DNA from: Oscillospiraceae bacterium
GTDB lineage: Bacteria > Bacillota > Clostridia > Oscillospirales > Acutalibacteraceae
Length of the DNA: 53,766 nucleotides
NCBI GenBank assembly: GCA_015066205.1
Contig: SVOV01000015.1
Location: 1-53,766, forward strand
Direction of reading: 5' to 3'
Below, one piece after another: positions 1 through 53,766 of this stretch. The notes under the pieces are model-generated. The model did no database searches. It saw nothing but the letters and a program-made list of their open reading frames with translations, and was not told the DNA's origin. Numbering within the stretch: the stretch's first letter is position 1; every line of letters starts with the position of its first letter. The translations under genes were made by a program, and so were the position numbers.

Positions 1-2
1 TA

Positions 3-2111
3 AATGTTTCGGGTGAAATAGTGACCGCTGTGGGCACCTTCTCCGAAACAGCTCCGGGAGAGGAGCTTGTTCTTTTCGGAACATGGGGCTCTCACGAGGT
101 TTTCGGCCGCCAGTTCAAGGTAAGCTCATATGAAAGGTCGATGCCTGATACAACGGCAAAGCTCTATTGCTATCTGGCATCAGGGGCAGTCAGGGGAGTA
201 GGTCCCAAAACCGCACTCAAGATAATTGAAAGATTCGGTGAATCAAGCTTTGAGGTGCTTGAAAAATACCCTGAAAAGCTCTCGGCAGTTAAGGGTATTT
301 CAAAAAAAGCGGCGCTTGATATATCAACGGAATTCAACCGTCAGAACGCAATGCGTAAAATTATGATGGACCTTGAACGAGTGGGGATATCCCCCTCGGA
401 ATGTACTGCAATTTATAAATATTTCGGTGTGAATTCTCTGAATCTCATAAAAGAGAATCCCTATATTCTGTGTACCTCTGTCAACGGCTTTTCCTTTGAC
501 AGAGTCGAGAAGCTTGCAAGCGATATGAAGATCGAGGTCGCACCATCCTACAGAAACTGTGCCGGTATTATCCACATAATAAAGCACAATATCTATAACG
601 GACATACCTGCATTCCGAGAAGAAAAATGCCCGCTCCGGCAAAGGAGCTTCTCGGTATTGATGAAGAGCTCTGCAGTGAGACCATTGATCTTCTGCTTGA
701 GAAAAGACAGCTGATCTCCTCCGAGATCTCAGGCGAAGAGTTTCTTTTTATTCCCGAAATGTATATTGCCGAAATGTCAATAGCCGAAAGGCTCAGGAAT
801 ATTCTGAAATTCCCGCCGTCGCAGATAAATACGGTTGAGGATGATATTCTGAAAATTGAAGAGGAGAACGGAATCTTTTATGCCGAAAAGCAGAAGGAAG
901 CCATAATTACCGCCGCTAAAAAAGGACTTCTCATCCTTACAGGAGGTCCCGGAACAGGTAAAACAACAGCTGTTAAGGGAATTATAGATATCTTTGAAAG
1001 AAAAAGAATTGAAGTTCTTTTGTGTGCCCCTACGGGCAGAGCCGCAAAAAGAATGAGCGAGGTCACTGGCAGGGAAGCAAAAACCATACACCGTCTGCTT
1101 GAGGTTGAATGGGATGCCGACGATAAGCCTGTTTTCAGAAGAAATGCAGAGGATCCCCTGACGGCGGGTGCTGTCATTATCGATGAAATGTCAATGGTGG
1201 ATGCGGAGCTTTTCTCAAGTCTTCTTGATGCTCTTCCTATGGGATGCAGAATCGTTCTTGTGGGTGACAGCGATCAGCTGCCGTCCGTAGGTCCCGGAAA
1301 TGTGCTTACGGATATAATATCCTCGGGTGTTCTTCCCGTGGTCTGTCTTACGGAAATTTTCAGACAGGCAAGAAAAAGCCTTATTGTTATGAATGCCCAC
1401 CGCATCATATCGGGTGAATATCCGACGCTCGGTGTTAACGATTCGGACTTTTTCTTTATGAAAAGAGAGGATGCCCTGTCGGCTTCAGATACGGTTCTTT
1501 CCCTGATTGAAAAACGCCTTCCCGCCGCTTACGGCTTTTCACCTTTTGAGGATATTCAGATCCTCTGTCCCTCAAGAAAGGGCGATCTCGGAACGGTGAA
1601 TCTCAACAGAAGACTTCAGGCTGTGCTCAATCCTCCCCATAAAACAAAGAATGAGCTTCGTACCTCGGGCGGAAGAATTTTCCGTGAGGGCGATAAGGTA
1701 ATGCAGATAAAGAATAATTACGACATTCCCTGGGAAAAAGGCAGAGAGCAGGGCGAGGGAATTTTTAACGGAGATATCGGGATCCTGAAAAAAATCAACT
1801 ACGCGGCAGGAATAATGAAGATAGAGTTTGATGACCGTGTAGCCGAATATCCGTCGGATAATCTCTCGGAGCTGGAGCTCGCATATGCCGTCACCGTACA
1901 TAAAAGTCAGGGAAGCGAATACCCTGTGGTCATAATCCCCGTTGCGGACTGTCCTCCGAGACTTATGTACAGAAATCTTCTTTATACGGGAGTCACCCGT
2001 GCAAAGAAAATTCTTGTTCTTGTAGGCTCCGAAGAAAAAATCTACAGTATGACTGACAATAACAAGCAGAACAAGCGTTATTCTGCCTTAAAAGAATTTT
2101 TAATGCGATAA
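3..2111 (+). CDS. recD2: RecD2-like ATP-dependent DNA helicase (5' partial)
   Basis: Superfamily 1B 5'-3' DNA helicase of the RecD2 type, which works without RecBC in repair and replication. The frame is open to the window edge and homologues carry extra OB-fold residues before the part seen here, so the true start is outside the window and the GTG at 21 is internal. Counting from that GTG: helix-hairpin-helix region about residues 55-100 (GVGPKTALKI, then VKGISKKAA), Walker A GGPGTGKTT near 308, Walker B DEMSMVD near 387, and a UvrD-like C-terminal module with VTVHKSQGSEYP near 625. The family call is secure. The downstream valS has its own promoter. Confidence 0.93.
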   Translation, partial: NVSGEIVTAVGTFSETAPGEELVLFGTWGSHEVFGRQFKVSSYERSMPDTTAKLYCYLASGAVRGVGPKTALKIIERFGESSFEVLEKYPEKLSAVKGISKKAALDISTEFNRQNAMRKIMMDLERVGISPSECTAIYKYFGVNSLNLIKENPYILCTSVNGFSFDRVEKLASDMKIEVAPSYRNCAGIIHIIKHNIYNGHTCIPRRKMPAPAKELLGIDEELCSETIDLLLEKRQLISSEISGEEFLFIPEMYIAEMSIAERLRNILKFPPSQINTVEDDILKIEEENGIFYAEKQKEAIITAAKKGLLILTGGPGTGKTTAVKGIIDIFERKRIEVLLCAPTGRAAKRMSEVTGREAKTIHRLLEVEWDADDKPVFRRNAEDPLTAGAVIIDEMSMVDAELFSSLLDALPMGCRIVLVGDSDQLPSVGPGNVLTDIISSGVLPVVCLTEIFRQARKSLIVMNAHRIISGEYPTLGVNDSDFFFMKREDALSASDTVLSLIEKRLPAAYGFSPFEDIQILCPSRKGDLGTVNLNRRLQAVLNPPHKTKNELRTSGGRIFREGDKVMQIKNNYDIPWEKGREQGEGIFNGDIGILKKINYAAGIMKIEFDDRVAEYPSDNLSELELAYAVTVHKSQGSEYPVVIIPVADCPPRLMYRNLLYTGVTRAKKILVLVGSEEKIYSMTDNNKQNKRYSALKEFLMR

Positions 2112-2115
2112 AATA

Positions 2116-2144
2116 TTTACAAAGCAGATATTAAATGTTATAAT
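2116..2144 (+). promoter_or_regulatory. sigma-A promoter of valS
   Basis: TTTACA at 2116-2121 and a perfect TATAAT at 2139-2144 with a 17-bp spacer, in the 78-bp gap after recD2. The leader is only about 40 nt, too short for a T-box. Confidence 0.8.
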
Positions 2145-2189
2145 ATATCGGTTAAAATATCAAAAACCGAAAAAAGAGGTTGTTGAAAA

Positions 2190-4823
2190 ATGAGTAAAGA
2201 ACTTGAAAAACTCTATGATCCGAAAAATGTAGAGGACAGAATCTACAGATCCTGGCTTGACGGAAAGTATTTCCACGCAAAATGCGAGACGGACAAGCCT
2301 ACATACACAATAGTTATTCCCCCTCCCAATATCACAGGTCAGCTTCATATGGGACATGCGCTTGACAATACTCTTCAGGATATTCTTATCCGTTACAAGA
2401 GAATGGCAGGCTTTGATACCTTATGGCTTCCCGGCACTGACCACGCTTCAATAGCCACAGAGGCAAAGATCGTTGAGGCTATGAGAAAAGAGGGCATTTC
2501 CAAGGAGGATCTCGGCAGAGAAGGCTTCCTTGAAAGAGCCTGGGAATGGAAAAGGCAGTACGGCGGAAGAATCATCGAGCAGCTTAAAAAGCTCGGCTCC
2601 TCCTGTGACTGGGACAGAGAGAGATTCACCCTTGACGAGGGCTGTAACAAAGCTGTCAAGGAGGTCTTTGTACGCCTTTACGAAAAGGGACTTATTTACC
2701 GCGGCGAAAGAATAGTTAACTGGTGTCCCGTTTGTCTTACATCAATTTCCGATGCTGAGGTTGAATATGAGGAGCAGGCCGGCCATTTCTGGCATCTTCG
2801 CTATCCTCTCAAGGACGGCACAGGCTATCTTGAGCTTGCAACGACCCGTCCCGAAACTATGCTCGGCGATACTGCGGTTGCAGTTCATCCCGATGACGAA
2901 AGATATAAGGCTCTTGTAGGAAAGACTCTTATTCTTCCCATCGTTCACAGAGAGATCCCCATTGTTGCCGACGAATATGTTGAAATGGATTTCGGAACAG
3001 GCTGTGTTAAGATCACCCCTGCTCACGACCCCAATGACTTTGAGGTTGGTCTTCGCCATAATCTTCCTGTTATTGATACCTTTACGGATGATGCTCATAT
3101 CGCTGAGGGCTACGGCAAATACAGCGGAATGGACAGATTTGAGGCAAGACGCGCAATAGTTGCCGATCTTGAAGCAGAGGGCGCTCTTATCAAGATAGAA
3201 AACTATTCTCATAATGTAGGCACCTGCTACAGATGCCATTCAACCATTGAGCCCAAGGTTTCAAAGCAGTGGTTCGTTAAGATGGAGCCTCTTGCAAAGC
3301 CTGCTATTGAGGCTGTAAGAAGCGGCGAAACAAAGTTCGTTCCCGAAAGATTCGATAAGATCTATTATCACTGGATGGAGAACATCAAGGACTGGTGTAT
3401 TTCAAGACAGCTCTGGTGGGGTCACAGAATTCCTGCCTGGTACTGTGCGGACTGCGGTGAAATAATCGTTTCCAAGGAAGAGCCCTCAGAATGCACAAAG
3501 TGTAAGGGTAAAAACCTTTCACAGGATCCCGATACTCTTGACACATGGTTCTCCTCTGCTCTCTGGCCCTTCTCAACTCTCGGCTGGCCCGAAAATACTG
3601 CTGAGCTTCAGCATTATTTCCCCACAAATACTCTTGTTACGGGCTATGATATTATTTTCTTCTGGGTTGCAAGAATGATATTCTCCTCCTGTGAGCAGAT
3701 GGGTAAGGCTCCCTTTGATACCGTTCTTATTCACGGTCTTGTGAGAGATGCTCAGGGAAGAAAGATGTCAAAATCCCTCGGAAACGGTATTGATCCCCTT
3801 GAGATTATTGATAAATACGGTGCAGATGCTCTGAGATTTACTCTTGCAACAGGCAACTCTCCCGGAAATGATATGCGTTTCTCCGATGAAAAGGTTGAGG
3901 CATCAAGAAACTTTGCAAATAAGCTCTGGAATGCGGCAAGATTCGTTCTTATGAATCTTCAGGGCGATGAGCCCGCTCCCTATATTCCCGAAGTACTTGC
4001 ACTTGAGGATAAGTGGATACTTACAAAGTTCAACACCGTAGTTAAGGAAGTAACTGATAACCTTGATAAGTTTGAGCTCGGTATTGCCGTTCAGAAGCTC
4101 TATGACTTTATCTGGGATGTGCTTTGTGACTGGTATATTGAAATCTGTAAGATCCGTCTTTCCTCCGATGATGATGAGCTCAAGAAGAACGCAAGAGCAG
4201 TTCTGGTTTATGTTATGAGCAACACTCTCAAGCTTCTTCATCCCTTTATGCCCTTTATCACGGAAGAGATCTGGCAGACACTTCCTCACAGCGGAGAATC
4301 AATTATGGTTTCTCCCTGGCCTGTTTTTGATGAAAAATTTGTTTTCACGAAGGAAGAGGAGGAAATGGAGCACATTATGACTGCTGTAAGAGCTGTAAGA
4401 AACCGCCGTGCAGAAATGAATGTTCCCCCCTCAAAGAAGGCAAGACTTGACATTGTTACAAAGGAACAGGAGCTTTTCTCTGACGGAGCTAAATTCTTCC
4501 AGCGTCTTGCATCTGCTTCAGGTGTTGCTGTGTCCGATGATGAAAATACATTTGATCTGGCGTCAAGCGTAAGCGTTGTTACGGAAGTTGCAACAATTTA
4601 TCTTCCTATGGCTGAGCTTGTTGATTTTGAGGCTGAAAAGAAGCGTCTTAATAAAGAGCTTGAAGAGGTTGAAAAGAAGCTTGCTCAGATAAACGGAAAG
4701 CTCAATAATCAGGGCTTCCTTGCAAAGGCTCCCGAAAAGGTTATTGAGGAGCAGAAAGTGAATCAGGTAAAGCTGAACGAAAAGGCAGAGCTTCTTAAGG
4801 CAAGCATAGCAAAGCTCGGATAA
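2190..4823 (+). CDS. valS: Valine--tRNA ligase
   Basis: Class I aminoacyl-tRNA synthetase that charges tRNA-Val in the cytoplasm. The 877-residue length is usual for bacterial ValRS. The HIGH-type motif HMGH lies near residue 53 in [15 protein letters not shown]. The KMSKS loop ([11 protein letters not shown]) is near residue 524. The large CP1 editing domain sits between them, with Cys pairs typical of zinc-binding ValRS forms (WCPVC, CADC/CTKC). The last ~60 residues form the Lys/Glu-rich C-terminal coiled coil that grips tRNA. The start is fixed by AGAGG at 2175-2179. folC follows after 14 bp, so the two are probably co-transcribed. Confidence 0.97.
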
Positions 4824-4837
4824 AAGGTGAAAAATAT

Positions 4838-6142
4838 ATGACACTCGGGGATTCGGTAAATTTTTATCATTCACTCGAAAAATTCGGGATAATGCCGGGA
4901 CTTGAAAGAATAAGGCTTCTTTGCGAAAGACTCGGCTCGCCCCATAAAAAGCTTAAATTCATTCATGTTGCAGGTACTAACGGAAAGGGAAGTACCTGTA
5001 CATGTATTGCTTCGGTGCTGACCGCGGCGGGCTATAAAACAGGGCTTTATACATCTCCCTATGTTATTGAATTCAGAGAGAGAATAAGGCTTAATATGAA
5101 AATGATCTCTCCCGAAAGGCTGGGAGAGGTTACGGAAAGAGTAAAAAAGGAAATCGAAAAGCTCTCTCTTGAAAATGTAAAAATTACGGAATTTGAAGCC
5201 GTGACAGCAGCTGCATTTTTATTCTATTATGAAGAAAAATGCGACTATGTTGTGCTTGAAACAGGACTCGGCGGAAGATTCGATGCCACGAATATTATTG
5301 ATTCGCCTCTTGTCAGCATTATAACATCTGTTTCCGAGGACCATATGGGTGTGCTCGGAGATACTATTGAAAAAATTGCTTTTGAAAAAAGCGGAATAAT
5401 TAAAAAAGGCTGTCCTGTCATAACGGGAGCGGAGCAGAAGAGCGAGGCACTCGAGGTGATAAAAGCACAAGCCGAAAAAAACGGCTCGGAGCTGTTTACC
5501 GCAGACAGTAAAAAGATATTTTCGGTAATATCCGAGGATATTACGGGTACATATGTATCGAGTCCCGAGGGAAAGCTTCGTATTTCGCTCGGAGGCGCTC
5601 ATCAGCTCAACAATATGGCTCTTGTTTATAAGGCCGTTGAAATATTAAGAAGTAAAGGCACGGTTATTTCTTCTGACGCTTTGTATAAAGGCTTTTTAGC
5701 GGTAAGAATTCCCGCAAGAACAGAAATTATCAGCGAAAAGCCCCTTGTTATTCTTGACGGCTCTCATAATGACGGCTCCACCGAGGCTCTCGGTGCTTTT
5801 CTCAGACGCCATCTGCCTGAAAAGAGAATTCTTGCCGTTATGGGAATGATGGCTGATAAGGATTGCAAAAAGGCTTTGGCAAATGTTGTGCCGTTATTTT
5901 CAAGGCTGATAGCCGTAAGACCCTCGAATCCAAGAAGTATGAATGCCGATGAACTGGCAAAGATCTCGGCTGATCTCGGAACGGAGTCCGTGGGAATCGA
6001 TTCTCCCGAAGAGGGAATAAAACAGGCTTTTTCCCTGATTGAAAATTTTGATGCGCTTATTGTCTGCGGTTCTCTTTATCTTGCAGGCGATGTGCGAGGA
6101 TTACTGACAGAAATATGCGGTGAAAAAACCGCAACTGAATAA
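4838..6142 (+). CDS. folC: Bifunctional folylpolyglutamate synthase / dihydrofolate synthase
   Basis: Mur-ligase-like ATP-dependent enzyme that adds glutamate to dihydropteroate or tetrahydrofolate, giving retained, active folates. It has 434 residues, normal for the family. The P-loop AGTNGKGST is near residues 44-52. A second conserved block, GLGGRFDATN, is near 147, and LDGSHN near 306 lies in the C-terminal ligase domain. The gene lies 14 bp after valS with AAAGGTG upstream, a common valS-folC pairing in Firmicutes. The next gene starts 15 bp downstream. Confidence 0.95.
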   Translation: MTLGDSVNFYHSLEKFGIMPGLERIRLLCERLGSPHKKLKFIHVAGTNGKGSTCTCIASVLTAAGYKTGLYTSPYVIEFRERIRLNMKMISPERLGEVTERVKKEIEKLSLENVKITEFEAVTAAAFLFYYEEKCDYVVLETGLGGRFDATNIIDSPLVSIITSVSEDHMGVLGDTIEKIAFEKSGIIKKGCPVITGAEQKSEALEVIKAQAEKNGSELFTADSKKIFSVISEDITGTYVSSPEGKLRISLGGAHQLNNMALVYKAVEILRSKGTVISSDALYKGFLAVRIPARTEIISEKPLVILDGSHNDGSTEALGAFLRRHLPEKRILAVMGMMADKDCKKALANVVPLFSRLIAVRPSNPRSMNADELAKISADLGTESVGIDSPEEGIKQAFSLIENFDALIVCGSLYLAGDVRGLLTEICGEKTATE

Positions 6143-6157
6143 AGGAGGAAACTTATT

Positions 6158-7723
6158 ATGCCTATGAAGGTAGAAGCTGCTATCGTAACACAGAAGCGTG
6201 CCGAAGCATCTTTCAATACAGACAGTGTTAATGTCAACGGTAAGGTTTTTCCCCGCGATGTAATAAAAAACGGATATAAGGGCTCGGGAATAATCAGCGG
6301 AAGCGTATATTTCGCTCTTACCTCATCCGTTGTTGACGGCTTTGCCGATGCCGCTGTTGCCGCATTCAATGAAAGAGCACAGGTTTTTAATGTAGCAAAG
6401 GATGCAAGAACCGTATTCAGCGGTTTTTATGAGGACTGCAGAAATGCCCTGCTCAATATGGGAAGAAAAGAAAACGAGCTTACCTGTGCCGGATTTTTTG
6501 CAAAGGACAGAAAGGTCGTTCTTTCGGGAAATGAGGGTGTAAAGCTTTACCTTTCAAGACTCGGCAACTGCACTCCCGTAACCCCTGAAAAGGCTGTTGA
6601 TACCACCGCCGATTATTCAAGCTGTGTATTTGCGGATGTTACACCCGGAGATATATTTATTCTTCTGAGTCCCGGCAGTGCAGAGGTGCTTTCCGAAAAG
6701 GAAATTGAAGATATATGCAGAATCTCGGATGGCTCCGTCAAGAGGATCGTTAGCTACATAACAAAGGTAGGTCTTGCAAAAGAGGGCGGAAATGCCGTCA
6801 GTGCAATAGTTGTAAAAATTCTTGAAACTGCAGCCGAAGAGGAGCTCAGGACTCCCGCATTCGTTCCCGATTTCGGTGCTATTGAAGAAAAAGAAGAAAA
6901 GAGTGAATCAGCTACCGAAGGGCAGGTACAGACACCTGTTTCGGACACACCCGCTTCAGAAGAGGCTGTTACTGCAGATGCCCCCGAACAGAAGAAGGAA
7001 GAGCTTTCCGAAAATATCCCCGAAACGGAAGCAGAGGCTGTTACAGAGGCTGTAGCTGAAGAAGCAGAGGAAAAAGAAGAAGCCTCAGAAGCTGCTGTAG
7101 AGCCCGTTGTTTCCGCAGTTGCGGAATCAACGGATGAGGCGACAGAAGAAGAGGTTTCCGAAGAGCTTTCCGAGGAGGATAAAAAAGCAAAGGCTGAAAA
7201 GAGAACGAGAAAGATACTTTTCAGTATTCTCGGTGTGCTTGTTGCAATTTCAATAGCTCTTATCGGTGTTATCATAGCTTACAGCGGTATCTTCTCCGGT
7301 GAAGAGACAACTACCGCAGCCGATGAAACAACAACTGTGGAAGAAACTACAGAAGAGGAAACAACTGACGAGGAAACTACCGGTGAAGAAGCTACCGAAG
7401 AGAGCACGAGTGAAGAGGCTGCAACCGAAGCTGAAGCAACGACCAATAAGCCTCAGAATACCGTTGTTCCCGTTACTCCCGCAGTAACAACGACCGAACA
7501 GTCCGTTGAAACAACTGCTCCCGCTGTTGAAACTACAGAAGAGGAAGAAATAACAAGCGAGGAGGCACCGTCTGAGCCTGTTGAGAGCACTACAGAAAAT
7601 ACAGAATCTGAGACAGATCCTCCCGCTGAAGAAGAGCCTGCAACAGAAGCTGCTCCTTCAGAAGAGGCTCCTTCAGAAGAGACACCCGCAGAAAATACAG
7701 AGGAGAATACTGCTGCAGAATAA
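6158..7723 (+). CDS. PP2C-like (probably inactive) protein with one membrane span and Thr/Glu-rich tail
   Basis: 521 residues, translated from a strong AAAGGAGG at 6141-6148. Residues 1-230 read as a PP2C-type phosphatase fold: an R-x-x-x-x-F-N-T-D-S segment at 14-23, GDIFILLSPGSAEVLSEKEI around 165 and GGNAVSAIVVKIL near 211. The acidic metal ligands expected in the DGMGG and CSDG motifs are not there (SS and SPG instead), so it looks like a pseudophosphatase. Residues ~240-345 are an acidic low-complexity linker. One hydrophobic span lies at ~350-374, followed by a ~145-residue tail rich in Thr, Glu and Pro, probably outside the cell. The sensor-like layout (cytoplasmic PP2C-like, outer stalk) is inference. 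Confidence 0.6.
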   Translation: MPMKVEAAIVTQKRAEASFNTDSVNVNGKVFPRDVIKNGYKGSGIISGSVYFALTSSVVDGFADAAVAAFNERAQVFNVAKDARTVFSGFYEDCRNALLNMGRKENELTCAGFFAKDRKVVLSGNEGVKLYLSRLGNCTPVTPEKAVDTTADYSSCVFADVTPGDIFILLSPGSAEVLSEKEIEDICRISDGSVKRIVSYITKVGLAKEGGNAVSAIVVKILETAAEEELRTPAFVPDFGAIEEKEEKSESATEGQVQTPVSDTPASEEAVTADAPEQKKEELSENIPETEAEAVTEAVAEEAEEKEEASEAAVEPVVSAVAESTDEATEEEVSEELSEEDKKAKAEKRTRKILFSILGVLVAISIALIGVIIAYSGIFSGEETTTAADETTTVEETTEEETTDEETTGEEATEESTSEEAATEAEATTNKPQNTVVPVTPAVTTTEQSVETTAPAVETTEEEEITSEEAPSEPVESTTENTESETDPPAEEEPATEAAPSEEAPSEETPAENTEENTAAE

Positions 7724-7730
7724 TTCTTTC

Positions 7731-7759
7731 TTGATTTTTTGGTTTTTCCGTGATATAAT
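7731..7759 (+). promoter_or_regulatory. sigma-A promoter for the 59-residue gene
   Basis: TTGATT at 7731-7736 and TATAAT at 7754-7759, spacer 17 bp. It starts a few bases after the stop of the PP2C-like gene. Confidence 0.75.
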
Positions 7760-7817
7760 TTAATTGAATAAATTTCCGAAAGGAGAAAGGCGGCAGAAAT
7801 GCTGTAAAGGTGATAAT

Positions 7818-7997
7818 ATGGGCGATCTTGATTTAGGCGGCATCTTTGAAATGATAAGACCCGTTCTTCCTACTCTTTCATATTTTGTAAATATGATAAC
7901 AAAGGCATTTGAAATTTTTGCTTCTTATCTCGGCTTCGATGTTACTCTTCCCACTCCCGAAGAAACAACAACCGCAGCTCCCGAAGTAAGCGAATAA
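7818..7997 (+). CDS. Small hydrophobic protein with Thr/Glu tail, function unknown
   Basis: 59 residues from the ATG at 7818, chosen because AAAGGTG (7807-7813) sits just upstream. An earlier in-frame ATG at 7764 has no such site and falls in the likely initiation region. The body (residues ~8-43) is an amphipathic to hydrophobic helix stretch beginning GGIFEMIRPVLPTL, followed by a short Thr/Glu/Pro end (PEETTTAAPEVSE). It has its own promoter and a strong hairpin right after the stop, so it is a single-gene unit. No family is recognised. Its layout resembles the 41-residue peptide at 32195. Confidence 0.6.
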   Translation: MGDLDLGGIFEMIRPVLPTLSYFVNMITKAFEIFASYLGFDVTLPTPEETTTAAPEVSE

Positions 7998-8006
7998 TAA
8001 AAGTGA

Positions 8007-8057
8007 CAAAGAATCCGGAGATATAACGCAGTGTATATCTCCGGGTGATTTTCTTTG
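8007..8057 (+). terminator. Large hairpin after the 59-residue gene
   Basis: An inner perfect 11-bp stem (8015-8025 with 8034-8044) sits inside an outer 7-bp stem CAAAGAA/TTCTTTG (8007-8013 with 8051-8057). The T-run is weak, so it may be a terminator or an RNA-stabilising 3' structure. Confidence 0.55.
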
Positions 8058-8111
8058 TGGAATTGTTACAAAAATATAATGATTTTCCCCGATTTGAGAG
8101 CAATAAAACAG

Positions 8112-8140
8112 TTGCTCTTTTTATTATTTTATGGTATAAT
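8112..8140 (+). promoter_or_regulatory. Extended -10 promoter of the ruvC operon
   Basis: TTGCTC at 8112-8117 and TATAAT at 8135-8140, 17-bp spacer, with a TGG extension just before the -10 box. It is the only clear promoter ahead of the 13-gene run to 20841. Confidence 0.8.
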
Positions 8141-8171
8141 AAAATGAATTATTATGTAAAGCGGTGAAAGG

Positions 8172-8657
8172 ATGATCATTCTCGGAATAGACCCCGGATA
8201 TGCCATAGTCGGCTTCGGTGTTCTCAGGTATGAAAACAACAGGTTTACGGTATTGGATTTCGGTGCAATAACCACTCCCGCGGGAATGGAATTCACCGAA
8301 AGACTGAAATCAATATATGAGGATCTTTCATATCTTTTCGATAAATATCATCCCGAAGCATTAGCAATAGAAAAGCTGTTTTTCAATACCAACAAAAAAA
8401 CGGCAGTAGATGTGGCACAGGCAAGAGGAGTTATTCTTCTTGCGGCAAAAATGCACGGTGCCGAATGCTTTGAATATACACCTCTTCAGGTGAAGCAGAG
8501 TGTTGTAGGCTACGGCAGAGCAGAAAAAAAGCAGGTTCAGGAGATGACGAGGCAGCTGCTGAATTTAAGTGCCGTACCAAAGCCCGATGACACGGCTGAT
8601 GCCCTTGCTATGGCAATATGCCATGCCCACTGCAGCGGCTCGCTGTATCTTCGCTGA
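8172..8657 (+). CDS. ruvC: Crossover junction endodeoxyribonuclease RuvC
   Basis: Homodimeric RNase-H-fold nuclease that cuts Holliday junctions symmetrically. 161 residues, usual length. Acidic active-site residues are visible: D7 in ILGIDPG, the Glu of LAIEKLFF near 67, and the C-terminal DDTADALA cluster near 140. The start matches the family N-terminus, with GGTGA at 8163-8167 as ribosome site. It heads the ruvC-ruvA-ruvB order; ruvA starts 14 bp on. Confidence 0.96.
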
Positions 8658-8671
8658 TAAAGGAGAAAGTT

Positions 8672-9277
8672 ATGTTTTACAGTCTTACGGGAAAAATAGT
8701 ATATAGCGACATATCAAGAGTTGCCGTTGAGAGCTCTGGTATTGCTTTTGATGTGTCAACATCCCTGAATACACTGAAAAAAATAGGAAACATCGGGGAT
8801 ACGGCAACTTTATATACCTATCTTGCAGTAAGAGAGGACGGTGTTGAGCTTTTCGGCTTCTGTGATCAGGAGGAGCTTCAGTATTTCAAGATGCTTATTT
8901 CCGTGTCCGGAGTCGGTCCAAAAGCAGCAGCTTCCATCCTTTCGGCTCTTACTCCCGAGATGCTCGCCTTAAGCATTACCGCAGGAGATGTGAAAAGCAT
9001 TACAAAAGCACAGGGCGTCGGCCCTAAAATCGCACAGCGAATAGTAATAGAGCTCAAGGATAAGGTGTCAAAGCTTGTCCCCGCAAAAATAAACACCGAA
9101 AAGCTGACCTCTTCGCAAGGTCTTTATCCCACGGAAAACACAGAAGAGGCTGTGAATGCTCTTATGGCTCTCGGCTATTCTCATTCTGATGCATCTCACG
9201 CCGTGGCTTCTCTTGACCCTGCAAACAGTGTGGAGAATCTTATAAAACAGGCGCTCAGAAATCTTGCAAGGAGATAA
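8672..9277 (+). CDS. ruvA: Holliday junction branch migration protein RuvA
   Basis: DNA-binding tetramer that holds the Holliday junction for the RuvB motor. 201 residues from the ATG at 8672, preceded by AAGGAG (8660-8665). A longer in-frame reading from 8618 overlaps ruvC and is not the start. It shows an N-terminal OB fold (MFYSLTGKIVYS), two helix-hairpin-helix motifs in VSGVGPKAAASIL and AQGVGPKIAQRIV, and the C-terminal RuvB-binding UBA-like domain (EAVNALMALGYS). ruvB follows after 6 bp. Confidence 0.96.
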   Translation: MFYSLTGKIVYSDISRVAVESSGIAFDVSTSLNTLKKIGNIGDTATLYTYLAVREDGVELFGFCDQEELQYFKMLISVSGVGPKAAASILSALTPEMLALSITAGDVKSITKAQGVGPKIAQRIVIELKDKVSKLVPAKINTEKLTSSQGLYPTENTEEAVNALMALGYSHSDASHAVASLDPANSVENLIKQALRNLARR

Positions 9278-9283
9278 AACAAT

Positions 9284-10330
9284 ATGGCTATCAGTTCATT
9301 TGATGAAGATACCTTAAGACTTGCTTCTCCCGAATACGGTATTGAAGAAAGTGATTATGAAATAAATCTGAGACCGAAAACGCTTGATGAGTATATCGGA
9401 CAGGAAAAGGTAAAAGATAATCTTGATGTATATATGCAGGCGGCTCTTAAAAGGAATGAGCCTCTTGACCATGTGCTTCTCTACGGTCCTCCCGGTCTCG
9501 GTAAAACAACTCTTGCGGGAATTATTGCCAATACAATGGGTTCTCAGATAAGAATAACATCAGGCCCCGCAATAGAAAAACCGGGTGATCTTGCAGCTCT
9601 TCTTACTAATCTCAATGAAGGCGACATATTATTTATAGACGAAATACACCGTCTTTCAAGAAGTGTTGAAGAGGTCTTATATCCTGCTATGGAGGATAAT
9701 GCCATTGATATCATCATCGGCAAGGGTCCTTCGGCAAGAAGCATAAGACTTGATCTTCAGAAATTCACTCTTGTTGCGGCAACCACCCGCTCGGGAAGCC
9801 TCAGTGCTCCTCTCAGAGACCGTTTCGGCGTAGTGCTCCGTCTTGAGCTTTATACTCCCGAGCAGCTGTCGCAGATAGTAAAAAGAAGTGCAAGGATACT
9901 CGGAATCGGCATTGATGATGAGGCTGCTATTGAAATAGCCTCCCGTTCAAGAGGTACACCCCGACTTGCCAACAGATATCTCAAAAGAGTAAGAGATTTC
10001 GCTGAGGTGCTCGGAAGCGGTGATATAACCCTGAACGATGCGAGAATTGCCCTTGAAAAAATGGAAATAGATGAACTCGGACTGGATAATATCGACAGGC
10101 TGATTCTTACAACTATGATAAATAACTACAACGGCGGACCTGTTGGTCTTCAGACTCTTTCCGCCGCCATAGGCGAAGAAGCAGTTACCATAGAGGATGT
10201 ATATGAACCATATCTTATGCAGGCAGGTTTCATAGACAGACGCCCCAGGGGCAGAGTTGTGACAAACGCTGCCTATATACATCTGGGAATTCCCATTCCC
10301 GGAAATAACGGACAGGGGAGTCTTTTTTAG
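9284..10330 (+). CDS. ruvB: Holliday junction branch migration ATPase RuvB
   Basis: Hexameric AAA+ motor driving branch migration with RuvA. 348 residues. Walker [10 protein letters not shown] near 66-74, Walker [10 protein letters not shown] near 110, sensor 1 AATTR near 160, Arg finger/sensor 2 region RGTPRLANR near 225, and a C-terminal winged helix with the RPRGR patch near 325. Its stop overlaps the GTG start of glmM by one base, so translation is probably coupled. Confidence 0.97.
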
Positions 10331-11682
10331 TGGGAAGATTATTCGGTACTGACGGCGCAAGAGGTATTGCAAACACGGAAATAAGCTGTGAGCTTGCAAT
10401 GAAAACGGCAAGAGCCACGGCAATGGTGCTTTCGGAATATAAAAATAAATGCAAGCTGAAAATATTAATAGGCACGGATACAAGAAAATCGGCGGATATG
10501 CTGATGAGTGCTATGGTGGCGGGCTTTTGCTCCGTAGGCTGTGATGTGATTACTCTCGGTGTTGTACCGACTCCTGCAGTGGCATTTCTGACAAAGAAAT
10601 ATTCTTTTGATGCGGGAGTAATGATATCAGCTTCCCATAACAGCTGTGAATATAACGGAATTAAAATATTTTATTCGGACGGCTATAAGCTTTCTGATGA
10701 AACGGAAGAAAAAACAGAGGCAATTATTCTTGATGATATAATGCCGCCTCCGCTTAAGATAGGCGGTGAGGTCGGCAGTATTTCAGAGAATAAAAATGCA
10801 GTGAATGACTATATAAAGCATATTGCCGAAACGGCAGAACACAGCTTCAGTGATATGAAGATATGCTGTGACTGTGCAAACGGCTCGGCTTCGGTTACGG
10901 CAAAAGCACTTTTCAGAAGTCTCGGCGCCGACTGTACGGTGATAAACAGTAGTCCCGACGGGGTCAATATCAACGAAAACTGTGGCTCTACCCATATTGA
11001 TGTGCTTTGTGAGTATGTCAGAAATAACGGATTTGACATAGGCTTTTCCTTTGACGGAGATGCTGACAGGCTTTTGTGCTCAGATAACGAGGGTAATGCT
11101 GTTGACGGCGATAAAATACTTGCCATATGCGCAAAGGCTCTTAAAGAGCAGGGTCGATTAAAGGAAGATACGGCAGTATGTACCGTAATGAGTAATATGG
11201 GGCTTTTTTCATTTCTCGGAAAAAACGGTATACGCTGTGAAAAGACGAAGGTCGGCGACAGATATGTGCTGGAAAAAATGCTTGAAAAGGGTTATAATCT
11301 CGGCGGTGAACAGTCAGGTCATATAATTTTTCTTGATCATGCCACGACGGGCGACGGTCAGCTGACTGCTGTTCAGGTGCTGAATATACTGAAAAAAACA
11401 GGTAAAAGCTTAAAGGAGCTTACTTCGGAAATAGAGATATTTCCGCAGGTTCTTAAAAATGTCAGAGTATCACACTTTGGTAAATTAAGACTTTTTGAAG
11501 ATAACGATATTAAAATTGCCATAGAGAATGCTCAGAGGGTTCTCGGAGAAAACGGCAGAGTTCTTGTACGGCCCTCGGGAACGGAGCCCCTCGTAAGAAT
11601 AATGACAGAGGGTAAAAATAAAGAGATAACACAAAGCCTTGCGGAACAGCTTTCGCAGGTAATTAAGGAAAGGCTGATTTAA
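10330..11682 (+). CDS. glmM: Phosphoglucosamine mutase
   Basis: Converts glucosamine-6-phosphate to glucosamine-1-phosphate for UDP-GlcNAc and cell-wall synthesis. 450 residues, full length. The GTG start overlaps the ruvB stop and gives the family N-terminus GRLFGTDGARG. The phosphoserine loop is ISASHNSCEYNGIK (residue ~100), the metal loop SFDGDADR near 240, the sugar loop GGEQSGH near 325, and the phosphate-binding RPSGTEP near 415. The next gene starts within its stop codon (TAATG). Confidence 0.95.
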   Translation: MGRLFGTDGARGIANTEISCELAMKTARATAMVLSEYKNKCKLKILIGTDTRKSADMLMSAMVAGFCSVGCDVITLGVVPTPAVAFLTKKYSFDAGVMISASHNSCEYNGIKIFYSDGYKLSDETEEKTEAIILDDIMPPPLKIGGEVGSISENKNAVNDYIKHIAETAEHSFSDMKICCDCANGSASVTAKALFRSLGADCTVINSSPDGVNINENCGSTHIDVLCEYVRNNGFDIGFSFDGDADRLLCSDNEGNAVDGDKILAICAKALKEQGRLKEDTAVCTVMSNMGLFSFLGKNGIRCEKTKVGDRYVLEKMLEKGYNLGGEQSGHIIFLDHATTGDGQLTAVQVLNILKKTGKSLKELTSEIEIFPQVLKNVRVSHFGKLRLFEDNDIKIAIENAQRVLGENGRVLVRPSGTEPLVRIMTEGKNKEITQSLAEQLSQVIKERLI

Positions 11683-12548
11683 TGAGAGCGGCTGAAAATT
11701 GGAAGGATTATGAGCTTATAGATTGCTCGGACGGTGAAAGACTTGAACGATGGGGTAAGTATATTCTTATCCGTCCCGATCCTCAGGTCATCTGGTCTAC
11801 TCCTAAAAAGAATAAGCTATGGTTTAATGCCGATGCAAGATATCTTCGTTCTAATACGGGCGGCGGCAGATGGGAGGTCTATAAGAATCTTCCCGACAGC
11901 TGGAGTATCGGCTTCAATGACTTAAAATTCAATATAAAGACAATGGGCTTCAAGCATACGGGTATTTTTCCCGAGCAGGCTGTAAACTGGGAATATACGG
12001 CTGAGATCATAAGAAAAGCAAACCGTCCCGTAAAGGTGCTCAATATGTTTGCATATACGGGCGGAGCCACCGTAAGTGCTCTCAGTGCCGGAGCTTCCGT
12101 AGCTCATGTTGATGCATCAAAGGGTATGGTGCAGTGGGCAAAGGAAAACTCCGTTATTTCGGGAGTTTCCGACAGAAGCGTGAGATGGCTCGTTGATGAC
12201 TGCAAGAAATTTGCAGAAAGAGAAATGCGCCGCGGAAATAAATATGACATAATCATAATGGACCCGCCCTCATACGGCAGAGGTCCCGGCGGAGAGGTAT
12301 GGAAGCTTGAAAACGAGGTCTTTTCTCTTTGCTCTCTTTGTGCGGGGCTTCTCAGTGATGATGCACTTCTTTTTATGATAAATTCTTACACTACGGGACT
12401 TTCTCCCTCAGTTATGAGCTATATTCTCGGCAGTGTAATTCCTGAAAATTTGAAAGGCTCTGTAAGTGCCGATGAGATAGGACTTCCCGTAACCGAAAGC
12501 GGTCTTGTCCTTCCCTGCGGTGCTACTGCAGTCTGGGAGAGAAAATAA
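11682..12548 (+). CDS. Class I SAM-dependent methyltransferase (RlmI/RlmK-like, no PUA domain)
   Basis: 288-residue Rossmann-fold methyltransferase of the COG1092 type, most like the catalytic part of 23S rRNA cytosine/guanine methyltransferases. The SAM-binding motif I region is [19 protein letters not shown] near 120-140. An acidic motif II is HVDASKGMV, and the substrate motif [11 protein letters not shown] is near 190. It lacks the PUA domain of RlmI. TAATG overlap with glmM. The exact RNA target cannot be read from sequence. Confidence 0.8.
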
Positions 12549-12553
12549 TCAAG

Positions 12554-13408
12554 ATGAAGGATAATAAGCTTATAGAATTTCAGAATGTTTCATATACATA
12601 TGATGAAGAAAATGAAGCTTCCTCTGAATTTGCCGTAAGTGACATCAGCCTTACGGTGTGTAAAGGGGAATTTGTTGTGATCCTCGGACATAACGGCTCG
12701 GGAAAATCAACTCTTGCAAAGCTTTCAAATTCTATTTTTGTTCCCACCTCGGGTAAGGTATATGTAAACGGTATGGATACCGCAGATGAAAAAAATGAAT
12801 TTGCTATCCGGGAAAAGGTGGGTGTGGTTTTTCAGAATCCCGATAATCAGATCGTTGCATCCATCGTCGAAGAGGATGTGGCATTCGGTCCCGAAAATCT
12901 CGGTATTGCGCCTAAAATAATCAGAGAGCGTGTAGATAGTGCTTTGAAGGCGGTCGGAATGGAGGAATACAGATTCCACGAGACCCACCGTCTTTCGGGC
13001 GGTCAGAAGCAAAGGGTTGCCATTGCGGGTATGATAGCAATGCTCCCCGAATGTATAGTTTTTGATGAGCCTACCGCCATGCTTGACCCAAAGGGAAGAC
13101 GGGAGGTTCTTGAAACAGCAAGAAAGCTTAATTCACAGGACGGTATATCCGTTGTTCTTATAACTCACTTTATGGAAGAGGCTGTTTTTGCAGACAGGAT
13201 CTATGTTATGGATAAGGGGAAAATTTTAGCAGAGGGTACTCCCTCGGAAATTTTCTCCGATGAGAAGCTTCTTTTATCTGCAGGGCTTGATGTTCCCGAA
13301 GCCGTAAGGATCGCGGCACGGCTCAGAAAAAACGGTGTGCCTCTTCGTGAAGATATTCTCACCGAAGAAGATCTTATTGACAGTTTTATTGAAGTTATGA
13401 ATTCTTAA
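12554..13408 (+). CDS. ecfA1: Energy-coupling factor transporter ATPase EcfA1
   Basis: One of two ABC ATPases powering group II ECF vitamin and metal transporters. 284 residues. Walker [10 protein letters not shown] near 44, Q-loop [12 protein letters not shown], signature [10 protein letters not shown] near 150, Walker [12 protein letters not shown] near 170, and the switch His in [10 protein letters not shown]. It is followed by ecfA2, ecfT and truA in the order typical of Firmicutes. Confidence 0.95.
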
Positions 13409-13419
13409 GAGGTTTTTTA

Positions 13420-14283
13420 ATGGCTATTCTGGAAGTAAAAAATGTTTCATACGGCTATTCTCACGGAACGCCCTTTGAAATAACAGCTCTTGATAATATC
13501 AGTTTTTCTGTTGAAAAAGGTGAGCTCGTAGGCATTATAGGCCATACGGGTTCGGGAAAAAGCACCCTTATAAAGATGCTGAACTCTCTTCTTAAGCCTG
13601 AAAGCGGAAAGGTATTTCTTCACGGTAAGGATATAAATGCCGATAAGGCTTCAATAAAAGAAGCCAGAAGCAAAGTGGGACTTTGCTTTCAGTATCCCGA
13701 ATATCAGCTTTTTGAAGAAACCTGTGCAAAGGATATTGCCTTCGGTCCTAAAAATATGGGGCTTTCAAAGGAAGAGATAAAGGACAGAGTTTTTAAGGCG
13801 GCTGAATTTGCGGGGCTTCCGCGAGAGCTTCTGGGAAAATCTCCCTTTGACCTTTCGGGCGGGCAAAAAAGAAGATGCGCTATTGCCGGTGTTATAGCGA
13901 TGTTTCCCGAAATACTCATTCTCGATGAGCCCACGGCGGGACTTGATCCGAAGGGCAGAAAAGAGCTTACCGAGATGCTTGAAAACTATCGCAGAAGCAC
14001 GGGCGCTACCGTAATGATAGTATCACATTCAATGGACGATATCGCAAAAAATGCCGATAAGATACTCGTTCTCAATAAGGGCAGACTCGCTATGGATGGA
14101 GCTGTGAGGGATGTTTTCAGTAATCCCGATAAGCTTATTGAAATGGGACTGTCCGTACCCGTTTCAACATCAATAGTAAATGCTCTCAGAAAAAGAATTC
14201 CTCAGATTCCTCCTGATGTGTTCACTGCGGATGATGCCGTAAAGGTGCTTACAGACTGCTATAAGGGGAGGGCTTCGGAATGA
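13420..14283 (+). CDS. ecfA2: Energy-coupling factor transporter ATPase EcfA2
   Basis: Second ABC ATPase of the ECF module, forming a heterodimer with EcfA1. 287 residues. Walker A GHTGSGKST near 43, Q-loop CFQYPEYQLFEET (the YPEYQLF form is typical of EcfA2), signature DLSGGQKRRCA near 145, Walker B ILILDEPTAGL near 168. AGAGG at 13407-13411 serves as ribosome site. The stop overlaps the ecfT start by 4 bp. Confidence 0.95.
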   Translation: MAILEVKNVSYGYSHGTPFEITALDNISFSVEKGELVGIIGHTGSGKSTLIKMLNSLLKPESGKVFLHGKDINADKASIKEARSKVGLCFQYPEYQLFEETCAKDIAFGPKNMGLSKEEIKDRVFKAAEFAGLPRELLGKSPFDLSGGQKRRCAIAGVIAMFPEILILDEPTAGLDPKGRKELTEMLENYRRSTGATVMIVSHSMDDIAKNADKILVLNKGRLAMDGAVRDVFSNPDKLIEMGLSVPVSTSIVNALRKRIPQIPPDVFTADDAVKVLTDCYKGRASE

Positions 14284-15125
14284 TCAAGGATATTACAATA
14301 GGTCAGTTTTTCCCCGGTAATTCATTTATACATAAGCTTGACCCCAGAGCAAAAATAGTAATCACATTTGTTTTTATTTCGGCACTGTTTCTCTGTAAGA
14401 ATTTCTTTTCACTGGGACTTTTGTTTCTCAGTGCATTGATTGCGATCGCAATTTCAAGAATATCATTCAAGGTCATTCTCAACGGTCTTAAAATGATAGT
14501 TGTACTCGTTGTATTTACGGGAATTCTTCAGCTTCTCTATAATGATGACGGCGCAGTGCTGTGGAAGCCCTTTGAGCAGCTTGATTTTGCTGTTACGACG
14601 GGCGGTGTTTTCAGCTCGGTATTTATTATTATAAGAATAGTTTCTCTTATTCTTTTCAGCTCGCTTCTTACTTATACCACATCTCCCACGATGCTGACGG
14701 ATGCCATAGAGCGTCTTTTATCACCGCTGAAGCTTTTTAAGGTAAATGTGAATTCTCTTGCTATGATGATGACTATAGCCTTGAGATTTATTCCTACTCT
14801 TATTGAGGAAATTGATATTATAATGAGTGCCCAGAAGGCAAGAGGCGCAGACCTTGAAACAGGCTCTCTTACCGAGAGGGCAAAGGCACTTGTACCTATT
14901 TTTATTCCTCTTATAGTGAGCTCCTTCAGAAGAGCGTATGAGCTGGCTTTTGCTATGGAATGCAGATGCTATACGGGAGATAATAAGAGAACAAGAATGA
15001 AAGAAATGAAGCTTTCGGTAAGGGACTATATATCATTTGCGGTTCTTATTATTCTTGTTGCCGCAGTTGTCGGAACAAGCTTTTTTATGAACAGCTCCTT
15101 TATTTTGTTTGAAAGGGTCATATGA
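14280..15125 (+). CDS. ecfT: Energy-coupling factor transporter transmembrane protein EcfT
   Basis: Integral membrane scaffold linking the EcfA1/A2 ATPases to exchangeable S-components. 281 residues, starting FIHKLDPRAKI as in the family, with about six hydrophobic spans. The two coupling-helix signatures are visible as SAQKARGAD near 180 and FAMECRCYTG near 222 (A-R-G and A-x-E-x-R types). 4-bp overlaps with both ecfA2 and truA suggest coupled translation. Confidence 0.95.
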   Translation: MIKDITIGQFFPGNSFIHKLDPRAKIVITFVFISALFLCKNFFSLGLLFLSALIAIAISRISFKVILNGLKMIVVLVVFTGILQLLYNDDGAVLWKPFEQLDFAVTTGGVFSSVFIIIRIVSLILFSSLLTYTTSPTMLTDAIERLLSPLKLFKVNVNSLAMMMTIALRFIPTLIEEIDIIMSAQKARGADLETGSLTERAKALVPIFIPLIVSSFRRAYELAFAMECRCYTGDNKRTRMKEMKLSVRDYISFAVLIILVAAVVGTSFFMNSSFILFERVI

Positions 15126-15856
15126 TGAATTATCTTATTACCTTAAAATATGACGGCAGCGGCTTTCACGGCTGGCAAAGACAGGAGAATGCAATAACTG
15201 TTCAGGAGTGCGTTGAAGCTGCAGCGGAAAAGCTGTTCGGTGAGAAAATCAGCGTGACAGGCTGCAGCCGTACCGATACGGGAGTTCACGCCAACTGCTT
15301 CAAGTGTAATTTCAGGACAGAAAAGATTTTTTCTCTTGAAAAAATTGTTACGGGAATGAATTTCTATCTTCCCGTATCCGTTGCCGTGACGGATGCCGAA
15401 AGTGTCAGAGAGGATTTTAATGCCCGCTTTGACTGTAAGAAAAAAGAATATATTTATAAGATATATAACGGGAAGGTAAGAGATCCCTTCAGTATCAATA
15501 AAGCATATTTCCATAAATATCCTCTTGATGCCGAGCTTATGAACACTGAGGCTAAGGATTTTATCGGAACCTATGATTTTTCTGCTTTCTGTGCCGCAGG
15601 TGCTACCACAAAGACCAATGTTAGAACGGTTTTTGATGCGGGGGTTGAAAGACAGGGTGATTTTGTCATATTCCGTGTAGAGGGCGACGGTTTTCTCTAC
15701 AATATGGTAAGAATTATGGCAGGAACTCTTATTTATATAGCAGAGGGAAAAATAGAAAAAGGAACCGTTCCTCAGATAATTGCTTCTATGGACAGGCTTA
15801 AAGCAGGAAAAACTGCAGCTCCGGAGGGGCTTTATCTCAACAAAGTTTATTATTAA
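15122..15856 (+). CDS. truA: tRNA pseudouridine(38-40) synthase
   Basis: Isomerises uridines 38-40 in the tRNA anticodon arm. 244 residues. The catalytic Asp is in GCSRTDTGVHA near residue 52, and the conserved RVEGDGFLYNMVRIMAGT block lies near 180. Two tandem ATGs (15122 and 15125) are possible; the first overlaps the ecfT stop by 4 bp. A 315-codon opposite-strand reading frame over this gene and the next is a shadow. Confidence 0.95.
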   Translation: MMNYLITLKYDGSGFHGWQRQENAITVQECVEAAAEKLFGEKISVTGCSRTDTGVHANCFKCNFRTEKIFSLEKIVTGMNFYLPVSVAVTDAESVREDFNARFDCKKKEYIYKIYNGKVRDPFSINKAYFHKYPLDAELMNTEAKDFIGTYDFSAFCAAGATTKTNVRTVFDAGVERQGDFVIFRVEGDGFLYNMVRIMAGTLIYIAEGKIEKGTVPQIIASMDRLKAGKTAAPEGLYLNKVYY

Positions 15857-15869
15857 GGATGTGAATGCT

Positions 15870-17138
15870 GTGCGAGAAAACCACGAAGATATTGTAATTG
15901 ACAGAAACGACATAAAAAGACCGTCAGGAAACGGAAAACTGCAGGGAATAATCGGAATATCGGTTATTGCACTTATTCTCATTATGGCAGCTGCGGCTCT
16001 TATTGCCCATCTTACGGGAATGAGCCTTACGGATTTTGAAGTAAATGAAAAAGCGGGAAGCGTTATATATGATTCTCTTCCCGACAGCATTGAAAATATT
16101 GAAAAGTATTCATCAGGCGTTGTTATGGTAACGGATACGGCGGTTGACTACCTTGATTCTGAGGGTAATCACCTCTCTTCAAATCCTCATACCTTTTCAC
16201 AGCCCTGTGTTGACATAAAGAATACCACACTTATTCTTTACGATAAGGGCGGACTGTCCTTCAGAATTGAAAAGGGTACAGCTGTTTATGATACCTTCAC
16301 TGTAAGTAAGCCCATTGTTACCGCAAGCATCGGTAATAACAGAAATTATGCATATGTGCTTAATGACGACGGCGGCTATCAGTCCCATTTATATGTATAT
16401 AATCTTCAGGGCAATAAGCTTTTTGAATGGGGAAGCTCGGCAGACTATTGCATTGAAACTGCACTTTCAGATAACGGAAGAAGCATTGCCGTAGCTCTTC
16501 TCGGTGTAAAAAACGGTGAATATGTATCAAAAATAAATTTCTTCAATTTCAGGGATGATAAAGCTTTATATAGTATAGAATTACCTGACTGTACTGTTTT
16601 CGGGCTTGAGTTTATCAACAGCAAAACAGTGGCTGCCTTGACTGATAACGGAATTTTTGTTATAAATAAAAACGGTGAATATGAAAAGACAGCAGAGTAT
16701 TCTCCCGTTGAGATTCTTCATTCCTCGTCCTCCTTCCGCGGTCTTAAGTCAGTTGCAACAGCACTTCACGGAAATCTCAAGACCACACAGGTAAGTGTTT
16801 TCAATAAGAAATTTGAAGAGCTTTATAAGCTTGATTTTAACTCCGAGGTTTATTCGGTAAGGACCTCTGATAAATATACGGCTGTTATTCAGAACGGAAT
16901 CATATCCGTTTATAATAACAAGGGAGAGATGACGGGAAGTGTTATTTCCGATGAAAGAGTGGAGGATGCCGCATTCTCGGGTAATTCTCTCTATGCGCTT
17001 ACCGTCAGCGGAATTTACTGCTTTGATGTAAATTCGACCTATGATAAGACTGCGGTATCTGAGGAGAGCACTACCGATACAAGTGCTGAAGCAACAGAAA
17101 CTACAACCGGACAGTCTGATATTATTACATACGGATAA
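15870..17138 (+). CDS. DUF5711-like membrane-anchored beta-propeller-like protein
   Basis: 422 residues from the GTG at 15870, 10 bases after AAGGA; longer readings would overlap truA. A short cytoplasmic Arg/Asp-rich start is followed by one membrane span (~28-50, ending in ALIAHLTGM). About 350 outer residues follow with repeated beta-strand blocks such as YAVLNDDGGYQSHLYVYN-like and TAVIQNGIISVYNNKGE segments, then a Thr/Ser/Glu-rich end. The pattern fits DUF5711 proteins of Clostridia, whose function is unknown. It sits between truA and cvpA in the same operon. Confidence 0.6.
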   Translation: MRENHEDIVIDRNDIKRPSGNGKLQGIIGISVIALILIMAAAALIAHLTGMSLTDFEVNEKAGSVIYDSLPDSIENIEKYSSGVVMVTDTAVDYLDSEGNHLSSNPHTFSQPCVDIKNTTLILYDKGGLSFRIEKGTAVYDTFTVSKPIVTASIGNNRNYAYVLNDDGGYQSHLYVYNLQGNKLFEWGSSADYCIETALSDNGRSIAVALLGVKNGEYVSKINFFNFRDDKALYSIELPDCTVFGLEFINSKTVAALTDNGIFVINKNGEYEKTAEYSPVEILHSSSSFRGLKSVATALHGNLKTTQVSVFNKKFEELYKLDFNSEVYSVRTSDKYTAVIQNGIISVYNNKGEMTGSVISDERVEDAAFSGNSLYALTVSGIYCFDVNSTYDKTAVSEESTTDTSAEATETTTGQSDIITYG

Positions 17139-17149
17139 GGGGGAGAATA

Positions 17150-17830
17150 ATGAATGTTGTTGATCTTGTTCTGATAATTGCTGTCGCGGTTATTGCAATA
17201 GTCAGTGCAAAAAAAGGCTTTCTTCTGGCGCTTCTCAATATTGCGGCTTATGTAGTATCGGGAATTCTTGCAAAGCTTTTCTCTTCTCCCGCAGTGTCTT
17301 ATATTTATGACAATTTTTTCAGCGAAAAAATACTTCTTAAGCTTCAGGAGCTTATTCCCTCGGGCAGTGTTGAGGGAGAATTGCAAAGCATTATATTAAA
17401 CGCAATTCAATCCTTACCCGAACCGATTGCTTCTCTTGTCAGTCATTTTAACGGAGTTGAAATAATATCTTCCGTAACATTTGCCGATACGGCTCTTACA
17501 GTCGATACGATAGAGCAGACTTATGTTGCTCCTTTTGTATCAAGCACCTTATCTGTAGTTGTTATGGTTGTTCTGTTTATTCTTTTCTCTTTTGTTCTGA
17601 GATTTGTTTTTTCTGTTATAAATAAGCTTGTCACAGGCAAAAAGCATAAGATGATCAGAGGCGCAAATATGTTTTTCGGTGCGGCTCTCGGTGTTGTAAA
17701 AGGCTCTTTTATAGTAGGAATCATCAGTGCTGTTCTTAATATCGCAGCTCCTGTTATAAATAATCCTCAGTTCAGTGATTTTGTAAACGGTTCCGCAATT
17801 TGTAATATAATTGCAGATTTATTAAAATAA
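17150..17830 (+). CDS. CvpA family membrane protein
   Basis: 226 residues starting MNVVDLVLIIAVAVIAIVSA, with a Lys-Lys-Gly motif after the first span, as in CvpA/colicin V production proteins. Four hydrophobic spans: ~2-20, ~25-42, ~128-155 and ~175-200. An ~85-residue loop between spans 2 and 3 is longer than in short CvpA members. The role of the family in Firmicutes is not settled (membrane or cell-envelope homeostasis). AAGGGGGAG ribosome site; 11 bp after the DUF5711 gene. Confidence 0.75.
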   Translation: MNVVDLVLIIAVAVIAIVSAKKGFLLALLNIAAYVVSGILAKLFSSPAVSYIYDNFFSEKILLKLQELIPSGSVEGELQSIILNAIQSLPEPIASLVSHFNGVEIISSVTFADTALTVDTIEQTYVAPFVSSTLSVVVMVVLFILFSFVLRFVFSVINKLVTGKKHKMIRGANMFFGAALGVVKGSFIVGIISAVLNIAAPVINNPQFSDFVNGSAICNIIADLLK

Positions 17831-17845
17831 AGGTGGTAAATAAAA

Positions 17846-18523
17846 ATGGCAAAGAAAACTGCATATCTTTTTGAAAATGTATGGACAATTCCGAACATAA
17901 TATCTTTTATAAGAATTCTTCTTATTCCCGTATTCGGCGTGCTTTTTTATAAGGGCGAGCTTTTATGGGCTCTTCTGATACTTGCTTTCTCGGGCTTTAC
18001 AGATTTCATTGACGGCAAGCTTGCAAGAAAGCTCAATCAGGTAAGTGAGCTGGGAAAAATGCTTGACCCCATTGCAGATAAGCTTACTCAGGCAACAATA
18101 GCCATCGTTTATTTCTTCACATTCAGAAACGCCGGGAACGAAACTCTCAGACTTTTCTCCTGGGTATTCCTTCTTTTTATTGCTAAAGAGCTTGTTATGC
18201 TTATCGGCGGTGCAATTATGATAGCTGTAGGTATCCGTCCCGGTGCCGCTGAGATATACGGAAAAGCCGCAACACTTATTTTCTATGTCGTTATGGTGAT
18301 CTTAATGGCATTCGGACCCGAGGTCGGTGCATTCAGAGCCGAAGAGGGTGCAATAGTTAGTCTCTTTACTCTTCCCGATCCCGTTATGATGGTGCTTGTT
18401 GTGATTTCTCTTATTGCAACCTTTGTTGCATTTGCAAGCTATATGCCCGGAGTTTACAGCCAGGCAAAAGAAAGATTCAGTGAGGAAGGTAAGAAGAAGG
18501 CAAAGGAAGAGGCCGGAAAATAA
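17846..18523 (+). CDS. pgsA: CDP-diacylglycerol--glycerol-3-phosphate 3-phosphatidyltransferase
   Basis: Membrane enzyme making phosphatidylglycerophosphate, first step to phosphatidylglycerol and cardiolipin. 225 residues with six predicted spans. The CDP-alcohol phosphatidyltransferase signature D-x2-D-G-x2-A-R-x8-G-x3-D-x3-D is complete, from DFIDGKLARK to GKMLDPIADK (residues ~52-78). The NIISFIRI start is typical of PgsA. The Lys/Glu-rich C-terminus is somewhat longer than usual. AAAGGTGG upstream. Confidence 0.92.
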   Translation: MAKKTAYLFENVWTIPNIISFIRILLIPVFGVLFYKGELLWALLILAFSGFTDFIDGKLARKLNQVSELGKMLDPIADKLTQATIAIVYFFTFRNAGNETLRLFSWVFLLFIAKELVMLIGGAIMIAVGIRPGAAEIYGKAATLIFYVVMVILMAFGPEVGAFRAEEGAIVSLFTLPDPVMMVLVVISLIATFVAFASYMPGVYSQAKERFSEEGKKKAKEEAGK

Positions 18524-18546
18524 TTACCTCCTGAAAGGAAAAAACT

Positions 18547-20841
18547 ATGAATATGAAATTATGCTCAAAATGTCAGAAGCGTCCCGCAGTGCTTTTTATT
18601 TCCAAAATAGAAGGGGATAAGACCACTCAGGAAGGCCTCTGTATGAAATGTGCAATGGATATGAATATCGGTCCCATAAAGGATATGATGTCAAAAATGG
18701 GAATAACCGAAGAGGATATCGATGCTATAAACGAACAGTTCAGTGCTCTTGAGGAAGACGGTGCCTTTGAAAACGGCGGAGCATCCACGCTTCCTTTTTT
18801 ACAGGGACTTTTCGGCGGCGAAAGCAAGGGGAAGGATGATGATGTTGACCTCCCCGCAGAGCTTGTTGATGAAGACGGTGCCGATAAGGGTAAAAAAGGT
18901 AAGAAGGATAAAAAGGCAAAAAAGCCCGAAAGAAAGTTCCTCGGACTTTACTGTACCGATCTTACAAAAAAAGCAAAAGACGGTAAAATTGACCGAATTG
19001 TCGGAAGAACGGATGAAATTGCACGAGTAACACAGATTCTCTGCAGAAGAACAAAGAATAATCCCTGTCTTATCGGTGAGCCCGGTGTCGGTAAAACTGC
19101 CATAGCAGAGGGACTTGCTCTCGCAATAGCCGAGGGCAGAGTGCCTGCAAAGCTTCAGAGAAAAGAAATACATCTTCTTGACCTTACCGCTCTTGTTGCG
19201 GGAACTCAGTTCCGCGGTCAGTTTGAAAGCAGGATCAAGGGACTTGTTGACGAGGTCAAGGCTCAGGGAAATATAATCCTCTTTATTGATGAGGTGCATA
19301 ACCTTGTGGGAACAGGTGATGCGGAGGGCTCAATGAACGCCGCAAATATCTTAAAGCCCGCTCTCTCCCGCGGTGAGATTCAGGTTATCGGTGCCACAAC
19401 CTTCAATGAATACAGAAAGCATATCGAAAAGGATGCTGCTCTTGAAAGAAGATTCCAGCCCGTAAAGGTCGAAGAGCCCTCAATTGAAAATGCATATGAA
19501 ATGCTTAAGGGAATCAAGGGCTATTACGAAAGCTTCCACAGAGTAAGAATTTCCGATAATCTTCTTTATAAGGCTGTAACTCTTTCCGAAAGATATATAA
19601 ATGACCGTTTTCTTCCCGATAAGGCTATAGACCTGCTCGACGAAGCCTGTACCTGTGCTAATCTCAGAAATAAGGCAATAAGCGATTTTGAGGCGGCAGA
19701 GCTGAAGCTTGCAGAGCTCAGAGCCGAGGAGAGCGAGCTTATGGCTGAAACAGAAGCTCCCGATTATGAAGCAATGGCAAAGGTCAGAGCTGAAATAATG
19801 CAATCAGAAGCTGTTTTTGAAGAGCTTAAAATAAAGGCTGAGGATAATTTTGTTACAGAGGACGATTTAGCAAAGGTTATAAGTCTTTCAACGGGTATAC
19901 CCGTAAATAAGATAATTGATACCGATATGAAAAAGCTTTCAAATATGGAAGACAATCTCAAAAAGAGAATTATCGGTCAGGACGAGGCTGTTGAAGCAGT
20001 TTCAGCCGCTATAAGAAGAAGCAGAGTAAGATTAAGTCCCGTAAAGCGCCCCGCCTCCTTTATCTTTGTAGGCCCCACAGGTGTCGGTAAGACCGAGCTT
20101 GTAAAGCAGCTTGCAAATGAGCTTTTTGATACTCCCGAAACTCTTATCCGTCTTGATATGTCCGAGTTTATGGAAAAGCATTCCGTATCCCGCCTTATCG
20201 GTTCTCCTCCCGGATATGTCGGTTATGATGAGGCAGGCCAGCTTACCGAAAAGGTCAGAAGAAAGCCCTACAGCGTAATACTTTTTGATGAAATCGAAAA
20301 GGCTCATCCCGATGTTATGAATATTCTTCTTCAGATTCTTGATGAAGGAAAAACAAACGATGCACAGGGACGAACCGTAAGCTTTGAAAATGCGGTTATT
20401 ATTATGACCTCAAATGCGGGCAGTGAAAACAGAGAGAATCTTCTCGGCTTCGGTAAGGATACGGGAACGGCTGTTAAAGATAAGGCAATGAAGGCTTTAA
20501 GACAGTTCCTGCGTCCCGAATTCCTCGGAAGAGTTGACGAGATCATTGTATTTAATCAGCTTACGAAAGAGGATTATGAAAAAATCGCCAAGCTTCTTAT
20601 TGATGAATTCATTCCCTCTCTCAGAGATAAGGGCATAAAGCTCATTGTTGACGAGGATGTGCCGAGGGCTGTAGCCGCAGAAGCAGACGGCGGAGTAAGA
20701 GGCGCAAGAGATATCCGTCATTCAATAAGAAAAGCTATAGAAGACCCAATAGCAAACATACTTGTTTCTTCTTACGATAAGGTTATTGAAGAAATCAGAG
20801 TGTCTGTTCACGCGGGAAATATCGTTGTTACTCACAGCTGA
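18547..20841 (+). CDS. clpE: ClpE-type ATP-dependent Clp protease ATP-binding subunit
   Basis: HSP100 unfoldase that feeds proteins to ClpP. 764 residues. A zinc-finger start with Cys 6, 9, 32 and 35 (CSKC ... CMKC) replaces the usual Clp N-domain, as in ClpE/McsA. A Lys/Asp-rich linker covers ~95-130. AAA module 1 has Walker A GEPGVGKTA near 178. A middle-domain coiled coil covers ~385-445, and AAA module 2 has GPTGVGKTE near 512. The ClpP-docking tripeptide LGF is present near residue 633 (ENLLGFGKD), so it should partner ClpP. No CtsR operator is evident in the 23-bp gap after pgsA. Confidence 0.9.
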   Translation: MNMKLCSKCQKRPAVLFISKIEGDKTTQEGLCMKCAMDMNIGPIKDMMSKMGITEEDIDAINEQFSALEEDGAFENGGASTLPFLQGLFGGESKGKDDDVDLPAELVDEDGADKGKKGKKDKKAKKPERKFLGLYCTDLTKKAKDGKIDRIVGRTDEIARVTQILCRRTKNNPCLIGEPGVGKTAIAEGLALAIAEGRVPAKLQRKEIHLLDLTALVAGTQFRGQFESRIKGLVDEVKAQGNIILFIDEVHNLVGTGDAEGSMNAANILKPALSRGEIQVIGATTFNEYRKHIEKDAALERRFQPVKVEEPSIENAYEMLKGIKGYYESFHRVRISDNLLYKAVTLSERYINDRFLPDKAIDLLDEACTCANLRNKAISDFEAAELKLAELRAEESELMAETEAPDYEAMAKVRAEIMQSEAVFEELKIKAEDNFVTEDDLAKVISLSTGIPVNKIIDTDMKKLSNMEDNLKKRIIGQDEAVEAVSAAIRRSRVRLSPVKRPASFIFVGPTGVGKTELVKQLANELFDTPETLIRLDMSEFMEKHSVSRLIGSPPGYVGYDEAGQLTEKVRRKPYSVILFDEIEKAHPDVMNILLQILDEGKTNDAQGRTVSFENAVIIMTSNAGSENRENLLGFGKDTGTAVKDKAMKALRQFLRPEFLGRVDEIIVFNQLTKEDYEKIAKLLIDEFIPSLRDKGIKLIVDEDVPRAVAAEADGGVRGARDIRHSIRKAIEDPIANILVSSYDKVIEEIRVSVHAGNIVVTHS

Positions 20842-20869
20842 AAAAAATAAAAAAATATATAAAAATATA

Positions 20870-20898
20870 TTGACAACACGGAGATTAGGTGTTATAAT
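20870..20898 (+). promoter_or_regulatory. Consensus promoter of tRNA-Gly
   Basis: TTGACA at 20870-20875 and TATAAT at 20893-20898, spacer 17 bp, both hexamers perfect. A 10-bp inverted repeat (20878-20887 with 20898-20907) overlaps the -10 box. Confidence 0.92.
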
Positions 20899-20910
20899 AA
20901 TCTCCGTTAT

Positions 20911-20984
20911 GCGGGTGTAGTTCAGCGGTAGAATCCCAGCCTTCCAAGCTGGTCGTGTGGGTTCGACTCCCATCACCCGCTCCA
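20911..20984 (+). tRNA. tRNA-Gly(TCC)
   Basis: 74 nt including an encoded CCA. Acceptor GCGGGTG pairs with CACCCGC, discriminator T. The anticodon stem CCAGC/GCTGG holds a loop with anticodon TCC, and the T-arm has the GTTCGACTC loop. The U discriminator is usual for bacterial glycine tRNA. It has its own promoter and terminator. Confidence 0.97.
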
Positions 20985-20986
20985 TG

Positions 20987-21022
20987 AAAAACGACAAGTT
21001 TCGACAGAAACTTGTCGTTTTT
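20987..21022 (+). terminator. Intrinsic terminator of tRNA-Gly
   Basis: Perfect 16-bp stem (20987-21002 with 21007-21022) around the loop GACA, ending in five T. The palindrome array begins directly after it. Confidence 0.9.
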
Positions 21023-21023
21023 C

Positions 21024-21194
21024 AATGATATCCGTTCCTTGGCACGAACGGGTGATATATCTTCGATATGATATCCACCTTCGGTGGGTGATATATGCCT
21101 GCGGCATATGAAGGAACGGATATTATATCATATTTGCTCTGCAAATATATCATACGGCAACGCCGTATATCATATCGCGTAGCGATATATCATT
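21024..21194 (+). repeat. Palindrome array 1a (GTGATAT-linker type)
   Basis: Seven short hairpins, mostly 5-6 bp stems with 3-base loops: 21032-21051, 21057-21069, 21075-21087, 21095-21107, 21132-21146, 21154-21166 and 21174-21186. Linkers are TGATAT-like in the left half and the complement ATATCAT in the right half. A long-range 13-bp pairing (21028-21040 with 21111-21123) competes with the first hairpin. A diverged copy lies at 22128-22299. No coding potential. Confidence 0.85.
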
Positions 21195-21228
21195 TATTCG
21201 AGAGTTCGAATTCATACAGGAAATTGCT

Positions 21229-21430
21229 GAAAATATCCTTTTCAACGAAATTTGCCCTTCGGGCAAGTGAAATAGCTTCGCTGTGAAATATTTGCTTCGC
21301 AAATGTGAAATATTCGCTAACGCGAATGTGGGCAAATTTTATTTCACATTGCGACCAAGGGGAGCAATATTTCACAATTTACGGAGTAAATTATTTCACC
21401 GTGAGCGCAAGCGAACGATTTCACTGAAAA
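21229..21430 (+). repeat. Palindrome array 1b (GTGAAAT-linker type)
   Basis: Second array, adjoining 1a, with hairpins such as TTGCCC-ttc-GGGCAA (21252-21266), ATTTGC-ttc-GCAAAT and ATTCGC-taac-GCGAAT. GTGAAAT links the left half and ATTTCAC the right half. A 10-bp long-range pairing joins 21248-21257 with 21330-21339, again competing with the first hairpin. Together with 1a it fills the ~470 bp between the tRNA-Gly terminator and the next gene. Confidence 0.8.
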
Positions 21431-21488
21431 CAGTAAGAGTCAAATCCATCCGAAAGTGTTAATATTCAGAATTAAGGCGGTGTAATCT

Positions 21489-21845
21489 GTGCTTTTTGGT
21501 GTTAAGGTAATAAATACTTTTTCAGTCGGGAATAATAAGCATTTTTATGAAGAGCTGATACTGGGTGTTGAAGCGGATTCCTTTGATGATGCTTATAAAA
21601 AGGCAGAAGACTACATTAAAGAGTCTTTATGTGAATACGAAAACCCTGACGGAGAAAGAGTAACGGTCAGGGCGGAAGCCGTTGATTGCTTTCTTTCTTA
21701 TGATGAGGAGAATGGTGTCCGCGAGGTGTTTTCCTCTTTTAATTCTAACCGCAGTAATATACCTGAAAATGATTTCTATAAGCTTTTGGTTCACGCCTGT
21801 GACAGGGAAGAGCTTTTGCCGCTCAGAAACAAGGATTATAACTGA
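21489..21845 (+). CDS. DUF4288-like small protein
   Basis: 118 residues from a GTG with AAGGCGGTG upstream (21474-21482). It starts FGVKVINTFSV, has EELILGVEADSFDDAYKKAE and then DGERVTVRAEAVDCFLSYDE, a pattern like DUF4288 proteins (beta-strand, helix rich in Ala/Lys/Glu, beta-strands). The role is unknown. No membrane span or signal peptide. It lies alone between array 1b and the tRNA-Arg promoter; no clear promoter or terminator of its own was found. Confidence 0.6.
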   Translation: MLFGVKVINTFSVGNNKHFYEELILGVEADSFDDAYKKAEDYIKESLCEYENPDGERVTVRAEAVDCFLSYDEENGVREVFSSFNSNRSNIPENDFYKLLVHACDREELLPLRNKDYN

Positions 21846-21946
21846 TATACTATCAGCTTTACGGAAACAGTGTATATCATCCTATAAGCAGTTTTTCATT
21901 TAATATGAATTAATATAATATTTTATAAATAATTTAATATTTTATA

Positions 21947-21975
21947 TTGACAAACGGTGTTAATTCGATTATAAT
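21947..21975 (+). promoter_or_regulatory. Consensus promoter of tRNA-Arg
   Basis: TTGACA at 21947-21952 and TATAAT at 21970-21975, spacer 17 bp, both hexamers perfect, after a very AT-rich stretch. Confidence 0.92.
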
Positions 21976-22008
21976 ACCTATGCTATCCGAACAAAGGTCG
22001 GTTTAGTT

Positions 22009-22085
22009 GCGCTTCTAGCTCAGCTGGATAGAGCAACTGCCTTCTAAGCAGTAGGTCAGGGGTTCGAGTCCCTTGAAGCGCGCCA
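22009..22085 (+). tRNA. tRNA-Arg(TCT)
   Basis: 77 nt including an encoded CCA. Acceptor GCGCTTC pairs with GAAGCGC, discriminator G. The anticodon stem ACTGC/GCAGT holds anticodon TCT, which reads AGA/AGG, the Arg codons used most in this window. D-arm AGCTCAGCTGGATAGAGC and T-arm GGTTCGAGTCC are standard. Confidence 0.97.
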
Positions 22086-22094
22086 TGAAAAAAG

Positions 22095-22127
22095 TCCCTT
22101 TTGTCTACCGACAAAAGGGATTTTTTT
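22095..22127 (+). terminator. Intrinsic terminator of tRNA-Arg
   Basis: 11-bp stem TCCCTTTTGTC/GACAAAAGGGA (22095-22105 with 22110-22120), 4-base loop, then seven T. Confidence 0.9.
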
Positions 22128-22299
22128 CAATGATATCCGTTCCTTGCGGAACGGGTGATATATCTTCGATATGATATCGCTCTGCGAGCGATGATATATG
22201 CCTTCGGCATATAAGGGAACGGATATTATATCATATTTGCGGGCGCAAATATATCATACGGCAACGCCGTATATCATATCGCGTTAGCGATATATCATT
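22128..22299 (+). repeat. Palindrome array 2 (diverged copy of array 1a)
   Basis: Same order of hairpins and linkers as array 1a, starting at the same point after a tRNA terminator. The first hairpin is 7 bp (22137-22143 with 22148-22154). The third is ATCGCTC-tgc-GAGCGAT (22176-22192) where array 1a has CCACC-ttc-GGTGG: sequence differs, pairing is kept. Long-range pairing joins 22133-22143 with 22216-22226. Fills the gap before the gene at 22362. Confidence 0.85.
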
Positions 22300-22326
22300 G
22301 AAAAACATACAATTTTATGATATAGT
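22298..22326 (+). promoter_or_regulatory. Promoter of the 90-residue gene
   Basis: TTGAAA at 22298-22303 and TATAGT at 22321-22326, spacer 17 bp, with TGA just before the -10 box. The -35 box begins at the last bases of array 2. Confidence 0.65.
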
Positions 22327-22361
22327 ACTAATTCTTGCAGAACCGCAAAGGAGGAAGTAAA

Positions 22362-22634
22362 ATGACTTTTCCTAAAATTCTGGATGGTGCCCGCGTATTA
22401 TACTACACGCAACAAGATTATTATGGAACAGTGCGCTATACCACCGGAGAAATCGCAGAGTACATTCGCTATTTGGTGATTTGCAAATACGAAAAAGACG
22501 CACAATACTATCTCTTTGGTTGTAATGCAGAATATGAAGTGGTGAGCGATTTTCCATCGGTAAGCGTTGAACAATGCATGTTAATAGCTGAAAACTCCTA
22601 TGAGCGTGATGTTTCGTGGATTGCAATGAACTAA
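22362..22634 (+). CDS. Hypothetical protein, Tyr-rich, atypical codon use
   Basis: 90 residues from the ATG at 22362, placed by AAAGGAGG at 22347-22354; an earlier in-frame start at 22335 lies before that site. The protein is rich in Tyr (ARVLYYTQQDYYGTVRYTT) and looks like a small beta-rich domain without signal peptide or membrane span. Codons differ from neighbours: CAA for Gln and CGC for Arg are common here, whereas flanking genes use CAG and AGA. This suggests recent acquisition. It has its own promoter and terminator. No family recognised. Confidence 0.65.
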   Translation: MTFPKILDGARVLYYTQQDYYGTVRYTTGEIAEYIRYLVICKYEKDAQYYLFGCNAEYEVVSDFPSVSVEQCMLIAENSYERDVSWIAMN

Positions 22635-22678
22635 TACTACTTTTAGTCTTCCTTACCTCGCGTTATACTACTTTTGGT
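22634..22678 (+). repeat. Short direct repeat pair after the 90-residue gene
   Basis: ATACTACTTTTAGT at 22634-22647 and ATACTACTTTTGGT at 22665-22678, one mismatch in 14. A reverse-complement relative (ACTAAAAGT) occurs near 42958, close to palindrome array 3. Confidence 0.5.
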
Positions 22679-22692
22679 GAGTCTTTCGCAGT

Positions 22693-22730
22693 AGAGAGAT
22701 GATAAACAGTCATCTCTCTTATTTTTTATT
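22693..22730 (+). terminator. Intrinsic terminator of the 90-residue gene
   Basis: 10-bp stem AGAGAGATGA/TCATCTCTCT (22693-22702 with 22710-22719), 7-base loop, then a T-rich run. Confidence 0.85.
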
Positions 22731-22742
22731 CTAAACCAATCT

Positions 22743-22770
22743 TGCATTTTTGCTGTTAAGTTATATAATT
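22743..22770 (+). promoter_or_regulatory. Promoter of the SGNH hydrolase
   Basis: TTGCAT at 22743-22748 and TATAAT at 22765-22770, spacer 16 bp. Confidence 0.7.
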
Positions 22771-22823
22771 AATAAGCAGAAAGAGATTATCCTGTGAAAC
22801 GCTTTTTGAAAAGGGGTAAAAAT

Positions 22824-23504
22824 ATGAAAGTTAAAGATAAGCTCTCCTTGGATTATAACGGACTTGTGAAATACGGAGCTGTTAATATTGTTGCATTCGG
22901 TGACAGTGTAACTCACGGGGCTGTAGGACCTGATGAAATTGATTATGATTCCTGCTATTGGAACCGTCTGAGAAAAAAGCTTAATGATTATAAAAGCTAT
23001 GTACCCGTTAATGTCATAAACTCGGGAATCGGCGGTATTACAGCCGCAGACTCTCTTGAAAGACTTGAACGGGATGTATTTTCCCATCATCCCGATCTTG
23101 TGATTATCTGTTTCGGTCTTAATGATGTAAACGGCACAATTGAAAGCTTTATTTCTTCCCTTGAAAAAATCTTTCTGCAGTGTAACGAAAGGCAAATTGA
23201 GGCTGTTTATATGACTCCCAATATGCTGAATACCTATGTGGCTGACGATACTGTCGAAGATCTGAAATCTTACGCCGCCGTGACAGCTGAAATTCAGAAT
23301 TCGGGCAGAATGGATGAATATATGAATGCGGCGGTTGAGCTTGCCGGAAAAATGGACATTAAGGTCTGCGATTGCTATAAAAAGTGGAAGGAATTAAGCA
23401 AAAATGAGGATATTACAATGTTACTTGCCAACCGCATAAATCACCCTGTAAGAGAAATGCACGAGCTTTTTGCCCAAAGTCTTTTCGATATTATTATGAA
23501 CTGA
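22824..23504 (+). CDS. SGNH/GDSL-family hydrolase
   Basis: 226 residues from the ATG at 22824, chosen for AAGGGG at 22811-22816 (7-base gap); a GTG at 22794 has no ribosome site. SGNH blocks: block I nucleophile Ser in AFGDSVTHG (~residue 26), block II Gly in NSGIGGITA (~68), block III Asn in GLNDVN (~97), and block V His in RINHPVREMH (~211). No signal peptide, so a cytoplasmic esterase, lipase or sugar deacetylase is likely. The substrate cannot be told. Confidence 0.85.
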   Translation: MKVKDKLSLDYNGLVKYGAVNIVAFGDSVTHGAVGPDEIDYDSCYWNRLRKKLNDYKSYVPVNVINSGIGGITAADSLERLERDVFSHHPDLVIICFGLNDVNGTIESFISSLEKIFLQCNERQIEAVYMTPNMLNTYVADDTVEDLKSYAAVTAEIQNSGRMDEYMNAAVELAGKMDIKVCDCYKKWKELSKNEDITMLLANRINHPVREMHELFAQSLFDIIMN

Positions 23505-23538
23505 AAAAACGGAGCATCCGCGGATGCTCCGTTTTTTT
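23504..23538. terminator. Bidirectional terminator between convergent genes
   Basis: Perfect palindrome ACGGAGCATCC-GC-GGATGCTCCGT flanked by six A on one side and seven T on the other, so it works on both strands. It overlaps the stop codons of both flanking genes. Confidence 0.9.
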
Positions 23539-25021
23539 ATGTGTTGATCTCGTTCAGCTTCTGAAGAACCAAGCCGACCAATGTTTTTACTATTACTGTA
23601 AGAGAGTCCTTGCTCTGACCTATTGCCGAAACGATGGTTGCGGCCTCCGATGTTCCGCTGAGAGGAGTCAGAGCAATAACACTCTCTATTATTTTTTCAT
23701 TTACTATGTATTCAATAAGAAAATCAATGGTTTTCTGTGAGTCTGCTGTGTAATATGTACTGCCGTTCGGAAGTGTTGATAAAGTGGCACAGGAGAAAAG
23801 CCTGTCCATATCCATATCGGGCATAACCGCATATTCCGATTTTGATATGGTTTTGAGAAGTCCGTCAAGGAGATTGTTGAATGAGCCTGAAATATCAATT
23901 CCCATTTCTCCGATAATTTCAATAAGAGAATTACCGAGATTATATATTTCTCCGTCCTCGAAGCCCATAACAGCCGTAGCAAGCTCGTGGAAATCTCCGT
24001 CCATTTTAAGCGAACGCATATTATTGCAAAGACTGCCTGATTCTATAGCATATGCAAAATTTATGAGCATACTTGTAAGTCCCGTTACGGGGTCAGCTGC
24101 GGTTTTATCTACGGCAAAAAGCACAGGTTCAAGAATTGCCTTCCATATATCTCCGAGGTCGGAATAAGAACAGACCTCAGCGGGTGCGGGATATTCTCCG
24201 TCTTTAAGCCCGAGAGTATTGAAAAGGTGGATAAGACAGGTTTCATAACCGCTTTTCGGGGAAGAATTATATATGGTCGCGGCATCCATATTTATGGGAA
24301 GAGCATCTGTTTTCAGAAGAAAGTCAACAACATTGATATTTACGACACGGGATTTGCTCTGAATACAGATCTCAAGAACTCCGCGGAGTCCTGCTGACAT
24401 ATCTGCCATTACTTTATAAAAGCTTTCCTTATCGGTTACACCCCATTTGATAGTATTCCAGAGTGTGGTTGTTTTATTGACTCCGTCAGAATCTGTCCAG
24501 GTGACAACAGTATCCATATATGTCCAATCGGAGCCAACATTGTTAAGTACCTCAGTAAGAGGCTTTCTTATTCCGTCCTTGTCACAGCAGGTATATGGTG
24601 TTCCCTGAATTTTTTGTGCATATAAGGGGCCTGTGGGGTAAAGGTCAATATTTGTTGCAAAATCCATCATCTCAAGGTTTGTAAGAACCTGAAAAAGAAG
24701 AGGATAGGAGAGTGACATTATCGTATTGACTAAAAGATCCGAATAGACGGTTTTTCTTATAAGTCCTGTTATATCCTCGGGGCGTATTCCGTTTTCCGAA
24801 AATCCTTCAATAAGTGAAGAAACGGCAGATGTGACCTCTCCCGTAGCACCCTCAAGGCTTATATTAAGCTCAATTCCCGAATGTTCCTTTTCCGAATCCG
24901 AGAGCTTATTCATAATTCCCATAACAGCAATGCCTATTGTTTCAATTACTATAACAGCCGCAAGAACTATTATAATAATGTTTTTGATTTTGTTGCTTTT
25001 TGCAGGTCTTCTTTTTTTCAT
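23537..25021 (-). CDS. Membrane-anchored extracytoplasmic protein of unknown function
   Basis: 494 residues. A basic start (MKKRRPAKSNKIKN) and one strong hydrophobic span at ~14-34 suggest a signal anchor with the rest outside. The body is mostly helical with hydrophobic stretches (SDLLVNTIMSLSYPLLFQVL) and a few Cys (TCCDKDG; two near CIQ and CLIHLF). It contains blocks like WTYMDTVVTWTDSDG and TLWNTIKWGV. No catalytic motif or known family recognised. The strong ribosome site GGGGGAG is at 25027-25033. Divergent from the secreted hydrolase at 25231, both apparently envelope proteins. Confidence 0.7.
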   Translation of the reverse strand: MKKRRPAKSNKIKNIIIIVLAAVIVIETIGIAVMGIMNKLSDSEKEHSGIELNISLEGATGEVTSAVSSLIEGFSENGIRPEDITGLIRKTVYSDLLVNTIMSLSYPLLFQVLTNLEMMDFATNIDLYPTGPLYAQKIQGTPYTCCDKDGIRKPLTEVLNNVGSDWTYMDTVVTWTDSDGVNKTTTLWNTIKWGVTDKESFYKVMADMSAGLRGVLEICIQSKSRVVNINVVDFLLKTDALPINMDAATIYNSSPKSGYETCLIHLFNTLGLKDGEYPAPAEVCSYSDLGDIWKAILEPVLFAVDKTAADPVTGLTSMLINFAYAIESGSLCNNMRSLKMDGDFHELATAVMGFEDGEIYNLGNSLIEIIGEMGIDISGSFNNLLDGLLKTISKSEYAVMPDMDMDRLFSCATLSTLPNGSTYYTADSQKTIDFLIEYIVNEKIIESVIALTPLSGTSEAATIVSAIGQSKDSLTVIVKTLVGLVLQKLNEINT

Positions 25022-25050
25022 AAGTACTCCCCCGTTTTTGATTTACTTTT

Positions 25051-25078
25051 ATTTTAGCAAAAAGTTTATCTAAGTCAA
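25051..25078 (-). promoter_or_regulatory. Promoter of the 494-residue protein
   Basis: On the minus strand TTGACT (25073-25078) and TAAAAT (25051-25056), spacer 16 bp, with a TGC extension before the -10 box. Confidence 0.7.
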
Positions 25079-25173
25079 TATTTGCAGGAGTATTACAACA
25101 TTATAAACAAATTTGTCGGTATTTTGATATAATGAACATTATGAACAGAAAATGTATAATATGTTAATAAATA

Positions 25174-25202
25174 TTGACTGTTTTTTTAATTTGTGGTAAT
25201 AT
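25174..25202 (+). promoter_or_regulatory. Promoter of the secreted alpha/beta hydrolase
   Basis: TTGACT at 25174-25179 and TAATAT at 25197-25202, spacer 17 bp, with TGG before the -10 box. Confidence 0.75.
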
Positions 25203-25230
25203 TAACTTACAAAAATAAAAAGGTGATTTT

Positions 25231-26865
25231 ATGAAAAATGGATTAAGAAAAGTTTTATCTTTTATGCTCGTTATTGCAATGCTCGGAGGCTTTGCTGTTC
25301 CCGCATTTGCTGCGGATGCACCTGCAAGTGCAGAAAGAGCAACTACTATTCCTACTGTTTATATTCAGGGCTACGGTGCTGAAATTTACAAGGATGCGAA
25401 TAATGTCAATTCTGAGATTATTGTCGGTGGTGATGTACCTTTTTTGTCGGACGGCGTGCTTGGGTCACTGCTTGAAAACATTATGTCGCCGCTTATGAAG
25501 GGTGTTACGACCGGCGATTACAGTGAATATAATGATTATGTCGTAAATGCGCTTACGGCTGATCTCGGAAGATTCAGACTTGATGATAATGGTGAGCCCT
25601 CCGATGGCTCGGGAAATTTCTGCAGAAGAACTAAAAATGTTGTGAATAAAAAGTGGTATGACGGAAAGTATGATATTTATGCATATTCACTTGTTTACGA
25701 CTGGCGTGTTGATCCCTTTTTAACGGCCTCTGAACTGAATGAATATATAGGAAAGGTCAAGCTTGCTACAGGCAGCGATAAGGTGAATCTTGTAGGCAGA
25801 TGCCTTGGTGCAAATGTTGTTCTCGCCTATCTTAGTGAATACGGATATGATGATATCAATGCCGTGAATTTTTATGTAGCCGGTCTTGAAGGCTTTGAAA
25901 TCGTCGGAGCTCTTTTTTCCGGCAGGGTAGAGGTTGACTCGGATGCACTTGACAGATTTCTTCAGGCTACGCTTGACGGAGAAGAGGATGAGCTTATTGA
26001 TTTTGCAAAATCTCTCATTGCAATTCTGAATTTTGTAAACGGTCTTGATCTTCCCATTGATGTTGTTTACGGTATTTATGAACAGGTATATTCTGACATT
26101 ATTCCCAGAGTTCTTAAGGAATCCTTTGGTACGATGCCCGCTTTCTGGTCTTTTGTCGGAGAAGAGTATTATGAGGATGCAAGAAAGCTTAATTTCCCCA
26201 CAACGGAAGAACAGACAAGGTATGCAGGGCTTTTAGAAAAGACAGACCGATATTATAATGAAGTGTCTTTAAGAACAGAGGATATTATTACCGGTGCGGT
26301 TGAAAGCGGAGTTAGTGTATATTTTACAGCAAAATACGGTTTCCCTGCCGTTCCTCTGAGTAAGGAAGCTGTTTATTACAGTGACAGTACCGTTAGTGTT
26401 ACCAGTCAGACTGTTGGTGCAACAAGTACCGTAATGGGTAAAACATTTTCTGCTGATTACATTAAAAATGCAGAAAAGAACGGTACCGCAAAGTATATTT
26501 CACCTGATAAATGTATTGATGCTTCAACCGCTCTTCTTCCCGATCATATATGGTTTGTAAAGGGCAGTAAGCATGCAAATATGCCGAACTGTGTAGATAT
26601 TATGATGGCAAGTATTTTTGAAGCAACAGGGAACCGTGAAAAGTATGTGTCCGTAAATGATATTGAAGAGTATCCTCAGTATCTCTATGTTGAAAATGCG
26701 GATGAATATGCACCGCTTAAGATTATGACTTCTGATGATGCTGATGTCGGAAACGAAAAGTGGGATAAAAGCATTTTTGAACATCTTGCTATTTTCTTAG
26801 AAAAGCTCTTAAATTTTATCAGTGAATTATTCAGTCAGATTATGTCCGATGTGAATAAATCATAA
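25231..26865 (+). CDS. Secreted alpha/beta-hydrolase (lipase/acyltransferase-like) with Cys in the nucleophile elbow
   Basis: 544 residues with a clear signal peptide (basic MKNGLRK, hydrophobic core, AFAAD cleavage region near residue 28). The N-terminal IPTVYIQGYGAEIY block is the oxyanion-loop strand of LCAT/lipase-like enzymes. The nucleophile elbow KVNLVGRCLGANV has Cys191 in G-x-C-x-G where Ser is usual. Candidate catalytic His residues are 439 (PDHIW) and 448 (SKHAN). The last ~35 residues form an amphipathic helix (EHLAIFLEKLLNFISELF) that may hold the protein at the membrane. The substrate is probably an ester or lipid; Cys as nucleophile is inferred. Confidence 0.72.
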   Translation: MKNGLRKVLSFMLVIAMLGGFAVPAFAADAPASAERATTIPTVYIQGYGAEIYKDANNVNSEIIVGGDVPFLSDGVLGSLLENIMSPLMKGVTTGDYSEYNDYVVNALTADLGRFRLDDNGEPSDGSGNFCRRTKNVVNKKWYDGKYDIYAYSLVYDWRVDPFLTASELNEYIGKVKLATGSDKVNLVGRCLGANVVLAYLSEYGYDDINAVNFYVAGLEGFEIVGALFSGRVEVDSDALDRFLQATLDGEEDELIDFAKSLIAILNFVNGLDLPIDVVYGIYEQVYSDIIPRVLKESFGTMPAFWSFVGEEYYEDARKLNFPTTEEQTRYAGLLEKTDRYYNEVSLRTEDIITGAVESGVSVYFTAKYGFPAVPLSKEAVYYSDSTVSVTSQTVGATSTVMGKTFSADYIKNAEKNGTAKYISPDKCIDASTALLPDHIWFVKGSKHANMPNCVDIMMASIFEATGNREKYVSVNDIEEYPQYLYVENADEYAPLKIMTSDDADVGNEKWDKSIFEHLAIFLEKLLNFISELFSQIMSDVNKS

Positions 26866-26901
26866 GTAACAGAAATACACACAAAACTGTTAAATCCATA
26901 T

Positions 26902-26935
26902 ACGGTGCAACCATATTACGGTTGCACCGTTTTTT
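26902..26935 (+). terminator. Intrinsic terminator of the secreted hydrolase
   Basis: 11-bp stem ACGGTGCAACC/GGTTGCACCGT (26902-26912 with 26920-26930), then six T. Confidence 0.9.
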
Positions 26936-26938
26936 CTG

Positions 26939-26976
26939 AAAAAAAGCACCGATTCCGCAGATTTTCGGAATCGGTG
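26939..26976 (-). terminator. Intrinsic terminator of the TetR operon
   Basis: On the minus strand an 11-bp stem (26947-26957 with 26966-26976) followed by a C and seven T; it ends the aminotransferase-aldolase-TetR operon. Confidence 0.9.
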
Positions 26977-27004
26977 TAAGGCTTGTAAATGCCAATTATT
27001 TATC

Positions 27005-27622
27005 TCAGCCGTCACTGTTTCTTTTGTTTCTCACAGCCTCGCTGAGGGCGGAAAAACAATTCTCACTGTAAAACTTTATGAGAAGCTCTGCACATTCTGT
27101 TTTTGATAAGGGATCACGGTCCTCAAACCAATGAAGAAGAATACTTCTGAATCCGCCTATAACATAATACATATGATAAATGTATTCCTTTGCTTCCTCT
27201 TCGGGAAGAATCTGTGTGATAACTTCAGTGAATTTTTCTTCGGTAAGAGTCATTATTCGTTTTATAAGAGTTTCTCCGTGTGACGATGTAAGGAACAGCT
27301 TATAGTATTCTTTGTTTTTGTCAAGAAAATCAATACCTGTCCGGATAGCTTTTGACGGGTCAAGAATTATATTCTCCATTCCTAACAATTCAAGGGTTTC
27401 GTTGAGTGTTTCAACGATATTTGACTGGATCGCCGTGTAAAGATCATAAACATCAAGATAATGTGCATAGAAGGTTCCTCTTGATATGTTAGCTCTTTCA
27501 ACGATATCTGTTACCGTTATTTTTGACATATCCTTTTCGTTAAGAAGCTCTGCGAATGCCTGTTTTATAAGATGTCTTGATCGGGCAGCATTTTTGTGAG
27601 AAGATTTTTTGCCGACTGCCAT
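27005..27622 (-). CDS. TetR/AcrR family transcriptional regulator
   Basis: 205 residues. The N-terminal helix-turn-helix is clear: RSRHLIKQAFAELLNEKD, then ITVTDIVERANISRGTFYAH around residues 35-55, and an aromatic-rich C-terminal ligand or dimer domain (EYIYHMYYVIGGFRSILLHW). Start set by AGGAGG six bases upstream. It is the last gene of the minus-strand operon, 17 bp after the aldolase. A role in sensing a product or substrate of that operon is inferred from position. Confidence 0.88.
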   Translation of the reverse strand: MAVGKKSSHKNAARSRHLIKQAFAELLNEKDMSKITVTDIVERANISRGTFYAHYLDVYDLYTAIQSNIVETLNETLELLGMENIILDPSKAIRTGIDFLDKNKEYYKLFLTSSHGETLIKRIMTLTEEKFTEVITQILPEEEAKEYIYHMYYVIGGFRSILLHWFEDRDPLSKTECAELLIKFYSENCFSALSEAVRNKRNSDG

Positions 27623-27639
27623 TTCCTGCCTCCTGACAA

Positions 27640-28854
27640 TTACTTTTTCTTTGAATACTTTGTTTTATAAATAATTCTCATTAATGTACACTCAAGGGGA
27701 TTTATGTATTTGTCATCTCTTCCGTAAGCGGAAGCGGCAACAAAGGATTTACATCCCTTTTCAGCAACAAGCTTTACTGCATCTGCCTCTTCCATTGAAG
27801 AGCCTGCACATAAAGCACCGTTATGTCTGATCATTACAGCATCGCGGTATTTCATTTTTCTGACAGCCTTTTTTGCTGATTTAAGGCGGTCGTTGACATT
27901 ATATTCTGCTGTCTTGAGAGAAACGCCGACTATCTGTGCAAAGTCATCAAGGAAGGGCTTTACCGTAATTCCTGTTTTTGAAAGCTCAAGTGTTGCCTTT
28001 TCCTTTGAATGGGTAATTGCATTGATATCCTTTCTCTTTTTATATATAGCAGTATGGAGCTCTGCGGTTTCGGGATAATCAGCTTCCTTATCAAGGGGCT
28101 TACCTGTGATGAGGTCTATCATAATTGCGTCGCCGCCGTCAACGGGGGTCATTTCAAAAACACCGTAAAGTCTTTCTGAATTATAAGCGGGAAGCTCGTC
28201 ACCTGTAGCCTCTGTCATAAGATTTCCTGAAATATATTCGCAAAGAGAAGCAAATGTATCAATGGTTCTTCCTGTAAGCTCACGGTATCTTTCAAGGAAC
28301 ATTGCCTTGCAGGCTTCTTCAAGCTCATTTGCTACAAGGAACGCATTATCAAGATCCGTTCCCATGCATACTGCACCGTGATGCTTCATAAGTATAGCCT
28401 TTGAGGAAGAACGGCTTATGGCGGCGGTAACTCCCTCACGGAGAGTTTTTGTGCCGGGAAGACCGTATGCCGCAAGAGGAACATGCTTTCCTATGATCTC
28501 AGCGCTTTTTCCTTCAAGATGGTTTATGTCATAGCCCTTAAGACCTGCAACAGAAGCCATTGTCTGATGGGTATGAATAACAAAATTTACATCAGATCTA
28601 AGTCTGTAGCAAGCGGCGTGAACGCCCTTTTCCGAGGAGGGCTTTATATCGCCCTCATAGGAAAGGTCGGAAATTTTAACAAGTACGATATCATCGGGGG
28701 TAAGTCCCATATAATCTCTTCCGCTGGGAGTAATTACAAAAGACTCTTCGTCAATTCTGCAGCTGACATTACCCCAGGTGCGCTGAATAAGTCCCTTTTC
28801 GCAAAGAAGCTTACCGGCTCTTACAACATCAAGCTTGGCCTGCATTATATCCAT
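27640..28854 (-). CDS. Tandem class II aldolase/adducin-domain protein
   Basis: 404 residues made of two aldolase II units (about 1-195 and 220-395). Unit 1 keeps the zinc and catalytic pattern: TWGNVSCR, ITPSGRDYMGL, Glu in PSSEKGVH, HTH in VIHTHQT and the HH in MKHHGAVCMG. Unit 2 is worn down: ITHSK in place of HTH and RHNGALCAG in place of HHG, so it is probably structural or acts on another ligand. Family members cleave sugar phosphates to dihydroxyacetone phosphate and an aldehyde, or epimerise them. Ribosome site GAGGTG seven bases before the ATG. Operon with the aminotransferase 31 bp upstream. Confidence 0.8.
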   Translation of the reverse strand: MDIMQAKLDVVRAGKLLCEKGLIQRTWGNVSCRIDEESFVITPSGRDYMGLTPDDIVLVKISDLSYEGDIKPSSEKGVHAACYRLRSDVNFVIHTHQTMASVAGLKGYDINHLEGKSAEIIGKHVPLAAYGLPGTKTLREGVTAAISRSSSKAILMKHHGAVCMGTDLDNAFLVANELEEACKAMFLERYRELTGRTIDTFASLCEYISGNLMTEATGDELPAYNSERLYGVFEMTPVDGGDAIMIDLITGKPLDKEADYPETAELHTAIYKKRKDINAITHSKEKATLELSKTGITVKPFLDDFAQIVGVSLKTAEYNVNDRLKSAKKAVRKMKYRDAVMIRHNGALCAGSSMEEADAVKLVAEKGCKSFVAASAYGRDDKYINPLECTLMRIIYKTKYSKKK

Positions 28855-28885
28855 TGGCTTGCACCTCGTTTATTTTAGTGAAAAA

Positions 28886-30367
28886 TCAGTCGTTTTCTTT
28901 TACTGCGATATTCTCAAATACACGGTCGAAGCGGGAGAGTGCATCATCAATATCAGCTTCTGTATAAGCAGCACTTGTGTAAAGACGGCTGCCTGCAAGA
29001 GTTACAAGACCTTCTGCCATATAAGCCGCACCCATATGAGTCATTTCTTTCTTTCTGATATCGGTCTGCTTGAGAACTGAAGGAATCGTCCAAGGCTTGT
29101 TCCAGTTGATAGAGAACTGAAGAGTACCTACTGTTTCAAGATGGCAGATAGAGCCCTGATTGAATGCTACGAAGGGAAGATGGCGTCTTTCGATGATCTC
29201 CTGAAGACCCTTTGTGATTCTGTCGCCCATAAGACCTGCCTTCTGGCAAGCGTTCGTTCTGTCCATTTCTTCAAGAGTGAAATAACCTGCAGCACAGGAG
29301 AGGGGATTTGCGGAAAGTGTACCGCCGCAGAATGCCTTCTTGACCTTAACTGCACCGTCAAGACCTGCGCCGAGATACTTCATATATTCTCTCTTACCGC
29401 CGACACCGCCTGCTCCGGGGTATCCGCCGGCAATTACCTTACCGAAAATTGTAAGGTCAGGTGAGCATCCGAAATAGCCCTGAGCACCTGCCATACCTAC
29501 ACGGAAGCCTGTAACGACCTCATCGAATACAAGAAGAGCACCGTATTTGCGGCAAAGTCTTTCAACGCCCTTGCAGAAATCCTTGTCAACGGGACGGGAA
29601 CCGCTTTCGGGGCCGAGTGCCTCGAGATAAACGGCAGCTGTACCGCCGCGGAGGAGATTCTTTCTGAGAACTCTTTCAAGAGAATCAAGATCGCCGGGGA
29701 AGAATTCCTGAGTATCTCTCATGATTCTTCCGGGAACACCGTTAGCCTGAGTAGCCTTTGTTCCGGGAATACGGATGCCGTAGCCGAGCTGATCTGACCA
29801 GCCGTGGTATGCTCCGCCCATTTTAACTATGTTCTTGTTCTTTGTTGCAAGTCTTGCAATACGGGCAGCAAGCATACAAGCTTCTGTACCTGACTGAAGC
29901 ATACGGAACATTTCAACTGTTTCCATGCTGTCGGAGATCTTTTTTGCAAGCTTATATTCAAATTCGTGGAAAAGACCTGTTGAAGGACCGCAGGTGTTAA
30001 GAAGATCGATAACCTGCTCTCTTACCTCGGGAGGATTTGAGCCGAGAACTGTGGGACCGCCTGCCTGAAGAAAATCGTAATACTCATTTCCGTCAATATC
30101 GTAAAGCTTACAGCCTGAAGCAGCTGTGAAAACGAGAGGGAAGGGATAGTTGAAGGCAAGGTTATGCTGAACGCCGCCGGGGATGATCTTCTTTGCTTCG
30201 TCGATCATTTCCTTTGACTTTGCGCATTTCTTTTCAAAATATTCTTCCTCATACTTTGAAAGTGCTTCGGGAGTAATAGTGTAAACCGGCTTTTTGATAA
30301 GCTCATCAAGCTGCTTATTGACAGCAGCTGCATCGGGATATTGAGAAATTGCAAAACGGGTATCCAT
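28886..30367 (-). CDS. Class III aminotransferase, glutamate-1-semialdehyde-aminomutase-like
   Basis: PLP enzyme of fold type I. 493 residues from the ATG at 30367, preferred because AAAGG sits 11 bases before it and only 2 bases before the ATG at 30376. Motifs: GGAYHGWSDQ (cofactor ring), VFDEVVTGFR (PLP pyridine Asp), and Lys310 in IFGKVIAGGYP for the Schiff base. It is longer than HemL (~430) with a ~60-residue N-terminal extension. No other tetrapyrrole gene is near, so a haem role is unlikely; transamination of an amino sugar or amino alcohol precursor fits the neighbours better. A second, shorter relative lies at 33305. Confidence 0.82.
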   Translation of the reverse strand: MDTRFAISQYPDAAAVNKQLDELIKKPVYTITPEALSKYEEEYFEKKCAKSKEMIDEAKKIIPGGVQHNLAFNYPFPLVFTAASGCKLYDIDGNEYYDFLQAGGPTVLGSNPPEVREQVIDLLNTCGPSTGLFHEFEYKLAKKISDSMETVEMFRMLQSGTEACMLAARIARLATKNKNIVKMGGAYHGWSDQLGYGIRIPGTKATQANGVPGRIMRDTQEFFPGDLDSLERVLRKNLLRGGTAAVYLEALGPESGSRPVDKDFCKGVERLCRKYGALLVFDEVVTGFRVGMAGAQGYFGCSPDLTIFGKVIAGGYPGAGGVGGKREYMKYLGAGLDGAVKVKKAFCGGTLSANPLSCAAGYFTLEEMDRTNACQKAGLMGDRITKGLQEIIERRHLPFVAFNQGSICHLETVGTLQFSINWNKPWTIPSVLKQTDIRKKEMTHMGAAYMAEGLVTLAGSRLYTSAAYTEADIDDALSRFDRVFENIAVKEND

Positions 30368-30414
30368 AATGATCATTTCCTTTCATTTATATTAAAATAA
30401 ATTTAACATCTTAA

Positions 30415-30443
30415 ATACTAACACAATATTAACAGAAATTCAA
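30415..30443 (-). promoter_or_regulatory. Promoter of the aminotransferase-aldolase-TetR operon
   Basis: On the minus strand TTGAAT (30438-30443) and TAGTAT (30415-30420), spacer 17 bp. The surrounding AT-rich sequence has imperfect dyads (TTAA...TTAA) that could be the TetR operator, but none is clean. Confidence 0.6.
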
Positions 30444-30500
30444 GTACAATAAGACCGTAATGTGTATTATTTTACTGATATGTGTAGCCGCGGCGGTTAT

Positions 30501-30962
30501 TCAGACGGATTTATGACAGATCCTGAAAGACTCTCCGTCTGTTTCAAGAACCCCGTAAGAGCCGTTTGCGGCACTTCCCGGGTTGAAAAAGCACATTCCG
30601 TCAGCCTCTTCCTTATGCGCTGTGTGTGTATGTCCGTATAAAACGAGAGAGCATTCATATTCTTTTGCGGCATACATAAGACTTACGAGAGTTGTTTTTA
30701 CATTGTACTTATCCCCGTGGCAGGCGAAGAATTTTACCTTGTCAAAACATGAAATAAAGCGGGGAGGAAGGTCAGAAGAATTGAAATCGCAGTTGCCTTT
30801 AAGCTGATATACGGGCTTCCCGGCGGAAATCCCCGACAGGTAGCTCATATCAGAAGCTCCGTCACCGAGGTGTATTACCGCATCAAAGCTTTTTTCTTCG
30901 TTGAATATTGCTTCAAGGGTTGATATGTAGGAGTGTGAATCCGAAACTATGATTACTTTCAT
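30501..30962 (-). CDS. YfcE/MJ0936-family metallophosphoesterase
   Basis: 153 residues, single-domain calcineurin-like phosphodiesterase. Metal ligands are in order: D8 and H10 in MKVIIVSDSHSY, HLGDGASD, KGNCDF, FACHGDKYN and YGHTHTAH. Start at 30962 because it gives the family N-terminus and a GCAGG lies before it; a longer start at 30986 carries that ribosome site inside the gene. Relatives hydrolyse model phosphodiesters or cyclic nucleotides; the true substrate is unknown. Divergent from the small-gene trio at 31034. Confidence 0.88.
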   Translation of the reverse strand: MKVIIVSDSHSYISTLEAIFNEEKSFDAVIHLGDGASDMSYLSGISAGKPVYQLKGNCDFNSSDLPPRFISCFDKVKFFACHGDKYNVKTTLVSLMYAAKEYECSLVLYGHTHTAHKEEADGMCFFNPGSAANGSYGVLETDGESFRICHKSV

Positions 30963-31033
30963 TAATAAACCTGCTTTCCTTTGCATAGTATTTATAAGAG
31001 ATTTCTCAAAAAAATGTGTCAGGAGGGAATTTT

Positions 31034-31246
31034 ACGAAACCGAGCGATTTTGATGCATTGTTTGATGCTGCAAAAAGCGGTGATAAAGGAAAAATGGAAA
31101 AGCTTGGAAATGCCGCGGCGGCATCTCTTTCGGAACAGCAGAAAAGTGCCGTTGAAAGAGCCTTGTCCGACCCCGAATATCTGAAAGAGCTTCTTTCCTC
31201 CGAAAAAGCGCAGAATATCATAAATAAGCTTCAGGGAGGAAAATAA
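31034..31246 (+). CDS. Small helical protein, possible ACG start
   Basis: About 70 residues (76 if read from the GTG at 31016). A textbook AGGAGG at 31021-31026 is followed after 7 bases by in-frame ACG at 31034, and no ATG, GTG or TTG is at the right distance. The upstream GTG has no ribosome site and would place AGGAGG inside the gene. The protein is Ala/Lys/Glu/Ser-rich and helical (KSGDKGKMEKLGNAAAASL, ending IINKLQGGK), without signal or membrane span. First of three tightly packed small genes. No family recognised. Confidence 0.6.
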   Translation, partial: TKPSDFDALFDAAKSGDKGKMEKLGNAAAASLSEQQKSAVERALSDPEYLKELLSSEKAQNIINKLQGGK

Positions 31247-31248
31247 GA

Positions 31249-31584
31249 ATGGATCTTTCGTCAATTCTTTCATCCCTTTCTGCGGATGATATTGAAAAGC
31301 TGAAAGCTACGGCGGCGCAGTTTTTCGGTTCTTCTGCCGATGAACCGCCGATGAAAAAGGAAGCTTCCTCTGAAAATCATTTTCCCGAAATGAATTTTGA
31401 TCCGAAGCTTCTTACGGGCGTTGCAAGGTTTTCGAGGATGATGAATGAAAACGATGAACGGAGTAATTTTCTGATGGCGCTGAAGCCGCTTCTCAGCGAG
31501 AGCAGACGGAAAAAGGCTGACGATGCCGTTATGATGCTGAAATTTATGAGAATAATCAATGCATTACAGGAGAACGGGCGATGA
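31249..31584 (+). CDS. Small conserved-looking protein, second of the trio
   Basis: 111 residues with AGGGAGGA upstream (31233-31240), two bases after the previous stop. N-terminal helix (MDLSSILSSLSADDIEKLKA), a Pro/Glu linker, and a C-terminal helical block MNENDERSNFLMALKPLLS followed by RRKKADDAVMMLKFMRIINA. Blocks with 'LKPLLSexRRKKxD' occur in unnamed Clostridia proteins, as far as I recall. The 4-bp ATGA overlap with the next gene indicates coupling. Function unknown. Confidence 0.7.
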   Translation: MDLSSILSSLSADDIEKLKATAAQFFGSSADEPPMKKEASSENHFPEMNFDPKLLTGVARFSRMMNENDERSNFLMALKPLLSESRRKKADDAVMMLKFMRIINALQENGR

Positions 31585-31979
31585 GTGATTATTCATATCA
31601 GGATATGCTGAAAATGCAGAGTGAAGCTAAAAAAAGAGTTCTTGAAATGCAGAAGCGTTCCCGTGATGCGGCTGAAAACTTCAGTATGAGAGGCAAAAGA
31701 GAGACTCAGGAGGAGCAGCCTGCACAGGAGCTTCCGAGAGTTGCAAAAGCAATAAGCTATCCCACTGAGATCGGCTCGCAGAACCAGAGGATGAAGCAAG
31801 GGGCCTTTTCGGGACAAGGAAAAAACTCTCTTGATATAAGACGCGCTCTGACTTCCGTTTTCGGAAATCTCACATCAGATGAATATGAAAAAATGTTTAT
31901 TCTTTCATTGTGTCTTTTGCTGTCAAAGGAGAGGGAGGATGACTCTCTGATATTCGCTCTTATGTATCTTATAACCTGA
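31581..31979 (+). CDS. Small coiled protein, third of the trio
   Basis: 132 residues, start inside the previous stop (ATGA). N-terminal charged helix (MLKMQSEAKKRVLEMQKRSR), a Gln/Glu/Pro-rich disordered middle, and a hydrophobic C-terminal helix pair (YEKMFILSLCLLLSKERED, DSLIFALMYLIT). The hydrophobic end could insert into the membrane or pack on the partner proteins. With the two genes before it, it looks like a small complex; no function can be assigned. Confidence 0.65.
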   Translation: MSDYSYQDMLKMQSEAKKRVLEMQKRSRDAAENFSMRGKRETQEEQPAQELPRVAKAISYPTEIGSQNQRMKQGAFSGQGKNSLDIRRALTSVFGNLTSDEYEKMFILSLCLLLSKEREDDSLIFALMYLIT

Positions 31980-32113
31980 ATTATAGGATAAAACTCTCGG
32001 AATATCAAGTTTGTTAATAAAGTGTTAATTTTCCGTTTGTAAAAAATGAACAAACAATATGTGTGATTTTTGTTGAATAAAATGTCACAAAGTTGTAAAA
32101 CTTTCGGGAATCG

Positions 32114-32142
32114 TTAACAATTCGGTAACAATTATATAGTAT
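32114..32142 (+). promoter_or_regulatory. Promoter of the 41-residue peptide gene
   Basis: TTAACA at 32114-32119 and TAGTAT at 32137-32142, spacer 17 bp. Two direct repeats (GTTAACAATT, GGTAACAATT) lie across the -35 box and spacer. Confidence 0.6.
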
Positions 32143-32194
32143 TATAAAACAAACTCTACGAGTTATTGTATATTGAAAGTGAGTGTAGTTTTTT

Positions 32195-32320
32195 ATGGTG
32201 GAAGTAGTATTGAATTTCTTTATGCAGCTGTTAGATCTTTTTAAGCAGTTTATGGCATTGTTTACTCCGTCTGAGGATAACGGTGCAGAGGATAATGAGG
32301 AAGCAGAAAACAAAGACTGA
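32195..32320 (+). CDS. 41-residue amphipathic peptide with acidic tail
   Basis: Starts ATG 32195 after AAAGTGAG and ends TGA 32320. Residues 1-24 form an amphipathic, Phe/Leu-rich helix (NFFMQLLDLFKQFMALF); residues 25-41 are Asp/Glu/Asn-rich. It has a promoter 50 bp upstream and a strong terminator 15 bp downstream, so it is a stand-alone unit and probably a real gene. The 59-residue protein at 7818 has the same layout. Membrane-surface binding is likely; function unknown. Confidence 0.6.
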   Translation: MVEVVLNFFMQLLDLFKQFMALFTPSEDNGAEDNEEAENKD

Positions 32321-32335
32321 ACAAAATCGTAAGGG

Positions 32336-32368
32336 ACTGTCCGTATTTTTGCGGACAGTGCTTTTTTT
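32336..32368 (+). terminator. Intrinsic terminator of the 41-residue peptide gene
   Basis: 8-bp stem ACTGTCCG/CGGACAGT (32336-32343 with 32352-32359), then GC and seven T. Confidence 0.88.
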
Positions 32369-32442
32369 ATCCGAAAAAAAGACAGCGGTTATGTTGTTTA
32401 GTTAAATTATATAATGATTAGGACAATTTCAATAATTTTTTG

Positions 32443-32471
32443 TTGACTTTATATTTGCCTTTTGTTAAAAT
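32443..32471 (+). promoter_or_regulatory. Extended -10 promoter of the SCP2/aminotransferase/transketolase operon
   Basis: TTGACT at 32443-32448 and TAAAAT at 32466-32471, spacer 17 bp, with TGT before the -10 box. A small hairpin AAGGGG/CCCCTT (32491-32508) lies in the leader just ahead of the ribosome site. Confidence 0.8.
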
Positions 32472-32528
32472 GTAATGTGTATAATATTAAAAGGGGAGTA
32501 TTGCCCCTTGAAAACGGAGGAATGCGCT

Positions 32529-33290
32529 TTGACAGATGCAAGAACATTGGCATACATCAATATGTATGGTATTCTCGGAACTTTAGAGAATCTTTGTGAG
32601 CTTGACGAAAATGCAAGAGCTCTTCTTACAAACAAAAAACCGATCTCCATCGGCTTTGAGGTTAAGAACGGCCCTGCTGCAACAATTACATTCAAGAACG
32701 GATACTGCCGAATGGAAGACGGCTGCCGTTCCGACTGTACCATCAAGCTTCCTTTCTCATCCTGTGAGAAATTCAACGGAATGATTGACGGTACCGTTAC
32801 CCCTATCCCCAGCAAAGGTTTTCTTCATATAGGATTCCTTCTCAAGTCCTTTATCGGTCTTACCGATCTTCTTACAAAGTATATGAGACCCGATCCCGAG
32901 GACCTCAAGGATGAGAAATTCTTTGAGATCAGCACATATCTTATGTTCTATACAATTACCGTAGCATTGGCTCAGATAGGTAATCAGGATGCTATAGGTA
33001 AGTTCAGTGCCGATCACATCGTAGACGGCGATATCCTTATGAGTATCGCAGGCGGTCCCAAGGCTACTCTTCGTGTCAAGAATCATCATATTCTTACCAT
33101 CAAGAAGGACATGGGTAATCCCAGAGCTCTTATGGAGTTCCAGGGAGTTAAGCTTGCAAGAGAGCTCTTTGAAGGCAATGTAAACTCAATAGCCTGTATC
33201 GGTGAAGGAAAGATCACTATGGGCGGTATGATCTCAATGATAGATAATGTCAACAGAATTCTTGACAGAGTTGCACTCTATCTTGCATAA
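32529..33290 (+). CDS. SCP2-like lipid-carrier-type protein 1
   Basis: 253 residues from a TTG at 32529, eight bases after GGAGG (32516-32520); a longer frame from 32475 has no ribosome site and overlaps the leader hairpin. Two SCP2-like halves are visible. The first has GFEVKNGPAATITFKNG and IKLPFSSCEKFNGMIDG. The second has DGDILMSIAGGPKATLRV and ALMEFQGVKLARELFEG, then a G-x-G-K-I-T-M-G-G strand and closing helix. SCP2 folds bind lipids or fatty acyl-CoA. It shares its layout with the protein at 36502. First gene of the operon; assignment rests on pattern, not on a search. Confidence 0.55.
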   Translation: MTDARTLAYINMYGILGTLENLCELDENARALLTNKKPISIGFEVKNGPAATITFKNGYCRMEDGCRSDCTIKLPFSSCEKFNGMIDGTVTPIPSKGFLHIGFLLKSFIGLTDLLTKYMRPDPEDLKDEKFFEISTYLMFYTITVALAQIGNQDAIGKFSADHIVDGDILMSIAGGPKATLRVKNHHILTIKKDMGNPRALMEFQGVKLARELFEGNVNSIACIGEGKITMGGMISMIDNVNRILDRVALYLA

Positions 33291-33304
33291 GGGAGGAAAA
33301 AATA

Positions 33305-34555
33305 ATGGCAACCAAAATCAATACATATACAAAGAGCCGTGAGTGGTTCGACAGAGCAACAAAGGTCGTTCCGTCAGGTGTTTACGGACATCTCGGTCCT
33401 GCAGAAGGAAACTTTATGCCTGTAACCTCGTTCCCTCTTATGGGTGACAGAGCTCAGGGCTCATATTTCTGGGATGTAGACGGCAACAGATTCATTGACT
33501 ATATGTGCGCATACGGTCCCAATGTTCTCGGTTACAATGACCCCGATGTTGATGCTGCTGCAATGGAGCAGCTCAAAAAGGGTAACTGTATGACATCTCC
33601 CTCTTATAAGATGGTAGAATTTGCAGAGCTTCTTGTTGATACCGTTGCTTGTGCAGACTGGGCATTCTTTGCAAAGAACGGTAACGATGTTACCACTGCA
33701 GCAATTATGACAGCAAGAGCCGCAACCCACCGTAAAAAGATCGTTTTTATAAACGGATATTATCACGGCGTTTCTCCCTGGACACAGAAAATCGACTATC
33801 CCGGCATTATTCCCGAGGATGTTGCAAATAACCTCTATATCGACTGGAATGATTTTGATCAGCTTCAGAAGGTATTTGATGACAATAAGGGCGAGATCGC
33901 AGCCTTTATTTCAACACCTTATATGCACGGCAACTATCTTGACAACAGTCTTCCTGCCGACGGCTATTGGAAGAAGGTAAGAGAGCTGTGCACAGCAAAC
34001 GGAACGGTTCTCATCGTTGACGATGTCCGTTGCGGCTTCAGACTTGATCTTGCAGGCTCCGACCATTACTACGGTTTTGAAGCTGACCTTATCTGCTTCT
34101 GTAAGGCTCTCGCAAACGGCTATAATGTATCAGCTCTTTGCGGTAAGGATTCTCTTAAGAACGCAGTAAGCTCACTTTCATACACAGGCTCATACTGGCT
34201 CAGTGCCATGCCTTTTGCTGCAGGTATTGCCTGTATCAATAAAATGAAGGAGCTTGATACACCTAAGATGTTCCGCGAGCTCGGACTTAAGCTCACTGAC
34301 GGGCTTAAGGAGGTTGCAACGGCAAACGGCTTCAATATGGTAGTTTCAGGCGAACCCTCACTCTTCTATTTAAGACTTGCAGACGACGATTCACTCTTTA
34401 TTCATCAGGACTGGATTCAGGAATGTGTCAAGAGAGGTATCTTCTTCGCAGGACACCACAATCACTTTATCAATGCTTCTCTTACTGAAGAGGATATCAA
34501 GTTTACTCTTGATGTTGCAGATGAAGCATTCAAAGCAATCAGAGCAAAATATTAA
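33305..34555 (+). CDS. Class III aminotransferase, glutamate-1-semialdehyde-aminomutase-like
   Basis: 416 residues, fold type I PLP enzyme. It starts with SREWFDRATKVVPSGVYGH, typical of HemL-like enzymes. Motifs: GYYHGVSPWTQ, LIVDDVRCGFR for the PLP-ring Asp, and Lys267 in FCKALANGYNVSA. It sits between the SCP2-like gene and a split transketolase, with 14 bp before and 41 bp after, so the substrate may be the ketone made by the transketolase. Haem synthesis is unlikely since no hem gene is near. It is shorter than, and diverged from, the enzyme at 28886. Confidence 0.82.
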   Translation: MATKINTYTKSREWFDRATKVVPSGVYGHLGPAEGNFMPVTSFPLMGDRAQGSYFWDVDGNRFIDYMCAYGPNVLGYNDPDVDAAAMEQLKKGNCMTSPSYKMVEFAELLVDTVACADWAFFAKNGNDVTTAAIMTARAATHRKKIVFINGYYHGVSPWTQKIDYPGIIPEDVANNLYIDWNDFDQLQKVFDDNKGEIAAFISTPYMHGNYLDNSLPADGYWKKVRELCTANGTVLIVDDVRCGFRLDLAGSDHYYGFEADLICFCKALANGYNVSALCGKDSLKNAVSSLSYTGSYWLSAMPFAAGIACINKMKELDTPKMFRELGLKLTDGLKEVATANGFNMVVSGEPSLFYLRLADDDSLFIHQDWIQECVKRGIFFAGHHNHFINASLTEEDIKFTLDVADEAFKAIRAKY

Positions 34556-34596
34556 TAGGGTGAAAAGAGTAACCCGAAATAAGGAGGAAAAAAACT

Positions 34597-35469
34597 ATGC
34601 CTTTAACAAAGCAAGAGTGGCTTGATCTTGAGAAAAAAGCCCACGAACTCCGTAAACTTACCCTTGATACAACATATTGGGCAGGTTCGGCACATATCGG
34701 CGGCGGTCTCAGTGTTCTTGATATTATGACTGTACTTTATCATAAGTACATGAATATCAAGGTTGAAGATCCCAACTGGGAAGACAGAGACAGATTTATC
34801 CTTTCAAAGGGACATGCAGGCGTTTCCTATGCCGCAACTCTTTGTGACTACGGCTTCAACGATGTTGAAATGCTTAAGACCTTTAACCTTTCAGGCTCAA
34901 AGATGGGTATGCATCTTGACTCCAATAAGGTTGTCGGTGTTGACGCTTCAACAGGCTCACTCGGCCACGGTATGTCAATAGCAGTAGGTACTGCTCTTGC
35001 AGCCCGTCTTCAGGGTAAGGACTATAAGACATTCGTTGTTCTCGGCGACGGTGAATGTGACGAAGGCTCAAACTGGGAAGCAGCAATGAGTGCCGTTCAC
35101 TATAAGACCACTAATATGATCAGTTTTGTTGACCGTAACAAGTGTATGATCGACGGCAGAACAGAAGATGTTATGAATCTTGAACCCTTCTGTGCAAAGT
35201 GGGAAGCATTCGGCTTCATCGTTAAGGAAATTGACGGTAACAACATCAGAGAGCTTTGCGAAGCTATTGATTTTGCTTATGAAAACAAGACCGACAAGCC
35301 CGTTATGATCGTTGCAAATACTCTTAAGGGCTGCGGTATCGACTTTATTGAAGACGATTATCTCTGGCATTACGGCGCATTCGATGATGAAAAGTATGAG
35401 AGAGGCAAGAAGGCTCTTGAAGAATCATACAAGAAGCGTTTAGCAAGAGTAGAAAAGGAGGCAAAATAA
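34597..35469 (+). CDS. Transketolase, N-terminal (TPP pyrophosphate-binding) subunit
   Basis: 290 residues forming the first half of a two-gene transketolase. Thiamine-pyrophosphate motifs: SAHIGGGLSVLDIM, SLGHGMSIAVGTALAAR and GDGECDEGSNWEA, with the Asp-Asn pair provided by VDRNKCMIDG. AAGGAGG upstream. The partner subunit starts one base after the stop. Split forms are common in Firmicutes and in natural-product pathways; this pair lies outside any pentose-phosphate gene set, which favours a special role. Confidence 0.92.
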   Translation: MPLTKQEWLDLEKKAHELRKLTLDTTYWAGSAHIGGGLSVLDIMTVLYHKYMNIKVEDPNWEDRDRFILSKGHAGVSYAATLCDYGFNDVEMLKTFNLSGSKMGMHLDSNKVVGVDASTGSLGHGMSIAVGTALAARLQGKDYKTFVVLGDGECDEGSNWEAAMSAVHYKTTNMISFVDRNKCMIDGRTEDVMNLEPFCAKWEAFGFIVKEIDGNNIRELCEAIDFAYENKTDKPVMIVANTLKGCGIDFIEDDYLWHYGAFDDEKYERGKKALEESYKKRLARVEKEAK

Positions 35470-35470
35470 G

Positions 35471-36481
35471 ATGGCAGGCGGAATGACTTATACAGCTGTT
35501 GATTCCACATCTCTTTCAACTGCTGAAATTTACGGTAAGGCTCTCGTTGAGCTTGGAAGAGCTCACCCTGAAGTAGTAGCACTTACTGCGGACCTTGCAA
35601 AGTCCACAAAGATCGGTGATTTCCAGAAAGAATTCCCCGACAGATTTTTCAATGTAGGTATTGCTGAACAGAATCTTTTCGGCGTAGCTGCAGGTATGGC
35701 TAAGGCAGGTCTTGTACCCTTCCTTTCGACCTTCTCACAGTTTGCATCCCTTCGTGCTGCAGACCAGCTTTCAACAGACCTTTGCTATCAGAATATCAAT
35801 GCAAAGGTTATTGCAACTCATTCAGGAACATCCTTCGGTCAGGCAGGCTCAACTCATCACGCTATCACTGACCTTGCAGTAACCCGTGCAATGCCTAATC
35901 TCACTGTTATCTGCCCCGCAGACGGTGTTGAAACATATAATGCTGTTATGGCAGCTTATGAAACTCCCGGCCCCTTCTATATCAGAATCAACCGCGGATT
36001 TGACCGTGTACTTTATAAGGACAGCGACTACGGCTTTGAGATCGGTAAGGCTGTTACCGTAACAGAAGGTACTGACCTTACAATCATTGCCTGCGGTTCT
36101 TGTGTATTCCAGGCTGTTCAGGCTGCTGACTTCCTTGCTAAGGCAGACGGTCTCAAGATCAGAGTTCTTGATATGCACACAATTAAGCCCATTGACAAGG
36201 AAGCTATTGTCAAGGCTGTTATGGATACCCGCCGTATTATCACAGTTGAAGACCATAATGTTCTCGGCGGTCTCGGCAGTGCTGTTGCTGAGGTTGTTGT
36301 TGAATCCGGTAAGGGCTGTGCATTCAAGAAGCTCGGTATTCAGGACAAATTCGCTCCCATCGGTCTTCACGAAGACATTATGTCTGACCTCGGTATTGAT
36401 GCTAACGGTATCATTGCTGCTGTCCGTGAAGTAATGAAGGCTGATTTCGAGCTTGATGATGACTGGGATGACGAGGTTTAA
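35471..36481 (+). CDS. Transketolase, C-terminal (pyrimidine-binding) subunit
   Basis: 336 residues, second half of the split transketolase. The catalytic Glu block is FFNVGIAEQNLFGVAAGMAK. THSGTSFGQAGSTHHAITDL, VICPADGVET and the C-terminal Rossmann-like part (LTIIACGSCV, VEDHNVLGGLGSAV) follow the family pattern. Acidic C-terminal end (ELDDDWDDEV). It starts one base after the N-subunit stop, so the two are made together. Confidence 0.92.
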   Translation: MAGGMTYTAVDSTSLSTAEIYGKALVELGRAHPEVVALTADLAKSTKIGDFQKEFPDRFFNVGIAEQNLFGVAAGMAKAGLVPFLSTFSQFASLRAADQLSTDLCYQNINAKVIATHSGTSFGQAGSTHHAITDLAVTRAMPNLTVICPADGVETYNAVMAAYETPGPFYIRINRGFDRVLYKDSDYGFEIGKAVTVTEGTDLTIIACGSCVFQAVQAADFLAKADGLKIRVLDMHTIKPIDKEAIVKAVMDTRRIITVEDHNVLGGLGSAVAEVVVESGKGCAFKKLGIQDKFAPIGLHEDIMSDLGIDANGIIAAVREVMKADFELDDDWDDEV

Positions 36482-36501
36482 TTCAGGAAAGGGTTGAAAT
36501 T

Positions 36502-37314
36502 ATGGCATCTGAAGCTATTTATACTAATAAAATATTCCTTTGCGGTGCTCTGCCTCTTCTGAAAACCATCGTAGCAGATGTTCCTTCTCTCAAGTCCAAG
36601 TTCAAGAATGTTCACTGTGTTTATCAGGTAAGCTGTCTTGACCCTGAAGCTCCTGACGGAAAATGGGCAACTCATTTCGTTGTAAACGGTGATGAATGGC
36701 TCGTTCACGCAAATAAGGTTGCTCACAGAGTAGGCAAGCAGAAATATGTTGAGCTTGAATTCAAGAGTGTTGATGCTATGAATGCATTCTTCAAGGGCAA
36801 GATCGGTCCCGCAACACTTCCCAAGATGAAGGGCGTCAATTTTATATACGAATTCGGCGTATTTATGATGGCTCTTCTTAAAATGGCAAACCTTTTAGGT
36901 CTTGAAACACCTCCCGAGGATGAGGAAACAAAGCGTCTTCTTGTTAAGTGCTATTTCTATCTTCTTTCCGTAGGTATTTCAACACTTAATAAGCTCGGTC
37001 ACGAAAAGATTCATGACTGGACACTCAAGAGCCCCGACCGTGTTTATGCATGGAAGGTCAACGGTGAAGACAGCGTTTCTGCTTTCATCCGTATCAAGGC
37101 AGGTAAGTCAAAGGCAGGTAAGGGTGAATATAAGAGAGCAATGCCTTTCTTCACAATGCGCTTTGATTCTCTTGATTCCGCTCTCGGTATCCTTATGTCC
37201 ATTGATGATATGCTTGAATCCGTTCGCTCGGGCAAGCTTATTATGGACGGTGCTCCCGAATTCGGTGCACAGATAGGCGAATATATGCTTCTTGTAGGCG
37301 CACTCGCAAAATAA
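36502..37314 (+). CDS. SCP2-like lipid-carrier-type protein 2
   Basis: 270 residues, AAAGGG upstream, 20 bp after the transketolase. It is built like the protein at 32529: first half with ATHFVVNGDEWLVHANKVAH and ELEFKSVDAMNAFFKGKIG, a helical middle (FMMALLKMANLLGLETP), then a second half with YAWKVNGEDSVSAFIRIKAG, FTMRFDSLDSALGILMS and SGKLIMDGAPEFGAQIGEYM. The closing Gly-Lys-Leu-x-Met-x-Gly strand and helix match SCP2 folds. Probably a lipid or acyl carrier or sensor. Paralogy with the 32529 protein is judged by eye. Confidence 0.55.
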   Translation: MASEAIYTNKIFLCGALPLLKTIVADVPSLKSKFKNVHCVYQVSCLDPEAPDGKWATHFVVNGDEWLVHANKVAHRVGKQKYVELEFKSVDAMNAFFKGKIGPATLPKMKGVNFIYEFGVFMMALLKMANLLGLETPPEDEETKRLLVKCYFYLLSVGISTLNKLGHEKIHDWTLKSPDRVYAWKVNGEDSVSAFIRIKAGKSKAGKGEYKRAMPFFTMRFDSLDSALGILMSIDDMLESVRSGKLIMDGAPEFGAQIGEYMLLVGALAK

Positions 37315-37325
37315 AATTAATATCA

Positions 37326-37366
37326 ACCGCCGACAGGCTCAATACCGGTCGGCGGTATTGTTTGAT
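37326..37366 (+). terminator. Hairpin after SCP2-like protein 2, weak terminator
   Basis: 9-bp stem ACCGCCGAC/GTCGGCGGT (37326-37334 with 37348-37356) followed by an interrupted T-run. Read-through into the acyltransferase at 37369 is likely, as no separate promoter is seen. Confidence 0.6.
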
Positions 37367-37368
37367 TT

Positions 37369-38652
37369 ATGAAGAAGAAAATAAATTCTAAAAAAGGGTT
37401 CTGGCTGAAGCTTGATAATGCAGCCAAGATATTTCCCGGACAAAACACAAGCACCTGGTCGAATTCCTTCAGAGTCTGTTATGAACTGAAAGAAAAAATC
37501 GATCCCCGAATATTACAACAGGCACTTATTGATATAATGCCGAGATTTTCCTGCTATGATGTCAGAATACGTTATGGCTTTTTTTGGTTTTATCTGGAAA
37601 AGAATGAGGATATACCTGAAATTCAGCCTGATATTAAAAATCCTTGCCACGCTATAAGATTCAATGAGAACAACAAGTTTCTGTTTAAGGTATATTACCA
37701 CGGAAACAGAATTGCTGTTGATGTCTATCATGTTCTGACGGACGGACACGGAGGTGCGCTGTTTTTGTCAACCCTTGTGGCAAGATATCTGAAGCTTCTC
37801 GGAAAGGATATACCGGCAGGCGGCTTTGTGCTTGATATCAATGATGAAAACACTCCCGAGGAGCTGGAGGACTCATTTGTTAAAAATGCTACCTCAAAGG
37901 CAAAATTCAAGCGTGCAGATAAATTTGTATACCACGCAAAGGGTACAAAAATGCCGCTTCATACCGTAAATATTACATCAGGAATTATTCCCTTTGACAA
38001 GCTTCACGCCCTGTCTAAAGAAAAAGGCGTGACCGTAACGGAGTTTCTCGCTGCGGTTATGCTTGATGTTCTTTGCAAAAAGCAGAGAAGAGAAAAGAAA
38101 AAAATGAAAGAGGTCAGTATTCAGATACCTATTGACCTCAGGCGTACCTTTGACAGCAGGACGCTGAGAAATTTTACCATATGTCTCAGGGTCAAGGTTG
38201 ACCCCAATAAGGGTGAATACACCTTTGATGAGCTTCTTGAACAGGTCAAGTATCAGCTGAGGCTCGAAAAAAATGAAAAAGAAGTAAATATGATGATAAC
38301 CGCAAATATGGGACTTGAAAGAAATATCCTCGTGCGGGCTCTCCCTTTGTTTATCAAGAATATCGGTGTCGGAATCTCTTTTGCAATAACTGCCGAGCAG
38401 ACCACATCATCTCTTATAACAAATCTCGGTGCCGTGGATATTCCTCCCGAAATGCGTGAACATATTGATAAATTTATTTTTATGCCGGCTCCCGGAAAGC
38501 TTAATGCCGCAAGGCTCGGGGTCGCAACGGTGAATAATAAGCTTTGTATAACATTTGCAAATATCTATAAGGAAAGCGATGTTGAAAGAGATTTTTTCAC
38601 AGCTTTCATAAAAATGGGAATTCCCGTGAAAATAGAAAGCAACCGGGAATAA
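37369..38652 (+). CDS. Condensation-superfamily acyltransferase (alcohol acetyltransferase-like)
   Basis: 427 residues of the CoA-dependent acyltransferase/condensation fold. The catalytic H-x3-D-G motif is intact at His121-Gly126 (YHVLTDGHGG). A second typical segment is VSIQIPIDLRRTFDSRTLRN with NFTICLRVKV near 260-280. Such enzymes move acyl groups to alcohols, amines or sugars and include wax-ester and mycobacterial PapA types. The next gene starts 13 bp on. As last steps of the operon above, it could acylate the product; that link is inferred from position. Confidence 0.75.
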   Translation: MKKKINSKKGFWLKLDNAAKIFPGQNTSTWSNSFRVCYELKEKIDPRILQQALIDIMPRFSCYDVRIRYGFFWFYLEKNEDIPEIQPDIKNPCHAIRFNENNKFLFKVYYHGNRIAVDVYHVLTDGHGGALFLSTLVARYLKLLGKDIPAGGFVLDINDENTPEELEDSFVKNATSKAKFKRADKFVYHAKGTKMPLHTVNITSGIIPFDKLHALSKEKGVTVTEFLAAVMLDVLCKKQRREKKKMKEVSIQIPIDLRRTFDSRTLRNFTICLRVKVDPNKGEYTFDELLEQVKYQLRLEKNEKEVNMMITANMGLERNILVRALPLFIKNIGVGISFAITAEQTTSSLITNLGAVDIPPEMREHIDKFIFMPAPGKLNAARLGVATVNNKLCITFANIYKESDVERDFFTAFIKMGIPVKIESNRE

Positions 38653-38665
38653 AGGAGATGAAAAC

Positions 38666-39370
38666 TTGTCTTACTGTGTAAACTGCGGTGTTGAGCTTGA
38701 TTCGAGTGCGAAGAAATGCGCACTTTGTTCAACTCCTGTTATAAATCCTAATATCAAAGATTTCAGTTCTGAGGATAAGCCGTTTTCTGAGGAGCTGCAG
38801 ATCCCGAAAGGTATAAAGAAAAGATTTATTGCCTTCGTCATCTCCGTTACTATGCTTGTACCCAACATCGTTATGTTTTTTCTCAATGTGTTTTTTATAA
38901 GACAGGGCTTCTGGTCGCTTTATGTTTTTGCTGCAAGCCTTCTCATATGGACATTGTTTGTTTTTCCGCTTTTTACGGAAAAGATAAAGCCGTTTCTGCT
39001 CTGGGGCTTTGATACCTTTGCCGTAAGTATATTCTTTACTATTATTTTTAAGGTTCACGGCGGTTATGATGCTGTGCTGAATTCTGTTCTTTGTACAATT
39101 GCTTTGGTTTCTGTCAGTGTGCTTCTTATTATGCTGTGGCTCAAATCAAGAAAACGCCATTGGACAAGCGTTGTTGTTATAACTCTGCTTTTATCCTCGG
39201 TCATATCGGTGCTTTCGGGTATTGCAACAGCATCCTTTGTGAAGAACTATAATTTCTTTGTTGTCGGTATCGTTATCGGAATATGTGCATTTGTACTGAT
39301 GCTTTTCTTTGTGTACTGCAACAGAAGTAAGCATATCCGTGCCTGGCTCAATAAAGCCTTCTATATATGA
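38666..39370 (+). CDS. Zinc-ribbon multi-span membrane protein (DUF6320-like)
   Basis: 234 residues from a TTG start with AAAGGAGATG upstream. Zinc ribbon Cys 4, 7, 18 and 21 (YCVNCG ... CALC), then about six hydrophobic spans from ~50 to the end (FIAFVISVTMLVPNIVMFF; LYVFAASLLIWTLFVFPLF). Clostridia often pair an alcohol-acetyltransferase-like gene with a DUF6320 protein of this design, so the two probably work together at the membrane. The DUF number is from memory and should be searched. Confidence 0.65.
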   Translation: MSYCVNCGVELDSSAKKCALCSTPVINPNIKDFSSEDKPFSEELQIPKGIKKRFIAFVISVTMLVPNIVMFFLNVFFIRQGFWSLYVFAASLLIWTLFVFPLFTEKIKPFLLWGFDTFAVSIFFTIIFKVHGGYDAVLNSVLCTIALVSVSVLLIMLWLKSRKRHWTSVVVITLLLSSVISVLSGIATASFVKNYNFFVVGIVIGICAFVLMLFFVYCNRSKHIRAWLNKAFYI

Positions 39371-39442
39371 CCTTTTTTTTGAAAAAACAGGGATTTTTTT
39401 GAAAATTGTTTGTTTTTTGCGAAAAAATTTAACATATTGGTA

Positions 39443-39471
39443 TTGATAAAAAAATAATTGTCGGTTATTAT
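39443..39471 (+). promoter_or_regulatory. Promoter of the 314-residue lipoprotein
   Basis: TTGATA at 39443-39448 and TATTAT at 39466-39471, spacer 17 bp. Confidence 0.72.
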
Positions 39472-39502
39472 AGAGGATGGTATTTTTTTAGGAGGAACAA
39501 TT

Positions 39503-40447
39503 ATGACTAAAGCAAAAAAAGCGTTAGCCCTTATCCTTGTAGTTTTAAGTGTATTTTCATTCAGCGGATGTCTGAGATATACAAGTAATATTCTCGAGGT
39601 AACAACACGCCCCAATCAGGGACAGGTTGAGAACACAACCACAATTTATATTCAGAACGGCACTCCCGGTGCAGAAACCACTACCCGTGCCCCTGAAGCA
39701 CAGACAACTCTTCCGCAGATAGGTGAGCTTACAACAGCTCCTCAGACTGAAATCACAACAGCTCCCCCTGCTGTTCAGCCAGAAGAGACAACTCAATCCG
39801 CCGAGAAGGATCCCTCCGGTTGGACTACTGCAGAAATTCTCAAATTCACAACTGATGCCGTAACAAAAACAAAGGCATACACAAGTAAGCTGACTGTTGA
39901 CCACGAGGAAGCATTCGATGTCCGTGTTACAAAGGCTCCCGGCGGAAAGCTTGTTATGGATACAGCCGACAGAATTATTGCAAGCGTTGCAAAGCCCTCT
40001 CAGGAGGTTCTTACCTTTACAAACGGCAGAACTGTCAACGGTGAGGGTGAGGATGTGCCTCTGCTTCTTCCCAAACGCGGTGCGTTTACTCTTACTCAGG
40101 ACGGTATTGCAAAAGCATATGCAAAGAAGAGCGGCAATGATACTATCATTCATATTCAGCTTGTAAAGGAAGTCGGAACACTTACAAACCATCCCAAGCA
40201 CCATGCGGCAAGTGTCGGCTATCTTGATGCATCCGATGTTGACCTCGGAAGCACTGTAACTCTTAACTATCTTGATATTACCTACACAGGCTCAACAATA
40301 GATATGGTAGTTAATTCCGACGGATATGTTTCATCTGTAAATTATAAGATTCCCATTCATATTGCTGTTGAAGCAAAGGTAATCGGTATTACTGCAGCAG
40401 GTGAATGCGAGGGCTCGCAGAGCGAAACCTGGAAGCTTAATTGGTAA
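39503..40447 (+). CDS. Putative lipoprotein with Thr-rich linker, function unknown
   Basis: 314 residues from the ATG at 39503 with AGGAGG at 39490-39495; a longer frame from 39458 runs through the promoter. Lipoprotein signal: MTKAKKALALILVV, hydrophobic core, then SFSGC with Cys22 as lipid site. Residues ~30-110 are a Thr/Pro/Glu-rich stalk (ETTTRAPEAQTTLPQ). The folded part (~115-314) is beta-rich with Lys/Thr/Asp and ends SQSETWKLNW; no catalytic motif seen. It looks like a lipid-anchored binding or scaffold protein. Own promoter and terminator. Confidence 0.7.
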   Translation: MTKAKKALALILVVLSVFSFSGCLRYTSNILEVTTRPNQGQVENTTTIYIQNGTPGAETTTRAPEAQTTLPQIGELTTAPQTEITTAPPAVQPEETTQSAEKDPSGWTTAEILKFTTDAVTKTKAYTSKLTVDHEEAFDVRVTKAPGGKLVMDTADRIIASVAKPSQEVLTFTNGRTVNGEGEDVPLLLPKRGAFTLTQDGIAKAYAKKSGNDTIIHIQLVKEVGTLTNHPKHHAASVGYLDASDVDLGSTVTLNYLDITYTGSTIDMVVNSDGYVSSVNYKIPIHIAVEAKVIGITAAGECEGSQSETWKLNW

Positions 40448-40454
40448 AAGGTAT

Positions 40455-40489
40455 AAAAGCGTTGTGTTACGGCACGGCGCTTTTTTGTT
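40455..40489 (+). terminator. Intrinsic terminator of the lipoprotein gene
   Basis: 12-bp stem with two G-U pairs (40455-40466 with 40473-40484), loop TTACGG, ending in six T. Confidence 0.85.
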
Positions 40490-40521
40490 TTTAAGCTTTT
40501 ATAAAAACAAAACATATATAC

Positions 40522-40550
40522 TTGATTTACAAAAAGGTGTCTGTTAAAAT
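40522..40550 (+). promoter_or_regulatory. Promoter of the ABC-2 exporter pair
   Basis: TTGATT at 40522-40527 and TAAAAT at 40545-40550, spacer 17 bp, with TGT before the -10 box. Confidence 0.75.
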
Positions 40551-40567
40551 TATATAAGGTGATAAAA

Positions 40568-41281
40568 ATGCTTAAAATTGAAAATCTTACAAAAACATAC
40601 GGCAATAAAAAGGCTGTTGATAATTTATCTCTTCATATTGAAAAAGGGGAGATATACGGCTTTATAGGTCATAACGGAGCGGGAAAGACAACAACCATCA
40701 AGGCTTGCTGCGGTATTCTCGGCTTTGACAGCGGAGAAATATATATAAACGGAAGCTCCGTAAAGGCGAATCCCTTGGAATGTAAATCCGTCCTCGCTTA
40801 TATTCCCGATAACCCCGATGTTTACGATTTTATGTCGGGAATTCAGTATCTGAATTTCGTTGCGGATATATTTAAGGTGGATGCCGAAATAAGACATAAC
40901 AGGATTAAAAAATATGCAGACCTTTTCGGTCTTACGGAGGATCTCGCACAGCCCGTAAGATCTTATTCCCACGGAATGAAGCAGAAGCTTGTAATAATTT
41001 CCGCTCTTATTCACTCTCCGAAGCTCATAATCATGGATGAGCCCTTTGTCGGTCTTGACCCCAAGGCGGCACATATATTAAAGGGTATTATGAGAGATAT
41101 CTGTAACGAGGGCGGTGCAATTTTCTTTTCCACTCATGTTCTTGAGGTTGCAGAAAAGCTTTGCGATAAGGTTGCTATAATAAAGGACGGAAGGCTTATT
41201 GTTTCGGGCAGGACAGATGCTGTAAGAGGCGATGCTTCTCTTGAGGATGTTTTCCTTGAATTGGGGGATGACAATGCTTAA
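40568..41281 (+). CDS. ABC transporter ATP-binding protein
   Basis: 237 residues from the ATG at 40568, preceded by AAGGTGA; the GTG at 40559 is inside that ribosome site. Walker A GHNGAGKTT near 37, signature SYSHGMKQKL near 132 (SHG in place of SGG, common in ABC-2 exporters), Walker B LIIMDEPFVGLDP near 153, switch His in FFSTHVLE. Pairs with the permease that starts inside its 3' end. Exported substrate unknown. Confidence 0.9.
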   Translation: MLKIENLTKTYGNKKAVDNLSLHIEKGEIYGFIGHNGAGKTTTIKACCGILGFDSGEIYINGSSVKANPLECKSVLAYIPDNPDVYDFMSGIQYLNFVADIFKVDAEIRHNRIKKYADLFGLTEDLAQPVRSYSHGMKQKLVIISALIHSPKLIIMDEPFVGLDPKAAHILKGIMRDICNEGGAIFFSTHVLEVAEKLCDKVAIIKDGRLIVSGRTDAVRGDASLEDVFLELGDDNA

Positions 41282-42866
41282 AACCTTACTTAAAAAACAG
41301 CTTCTGGAGTTCGTTTCGGGCTTTTTATCTAAAAACACCGAAAAAAAGAAGCAGGGAAAAGGCTCAAAGGCTGTTGTTATCGGTCTTTTCATCTTCGCCT
41401 TTATTTCCTTTATGATGATGTTTTTCTCTATGGCTTTTATGCTGTCGGGATTAACGGCTGAGGGCGGAGACTGGCTGTATTTTTCTGTTTTCGGAATACT
41501 TGCATCTCTTATGGGAATCATGGGCAGTGTATTTATGACATATAATACTCTTTTTGAAGCAAAAGATAATGATATGCTTCTTTCTATGCCGATTCCGTCT
41601 TGGATGATTCTGTTCTCGAGAATGGCGGGACTGTATCTTACCGCATTTTTCTTTGAGGCTATGGTTTTTATACCTGCCGTAATAATTTATTTTATCACTT
41701 CTCCGATAAAGCCTTTGCCGTTGATTTTGTGCATAGTAAATGTTTTTGTTCTGCCCTTGTTTGCGATAAGCATTTCCTTTGTTCTCGGCTGGGTAATAGC
41801 CTTTTTTGCATCAAAGCTGAGAAATAAAAGTATCATTACCGTTGTTTTTTCTCTCGTATTTTTTGCGGTATACTACTTTTGTGCAATGAGGCTCAATGAG
41901 ATCATCAATATGATAATGACAAATACCGAGATAATAGGGGAGTGGATAAAAAAGTACTTAAACCCCATATACAGGATGGGGCTTGGCTGCGCGGGGGACT
42001 TTTTCTCGTATGTCATTTTCCTTGTGTTTGTGTGCATTATCTTTGCAGTTATATATATAATTGCATCACACAGCTTTATAAAGCTTGCGACTGCAAAAAA
42101 AGGAATGAAGAAGATCAAATACAAAGAAAAGCTTACGGCAAGGACATCTGTAAAAGCTGCTTTTCTTAAAAAGGAATTTCTGTTTTTCAAGAATACCCCG
42201 ATTTATATCCTGAACTGTGCACTGGGCTCACTTATTCTTTTGATCGTTGCCGTGTTTTCAGCTGTAAGGCATAATGATCTGACTGCAGTTTTGGCTCTCG
42301 TGCCGCAGTTCGGTGAAGACTCCTTACCCTGTGTTCTTGCTGTGGCTGTTTGCTTTGTGGCATCAATGAACAATATGACCTCGGTTTCTGTTTCTCTTGA
42401 GGGCAAAAGCCTGTGGTTCCTGAAATCCGTTCCTGCGGATGTGAAAAATATTTTCTTCGGCAAGCTGATGCTTCATATACTGGTTACGGGAGTCCCTCTT
42501 TTAATAGCGGATATCATAATTTCAACTGCCTTCGGCTTTGGTTTTATCACCTTTATCCTGTTTACTCTTTTTACGGAGGTCTTTATGATTCTCTGTGCCG
42601 AAACGGGGCTTATGGTAAATCTCATTTTCCCGAAAACAGACTGGCTTAATGAAGCTTCTGCCGTAAAGCAGAGCATATCAGCTCTTATCGGAATGTTCGC
42701 CGGAATGCTTTATTCTATATTGGTGATCCTCAGCTTTTATCTTTTGTCGGCGTTTACCACGCCCGTAATATTCTTCATATCGGTCACTGCGGTTCTCTTA
42801 CTTCTGACTGCCCTTATTTATAAGTGGCTGACAACAGCGGGAATCAAAAGATTTATGGCTCTTTAA
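41274..42866 (+). CDS. ABC-2-type transporter permease
   Basis: 530 residues from the ATG at 41274, six bases after GGGGG; an ATG at 41268 directly touches that site. The gene overlaps the end of the ATPase gene by 8 bp. About 12 hydrophobic spans in two sets, with a basic loop near 280-300 (KKGMKKIKYKEKLTA) and LKKEFLFFKNTPIYILN before the second set, typical of large Firmicutes ABC-2 permeases. Substrate unknown; drug, lipid or peptide export is possible. Confidence 0.82.
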   Translation: MLKTLLKKQLLEFVSGFLSKNTEKKKQGKGSKAVVIGLFIFAFISFMMMFFSMAFMLSGLTAEGGDWLYFSVFGILASLMGIMGSVFMTYNTLFEAKDNDMLLSMPIPSWMILFSRMAGLYLTAFFFEAMVFIPAVIIYFITSPIKPLPLILCIVNVFVLPLFAISISFVLGWVIAFFASKLRNKSIITVVFSLVFFAVYYFCAMRLNEIINMIMTNTEIIGEWIKKYLNPIYRMGLGCAGDFFSYVIFLVFVCIIFAVIYIIASHSFIKLATAKKGMKKIKYKEKLTARTSVKAAFLKKEFLFFKNTPIYILNCALGSLILLIVAVFSAVRHNDLTAVLALVPQFGEDSLPCVLAVAVCFVASMNNMTSVSVSLEGKSLWFLKSVPADVKNIFFGKLMLHILVTGVPLLIADIIISTAFGFGFITFILFTLFTEVFMILCAETGLMVNLIFPKTDWLNEASAVKQSISALIGMFAGMLYSILVILSFYLLSAFTTPVIFFISVTAVLLLLTALIYKWLTTAGIKRFMAL

Positions 42867-42907
42867 GAAAAAAGTCCTGTTTTTCGAGTCGTACTATAAA
42901 GGACAAA

Positions 42908-42949
42908 AAGAGTTAATGTAGCAAAAACTGCATTAACTCTTACTTTTTT
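42908..42949 (+). terminator. Intrinsic terminator of the ABC-2 exporter
   Basis: 14-bp stem (42908-42921 with 42928-42941, one G-U) around CAAAAA, then TAC and six T. Confidence 0.9.
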
Positions 42950-42974
42950 GCACTGTTACTAAAAGTGGTGAGTA

Positions 42975-43209
42975 AGTGCGCTTTTAACTTTAAGTGATAT
43001 TCTTTCCTTCGGAAAGAGTGATATTATGCACTTTCGGCATAGTGATTTTGAAATCTTCGATTTCAGTGTTATTTTATTCGCAACAAACTCGCGAAGCGAA
43101 TAACACTGTGCGAAGCACAATAAAACTGCGAAGCAATACAACTCGCCGTATGGCGAATAAAACTGCGTGAGTGTCCTCTGGACACCCACGCATTACAGGG
43201 CTTTTTTTA
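42975..43209 (+). repeat. Palindrome array 3 (AGTGATATT-linker type)
   Basis: Hairpins in a row: CTTTCC-ttc-GGAAAG (43002-43016), ATGC/GCAT (43026-43040), GAAATC-ttc-GATTTC (43050-43064), GTGC-gaa-GCAC (43108-43118), TGC-gaa-GCA (43127-43135), TCGCC/GGCGA (43143-43156), and a longer stem 43165-43191. Linkers AGTGATATT, AGTGATTTT and AGTGTTATT on the left change to AATAACACT, AATAAAACT and AATACAACT on the right. The 575 bp between genes here (42867-43441) holds the terminator, this array and the oadB promoter; no gene is seen. Confidence 0.8.
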
Positions 43210-43339
43210 TATATAGGAAATTGCTCGCGTTGCGAACAAATTTTCTTATATCAAAAAACACCTTTTCGCCCCCGATATTGGGAGTGGGGGGAGCATAATG
43301 CTTTTTATGAAAATAAATAGTTTTTACATTGTAAATCAA

Positions 43340-43368
43340 TTGACTTGCAGGTTTGATTGTGATATAAT
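43340..43368 (+). promoter_or_regulatory. Promoter of the decarboxylase beta-subunit gene
   Basis: TTGACT at 43340-43345 and TATAAT at 43363-43368, spacer 17 bp. The 14 bases from the -10 box on (43363-43376) are identical to those at the tRNA-Gly promoter (20893-20906). Confidence 0.82.
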
Positions 43369-43441
43369 AATCTCCGATTTGGCTTTTCGGCAGGATGTTG
43401 GGTTTTGTCGGAATAATAAAACCGGAAAGGAAATATACAAA

Positions 43442-44560
43442 ATGGGTTTTATGTTTGAACATTTACAGTTTTTTGACTGGAAAATGATTGTTATGTGGCT
43501 TATCGGCGGTACGCTTATCTTTCTTGCCATAAAGAAAGAAATGGAGCCCACGCTTCTTCTTCCTATGGGATTCGGTACGATTATGGTCAACCTTCCTATG
43601 TCGGGTGCTGTCAATCAGATGATCGACAATGTCTTATCCGAAGGACCGCTCAGTACTCTCTATGATATGGGTATTTCTAATGAATTGTTCCCGCTGATCC
43701 TGTTTATAGGTATCGGAGCAATGATAGATTTCGGCCCGATTCTGTCGAATCCGAAGCTGATGATCTTCGGTGCCGCGGCGCAGTTCGGTATTTTCTTTAC
43801 TCTTTGTGTTGCTTCCTTCTTCTTTGAACCCAAGGATGCTGCTTCAATTGCTATAATCGGTGCTGCAGACGGACCTACTGCCATTGTTGTTGCTATGAAG
43901 CTGGCTTCTAATTACCTCGGACCGATAATGGTTGCCGCTTATTCATATATGGCTCTCGTTCCCATTATCCAGCCTCCCGTTATCAAGCTTCTTACCACAA
44001 AAAAAGAGCGTCTTATAAGAATGCCTTATCAGCCCAAGTCTGTTTCCAAGCTTACAAGAATTCTTTTCCCCATTATTATTACGGTTATTGCAGGTCTTGT
44101 AGCTCCCTCATCTCTTGCTCTTATCGGCTTCCTTATGTTCGGTAACCTTATAAGAGAATGCGGTGTGCTTGATTCTCTTTCAGAAACTGCCCAGAAGGTT
44201 CTTGCAAACCTTATTACAATTTTCCTCGGAATCACAATAGCATCACAGATGCAGGCTGAACAGTTCCTTAAGAAGGAAACTCTTCTTATCCTCGGCCTCG
44301 GACTTATAGCATTTATTTTCGATACTGCAGGCGGTGTTCTTTTCGCAAAGTTCCTTAATCTCTTCCTTAAGAAAAAGATTAATCCTATGATAGGTGCTTC
44401 AGGTATTTCTGCTTTCCCCATGTCAGGACGAATCGTTCATAAGATGGGACTTCAGGAGGACCCCCAGAACCATCTTCTTATGCAGTCCATAGGTGTTAAT
44501 GTTTCAGGTCAGATAGCTTCTGTTATCGCAGGCGGCGTTATTCTTAATATGTTCCAGTAA
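43442..44560 (+). CDS. Sodium ion-translocating decarboxylase, beta subunit
   Basis: 372 residues from the ATG at 43442, with GGAAAGGAAA upstream; a longer frame from 43298 covers the promoter and is not real. Membrane subunit of the oxaloacetate, methylmalonyl-CoA or glutaconyl-CoA decarboxylase sodium pump, coupling decarboxylation to sodium export. About ten spans. Conserved blocks: EPTLLLPMGFGTI, FIGIGAMIDFGPIL with the ion-pathway Asp, IIGAADGPTAIV, and GASGISAFPMSGR near the end. The alpha, gamma and biotin-carrier genes are not beside it, so the substrate cannot be set. Confidence 0.9.
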   Translation: MGFMFEHLQFFDWKMIVMWLIGGTLIFLAIKKEMEPTLLLPMGFGTIMVNLPMSGAVNQMIDNVLSEGPLSTLYDMGISNELFPLILFIGIGAMIDFGPILSNPKLMIFGAAAQFGIFFTLCVASFFFEPKDAASIAIIGAADGPTAIVVAMKLASNYLGPIMVAAYSYMALVPIIQPPVIKLLTTKKERLIRMPYQPKSVSKLTRILFPIIITVIAGLVAPSSLALIGFLMFGNLIRECGVLDSLSETAQKVLANLITIFLGITIASQMQAEQFLKKETLLILGLGLIAFIFDTAGGVLFAKFLNLFLKKKINPMIGASGISAFPMSGRIVHKMGLQEDPQNHLLMQSIGVNVSGQIASVIAGGVILNMFQ

Positions 44561-44567
44561 AATATAA

Positions 44568-44598
44568 GCCCGGTTCATCCGGGCATATTTACTTTTTT
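44568..44598 (+). terminator. Intrinsic terminator after the decarboxylase beta subunit
   Basis: GCCCGG/CCGGGC stem (44568-44573 with 44579-44584), loop TTCAT, then ATATTTAC and six T. Confidence 0.82.
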
Positions 44599-44632
44599 AA
44601 TGGGAATTATTTTTTTTATGAATAAATGAAAT

Positions 44633-44644
44633 CGCTTTAAAGCG
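44633..44644. promoter_or_regulatory. Palindrome next to the ABC importer promoter, possible operator
   Basis: Perfect 12-bp palindrome CGCTTTAAAGCG directly before the -35 box. The half TTTAAAGCG recurs at 44695-44703, between the promoter and the gene. Such a pair could bind a repressor. Confidence 0.5.
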
Positions 44645-44673
44645 TTGACAAGAGAGGCTTACTGGTGTATTAT
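44645..44673 (+). promoter_or_regulatory. Promoter of the TrpXYZ-like ABC importer
   Basis: Perfect TTGACA at 44645-44650 and TATTAT at 44668-44673, spacer 17 bp. Confidence 0.82.
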
Positions 44674-44735
44674 ACGGTCATATCGATTTAAGTATTTAAA
44701 GCGGTAAAGAAACAAATCCTAAAAGGAGAATCATT

Positions 44736-45740
44736 ATGAAAAACACAGTAAAAAGAATCCTCAGTGTTATTATGGCATTAGCAATAGTTACAGTAGTATT
44801 TGCTTCCTGCGGTAACACATCAGAAGAAACCACAGCGGCTGATGCAACAAATGCAGGCGATAAGGTTTATAATGTCGGTATCTGTCAGCTCGTTCAGCAC
44901 GATGCTCTTGATGCAGCAACAGAGGGCTTCAAGAAGGCTCTTACTGATAAGCTCGGTGATAATGTAAAGTTTGACGAGCAGAACGCATCAAACGAGCCCA
45001 CCAACTGCACAACTATCTGCGGTACCTTTGTTTCCAATAATGTTGATCTTATTATGGCAAACGCAACTCCCGCTCTCACAGCAGCAGCAACAGCAACTGC
45101 TGATATCCCGATCGTTGCAACATCAGTTACAGACTTTGCAACAGCTCTTGATATCAAGGACTTCAGCGGTGCAACAGGCATCAATGTAACAGGTACGGCT
45201 GACCTTGCTCCTCTTGATGAGCAGGCTAAAATGATCAAGGAGCTTGTTCCCGATGCAAAGAAAGTAGGTATCCTCTACTGTTCGGCAGAAGCAAACTCAA
45301 AGTATCAGTCTGATGTTATCACAGGCTATCTTACAGAGCTCGGCTTTGAGGTTAAGGAATATACCTTCACAGACTCCAATGATATCTCTTCAGTTACAAC
45401 AACTGCAGCAGAAAACTGCGATGTTCTCTTTGCTCCCACAGATAACACTGTAGCAAATAATGCAGAAGCTATAGCAAATGTTCTTGAACCTGCAGGTGTT
45501 CCTCTTGTAGCAGGTGAATCAGGTATCTGTAAGGGCTGCGGTATCGCAACTCTCTCCATCAGCTACTATGATATCGGTTATAAGGCAGGCGAAATGGCTT
45601 ACGAAATTCTTGTTAACGGTAAGGATCCCGCAACTATGAATGTTGAATATGCCTCTAACCCCGTTAAGATGTATATGGAAAACCGTTGCACAGCTCTTGA
45701 GATCGCAGTTCCCGATACCTACGAGGCAATAGCTGAATAA
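44736..45740 (+). CDS. ABC transporter substrate-binding lipoprotein (TrpX/PF04392-like)
   Basis: 334 residues with a lipoprotein signal (basic MKNTVKR, hydrophobic core, FASC with Cys25). The periplasmic-binding-type fold starts YNVGICQLVQHDALDAATEG, with CTTICGTFVSNNVDLIMANA and the hinge block ISYYDIGYKAGEMAYEIL. This is the family used for aromatic amino acids or related small ligands (TrpX); ligand not readable from sequence. AAAGGAG upstream. A strong hairpin after the stop separates it from the permease and ATPase genes of the same operon. Confidence 0.9.
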   Translation: MKNTVKRILSVIMALAIVTVVFASCGNTSEETTAADATNAGDKVYNVGICQLVQHDALDAATEGFKKALTDKLGDNVKFDEQNASNEPTNCTTICGTFVSNNVDLIMANATPALTAAATATADIPIVATSVTDFATALDIKDFSGATGINVTGTADLAPLDEQAKMIKELVPDAKKVGILYCSAEANSKYQSDVITGYLTELGFEVKEYTFTDSNDISSVTTTAAENCDVLFAPTDNTVANNAEAIANVLEPAGVPLVAGESGICKGCGIATLSISYYDIGYKAGEMAYEILVNGKDPATMNVEYASNPVKMYMENRCTALEIAVPDTYEAIAE

Positions 45741-45767
45741 TAAAACAATAATCCGAATATCAGAACT

Positions 45768-45799
45768 GAAAAAGCGGTAAGGCAACTTATCGCTTTTTC
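45768..45799 (+). terminator. Intercistronic hairpin/attenuator in the ABC importer operon
   Basis: 14-bp stem with one G-U (45768-45781 with 45786-45799), loop GCAA, with a T5 in the right arm. Placed between the binding-protein and permease genes, it probably lets the binding protein be made in excess. Confidence 0.75.
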
Positions 45800-45822
45800 G
45801 GTGCAATACAAGAAAGGATGCA

Positions 45823-46770
45823 GTGCTTGTTTTGGTACTGCAAAATTATGATTTTATGTTGAATTTTTTATCTTCTCTTCCCACACCCGTAGCTCAGGGT
45901 ATGATATGGGGCGTTATGGCGATAGGTGTGTTTGTTACATTCAAGGTTCTTGAACTTTCCGACCTTACCGTTGACGGCTCCTTTGCAACCGGCGGTGCAG
46001 TTTTTGTTGTTCTTACAACGGGCGGAATGAATATTTATCTTTCCATGCTGATATCATTTGCTGCCGGCTGTTTGGCAGGTCTTGTTACGGGAATCTTCCA
46101 TACAAAGTTCGGTATCCCCGCAATTCTTGCCGGTATTCTGACTCAGCTTGCTCTTTATTCCGTGAATTTGAGAATTATGGGCGGAAAGGCAAATACCGCG
46201 ATAAGCTGGAGAAATTTTGATCTTCTTGTTTCTTCGAGAACGGATGTCATCTATGAAACTATACTTGTCTGTGTCATATTTATTGCCGTTCTTATTGCCG
46301 TGCTTTATTGGTTCTTCGGAACGGAGCTCGGACATTCCATCCGTTCAACAGGCTGTAATGCGGCAATGTCCAGAGCAAACGGTATCAATACAAATACCTG
46401 TAAGGTATTGGGACTTGTGCTTTCAAACGGTATTGTTGCTCTTGCCGGTGCGCTTCTTTCTCAGTTCCAGGGCTTTGCAGATGTCAATATGGGCAGAGGT
46501 GCAATCGTTATCGGTCTTGCTGCCGTAATCATCGGTGAGGTTGCTTTCGGTAAAATATTCAGAAATTTTGCATTAAGACTCGTATCTGTAGTTCTCGGTG
46601 CAATAATATACTATATTGTTATAACAATAGTTCTGAAGCTCGGTCTTCGTACCGATGACCTTAAGCTCTTCTCGGCTCTGGTCGTTGGGCTGTTCCTCGG
46701 TATTCCTTATTGGAAATCAAAGGTTCATTTCACTAAAAAAGAAAAGAAGGAGGTAAAAGCCGATGCTTGA
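45823..46770 (+). CDS. ABC transporter permease (TrpY-like)
   Basis: 315 residues from a GTG with AAAGG five bases upstream (45813-45817). About nine hydrophobic spans, with branched-chain-amino-acid-permease-like blocks FKVLELSDLTVDGSFATGG near 45, HTKFGIPAILAGILTQLA near 90 and RSTGCNAAMSRANGINT near 175. The DLTVDGSF motif is usual for permeases teamed with PF04392 binding proteins. The ATPase gene overlaps its end by 8 bp. Confidence 0.9.
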   Translation: MLVLVLQNYDFMLNFLSSLPTPVAQGMIWGVMAIGVFVTFKVLELSDLTVDGSFATGGAVFVVLTTGGMNIYLSMLISFAAGCLAGLVTGIFHTKFGIPAILAGILTQLALYSVNLRIMGGKANTAISWRNFDLLVSSRTDVIYETILVCVIFIAVLIAVLYWFFGTELGHSIRSTGCNAAMSRANGINTNTCKVLGLVLSNGIVALAGALLSQFQGFADVNMGRGAIVIGLAAVIIGEVAFGKIFRNFALRLVSVVLGAIIYYIVITIVLKLGLRTDDLKLFSALVVGLFLGIPYWKSKVHFTKKEKKEVKADA

Positions 46771-47557
46771 GATCAGAGATGTGCATAAAACCTTTAATGC
46801 CGGTACTATCAATGAGAAAAAAGCACTGACAGGTGTCAACCTCACTCTTAATGACGGTGATTTTGTAACCGTTATCGGCGGTAACGGTGCGGGTAAATCA
46901 ACTCTTCTCAATATGATAACAGGTGTTTATCCCGTTGATAAGGGCAGTATTATTCTTGACGGAAACGATATTACAAAGCTCCCCGAGCATAAGCGCGCAA
47001 AATTCCTCGGAAGAGTTTTTCAGGATCCAATGACCGGAACCTCAGGCGGAATGCAGATAGATGAAAATCTTGCTATTGCCGCAAGAAGAGGCAAATTCAG
47101 AAGTCTTCTCCCCGGTGTAACAAAAAAGGAAAGAGAAGAATTTAAGGTGCTTCTTAAAAAATTAGACCTCGGTCTTGAAAACAGACTTTCATCAAAGGTC
47201 GGTCTTCTTTCGGGCGGTCAGCGTCAGGCTGTGACTCTTCTTATGGCTTCAATGCAGAATCCGAAGCTTCTTCTTCTTGATGAGCATACCGCTGCTCTTG
47301 ATCCTCAGACTGCGGCAAAGGTGCTTTCTCTTACAGAAGAGATAGTCAGCGAATCAAAGATTACAACCCTTATGATAACTCATAATATGAAGGACGCCAT
47401 AAGACTTGGTAACCGTCTTATTATGATGAATAACGGTCAGATCATTTATGATATTTCCGGTGAAGAAAAGAAAAATCTTAAGGTTTCTGATCTGATGGAG
47501 CTTTTTGCAAAGGCAAGCTCGGGCGAATTTGCAAACGACAGAATGCTTCTCAGTTAA
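46763..47557 (+). CDS. ABC transporter ATP-binding protein (TrpZ-like)
   Basis: 264 residues. Walker A GGNGAGKST near 39, Q-loop RVFQDPMTGTSGGMQ, signature LLSGGQRQAVTL near 150, Walker B LLLLDEHTAALDP near 170 and switch His in LMITHNMKDA. DEHT in place of DEPT is typical of this subfamily. It completes the importer with the binding protein at 44736 and the permease at 45823. Terminator 6 bp downstream. Confidence 0.93.
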   Translation: MLEIRDVHKTFNAGTINEKKALTGVNLTLNDGDFVTVIGGNGAGKSTLLNMITGVYPVDKGSIILDGNDITKLPEHKRAKFLGRVFQDPMTGTSGGMQIDENLAIAARRGKFRSLLPGVTKKEREEFKVLLKKLDLGLENRLSSKVGLLSGGQRQAVTLLMASMQNPKLLLLDEHTAALDPQTAAKVLSLTEEIVSESKITTLMITHNMKDAIRLGNRLIMMNNGQIIYDISGEEKKNLKVSDLMELFAKASSGEFANDRMLLS

Positions 47558-47562
47558 ATTTT

Positions 47563-47601
47563 ACAGCTGTAGGCCTTTTTTGTGACTTACAGCTGTTTTT
47601 T
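47563..47601 (+). terminator. Intrinsic terminator of the ABC importer operon
   Basis: 9-bp stem ACAGCTGTA/TACAGCTGT (47563-47571 with 47588-47596), then six T. Confidence 0.88.
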
Positions 47602-47617
47602 AATAAAATTTGATGTA

Positions 47618-47646
47618 TTGTAAAGCAAAAGGAAATATGCTATATT
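47618..47646 (+). promoter_or_regulatory. Promoter of the metallophosphoesterase gene
   Basis: TTGTAA at 47618-47623 and TATATT at 47641-47646, spacer 17 bp, with TGC before the -10 box. Confidence 0.65.
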
Positions 47647-47668
47647 ATTTCTATAAGCTTTTTCAGGG

Positions 47669-48634
47669 GTGATTATTCTGGCAGTTCCTTTTTTTATTGA
47701 TAAGTATATAAAGCAGTTCAGGGCAATGAATCCGAAATATGATGTAATTTATGAATTAAGTAAGGATGAGCCCATAGTCTTTAAGAATTCTGATGAAATC
47801 AGGCTTTCCTTTGCCGCAATAGCAGATACTCATCTTCCCAACCGAGAAAGTGCGGAAAAGAATCTTGAGAATGCTTTTCTTGATGTGCTGAATTCCAAGG
47901 AGAAGACAGATGCCCTTCTTCTTGCGGGCGATATTGCCGATTACGGACTTAAAAATGAATATGAAAGATTTTTCCGTGTCTTCCTGAAATATAAGGACCG
48001 CCTTAAGCTCTTTGTTACAATGGGAAATCACGATGCCAGATTTTTCTTCAAATCCGCCTCAAAAGCGGTTATTTCAAACACCGAAAAGCTTCTCGGAATA
48101 TCACTGGGCGGTAAGACTTATTTTTCATATGATGTAAATGGTTATACATTTATAGTGCTTTGTACCGAAAAGGCAGTGCTTGAAAAGGCATATATCTCCC
48201 CCGAACAGATAGCTTTTCTCGATAAGGAGCTTAAAAAAGCAACTGAAGAGGGCAAGCCTGTTTTTGTTATGTGCCATCAGCCCTTTGCCTTTACCCACGG
48301 TCTTCCCGAGGTCTGGAAAACAGGCGATATAGGTGAACAGAATGATGAGGTAAGAGCTGTTATGGAAAAATATAAGAATGTATTTTTTATAAACGGCCAT
48401 CTTCACGGCGGTGTATGTAATTTTGTTGAAGAGATCCTCAATAAAGAAAATAATGTGGTTTCAATAAGTATCCCGGGATACCGCAAGGAAAATAATTTCG
48501 GAATCACCGATGCGGGCGTGGGATATATGTGTGAGGTTTATGCCGATAAGGTTATTTTCAGAGCAAGAAATTTCCTTACGGGAAAATATGTTTCAGGGGA
48601 CTATACATATTTTGAATATGATATAGTAAAATGA
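47669..48634 (+). CDS. Calcineurin-like metallophosphoesterase
   Basis: 321 residues as read from the GTG at 47669. Metal-ligand motifs in order: AAIADTHLPN (~52), LLAGDIADYG (~86), TMGNHDARF (~115), VMCHQPFAF (~203) and INGHLHGGVC (~245). No signal peptide, so cytoplasmic or membrane-adjacent. The exact start is unsure: the GTG lies within AGGGGTGA, which looks like the ribosome site itself, and in-frame ATT (47675) or CTG (47678) sit at the proper distance. Substrate unknown; DUF3842 follows. Confidence 0.82.
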   Translation: MIILAVPFFIDKYIKQFRAMNPKYDVIYELSKDEPIVFKNSDEIRLSFAAIADTHLPNRESAEKNLENAFLDVLNSKEKTDALLLAGDIADYGLKNEYERFFRVFLKYKDRLKLFVTMGNHDARFFFKSASKAVISNTEKLLGISLGGKTYFSYDVNGYTFIVLCTEKAVLEKAYISPEQIAFLDKELKKATEEGKPVFVMCHQPFAFTHGLPEVWKTGDIGEQNDEVRAVMEKYKNVFFINGHLHGGVCNFVEEILNKENNVVSISIPGYRKENNFGITDAGVGYMCEVYADKVIFRARNFLTGKYVSGDYTYFEYDIVK

Positions 48635-48648
48635 GAAAGGCAGGAATT

Positions 48649-49053
48649 ATGAACATTCTTGTTATTGACGGACAGGGCGGTCAGCTCGGATGCAGTCTTA
48701 TAAAAGCTATCAATGAGCGTATAGATGGTGCCGATATTACGGCAGTCGGTACTAATGTCAATGCCACAGCGGCTATGATGAAGGCGGGTGCAAAAAAGGG
48801 CGCAACAGGGGAGAATCCCGTTGTTGTTGCTTCAAAAAAAGCGGATGTTATAATTGGCCCTATAGGTATAGTTATTTCCGATTCAATGCTCGGAGAGATT
48901 ACCCCCAAAATGGCAGCTGCCGTCGGAAGCTCGGATGCTGTCAGAATTCTGATTCCCGTGAATAAATGCGAAAACATTGTAGCAGGTGTGCCTGCTGTTT
49001 CTGTTTCCGTGCTTATTGAGGATGCCGTAAGAAGGCTTTCGGAATTAAAATAA
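48649..49053 (+). CDS. DUF3842 family protein
   Basis: 134 residues from the ATG at 48649, with AAAGGCAGG before it; an ATG at 48631 overlaps the previous gene and lies before that site. Small Rossmann-like protein: MNILVIDGQGGQLGCSLI, TAVGTNVNATAAMMKAGA, VIIGPIGIVISDSMLGEIT and VNKCENIVAGV, all typical of DUF3842 in Clostridia. Nucleotide binding is suggested by the Gly-rich start, but function is not known. No partner gene is evident. Confidence 0.8.
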   Translation: MNILVIDGQGGQLGCSLIKAINERIDGADITAVGTNVNATAAMMKAGAKKGATGENPVVVASKKADVIIGPIGIVISDSMLGEITPKMAAAVGSSDAVRILIPVNKCENIVAGVPAVSVSVLIEDAVRRLSELK

Positions 49054-49058
49054 AACTA

Positions 49059-49087
49059 TTGATTTTATTCTGAAAATGTGATAATAT
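49059..49087 (+). promoter_or_regulatory. Promoter of the ECF S-component leader
   Basis: TTGATT at 49059-49064 and TAATAT at 49082-49087, spacer 17 bp. Predicted start near 49094 leaves a leader of about 130 nt. Confidence 0.65.
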
Positions 49088-49093
49088 GGCTTT

Positions 49094-49206
49094 GCTGTTC
49101 AGAAGAGCAGCATCGGAACAGAAGTTCTTTGCTTTCATTTTTGTGTTTTATTGATACCATGAAGGTGTCTTTTCTCCTGTAGGGGGAAAGGCACCTTTAT
49201 ATTTTT
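49094..49206 (+). promoter_or_regulatory. Structured leader with attenuator before the ECF S-component
   Basis: The leader has a possible aptamer part with a CTGTTC/GAACAG pairing (about 49098-49125). A 16-bp terminator stem follows, with every position paired when G-U is allowed (49162-49177 with 49182-49197, loop TGTA), then a T-rich run. It lies between promoter and gene, as in transcription-attenuating riboswitches. It matches no riboswitch class I can recall. Confidence 0.55.
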
Positions 49207-49223
49207 CGGAAAGGACTTTTTTT

Positions 49224-49766
49224 ATGACAGGTAAAATTAAGCTTATAAAGCTTTCTCTTTCTTCTCTTTTTCTTGCAGCGGCATATGTTCTGCCCTTTAT
49301 CACGGGACAGATCCAGCAGATAGGAAATATGCTTTGCCCTATGCATATTCCCGTGCTTCTTTGCGGATTTTTATGTGGCGCTCCCTGGGGAGCTGCAGTC
49401 GGCTTCATAGCCCCGCTTCTTCGTTCTCTTACTATCGGAATGCCCGTGCTTTTCCCGAATGCCGTTTCTATGGCTTTTGAGCTTTGTGTCTACGGCTTTA
49501 TGACAGGATTTATGCATAAGCTTCTTCCGAAAAGGAAGCTATATATTTATGTTTCTCTTATTGTTTCAATGATTTCGGGAAGACTTGTCTGGGGCTTTGT
49601 TCAGTTTATGCTTCTCGGCTTCAATACAACTGAATTCCCGTTCTCCGCATTTTTTGCGGGAGCAGTCACCAATGCCGTCCCCGGAATAGTACTGCAGATA
49701 GTCCTCATACCCATTCTCGTGATCCTCACTCAAAAGCTTGAAAAGAATATGAAAAAAAGTGCATAA
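49224..49766 (+). CDS. ECF transporter S-component
   Basis: 180 residues, about six spans, the substrate-binding subunit of an ECF vitamin-type importer. It starts with LIKLSLSSLFLAAAYVLPF and has the block MLCPMHIPVLLCGFLCGAP near 35-55 and LRSLTIGMPVLFPNAVSMAF near 75-95. Both are typical of an ECF S family whose ligand I cannot name. GGAAAGGA upstream. It has no ATPase or T-subunit beside it and probably uses EcfA1-EcfA2-EcfT from 12554-15125. The leader suggests control by its ligand. Confidence 0.85.
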   Translation: MTGKIKLIKLSLSSLFLAAAYVLPFITGQIQQIGNMLCPMHIPVLLCGFLCGAPWGAAVGFIAPLLRSLTIGMPVLFPNAVSMAFELCVYGFMTGFMHKLLPKRKLYIYVSLIVSMISGRLVWGFVQFMLLGFNTTEFPFSAFFAGAVTNAVPGIVLQIVLIPILVILTQKLEKNMKKSA

Positions 49767-49773
49767 AAATCGC

Positions 49774-49810
49774 AAAAAAACCGCTGAGATGAACTCAGCG
49801 GTAATTTTTT
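49774..49810. terminator. Bidirectional terminator between S-component and M28 peptidase genes
   Basis: 9-bp stem ACCGCTGAG/CTCAGCGGT (49780-49788 with 49794-49802) flanked by A7 and T6, serving both convergent genes. Confidence 0.88.
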
Positions 49811-51051
49811 CAGTCTATTCCGTTTTCATCGAAGTCGAATACTGCTTCGAGGAGCACTCCGAGGATTTTTTCAATACAGTCGGGGTTGAGAATGTCTGCG
49901 GTGTCGCGGCGGGTGTGGTAATAGTCTGCGGGAGCGGGATCCATGGCAACGATGGAGGCTGCGGGGATACCGGCCTGAGAAGCAGCTGCGGCGTCGGTTG
50001 ATCCGAGAGGAATCGTGCCTACGGGAATATCGAGGCCCTGTTTTTCTCCGGCTCTCTTAAGAAGACTGCAGACACGCTTATCATTCTTTACCATGCCTGT
50101 CATATCTCTTTCGTATATCATCATATAATCTTCGTCACGGATTGTATCTGCACTTATGAATACAGTTTCAACGCCGTCGTTCTTATATTCGGGGTGAGCC
50201 TCAAAGAAAGCCTTTGAGCCGCGAAGACCTGCTTCTTCACCGCCTGCAAGCATAGCGATAACCTCTGTGTTTTCAAAAGAGATATCATTATCGGAAAGGT
50301 ATTTGAGTACTGCAGATGCGAGATAGCAGCCTGAAAGGTCGTCGTTTGCTCCGTCAACATAACGCTTGTTGTTTGTAAATTTATAAAGTGCACCGTAAGC
50401 GGGAAAGAATGCGAGCTGACCGAGTGCCATTTTCTTTGCAGTCTTGCTGTTCTTTTTTGTAAGAGCAACGGCAGAGGTTGCTGCAGTATAAACAAGACCT
50501 GTAATTGCGGGAGCAAGAACCATAACAGAGCCGTGAGAACCGAGCTTATATGTATATGTCCATTCGGGAGCTGAATCTGTATGACCTGAAATGATGATCC
50601 TTCTCTTGGTTTCGCCCGTAGCCTTTCTTACTGCGATAACATTGCCTGATTCCTTTTCCTTAAAGAGGGGATCAAGCATTTTTTTATATAAAAGGAATTC
50701 TCCGACAAGGCTTGAAACACCTGCTCCGAGAAGAGCGACGGAGCCGAGAGCAGCCTTTGATTTCTTCTTTGCCGCAAGAAGATTTATGGCAGCGGCTCCG
50801 ATACAGCAGGAGCCTGCGATAGGTACAAAGGACATAAAGGCATCGGGATTTGCCTTGAAGGTCTCTCTTCTTACCTCATCCGAAAAAGCCTTCATCTCTT
50901 CGAGCATAGTTTCCTGTGCTTTCTTTTCGCTTTCATCACCGCAGGGACGGGGACCGTAGAGCTTACATATGTTTGTAATACCGTTAACTGCAAATTCAGT
51001 GCAATCCCTGACAGTTGTTTTTGCGCTTAATAATGTGTCTGAAAAATTCAT
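49810..51051 (-). CDS. M28-family metallopeptidase with membrane segments
   Basis: 413 residues. Zinc aminopeptidase ligands in order: His in IIISGHTDSAPE, Asp in DGANDDLSGC, the Glu pair in LAGGEEAGLRG, Asp in ISADTIRDE, and the last His in DYYHTRRDT. Unusually, two hydrophobic hairpins interrupt the fold (~75-118 and ~188-228, e.g. IAGSCCIGAAAINLLAA and VMVLAPAITGLVYTAATSA), so it is probably membrane-bound. Family members cleave N-terminal residues from peptides. Ribosome site GAGGTG on the minus strand. Confidence 0.85.
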   Translation of the reverse strand: MNFSDTLLSAKTTVRDCTEFAVNGITNICKLYGPRPCGDESEKKAQETMLEEMKAFSDEVRRETFKANPDAFMSFVPIAGSCCIGAAAINLLAAKKKSKAALGSVALLGAGVSSLVGEFLLYKKMLDPLFKEKESGNVIAVRKATGETKRRIIISGHTDSAPEWTYTYKLGSHGSVMVLAPAITGLVYTAATSAVALTKKNSKTAKKMALGQLAFFPAYGALYKFTNNKRYVDGANDDLSGCYLASAVLKYLSDNDISFENTEVIAMLAGGEEAGLRGSKAFFEAHPEYKNDGVETVFISADTIRDEDYMMIYERDMTGMVKNDKRVCSLLKRAGEKQGLDIPVGTIPLGSTDAAAASQAGIPAASIVAMDPAPADYYHTRRDTADILNPDCIEKILGVLLEAVFDFDENGID

Positions 51052-51085
51052 ATAAGCACACCTCTTTTATTAAATTAATGTTTAT

Positions 51086-51114
51086 ATTTTATAATAGTTT
51101 TATTTTTGTGTCAA
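51086..51114 (-). promoter_or_regulatory. Promoter of the M28 peptidase gene
   Basis: On the minus strand a perfect TTGACA (51109-51114) and TAAAAT (51086-51091), spacer 17 bp. Confidence 0.8.
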
Positions 51115-51134
51115 TGGATATTTCAAACATCTGA

Positions 51135-51163
51135 TTGAAAAACAATTATCTTTGTGTTATTAT
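51135..51163 (+). promoter_or_regulatory. Promoter of nadE
   Basis: TTGAAA at 51135-51140 and TATTAT at 51158-51163, spacer 17 bp, with TGT before the -10 box. Confidence 0.75.
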
Positions 51164-51192
51164 TTAATCAGTAATTTCAGGAGGTTTTGTTT

Positions 51193-51924
51193 ATGTTTGA
51201 TGCTCTTAAGGTTAAGGATGCCTGTGTTTTATGGATAAGAGATTTTTTTGAAAAGAACGGTAAGGGCTGTAATGCAGTGCTTGGTATTTCAGGCGGAAAG
51301 GACAGCTCTGTTGCCGCGGCTTTGTGTGTTGAAGCTCTCGGCAGAGACAGAGTTATCGGTGTTCTTATGCCCTGCGGACATCAGCACGATATTGATGCCG
51401 CATATAAGCTTGTAAATCACCTCGGGATAAGACACTTTGTTATCAATATCAAGGACGCAGTTGACGGTATAAAAAATAATATGCCGGAAGACCTTACTCT
51501 CAGTGCGCAGAGTATTACCAATCTTCCCCCGAGAATAAGAATGTCAACGGTTTATGCAGTGTCCCAGAGCCTTAACGGAAGAGTTGTCAACACCTGTAAC
51601 CTTTCTGAGGACTGGGTAGGTTATTCTACCCGCTACGGCGATGCGGCAGGTGATTTTTCTCCTATGAGTCTTCTCACGGTTCAGGAGGTTAAGGAAATAG
51701 GCAGGGTTCTCGGTCTTCCCGATGAGCTTGTTGAAAAGGTGCCTATAGACGGTCTTCAGAGTAAGACCGATGAGGATAATCTCGGCTTTACTTATGCTGT
51801 TCTTGACAGATATATCAGAACAGGGGAGATAGACGATGAAAAAACCAAGGAAAGAATCGATTATCTTCACAGAATTAATCAGTTTAAATTACAGCTGATG
51901 CCTGTTTTTGACCCACAAATTTAA
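51193..51924 (+). CDS. nadE: NH3-dependent NAD(+) synthase
   Basis: Converts deamido-NAD to NAD with ATP and ammonia, the last step of NAD synthesis. 243 residues from the ATG at 51193, eight bases after AGGAGG; a TTG at 51187 is too close. The pyrophosphatase loop SGGKDSS is at 33-39 and the family block CNLSEDWVGYSTRYGD is near 137. PIDGLQSKTDEDNLGFTY covers the C-terminal lid. No glutaminase domain, so it uses free ammonia. Confidence 0.95.
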   Translation: MFDALKVKDACVLWIRDFFEKNGKGCNAVLGISGGKDSSVAAALCVEALGRDRVIGVLMPCGHQHDIDAAYKLVNHLGIRHFVINIKDAVDGIKNNMPEDLTLSAQSITNLPPRIRMSTVYAVSQSLNGRVVNTCNLSEDWVGYSTRYGDAAGDFSPMSLLTVQEVKEIGRVLGLPDELVEKVPIDGLQSKTDEDNLGFTYAVLDRYIRTGEIDDEKTKERIDYLHRINQFKLQLMPVFDPQI

Positions 51925-51950
51925 GGGTGCATTTTTGGTTATTTTTGACA

Positions 51951-51979
51951 TTGAAGCACAATTTTTGTTTTGATATAAT
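51951..51979 (+). promoter_or_regulatory. Promoter of the secreted PHP protein
   Basis: TTGAAG at 51951-51956 and TATAAT at 51974-51979, spacer 17 bp, with TGA before the -10 box. A better -35 (TTGACA, 51945) is 6 bp too far. Confidence 0.7.
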
Positions 51980-52008
51980 AATTACATTAAAATAAACGGA
52001 GGCAACTT

Positions 52009-53505
52009 ATGAAAAAGATTGCTAAAAAGAGTAAAAAGGCACTTTCTGTTTTCCTTTCAGTTCTCCTCATTATGATTACAATGGCACCTGCTCTTGCCTT
52101 TGCAGATGAAAAGAACTATATTATTGAAAATCCCTATGAAGAAATCGACTGGGAAGCCTGGGGTGAATACAAAACTCAGCTCCATTGCCATACAAACGCT
52201 TCTGACGGATTTCTTACCATTGATGAATTCGTAAGAATTCATTATGCCGCAAACTTTGATATTGTGGCTCTTACTGACCACGGAACTATTAATCAGGGCT
52301 GGAATAATGAGCCCGAGCTTGTTCCTCTTATGCGTCTTATCAAGAAAGAAAGAACAAATATGGCTGATGTCATTCCGATTCCTCAGGATGAATATGAGGC
52401 ATATCTTGACGGTACAAATGATAATATAACCTACACAACAAAGGACGGTTATACTCTTACAAGAACTCACGAAAACGGTATGCTTGATGTTCCCAAGGGT
52501 ATTGAGCTTAATATGGCTACTCCCGTTGCTGACTGTCACCTTACAGGCTATTTCTCTGATTACGGTCAGGGGCTTGCAGGTGTTTTCGGTGACTACGAAA
52601 CTCCCTCAAAGGGTGTTATGGAAGCAGGCGGTATTTCATATCTTTCCCATGTAGGCGAATATGTTTATACCGATAAGGATTCACAGAACTATGTAGGTCA
52701 GCTTGTTGATGACTATTATCCCACAAAATTTGCAAGACTTTTCCTTGATTATCAGGGCTCTTCTCTCGGTATGGGTATAAATTCCGCAACTGATGCTCAT
52801 ACACGCTGTGACAGAATTCTCTATGACCAGATCCTTCAGAAGACTATTCCCAACGGTGTTGTTCCCTGGGGTAATACATTTGCAGATTCCCATAATGAAA
52901 ATGCAGTAAACGATGCATATACAATGTGCTGGATGCCCGAACTCACACTTGAAGCATTCAGAGAATGTCAGGAAAAGGGACAGTATTTCTCAGTTTCCCA
53001 CTATTCAAACGGCGTTGAGCTCAACGGTATGGAAGAAATGCCCGGCTTCATTGAGCAGGATGTTTATGACACAAAGGCATATTGGCTTGATAACACTCCC
53101 GGTGTCACAAAGATCACCGTTGATCAGGATGCTGATACAATTACCGTTGAGGGTAAGGATGCCAATATCATTACCTGGGTTTCAAACGGCAATGTTATCA
53201 AGCGTGAAGAGCTTAAGGACGGTAAGGCAACTCTTGATCTTCACAAGGATGAGCTTCTTGCAGAGCCCTATCTTTATGTAAGATTCTATCTTTCAGGTGA
53301 TAACGGCATCTGCTATGCACAGCCTATGGTTCTGAATGTAGAGGGTGAGGAGTTTGCTCCCGTAACAGTACCCGAAACACACGATATTTCAACATTCTTA
53401 AGAAGCTTTGTAACTGTTGTTGATGCATTATTCTTCAAGTTCAATCCCATTATCTGGATGTTCAAGTATTTTGCCCTCGGCTACGACCCCATTGAAAGAC
53501 TTTAA
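52009..53505 (+). CDS. Secreted PHP-domain metallo-phosphoesterase-like protein
   Basis: 498 residues with a signal peptide (MKKIAKKSKK, hydrophobic core, ALAFADE near 32). PHP metal motifs: LHCHTNASDG (His59, His61), VALTDHGTIN near 85, the Glu of GIELNMAT near 165, YLSHVGEY near 212 and SATDAHTR near 262. After ~340 a beta-rich domain follows (TKITVDQDADTITVEGKDAN). The last ~40 residues are hydrophobic and aromatic (FVTVVDALFFKFNPIIWMF) and may anchor the protein. PHP enzymes hydrolyse phosphoesters; an exported one could act on nucleotides or sugar phosphates. Confidence 0.8.
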   Translation: MKKIAKKSKKALSVFLSVLLIMITMAPALAFADEKNYIIENPYEEIDWEAWGEYKTQLHCHTNASDGFLTIDEFVRIHYAANFDIVALTDHGTINQGWNNEPELVPLMRLIKKERTNMADVIPIPQDEYEAYLDGTNDNITYTTKDGYTLTRTHENGMLDVPKGIELNMATPVADCHLTGYFSDYGQGLAGVFGDYETPSKGVMEAGGISYLSHVGEYVYTDKDSQNYVGQLVDDYYPTKFARLFLDYQGSSLGMGINSATDAHTRCDRILYDQILQKTIPNGVVPWGNTFADSHNENAVNDAYTMCWMPELTLEAFRECQEKGQYFSVSHYSNGVELNGMEEMPGFIEQDVYDTKAYWLDNTPGVTKITVDQDADTITVEGKDANIITWVSNGNVIKREELKDGKATLDLHKDELLAEPYLYVRFYLSGDNGICYAQPMVLNVEGEEFAPVTVPETHDISTFLRSFVTVVDALFFKFNPIIWMFKYFALGYDPIERL

Positions 53506-53524
53506 TTTATTAATCAGGTACATT

Positions 53525-53553
53525 AAGGAGCTGTGAAAACGGCTCCTTTTTTT
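53525..53553 (+). terminator. Intrinsic terminator of the PHP gene
   Basis: 7-bp stem AAGGAGC/GCTCCTT (53525-53531 with 53542-53548) and a run of seven T. Confidence 0.85.
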
Positions 53554-53563
53554 CTGTATTCTA

Positions 53564-53592
53564 TTGACATAAAATCTAAACAGAACTATAAT
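53564..53592 (+). promoter_or_regulatory. Promoter of the copper-type ATPase gene
   Basis: Perfect TTGACA (53564-53569) and TATAAT (53587-53592), spacer 17 bp. A GTTAG/CTAAC dyad (53602-53606 with 53613-53617) lies at the expected transcript start and could be a metal-regulator site. Confidence 0.85.
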
Positions 53593-53641
53593 TAATGAGC
53601 AGTTAGTGTTTGCTAACCGATGCTGTGAAAGGAGTGTTTAT

Positions 53642-53766
53642 ATGAAACAGTTTGATGTTACGGGAATGATTTGTGCCGCTTGTTCTGCGAGAGTTGAAAA
53701 ATGCGTAAATTCGGTTGACGGTGTTTCTTCCTGTGCTGTCAGTTTGCTTACCAATTCAATGACTGT
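53642..53766 (+). CDS. copA: Heavy-metal-associated domain protein, probably copper P-type ATPase (3' partial)
   Basis: Only the first 41 codons are in the window. They give an HMA metal-binding domain: MKQFDVTGMICAACSARVEK with the M-x-C-A-x-C copper motif (Cys11, Cys14), then CVNSVDGVSSCAVSLLTNSM, as at the N-terminus of CopA-type P1B ATPases. AAAGGAG upstream and a consensus promoter. A stand-alone CopZ chaperone is possible, since the length is unknown, but the AAC form and the SLLTNSM strand favour CopA. Confidence 0.75.
   Translation, partial: MKQFDVTGMICAACSARVEKCVNSVDGVSSCAVSLLTNSMT

Follow-up and report, generated by a model that had tools for sequence, protein, structure and literature searches.

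A conserved five-gene cassette of Bacillota pairing SCP2-type proteins with a FumI-related aminotransferase and a split transketolase: a possible pathway for making or destroying sphingoid-type bases

The fumonisin (aminopentol) aminotransferase FumI of Sphingopyxis MTA144 (PDB 6hbs, 6hbv) deaminates a sphinganine-like 2-amino-3-ol, the mycotoxin backbone, and it is described as using pyruvate as the acceptor for the 2-amino group of hydrolysed fumonisin (PMC2933618). Serine palmitoyltransferase, a member of the AOS family, opens by other chemistry a route to sphingoid bases. The split transketolase of Carboxydothermus hydrogenoformans (PDB 6yaj, 6yak) keeps the equivalents of E. coli R358, D469 and R91, of which Arg91 is the salt-bridge partner of D469 (PMC6310800). 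In two engineering studies, changing D469 or its yeast equivalent increases aliphatic aldehyde activity; among the variants considered here the helpful ones were the polar Glu and Thr, and Asp-to-Ala was not one of them (PMC6310800, PMC5573996). Ordinary transketolases are stated to yield the 3S alcohol (PMC5573996). Searches of the open-access literature yielded no lipid-acting transketolase and no pairing of a transketolase with carriers of the SCP2 sterol-carrier superfamily (PF02036), and among the papers listed for gut sphinganine degradation and Firmicutes sphingolipids none was on point.

Relatives of these proteins stand side by side in a window of 53,766 nucleotides, the whole stretch of DNA analysed, from an Oscillospiraceae bacterium (GCA_015066205.1, contig SVOV01000015.1). 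All seven genes named in the preliminary description (O1 to O7) were found on the + strand among the open reading frames of the window, separated in order by 14, 41, 1, 20, 54 and 13 bp, in agreement with the gaps of 1-41 bp given earlier for O1-O5. The features are as follows.

27640..28854, - strand: class II aldolase-type protein that accompanies the cassette in a minority of lineages (PF00596 found, in two stretches, in its relative at locus L025)
28886..30376, - strand: second class III aminotransferase, not FumI-like but closest to GSA aminomutase (relatives in 19/82 loci)
32336..32359, + strand: terminator-like hairpin (stem of 10 pairs followed by a T tail, consensus match only) ahead of the cassette promoter; it probably closes the unit before
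32443..32471, + strand: promoter-like site, TTGACT-17-TAAAAT with TG preceding the second hexamer, score 10/12
32529..33290, + strand: O1, tandem SCP2-type protein by profile evidence, 253 aa
33305..34555, + strand: O2, FumI-related class III PLP aminotransferase of 416 aa (Pfam Aminotran_3, 134 bits)
34597..35469, + strand: O3, transketolase N-terminal subunit, 290 aa (Pfam Transketolase_N, residue alignment)
35471..36481, + strand: O4, transketolase C-terminal subunit, 336 aa (Pfam Transket_pyr and Transketolase_C, residue alignment)
36502..37314, + strand: O5, SCP2-type homologue of O1 by profile evidence, 270 aa
37340..37360, + strand: terminator-like hairpin 3' of O5 and before O6 (consensus match only)
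37369..38652, + strand: O6, condensation-fold acyltransferase-like protein outside the conserved cassette (Pfam AATase sub-threshold, 21.2 bits vs a cut-off of 22)
38666..39370, + strand: O7, zinc-ribbon membrane protein outside the conserved cassette (Zn_Ribbon_1 below cut-off)

The mechanical listing begins the O1 frame at 32475; the start is most likely the TTG at 32529, with GGAGG ahead of it at 32516-32520 and the family profile beginning at the same place. The site upstream, previously called a strong promoter, does score 10/12, but promoter-like sites in the region are no more numerous than in shuffled sequence (14 vs a shuffle mean of 15.4).

Gene order proved to be conserved far beyond this genome: O1-O2-O3-O4-O5 is complete in 75 of 104 loci, and a contig end cuts 20 of the remaining 29 (the count refers to loci and not to genomes; G052, G768 and isolate RGIG3744 are each represented twice). 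The cassette is scattered among anaerobic bacteria of at least three classes of the phylum, and within the genus O5 occurs in 19 of 26 genomes; there was no sign of phage carriage, since viral sequences scanned with the O5 alignment gave no relative. The operon proposed earlier has to be shortened: the conserved unit is O1-O5, because the hairpin at 37340-37360 separates O5 from O6 and the O6/O7 pair is present in just 6 of the 82 compared loci, some of which are cut downstream. Three genomes hold O1 and O2 apart from O3-O5 with both modules persisting, namely G052 (O1 and O2 on contig C131, O3-O5 on C18), G768 (modules on C8 and C24) and G670 (O1 and O2 on C27, O3-O5 alone at locus L085). O1 was present in all six tested genomes with O2 and in none of four without a close O2. 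O1 goes with the aminotransferase, and O5 with the transketolase.

The Pfam scan gave no SCP2 call for the window's own O1 and O5, and among relatives it matched SCP2 in 22 of 31 rows for O1 (best E 6.3e-5), in both halves of the protein, and in 3 of 34 rows for O5 (best E 0.0035). In profile-profile comparison with hhalign the O1 halves matched SCP2 proteins at E 2.6e-5 and 3.8e-5 (probability 75% and 71%), O5 matched them directly at E 0.0096 (4%), and O1 matched O5 full-length over 258 columns at E 5e-21 (99.4%), while eight control comparisons stayed at or below 0.5%; the SCP2 alignment consisted of six proteins picked by position, of which L089 is possibly in the wrong frame, a seventh candidate without an ORF (L090) being left out. 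The curated Pfam cut-off was passed by one of ten proteins scanned singly, the O1 of L060 (23.7 vs 21.3 bits); the O5-like protein of L101 reached 20.2 bits, that of L103 gave no match, and solved structures searched with the O1 and O5 profiles returned none. On this evidence O1 is a tandem SCP2-type protein homologous to the superfamily, which upholds that half of the earlier assignment strongly. O5 is best described as a homologue of O1, whose SCP2 assignment is indirect and runs through O1 because its direct match is weak and the O1-O5 match strong. The cassette proteins differ from the superfamily at large in carrying two units each, in falling nearly always below the Pfam cut-off when scanned singly, and in forming two paralogues each kept with one enzyme. 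SCP2 folds are found in non-lipid proteins too.

FumI (6hbs) is by a wide margin the closest solved relative of O2 (295 bits, 39% identity, near full-length alignment), the next being a GSA aminomutase at 164 bits, which sets O2 nearer to FumI than to any of the GSA aminomutases of solved structure; a lysine that we take to be the PLP lysine is aligned between the two. They nevertheless form separate clades: in a midpoint-rooted tree with long-branch warnings, drawn from 20 of the 24 non-redundant O2 rows with the partial O2 of L230 left out, FumI and five plasmid relatives formed a 100/100 group excluding O2. The five plasmid regions carry no annotated transketolase or SCP2 gene, and their FumI-like genes adjoin ABC transporters, a class II aldolase, a sugar kinase or, in one region, a keto-acid dehydrogenase, which is a small-molecule setting.

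The transketolase identity of O3 and O4 was borne out by the ThDP and pyrimidine domains with the catalytic His and Glu, and the nearest solved relative of both is the C. hydrogenoformans enzyme, which has the two-subunit architecture and the catalytic residues in common with them. Whereas that enzyme retains all three residues named above, the cassette clade replaces D469, R91 and mostly R358. O3 keeps the catalytic His and has Asn97 at the Arg91 position; O4 has Ala125 at the D469 position and Ala18 at the R358 position, and keeps the equivalents of H461, R520, S385, E411 and H473. The D469 position is Ala in all 92 readable cassette relatives (78/78 plus 14/14 distant copies, without L234, an 87-residue fragment unreadable at these sites) and Asp in 27/27 housekeeping transketolases; the Arg91 position is Asn in 88 of 89 (74/75 plus 14/14 distant) and Arg in 27/27. 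O3/O4 therefore lack the acceptor-hydroxyl Asp and the Arg91 that mark sugar transketolases. The housekeeping set holds 27 rows from 27 of 29 genomes, L132 and L161 (unsplit, G485) as well as L135 (G052, 24-28% identical) having been dropped. H461 and R520 equivalents occur in all readable cassette copies and S385 in most, Ala prevailing at that position in the housekeeping copies. O4 retains three of the four phosphate ligands, and one subclade has Arg or Lys at the remaining one. In a tree that took 15 of the 27 housekeeping rows the two kinds lie on opposite sides of one branch (support 100/99), the cassette transketolase forming its own clade next to the housekeeping copy. That O3/O4 might be the genome's only transketolase was rejected on this ground and by a second, housekeeping split transketolase on contig C49, so the pair stands apart from the pentose-phosphate enzyme. 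None of the three results by which the preliminary description would have been refuted (a failed SCP2 assignment, a sole transketolase pair of housekeeping type, gene order confined to this genome) was obtained. O4 was also rejected as DXS (215 bits, vs 274 to transketolase); a DXS-size protein is encoded separately in the window genome (C6).

The preliminary description had proposed a route that does without serine palmitoyltransferase. Of the 29 cassette genomes, 26 gave no full-length AOS-family member, and in the window genome, only about 85% complete, the best match reached 18 bits. The three genomes with such an enzyme, which in two of them is nearest to serine palmitoyltransferase, all lack O1 and a close O2.

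The sequence suggests that the cassette handles sphingosine-like molecules rather than sugars; from the relation of O2 to FumI and the loss of the Asp469 equivalent in every readable cassette transketolase we would expect an acceptor without an alpha-hydroxyl, perhaps a hydrophobic one. Tentatively, and with somewhat less than even confidence, we propose that O1-O5 form a self-contained pathway of two carrier-assisted steps that links a fatty aldehyde with a long-chain 2-amino-1,3-diol and may run in either direction, with one carrier-like protein for each step; the lipid substrate, the step order and the direction are what we infer. O2 with O1 would interconvert the long-chain 2-amino-1,3-diol (a sphingoid-type base) and a 1,3-dihydroxy-2-ketone, an amino acid/keto acid pair serving as amino partner. 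O3 and O4, in which Ala stands in place of the hydroxyl-reading Asp, would together with O5 move the C1-C2 ketol between this ketone and a sugar phosphate, the lipid counterpart being a long-chain aldehyde, and O1 and O5 would each hold the greasy substrate for their own enzyme. The chemistry should be reversible. In breakdown or detoxification the base would give the ketone, and this a fatty aldehyde plus a sugar phosphate two carbons longer; we slightly prefer this direction over synthesis because aldehyde-oxidising-type genes lie beside the transketolase module at 4 of 104 loci and FumI offers a precedent. The wider statement that Bacillota make or destroy sphingoid-type bases by new chemistry, with a tandem SCP2-type carrier per enzyme and in either direction, we regard as less likely than not.

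Several observations sit uneasily with a lipid pathway. FumI groups with the plasmid genes of small-molecule setting and apart from O2, the helpful D469 variants considered here are polar, the phosphate ligands are largely retained, and O5 alone is unconvincing as SCP2. The SCP2 fold has non-lipid members, and neither the O1 nor the O5 profile matched a solved structure. Relatives of aldehyde enzymes are near just 4 of 104 loci: an ALDH3-class gene adjoins the module in L095 and L103, and L235 and L229 have an aldehyde ferredoxin oxidoreductase next to it, in L229 on the opposite strand. In the variant without O1 and O2, the alcohol dehydrogenase bears a weak likeness to polyol and threonine dehydrogenases. 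A soluble amino-sugar or amino-polyol pathway, with the SCP2-like proteins as scaffolds or small-ligand binders, would suit the retained H461, R520 and S385 equivalents, the company of FumI-like genes elsewhere, and the class II aldolase relatives at 21 of 104 loci, which in 20 cases lie on the opposite strand, and FGGY kinase matches at 12 of 104. We nonetheless hold it to be rather unlikely: hardly any copy retains the acceptor-hydroxyl-reading residue and its Arg partner, a pair of related SCP2-type proteins is kept in step with the two enzymes, and aldolase and kinase accompany a minority of loci. A small or aromatic acceptor without an alpha-hydroxyl (formaldehyde, acetaldehyde or benzaldehyde type), leading to serinol-, threoninol- or phenyl-aminodiol-like products, seems quite improbable to us; loss of D469 removes alpha-hydroxyl recognition and is silent on chain length, and the L103 ALDH has benzaldehyde dehydrogenase as its best NCBIfam model (460 bits, below the cut-off of 550), but it also scores 411 bits against the solved structure of human fatty aldehyde dehydrogenase, unspecifically, class 3 ALDHs scoring alike, and such an acceptor leaves the two SCP2-type proteins unexplained.

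Within the proposed two-step pathway, the synthetic direction alone, in which a fatty aldehyde and a sugar-phosphate ketol would give the 1,3-dihydroxy-2-ketone and then a sphingoid-type base without serine palmitoyltransferase, is unlikely. It accords with the missing AOS-family enzyme and its three exceptions without O1 and close O2, with the frequency of O5 in the genus, and with the finding that, among the neighbour clusters of 82 loci, transporter and regulator families do not recur in the vicinity of the cassette. Against it, no acyltransferase, head-group or fatty-aldehyde-making gene was recognised among the recurring neighbours of those loci (mostly named by reading, eight by Pfam), the aldehyde enzymes beside the module are of an oxidising (ALDH3) or bidirectional (AOR) kind, and common sphinganine is 3R where the ordinary transketolase product is 3S. 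A full pathway ending in acylation by O6 is very improbable. O6 does follow O5 by 54 bp in the window with the previously noted H-x3-D-G intact (HVLTDG), but it occurs in six of 82 loci, each time together with O7, once as an inverted pair 6-7 kb away (L027), and it lies behind the terminator-like hairpin. O6 as final step was accordingly rejected, and with O6 and O7 standing outside the conserved unit the acylation formerly proposed is left unsupported, whereas the sphingoid-like chemistry put forward with it gains from the FumI relationship and the lost Asp469 equivalent.

If the proposed pathway is real, uncultured gut Clostridia and further lineages of the phylum would have a second chemical logic by which sphingoid-type lipids are made or destroyed, with a bearing on which gut bacteria produce or remove bioactive long-chain bases. 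In synthesis a fatty-aldehyde transketolase would build the ketone head and the aminotransferase aminate it, with no need of serine palmitoyltransferase; in degradation the same two steps would run in reverse without phosphorylation or sphingosine-1-phosphate lyase. The cassette enzyme could also offer a natural template for aliphatic-aldehyde transketolases, an engineering target (PMC6310800, PMC5573996).

The neighbour survey of the 104 loci used nine selected neighbour proteins and looked for their relatives, at E 1e-20, in the stretches available around each cassette. The class II aldolase with the second aminotransferase, the FGGY kinase and an epimerase-type SDR were rejected as core members, each occurring in a minority of loci. 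At L226 a Ceramidase_alk match of 74 residues (38.3 bits vs a cut-off of 32.1) lies 3.8 kb from the cassette, with relatives of the protein in 1 of 104 loci, and beta-oxidation-type genes adjoin the rearranged locus L235; we rely on neither. An ABC ATPase cluster is found in 8 of 82 loci, its distance from the cassette varying.

The window is contig C47 of a genome of 2.71 Mb in 83 contigs, about 85% complete, and carries seven genes, O1 to O7, whose order and surroundings are listed below.

Features of the window at and near the cassette (positions in the window)
32.5-39.4 kb, + strand: O1 (tandem SCP2-like), O2 (class III aminotransferase), O3 and O4 (both halves of one transketolase, by Pfam domains), O5 (homologue of O1), O6 (condensation-fold-like protein), O7 (zinc-ribbon membrane protein)
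32529, + strand: probable TTG start of O1
3' of O5: terminator-like hairpin
37369-39370: O6/O7 pair
27005-30376, - strand: consecutive genes for a TetR-like protein (named by reading), a class II aldolase-type protein and a GSA-type aminotransferase, transcribed divergently to the cassette
20911-22202: four Gut-1 RNA (RF01706) matches (three on the + strand, one on the - strand) interleaved with two tRNA matches

Using an O5 alignment, we searched the species-genome collection and obtained 185 relatives, the best 80 of which belong to uncultured or metagenome-assembled Clostridia, Oscillospiraceae and similar, many from herbivore gut. In whole-genome samples the query matched 19 of the 26 genomes of the genus, 3/197 of the order, 5/391 of the class and 6/398 of the phylum (own genome included in these four), as well as 13/97 of another class; the profile also detects O1 in the last two sets, and the match in genomes G739 and G1068 is O1 rather than O5. 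The preliminary description left open whether the gene order extends beyond this genome, and it does: the full order O1-O2-O3-O4-O5 was found in 75 of 104 loci, a contig end cuts 20 of the remaining 29, and nine are informative exceptions (L037, L085, L101, L102, L103, L208, L187, L209 and L235). O1-O5 is a real five-gene unit, widely but sporadically distributed. At L235 the cassette is rearranged: genes for a thiolase, an SDR and an acyl-CoA dehydrogenase stand before it, O1 is divergent, and an aldehyde ferredoxin oxidoreductase gene comes after O3-O4; O5 and O2 were not seen in this stretch. Relatives of the class II aldolase-type and GSA-type aminotransferase genes occupy the same place in a minority of loci. 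O6, in which the reported intact H-x3-D-G motif is indeed present, occurs with O7 in 6 of 82 loci, always together; in one of the six, L027, the pair (16854-18844) is inverted and away from the cassette.

The exceptions separate the cassette into two parts. In the draft genomes G052 (O1 and O2 on contig C131; O3-O4-O5 and an aldehyde dehydrogenase gene on C18), G768 (same separation) and G670 (O1 and O2 on C27; O3-O5 only at L085), O1 and O2 lie apart from O3-O5. In a variant carried by G482, G318 and G485, genes for a zinc alcohol dehydrogenase and a MerR regulator come after O3-O4-O5, with an additional ALDH3-class aldehyde dehydrogenase in G485; neither O1 nor a close O2 was found in these three genomes or in G519. 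The split loci and this variant show that O1 belongs to the aminotransferase module and O5 to that of the transketolase.

The proposed SCP2 assignment holds for O1 and reaches O5 indirectly, through O1. A Pfam scan gave no SCP2 match in the window's own O1 or O5; among relatives, matches were found in 22/31 O1 rows, falling in both halves, and in 3/34 O5 rows. Against a profile of six SCP2 proteins taken from one set of loci, the O1 halves scored E 2.6e-5 and 3.8e-5 and O5 only 0.0096, while O1 and O5 matched each other over 258 columns (E 5e-21). Eight control comparisons, drawn from the O1, O5, SCP2, O2, O3, O4 and O6 profiles, gave at most 0.5% probability.

Exactly three Transket_pyr matches were found in 21 of 29 cassette genomes, and two to eight in the others; in the window genome they comprise the cassette enzyme, a split transketolase of housekeeping type (C49) and one of DXS size (C6). 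The cassette pair does not group with the housekeeping enzyme: in the tree the two O4-type groups (34 and 15 rows) separate at 100/99. Residues were mapped to E. coli positions through an alignment with the human enzyme and assumed equivalences between positions. Catalytic residues are retained, as are the equivalents of H461 and R520 in every cassette copy read. The D469 equivalent is Ala in window O4, 78/78 relatives and all 14 readable distant copies, and Asp in 27/27 housekeeping copies of cassette genomes; that of Arg91 is Asn in 74/75 relatives and 14/14 distant copies, and Arg in 27/27 housekeeping copies. At R358, A/S/T stand in 75/78 (R in the three copies of the O1/O2-less variant); of the 14 distant copies, one has R and two have K. 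The S385 equivalent (Ser, with Thr in three cassette copies) tells little, since it is Ala in 25/27 housekeeping copies. E. coli D469T is reported to have raised activity on aliphatic aldehydes, and PMC5573996 describes 50- to 100-fold higher activity of yeast D477E on two aliphatic aldehydes, 3S products and a reversible reaction. The cassette transketolase has lost sugar-reading residues, which fits the earlier proposal of ketol transfer to a fatty aldehyde and transamination to a sphingoid-type base, in either direction; the substrate itself we infer.

The best solved relative of O2 is FumI (6hbs; 295 bits, 39% identity), followed by GSA aminomutase (164 bits). According to PMC2933618, FumI takes the amino group from C2 of hydrolysed fumonisin B1 and passes it to pyruvate, and PMC9858248 likens fumonisins to sphingosine and sphinganine. 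Simple transfer of function to O2 is nevertheless disfavoured, because in the tree FumI clusters apart from O2, with five plasmid-borne relatives set among small-molecule genes. One Agrobacterium plasmid (L184) encodes a FumI-like aminotransferase that has, two genes upstream, a keto-acid dehydrogenase (3110-5284), likewise a ThDP enzyme.

We slightly prefer breakdown of a sphingoid-type base to its synthesis. Breakdown is favoured by the FumI precedent, by ALDH3-class or aldehyde ferredoxin oxidoreductase relatives that adjoin it at 4 of the 104 loci, by MerR relatives at three and TetR at two, and by the beta-oxidation-type genes at L235. Synthesis by the same pathway, the slightly less likely of the two directions, would agree with the frequency of the cassette in the genus, with neighbour clusters of 82 loci in which no transporter or regulator recurs close by, and with the expected lack of serine palmitoyltransferase, which was borne out in 26 of 29 cassette genomes as absence of a full-length enzyme of its family (AOS), no proof in itself since many of the genomes are incomplete. 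The probe, TIGR01825, had no match in 14 and only matches of at most 26 bits in 12; full-length members occur only in G482, G318 and G485, the genomes with the O1/O2-less variant. Six proteins exceeded 360 bits, one being L108 of G318; of the five others, which were examined, two are glycine C-acetyltransferases above cut-off, one is ambiguous, and L107 (G482, 1450-2637) and L125 (G485, 1426-2601) are nearest serine palmitoyltransferase models, below cut-off, the nearest solved protein to L107 being a bacterial serine palmitoyltransferase (423 bits). The nearest model of the aldehyde dehydrogenase neighbour is benzaldehyde dehydrogenase, which together with the weak direct O5-SCP2 match shifts the odds of the rival explanations slightly.

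In open-access PubMed Central text we found no description pairing transketolase with a sphingoid base and an aminotransferase, none of a split transketolase with an aminotransferase or operon, and nothing on SCP2 sterol-binding with transketolase or on transketolase with fatty aldehyde and sphinganine. We rate the cassette as new at the system level, every part lying within or near a known family.

In a distant genome, a Ceramidase_alk match over threshold, covering 74 residues, lies upstream of the cassette (L226, 16588-17931, - strand). A TetR-family gene stands 3' of the cassette in both genomes of one family (L205, 6128-6775; L206, 7603-8250), and its products resemble, below threshold, the models of the regulators ScbR, MtrR and FadR.
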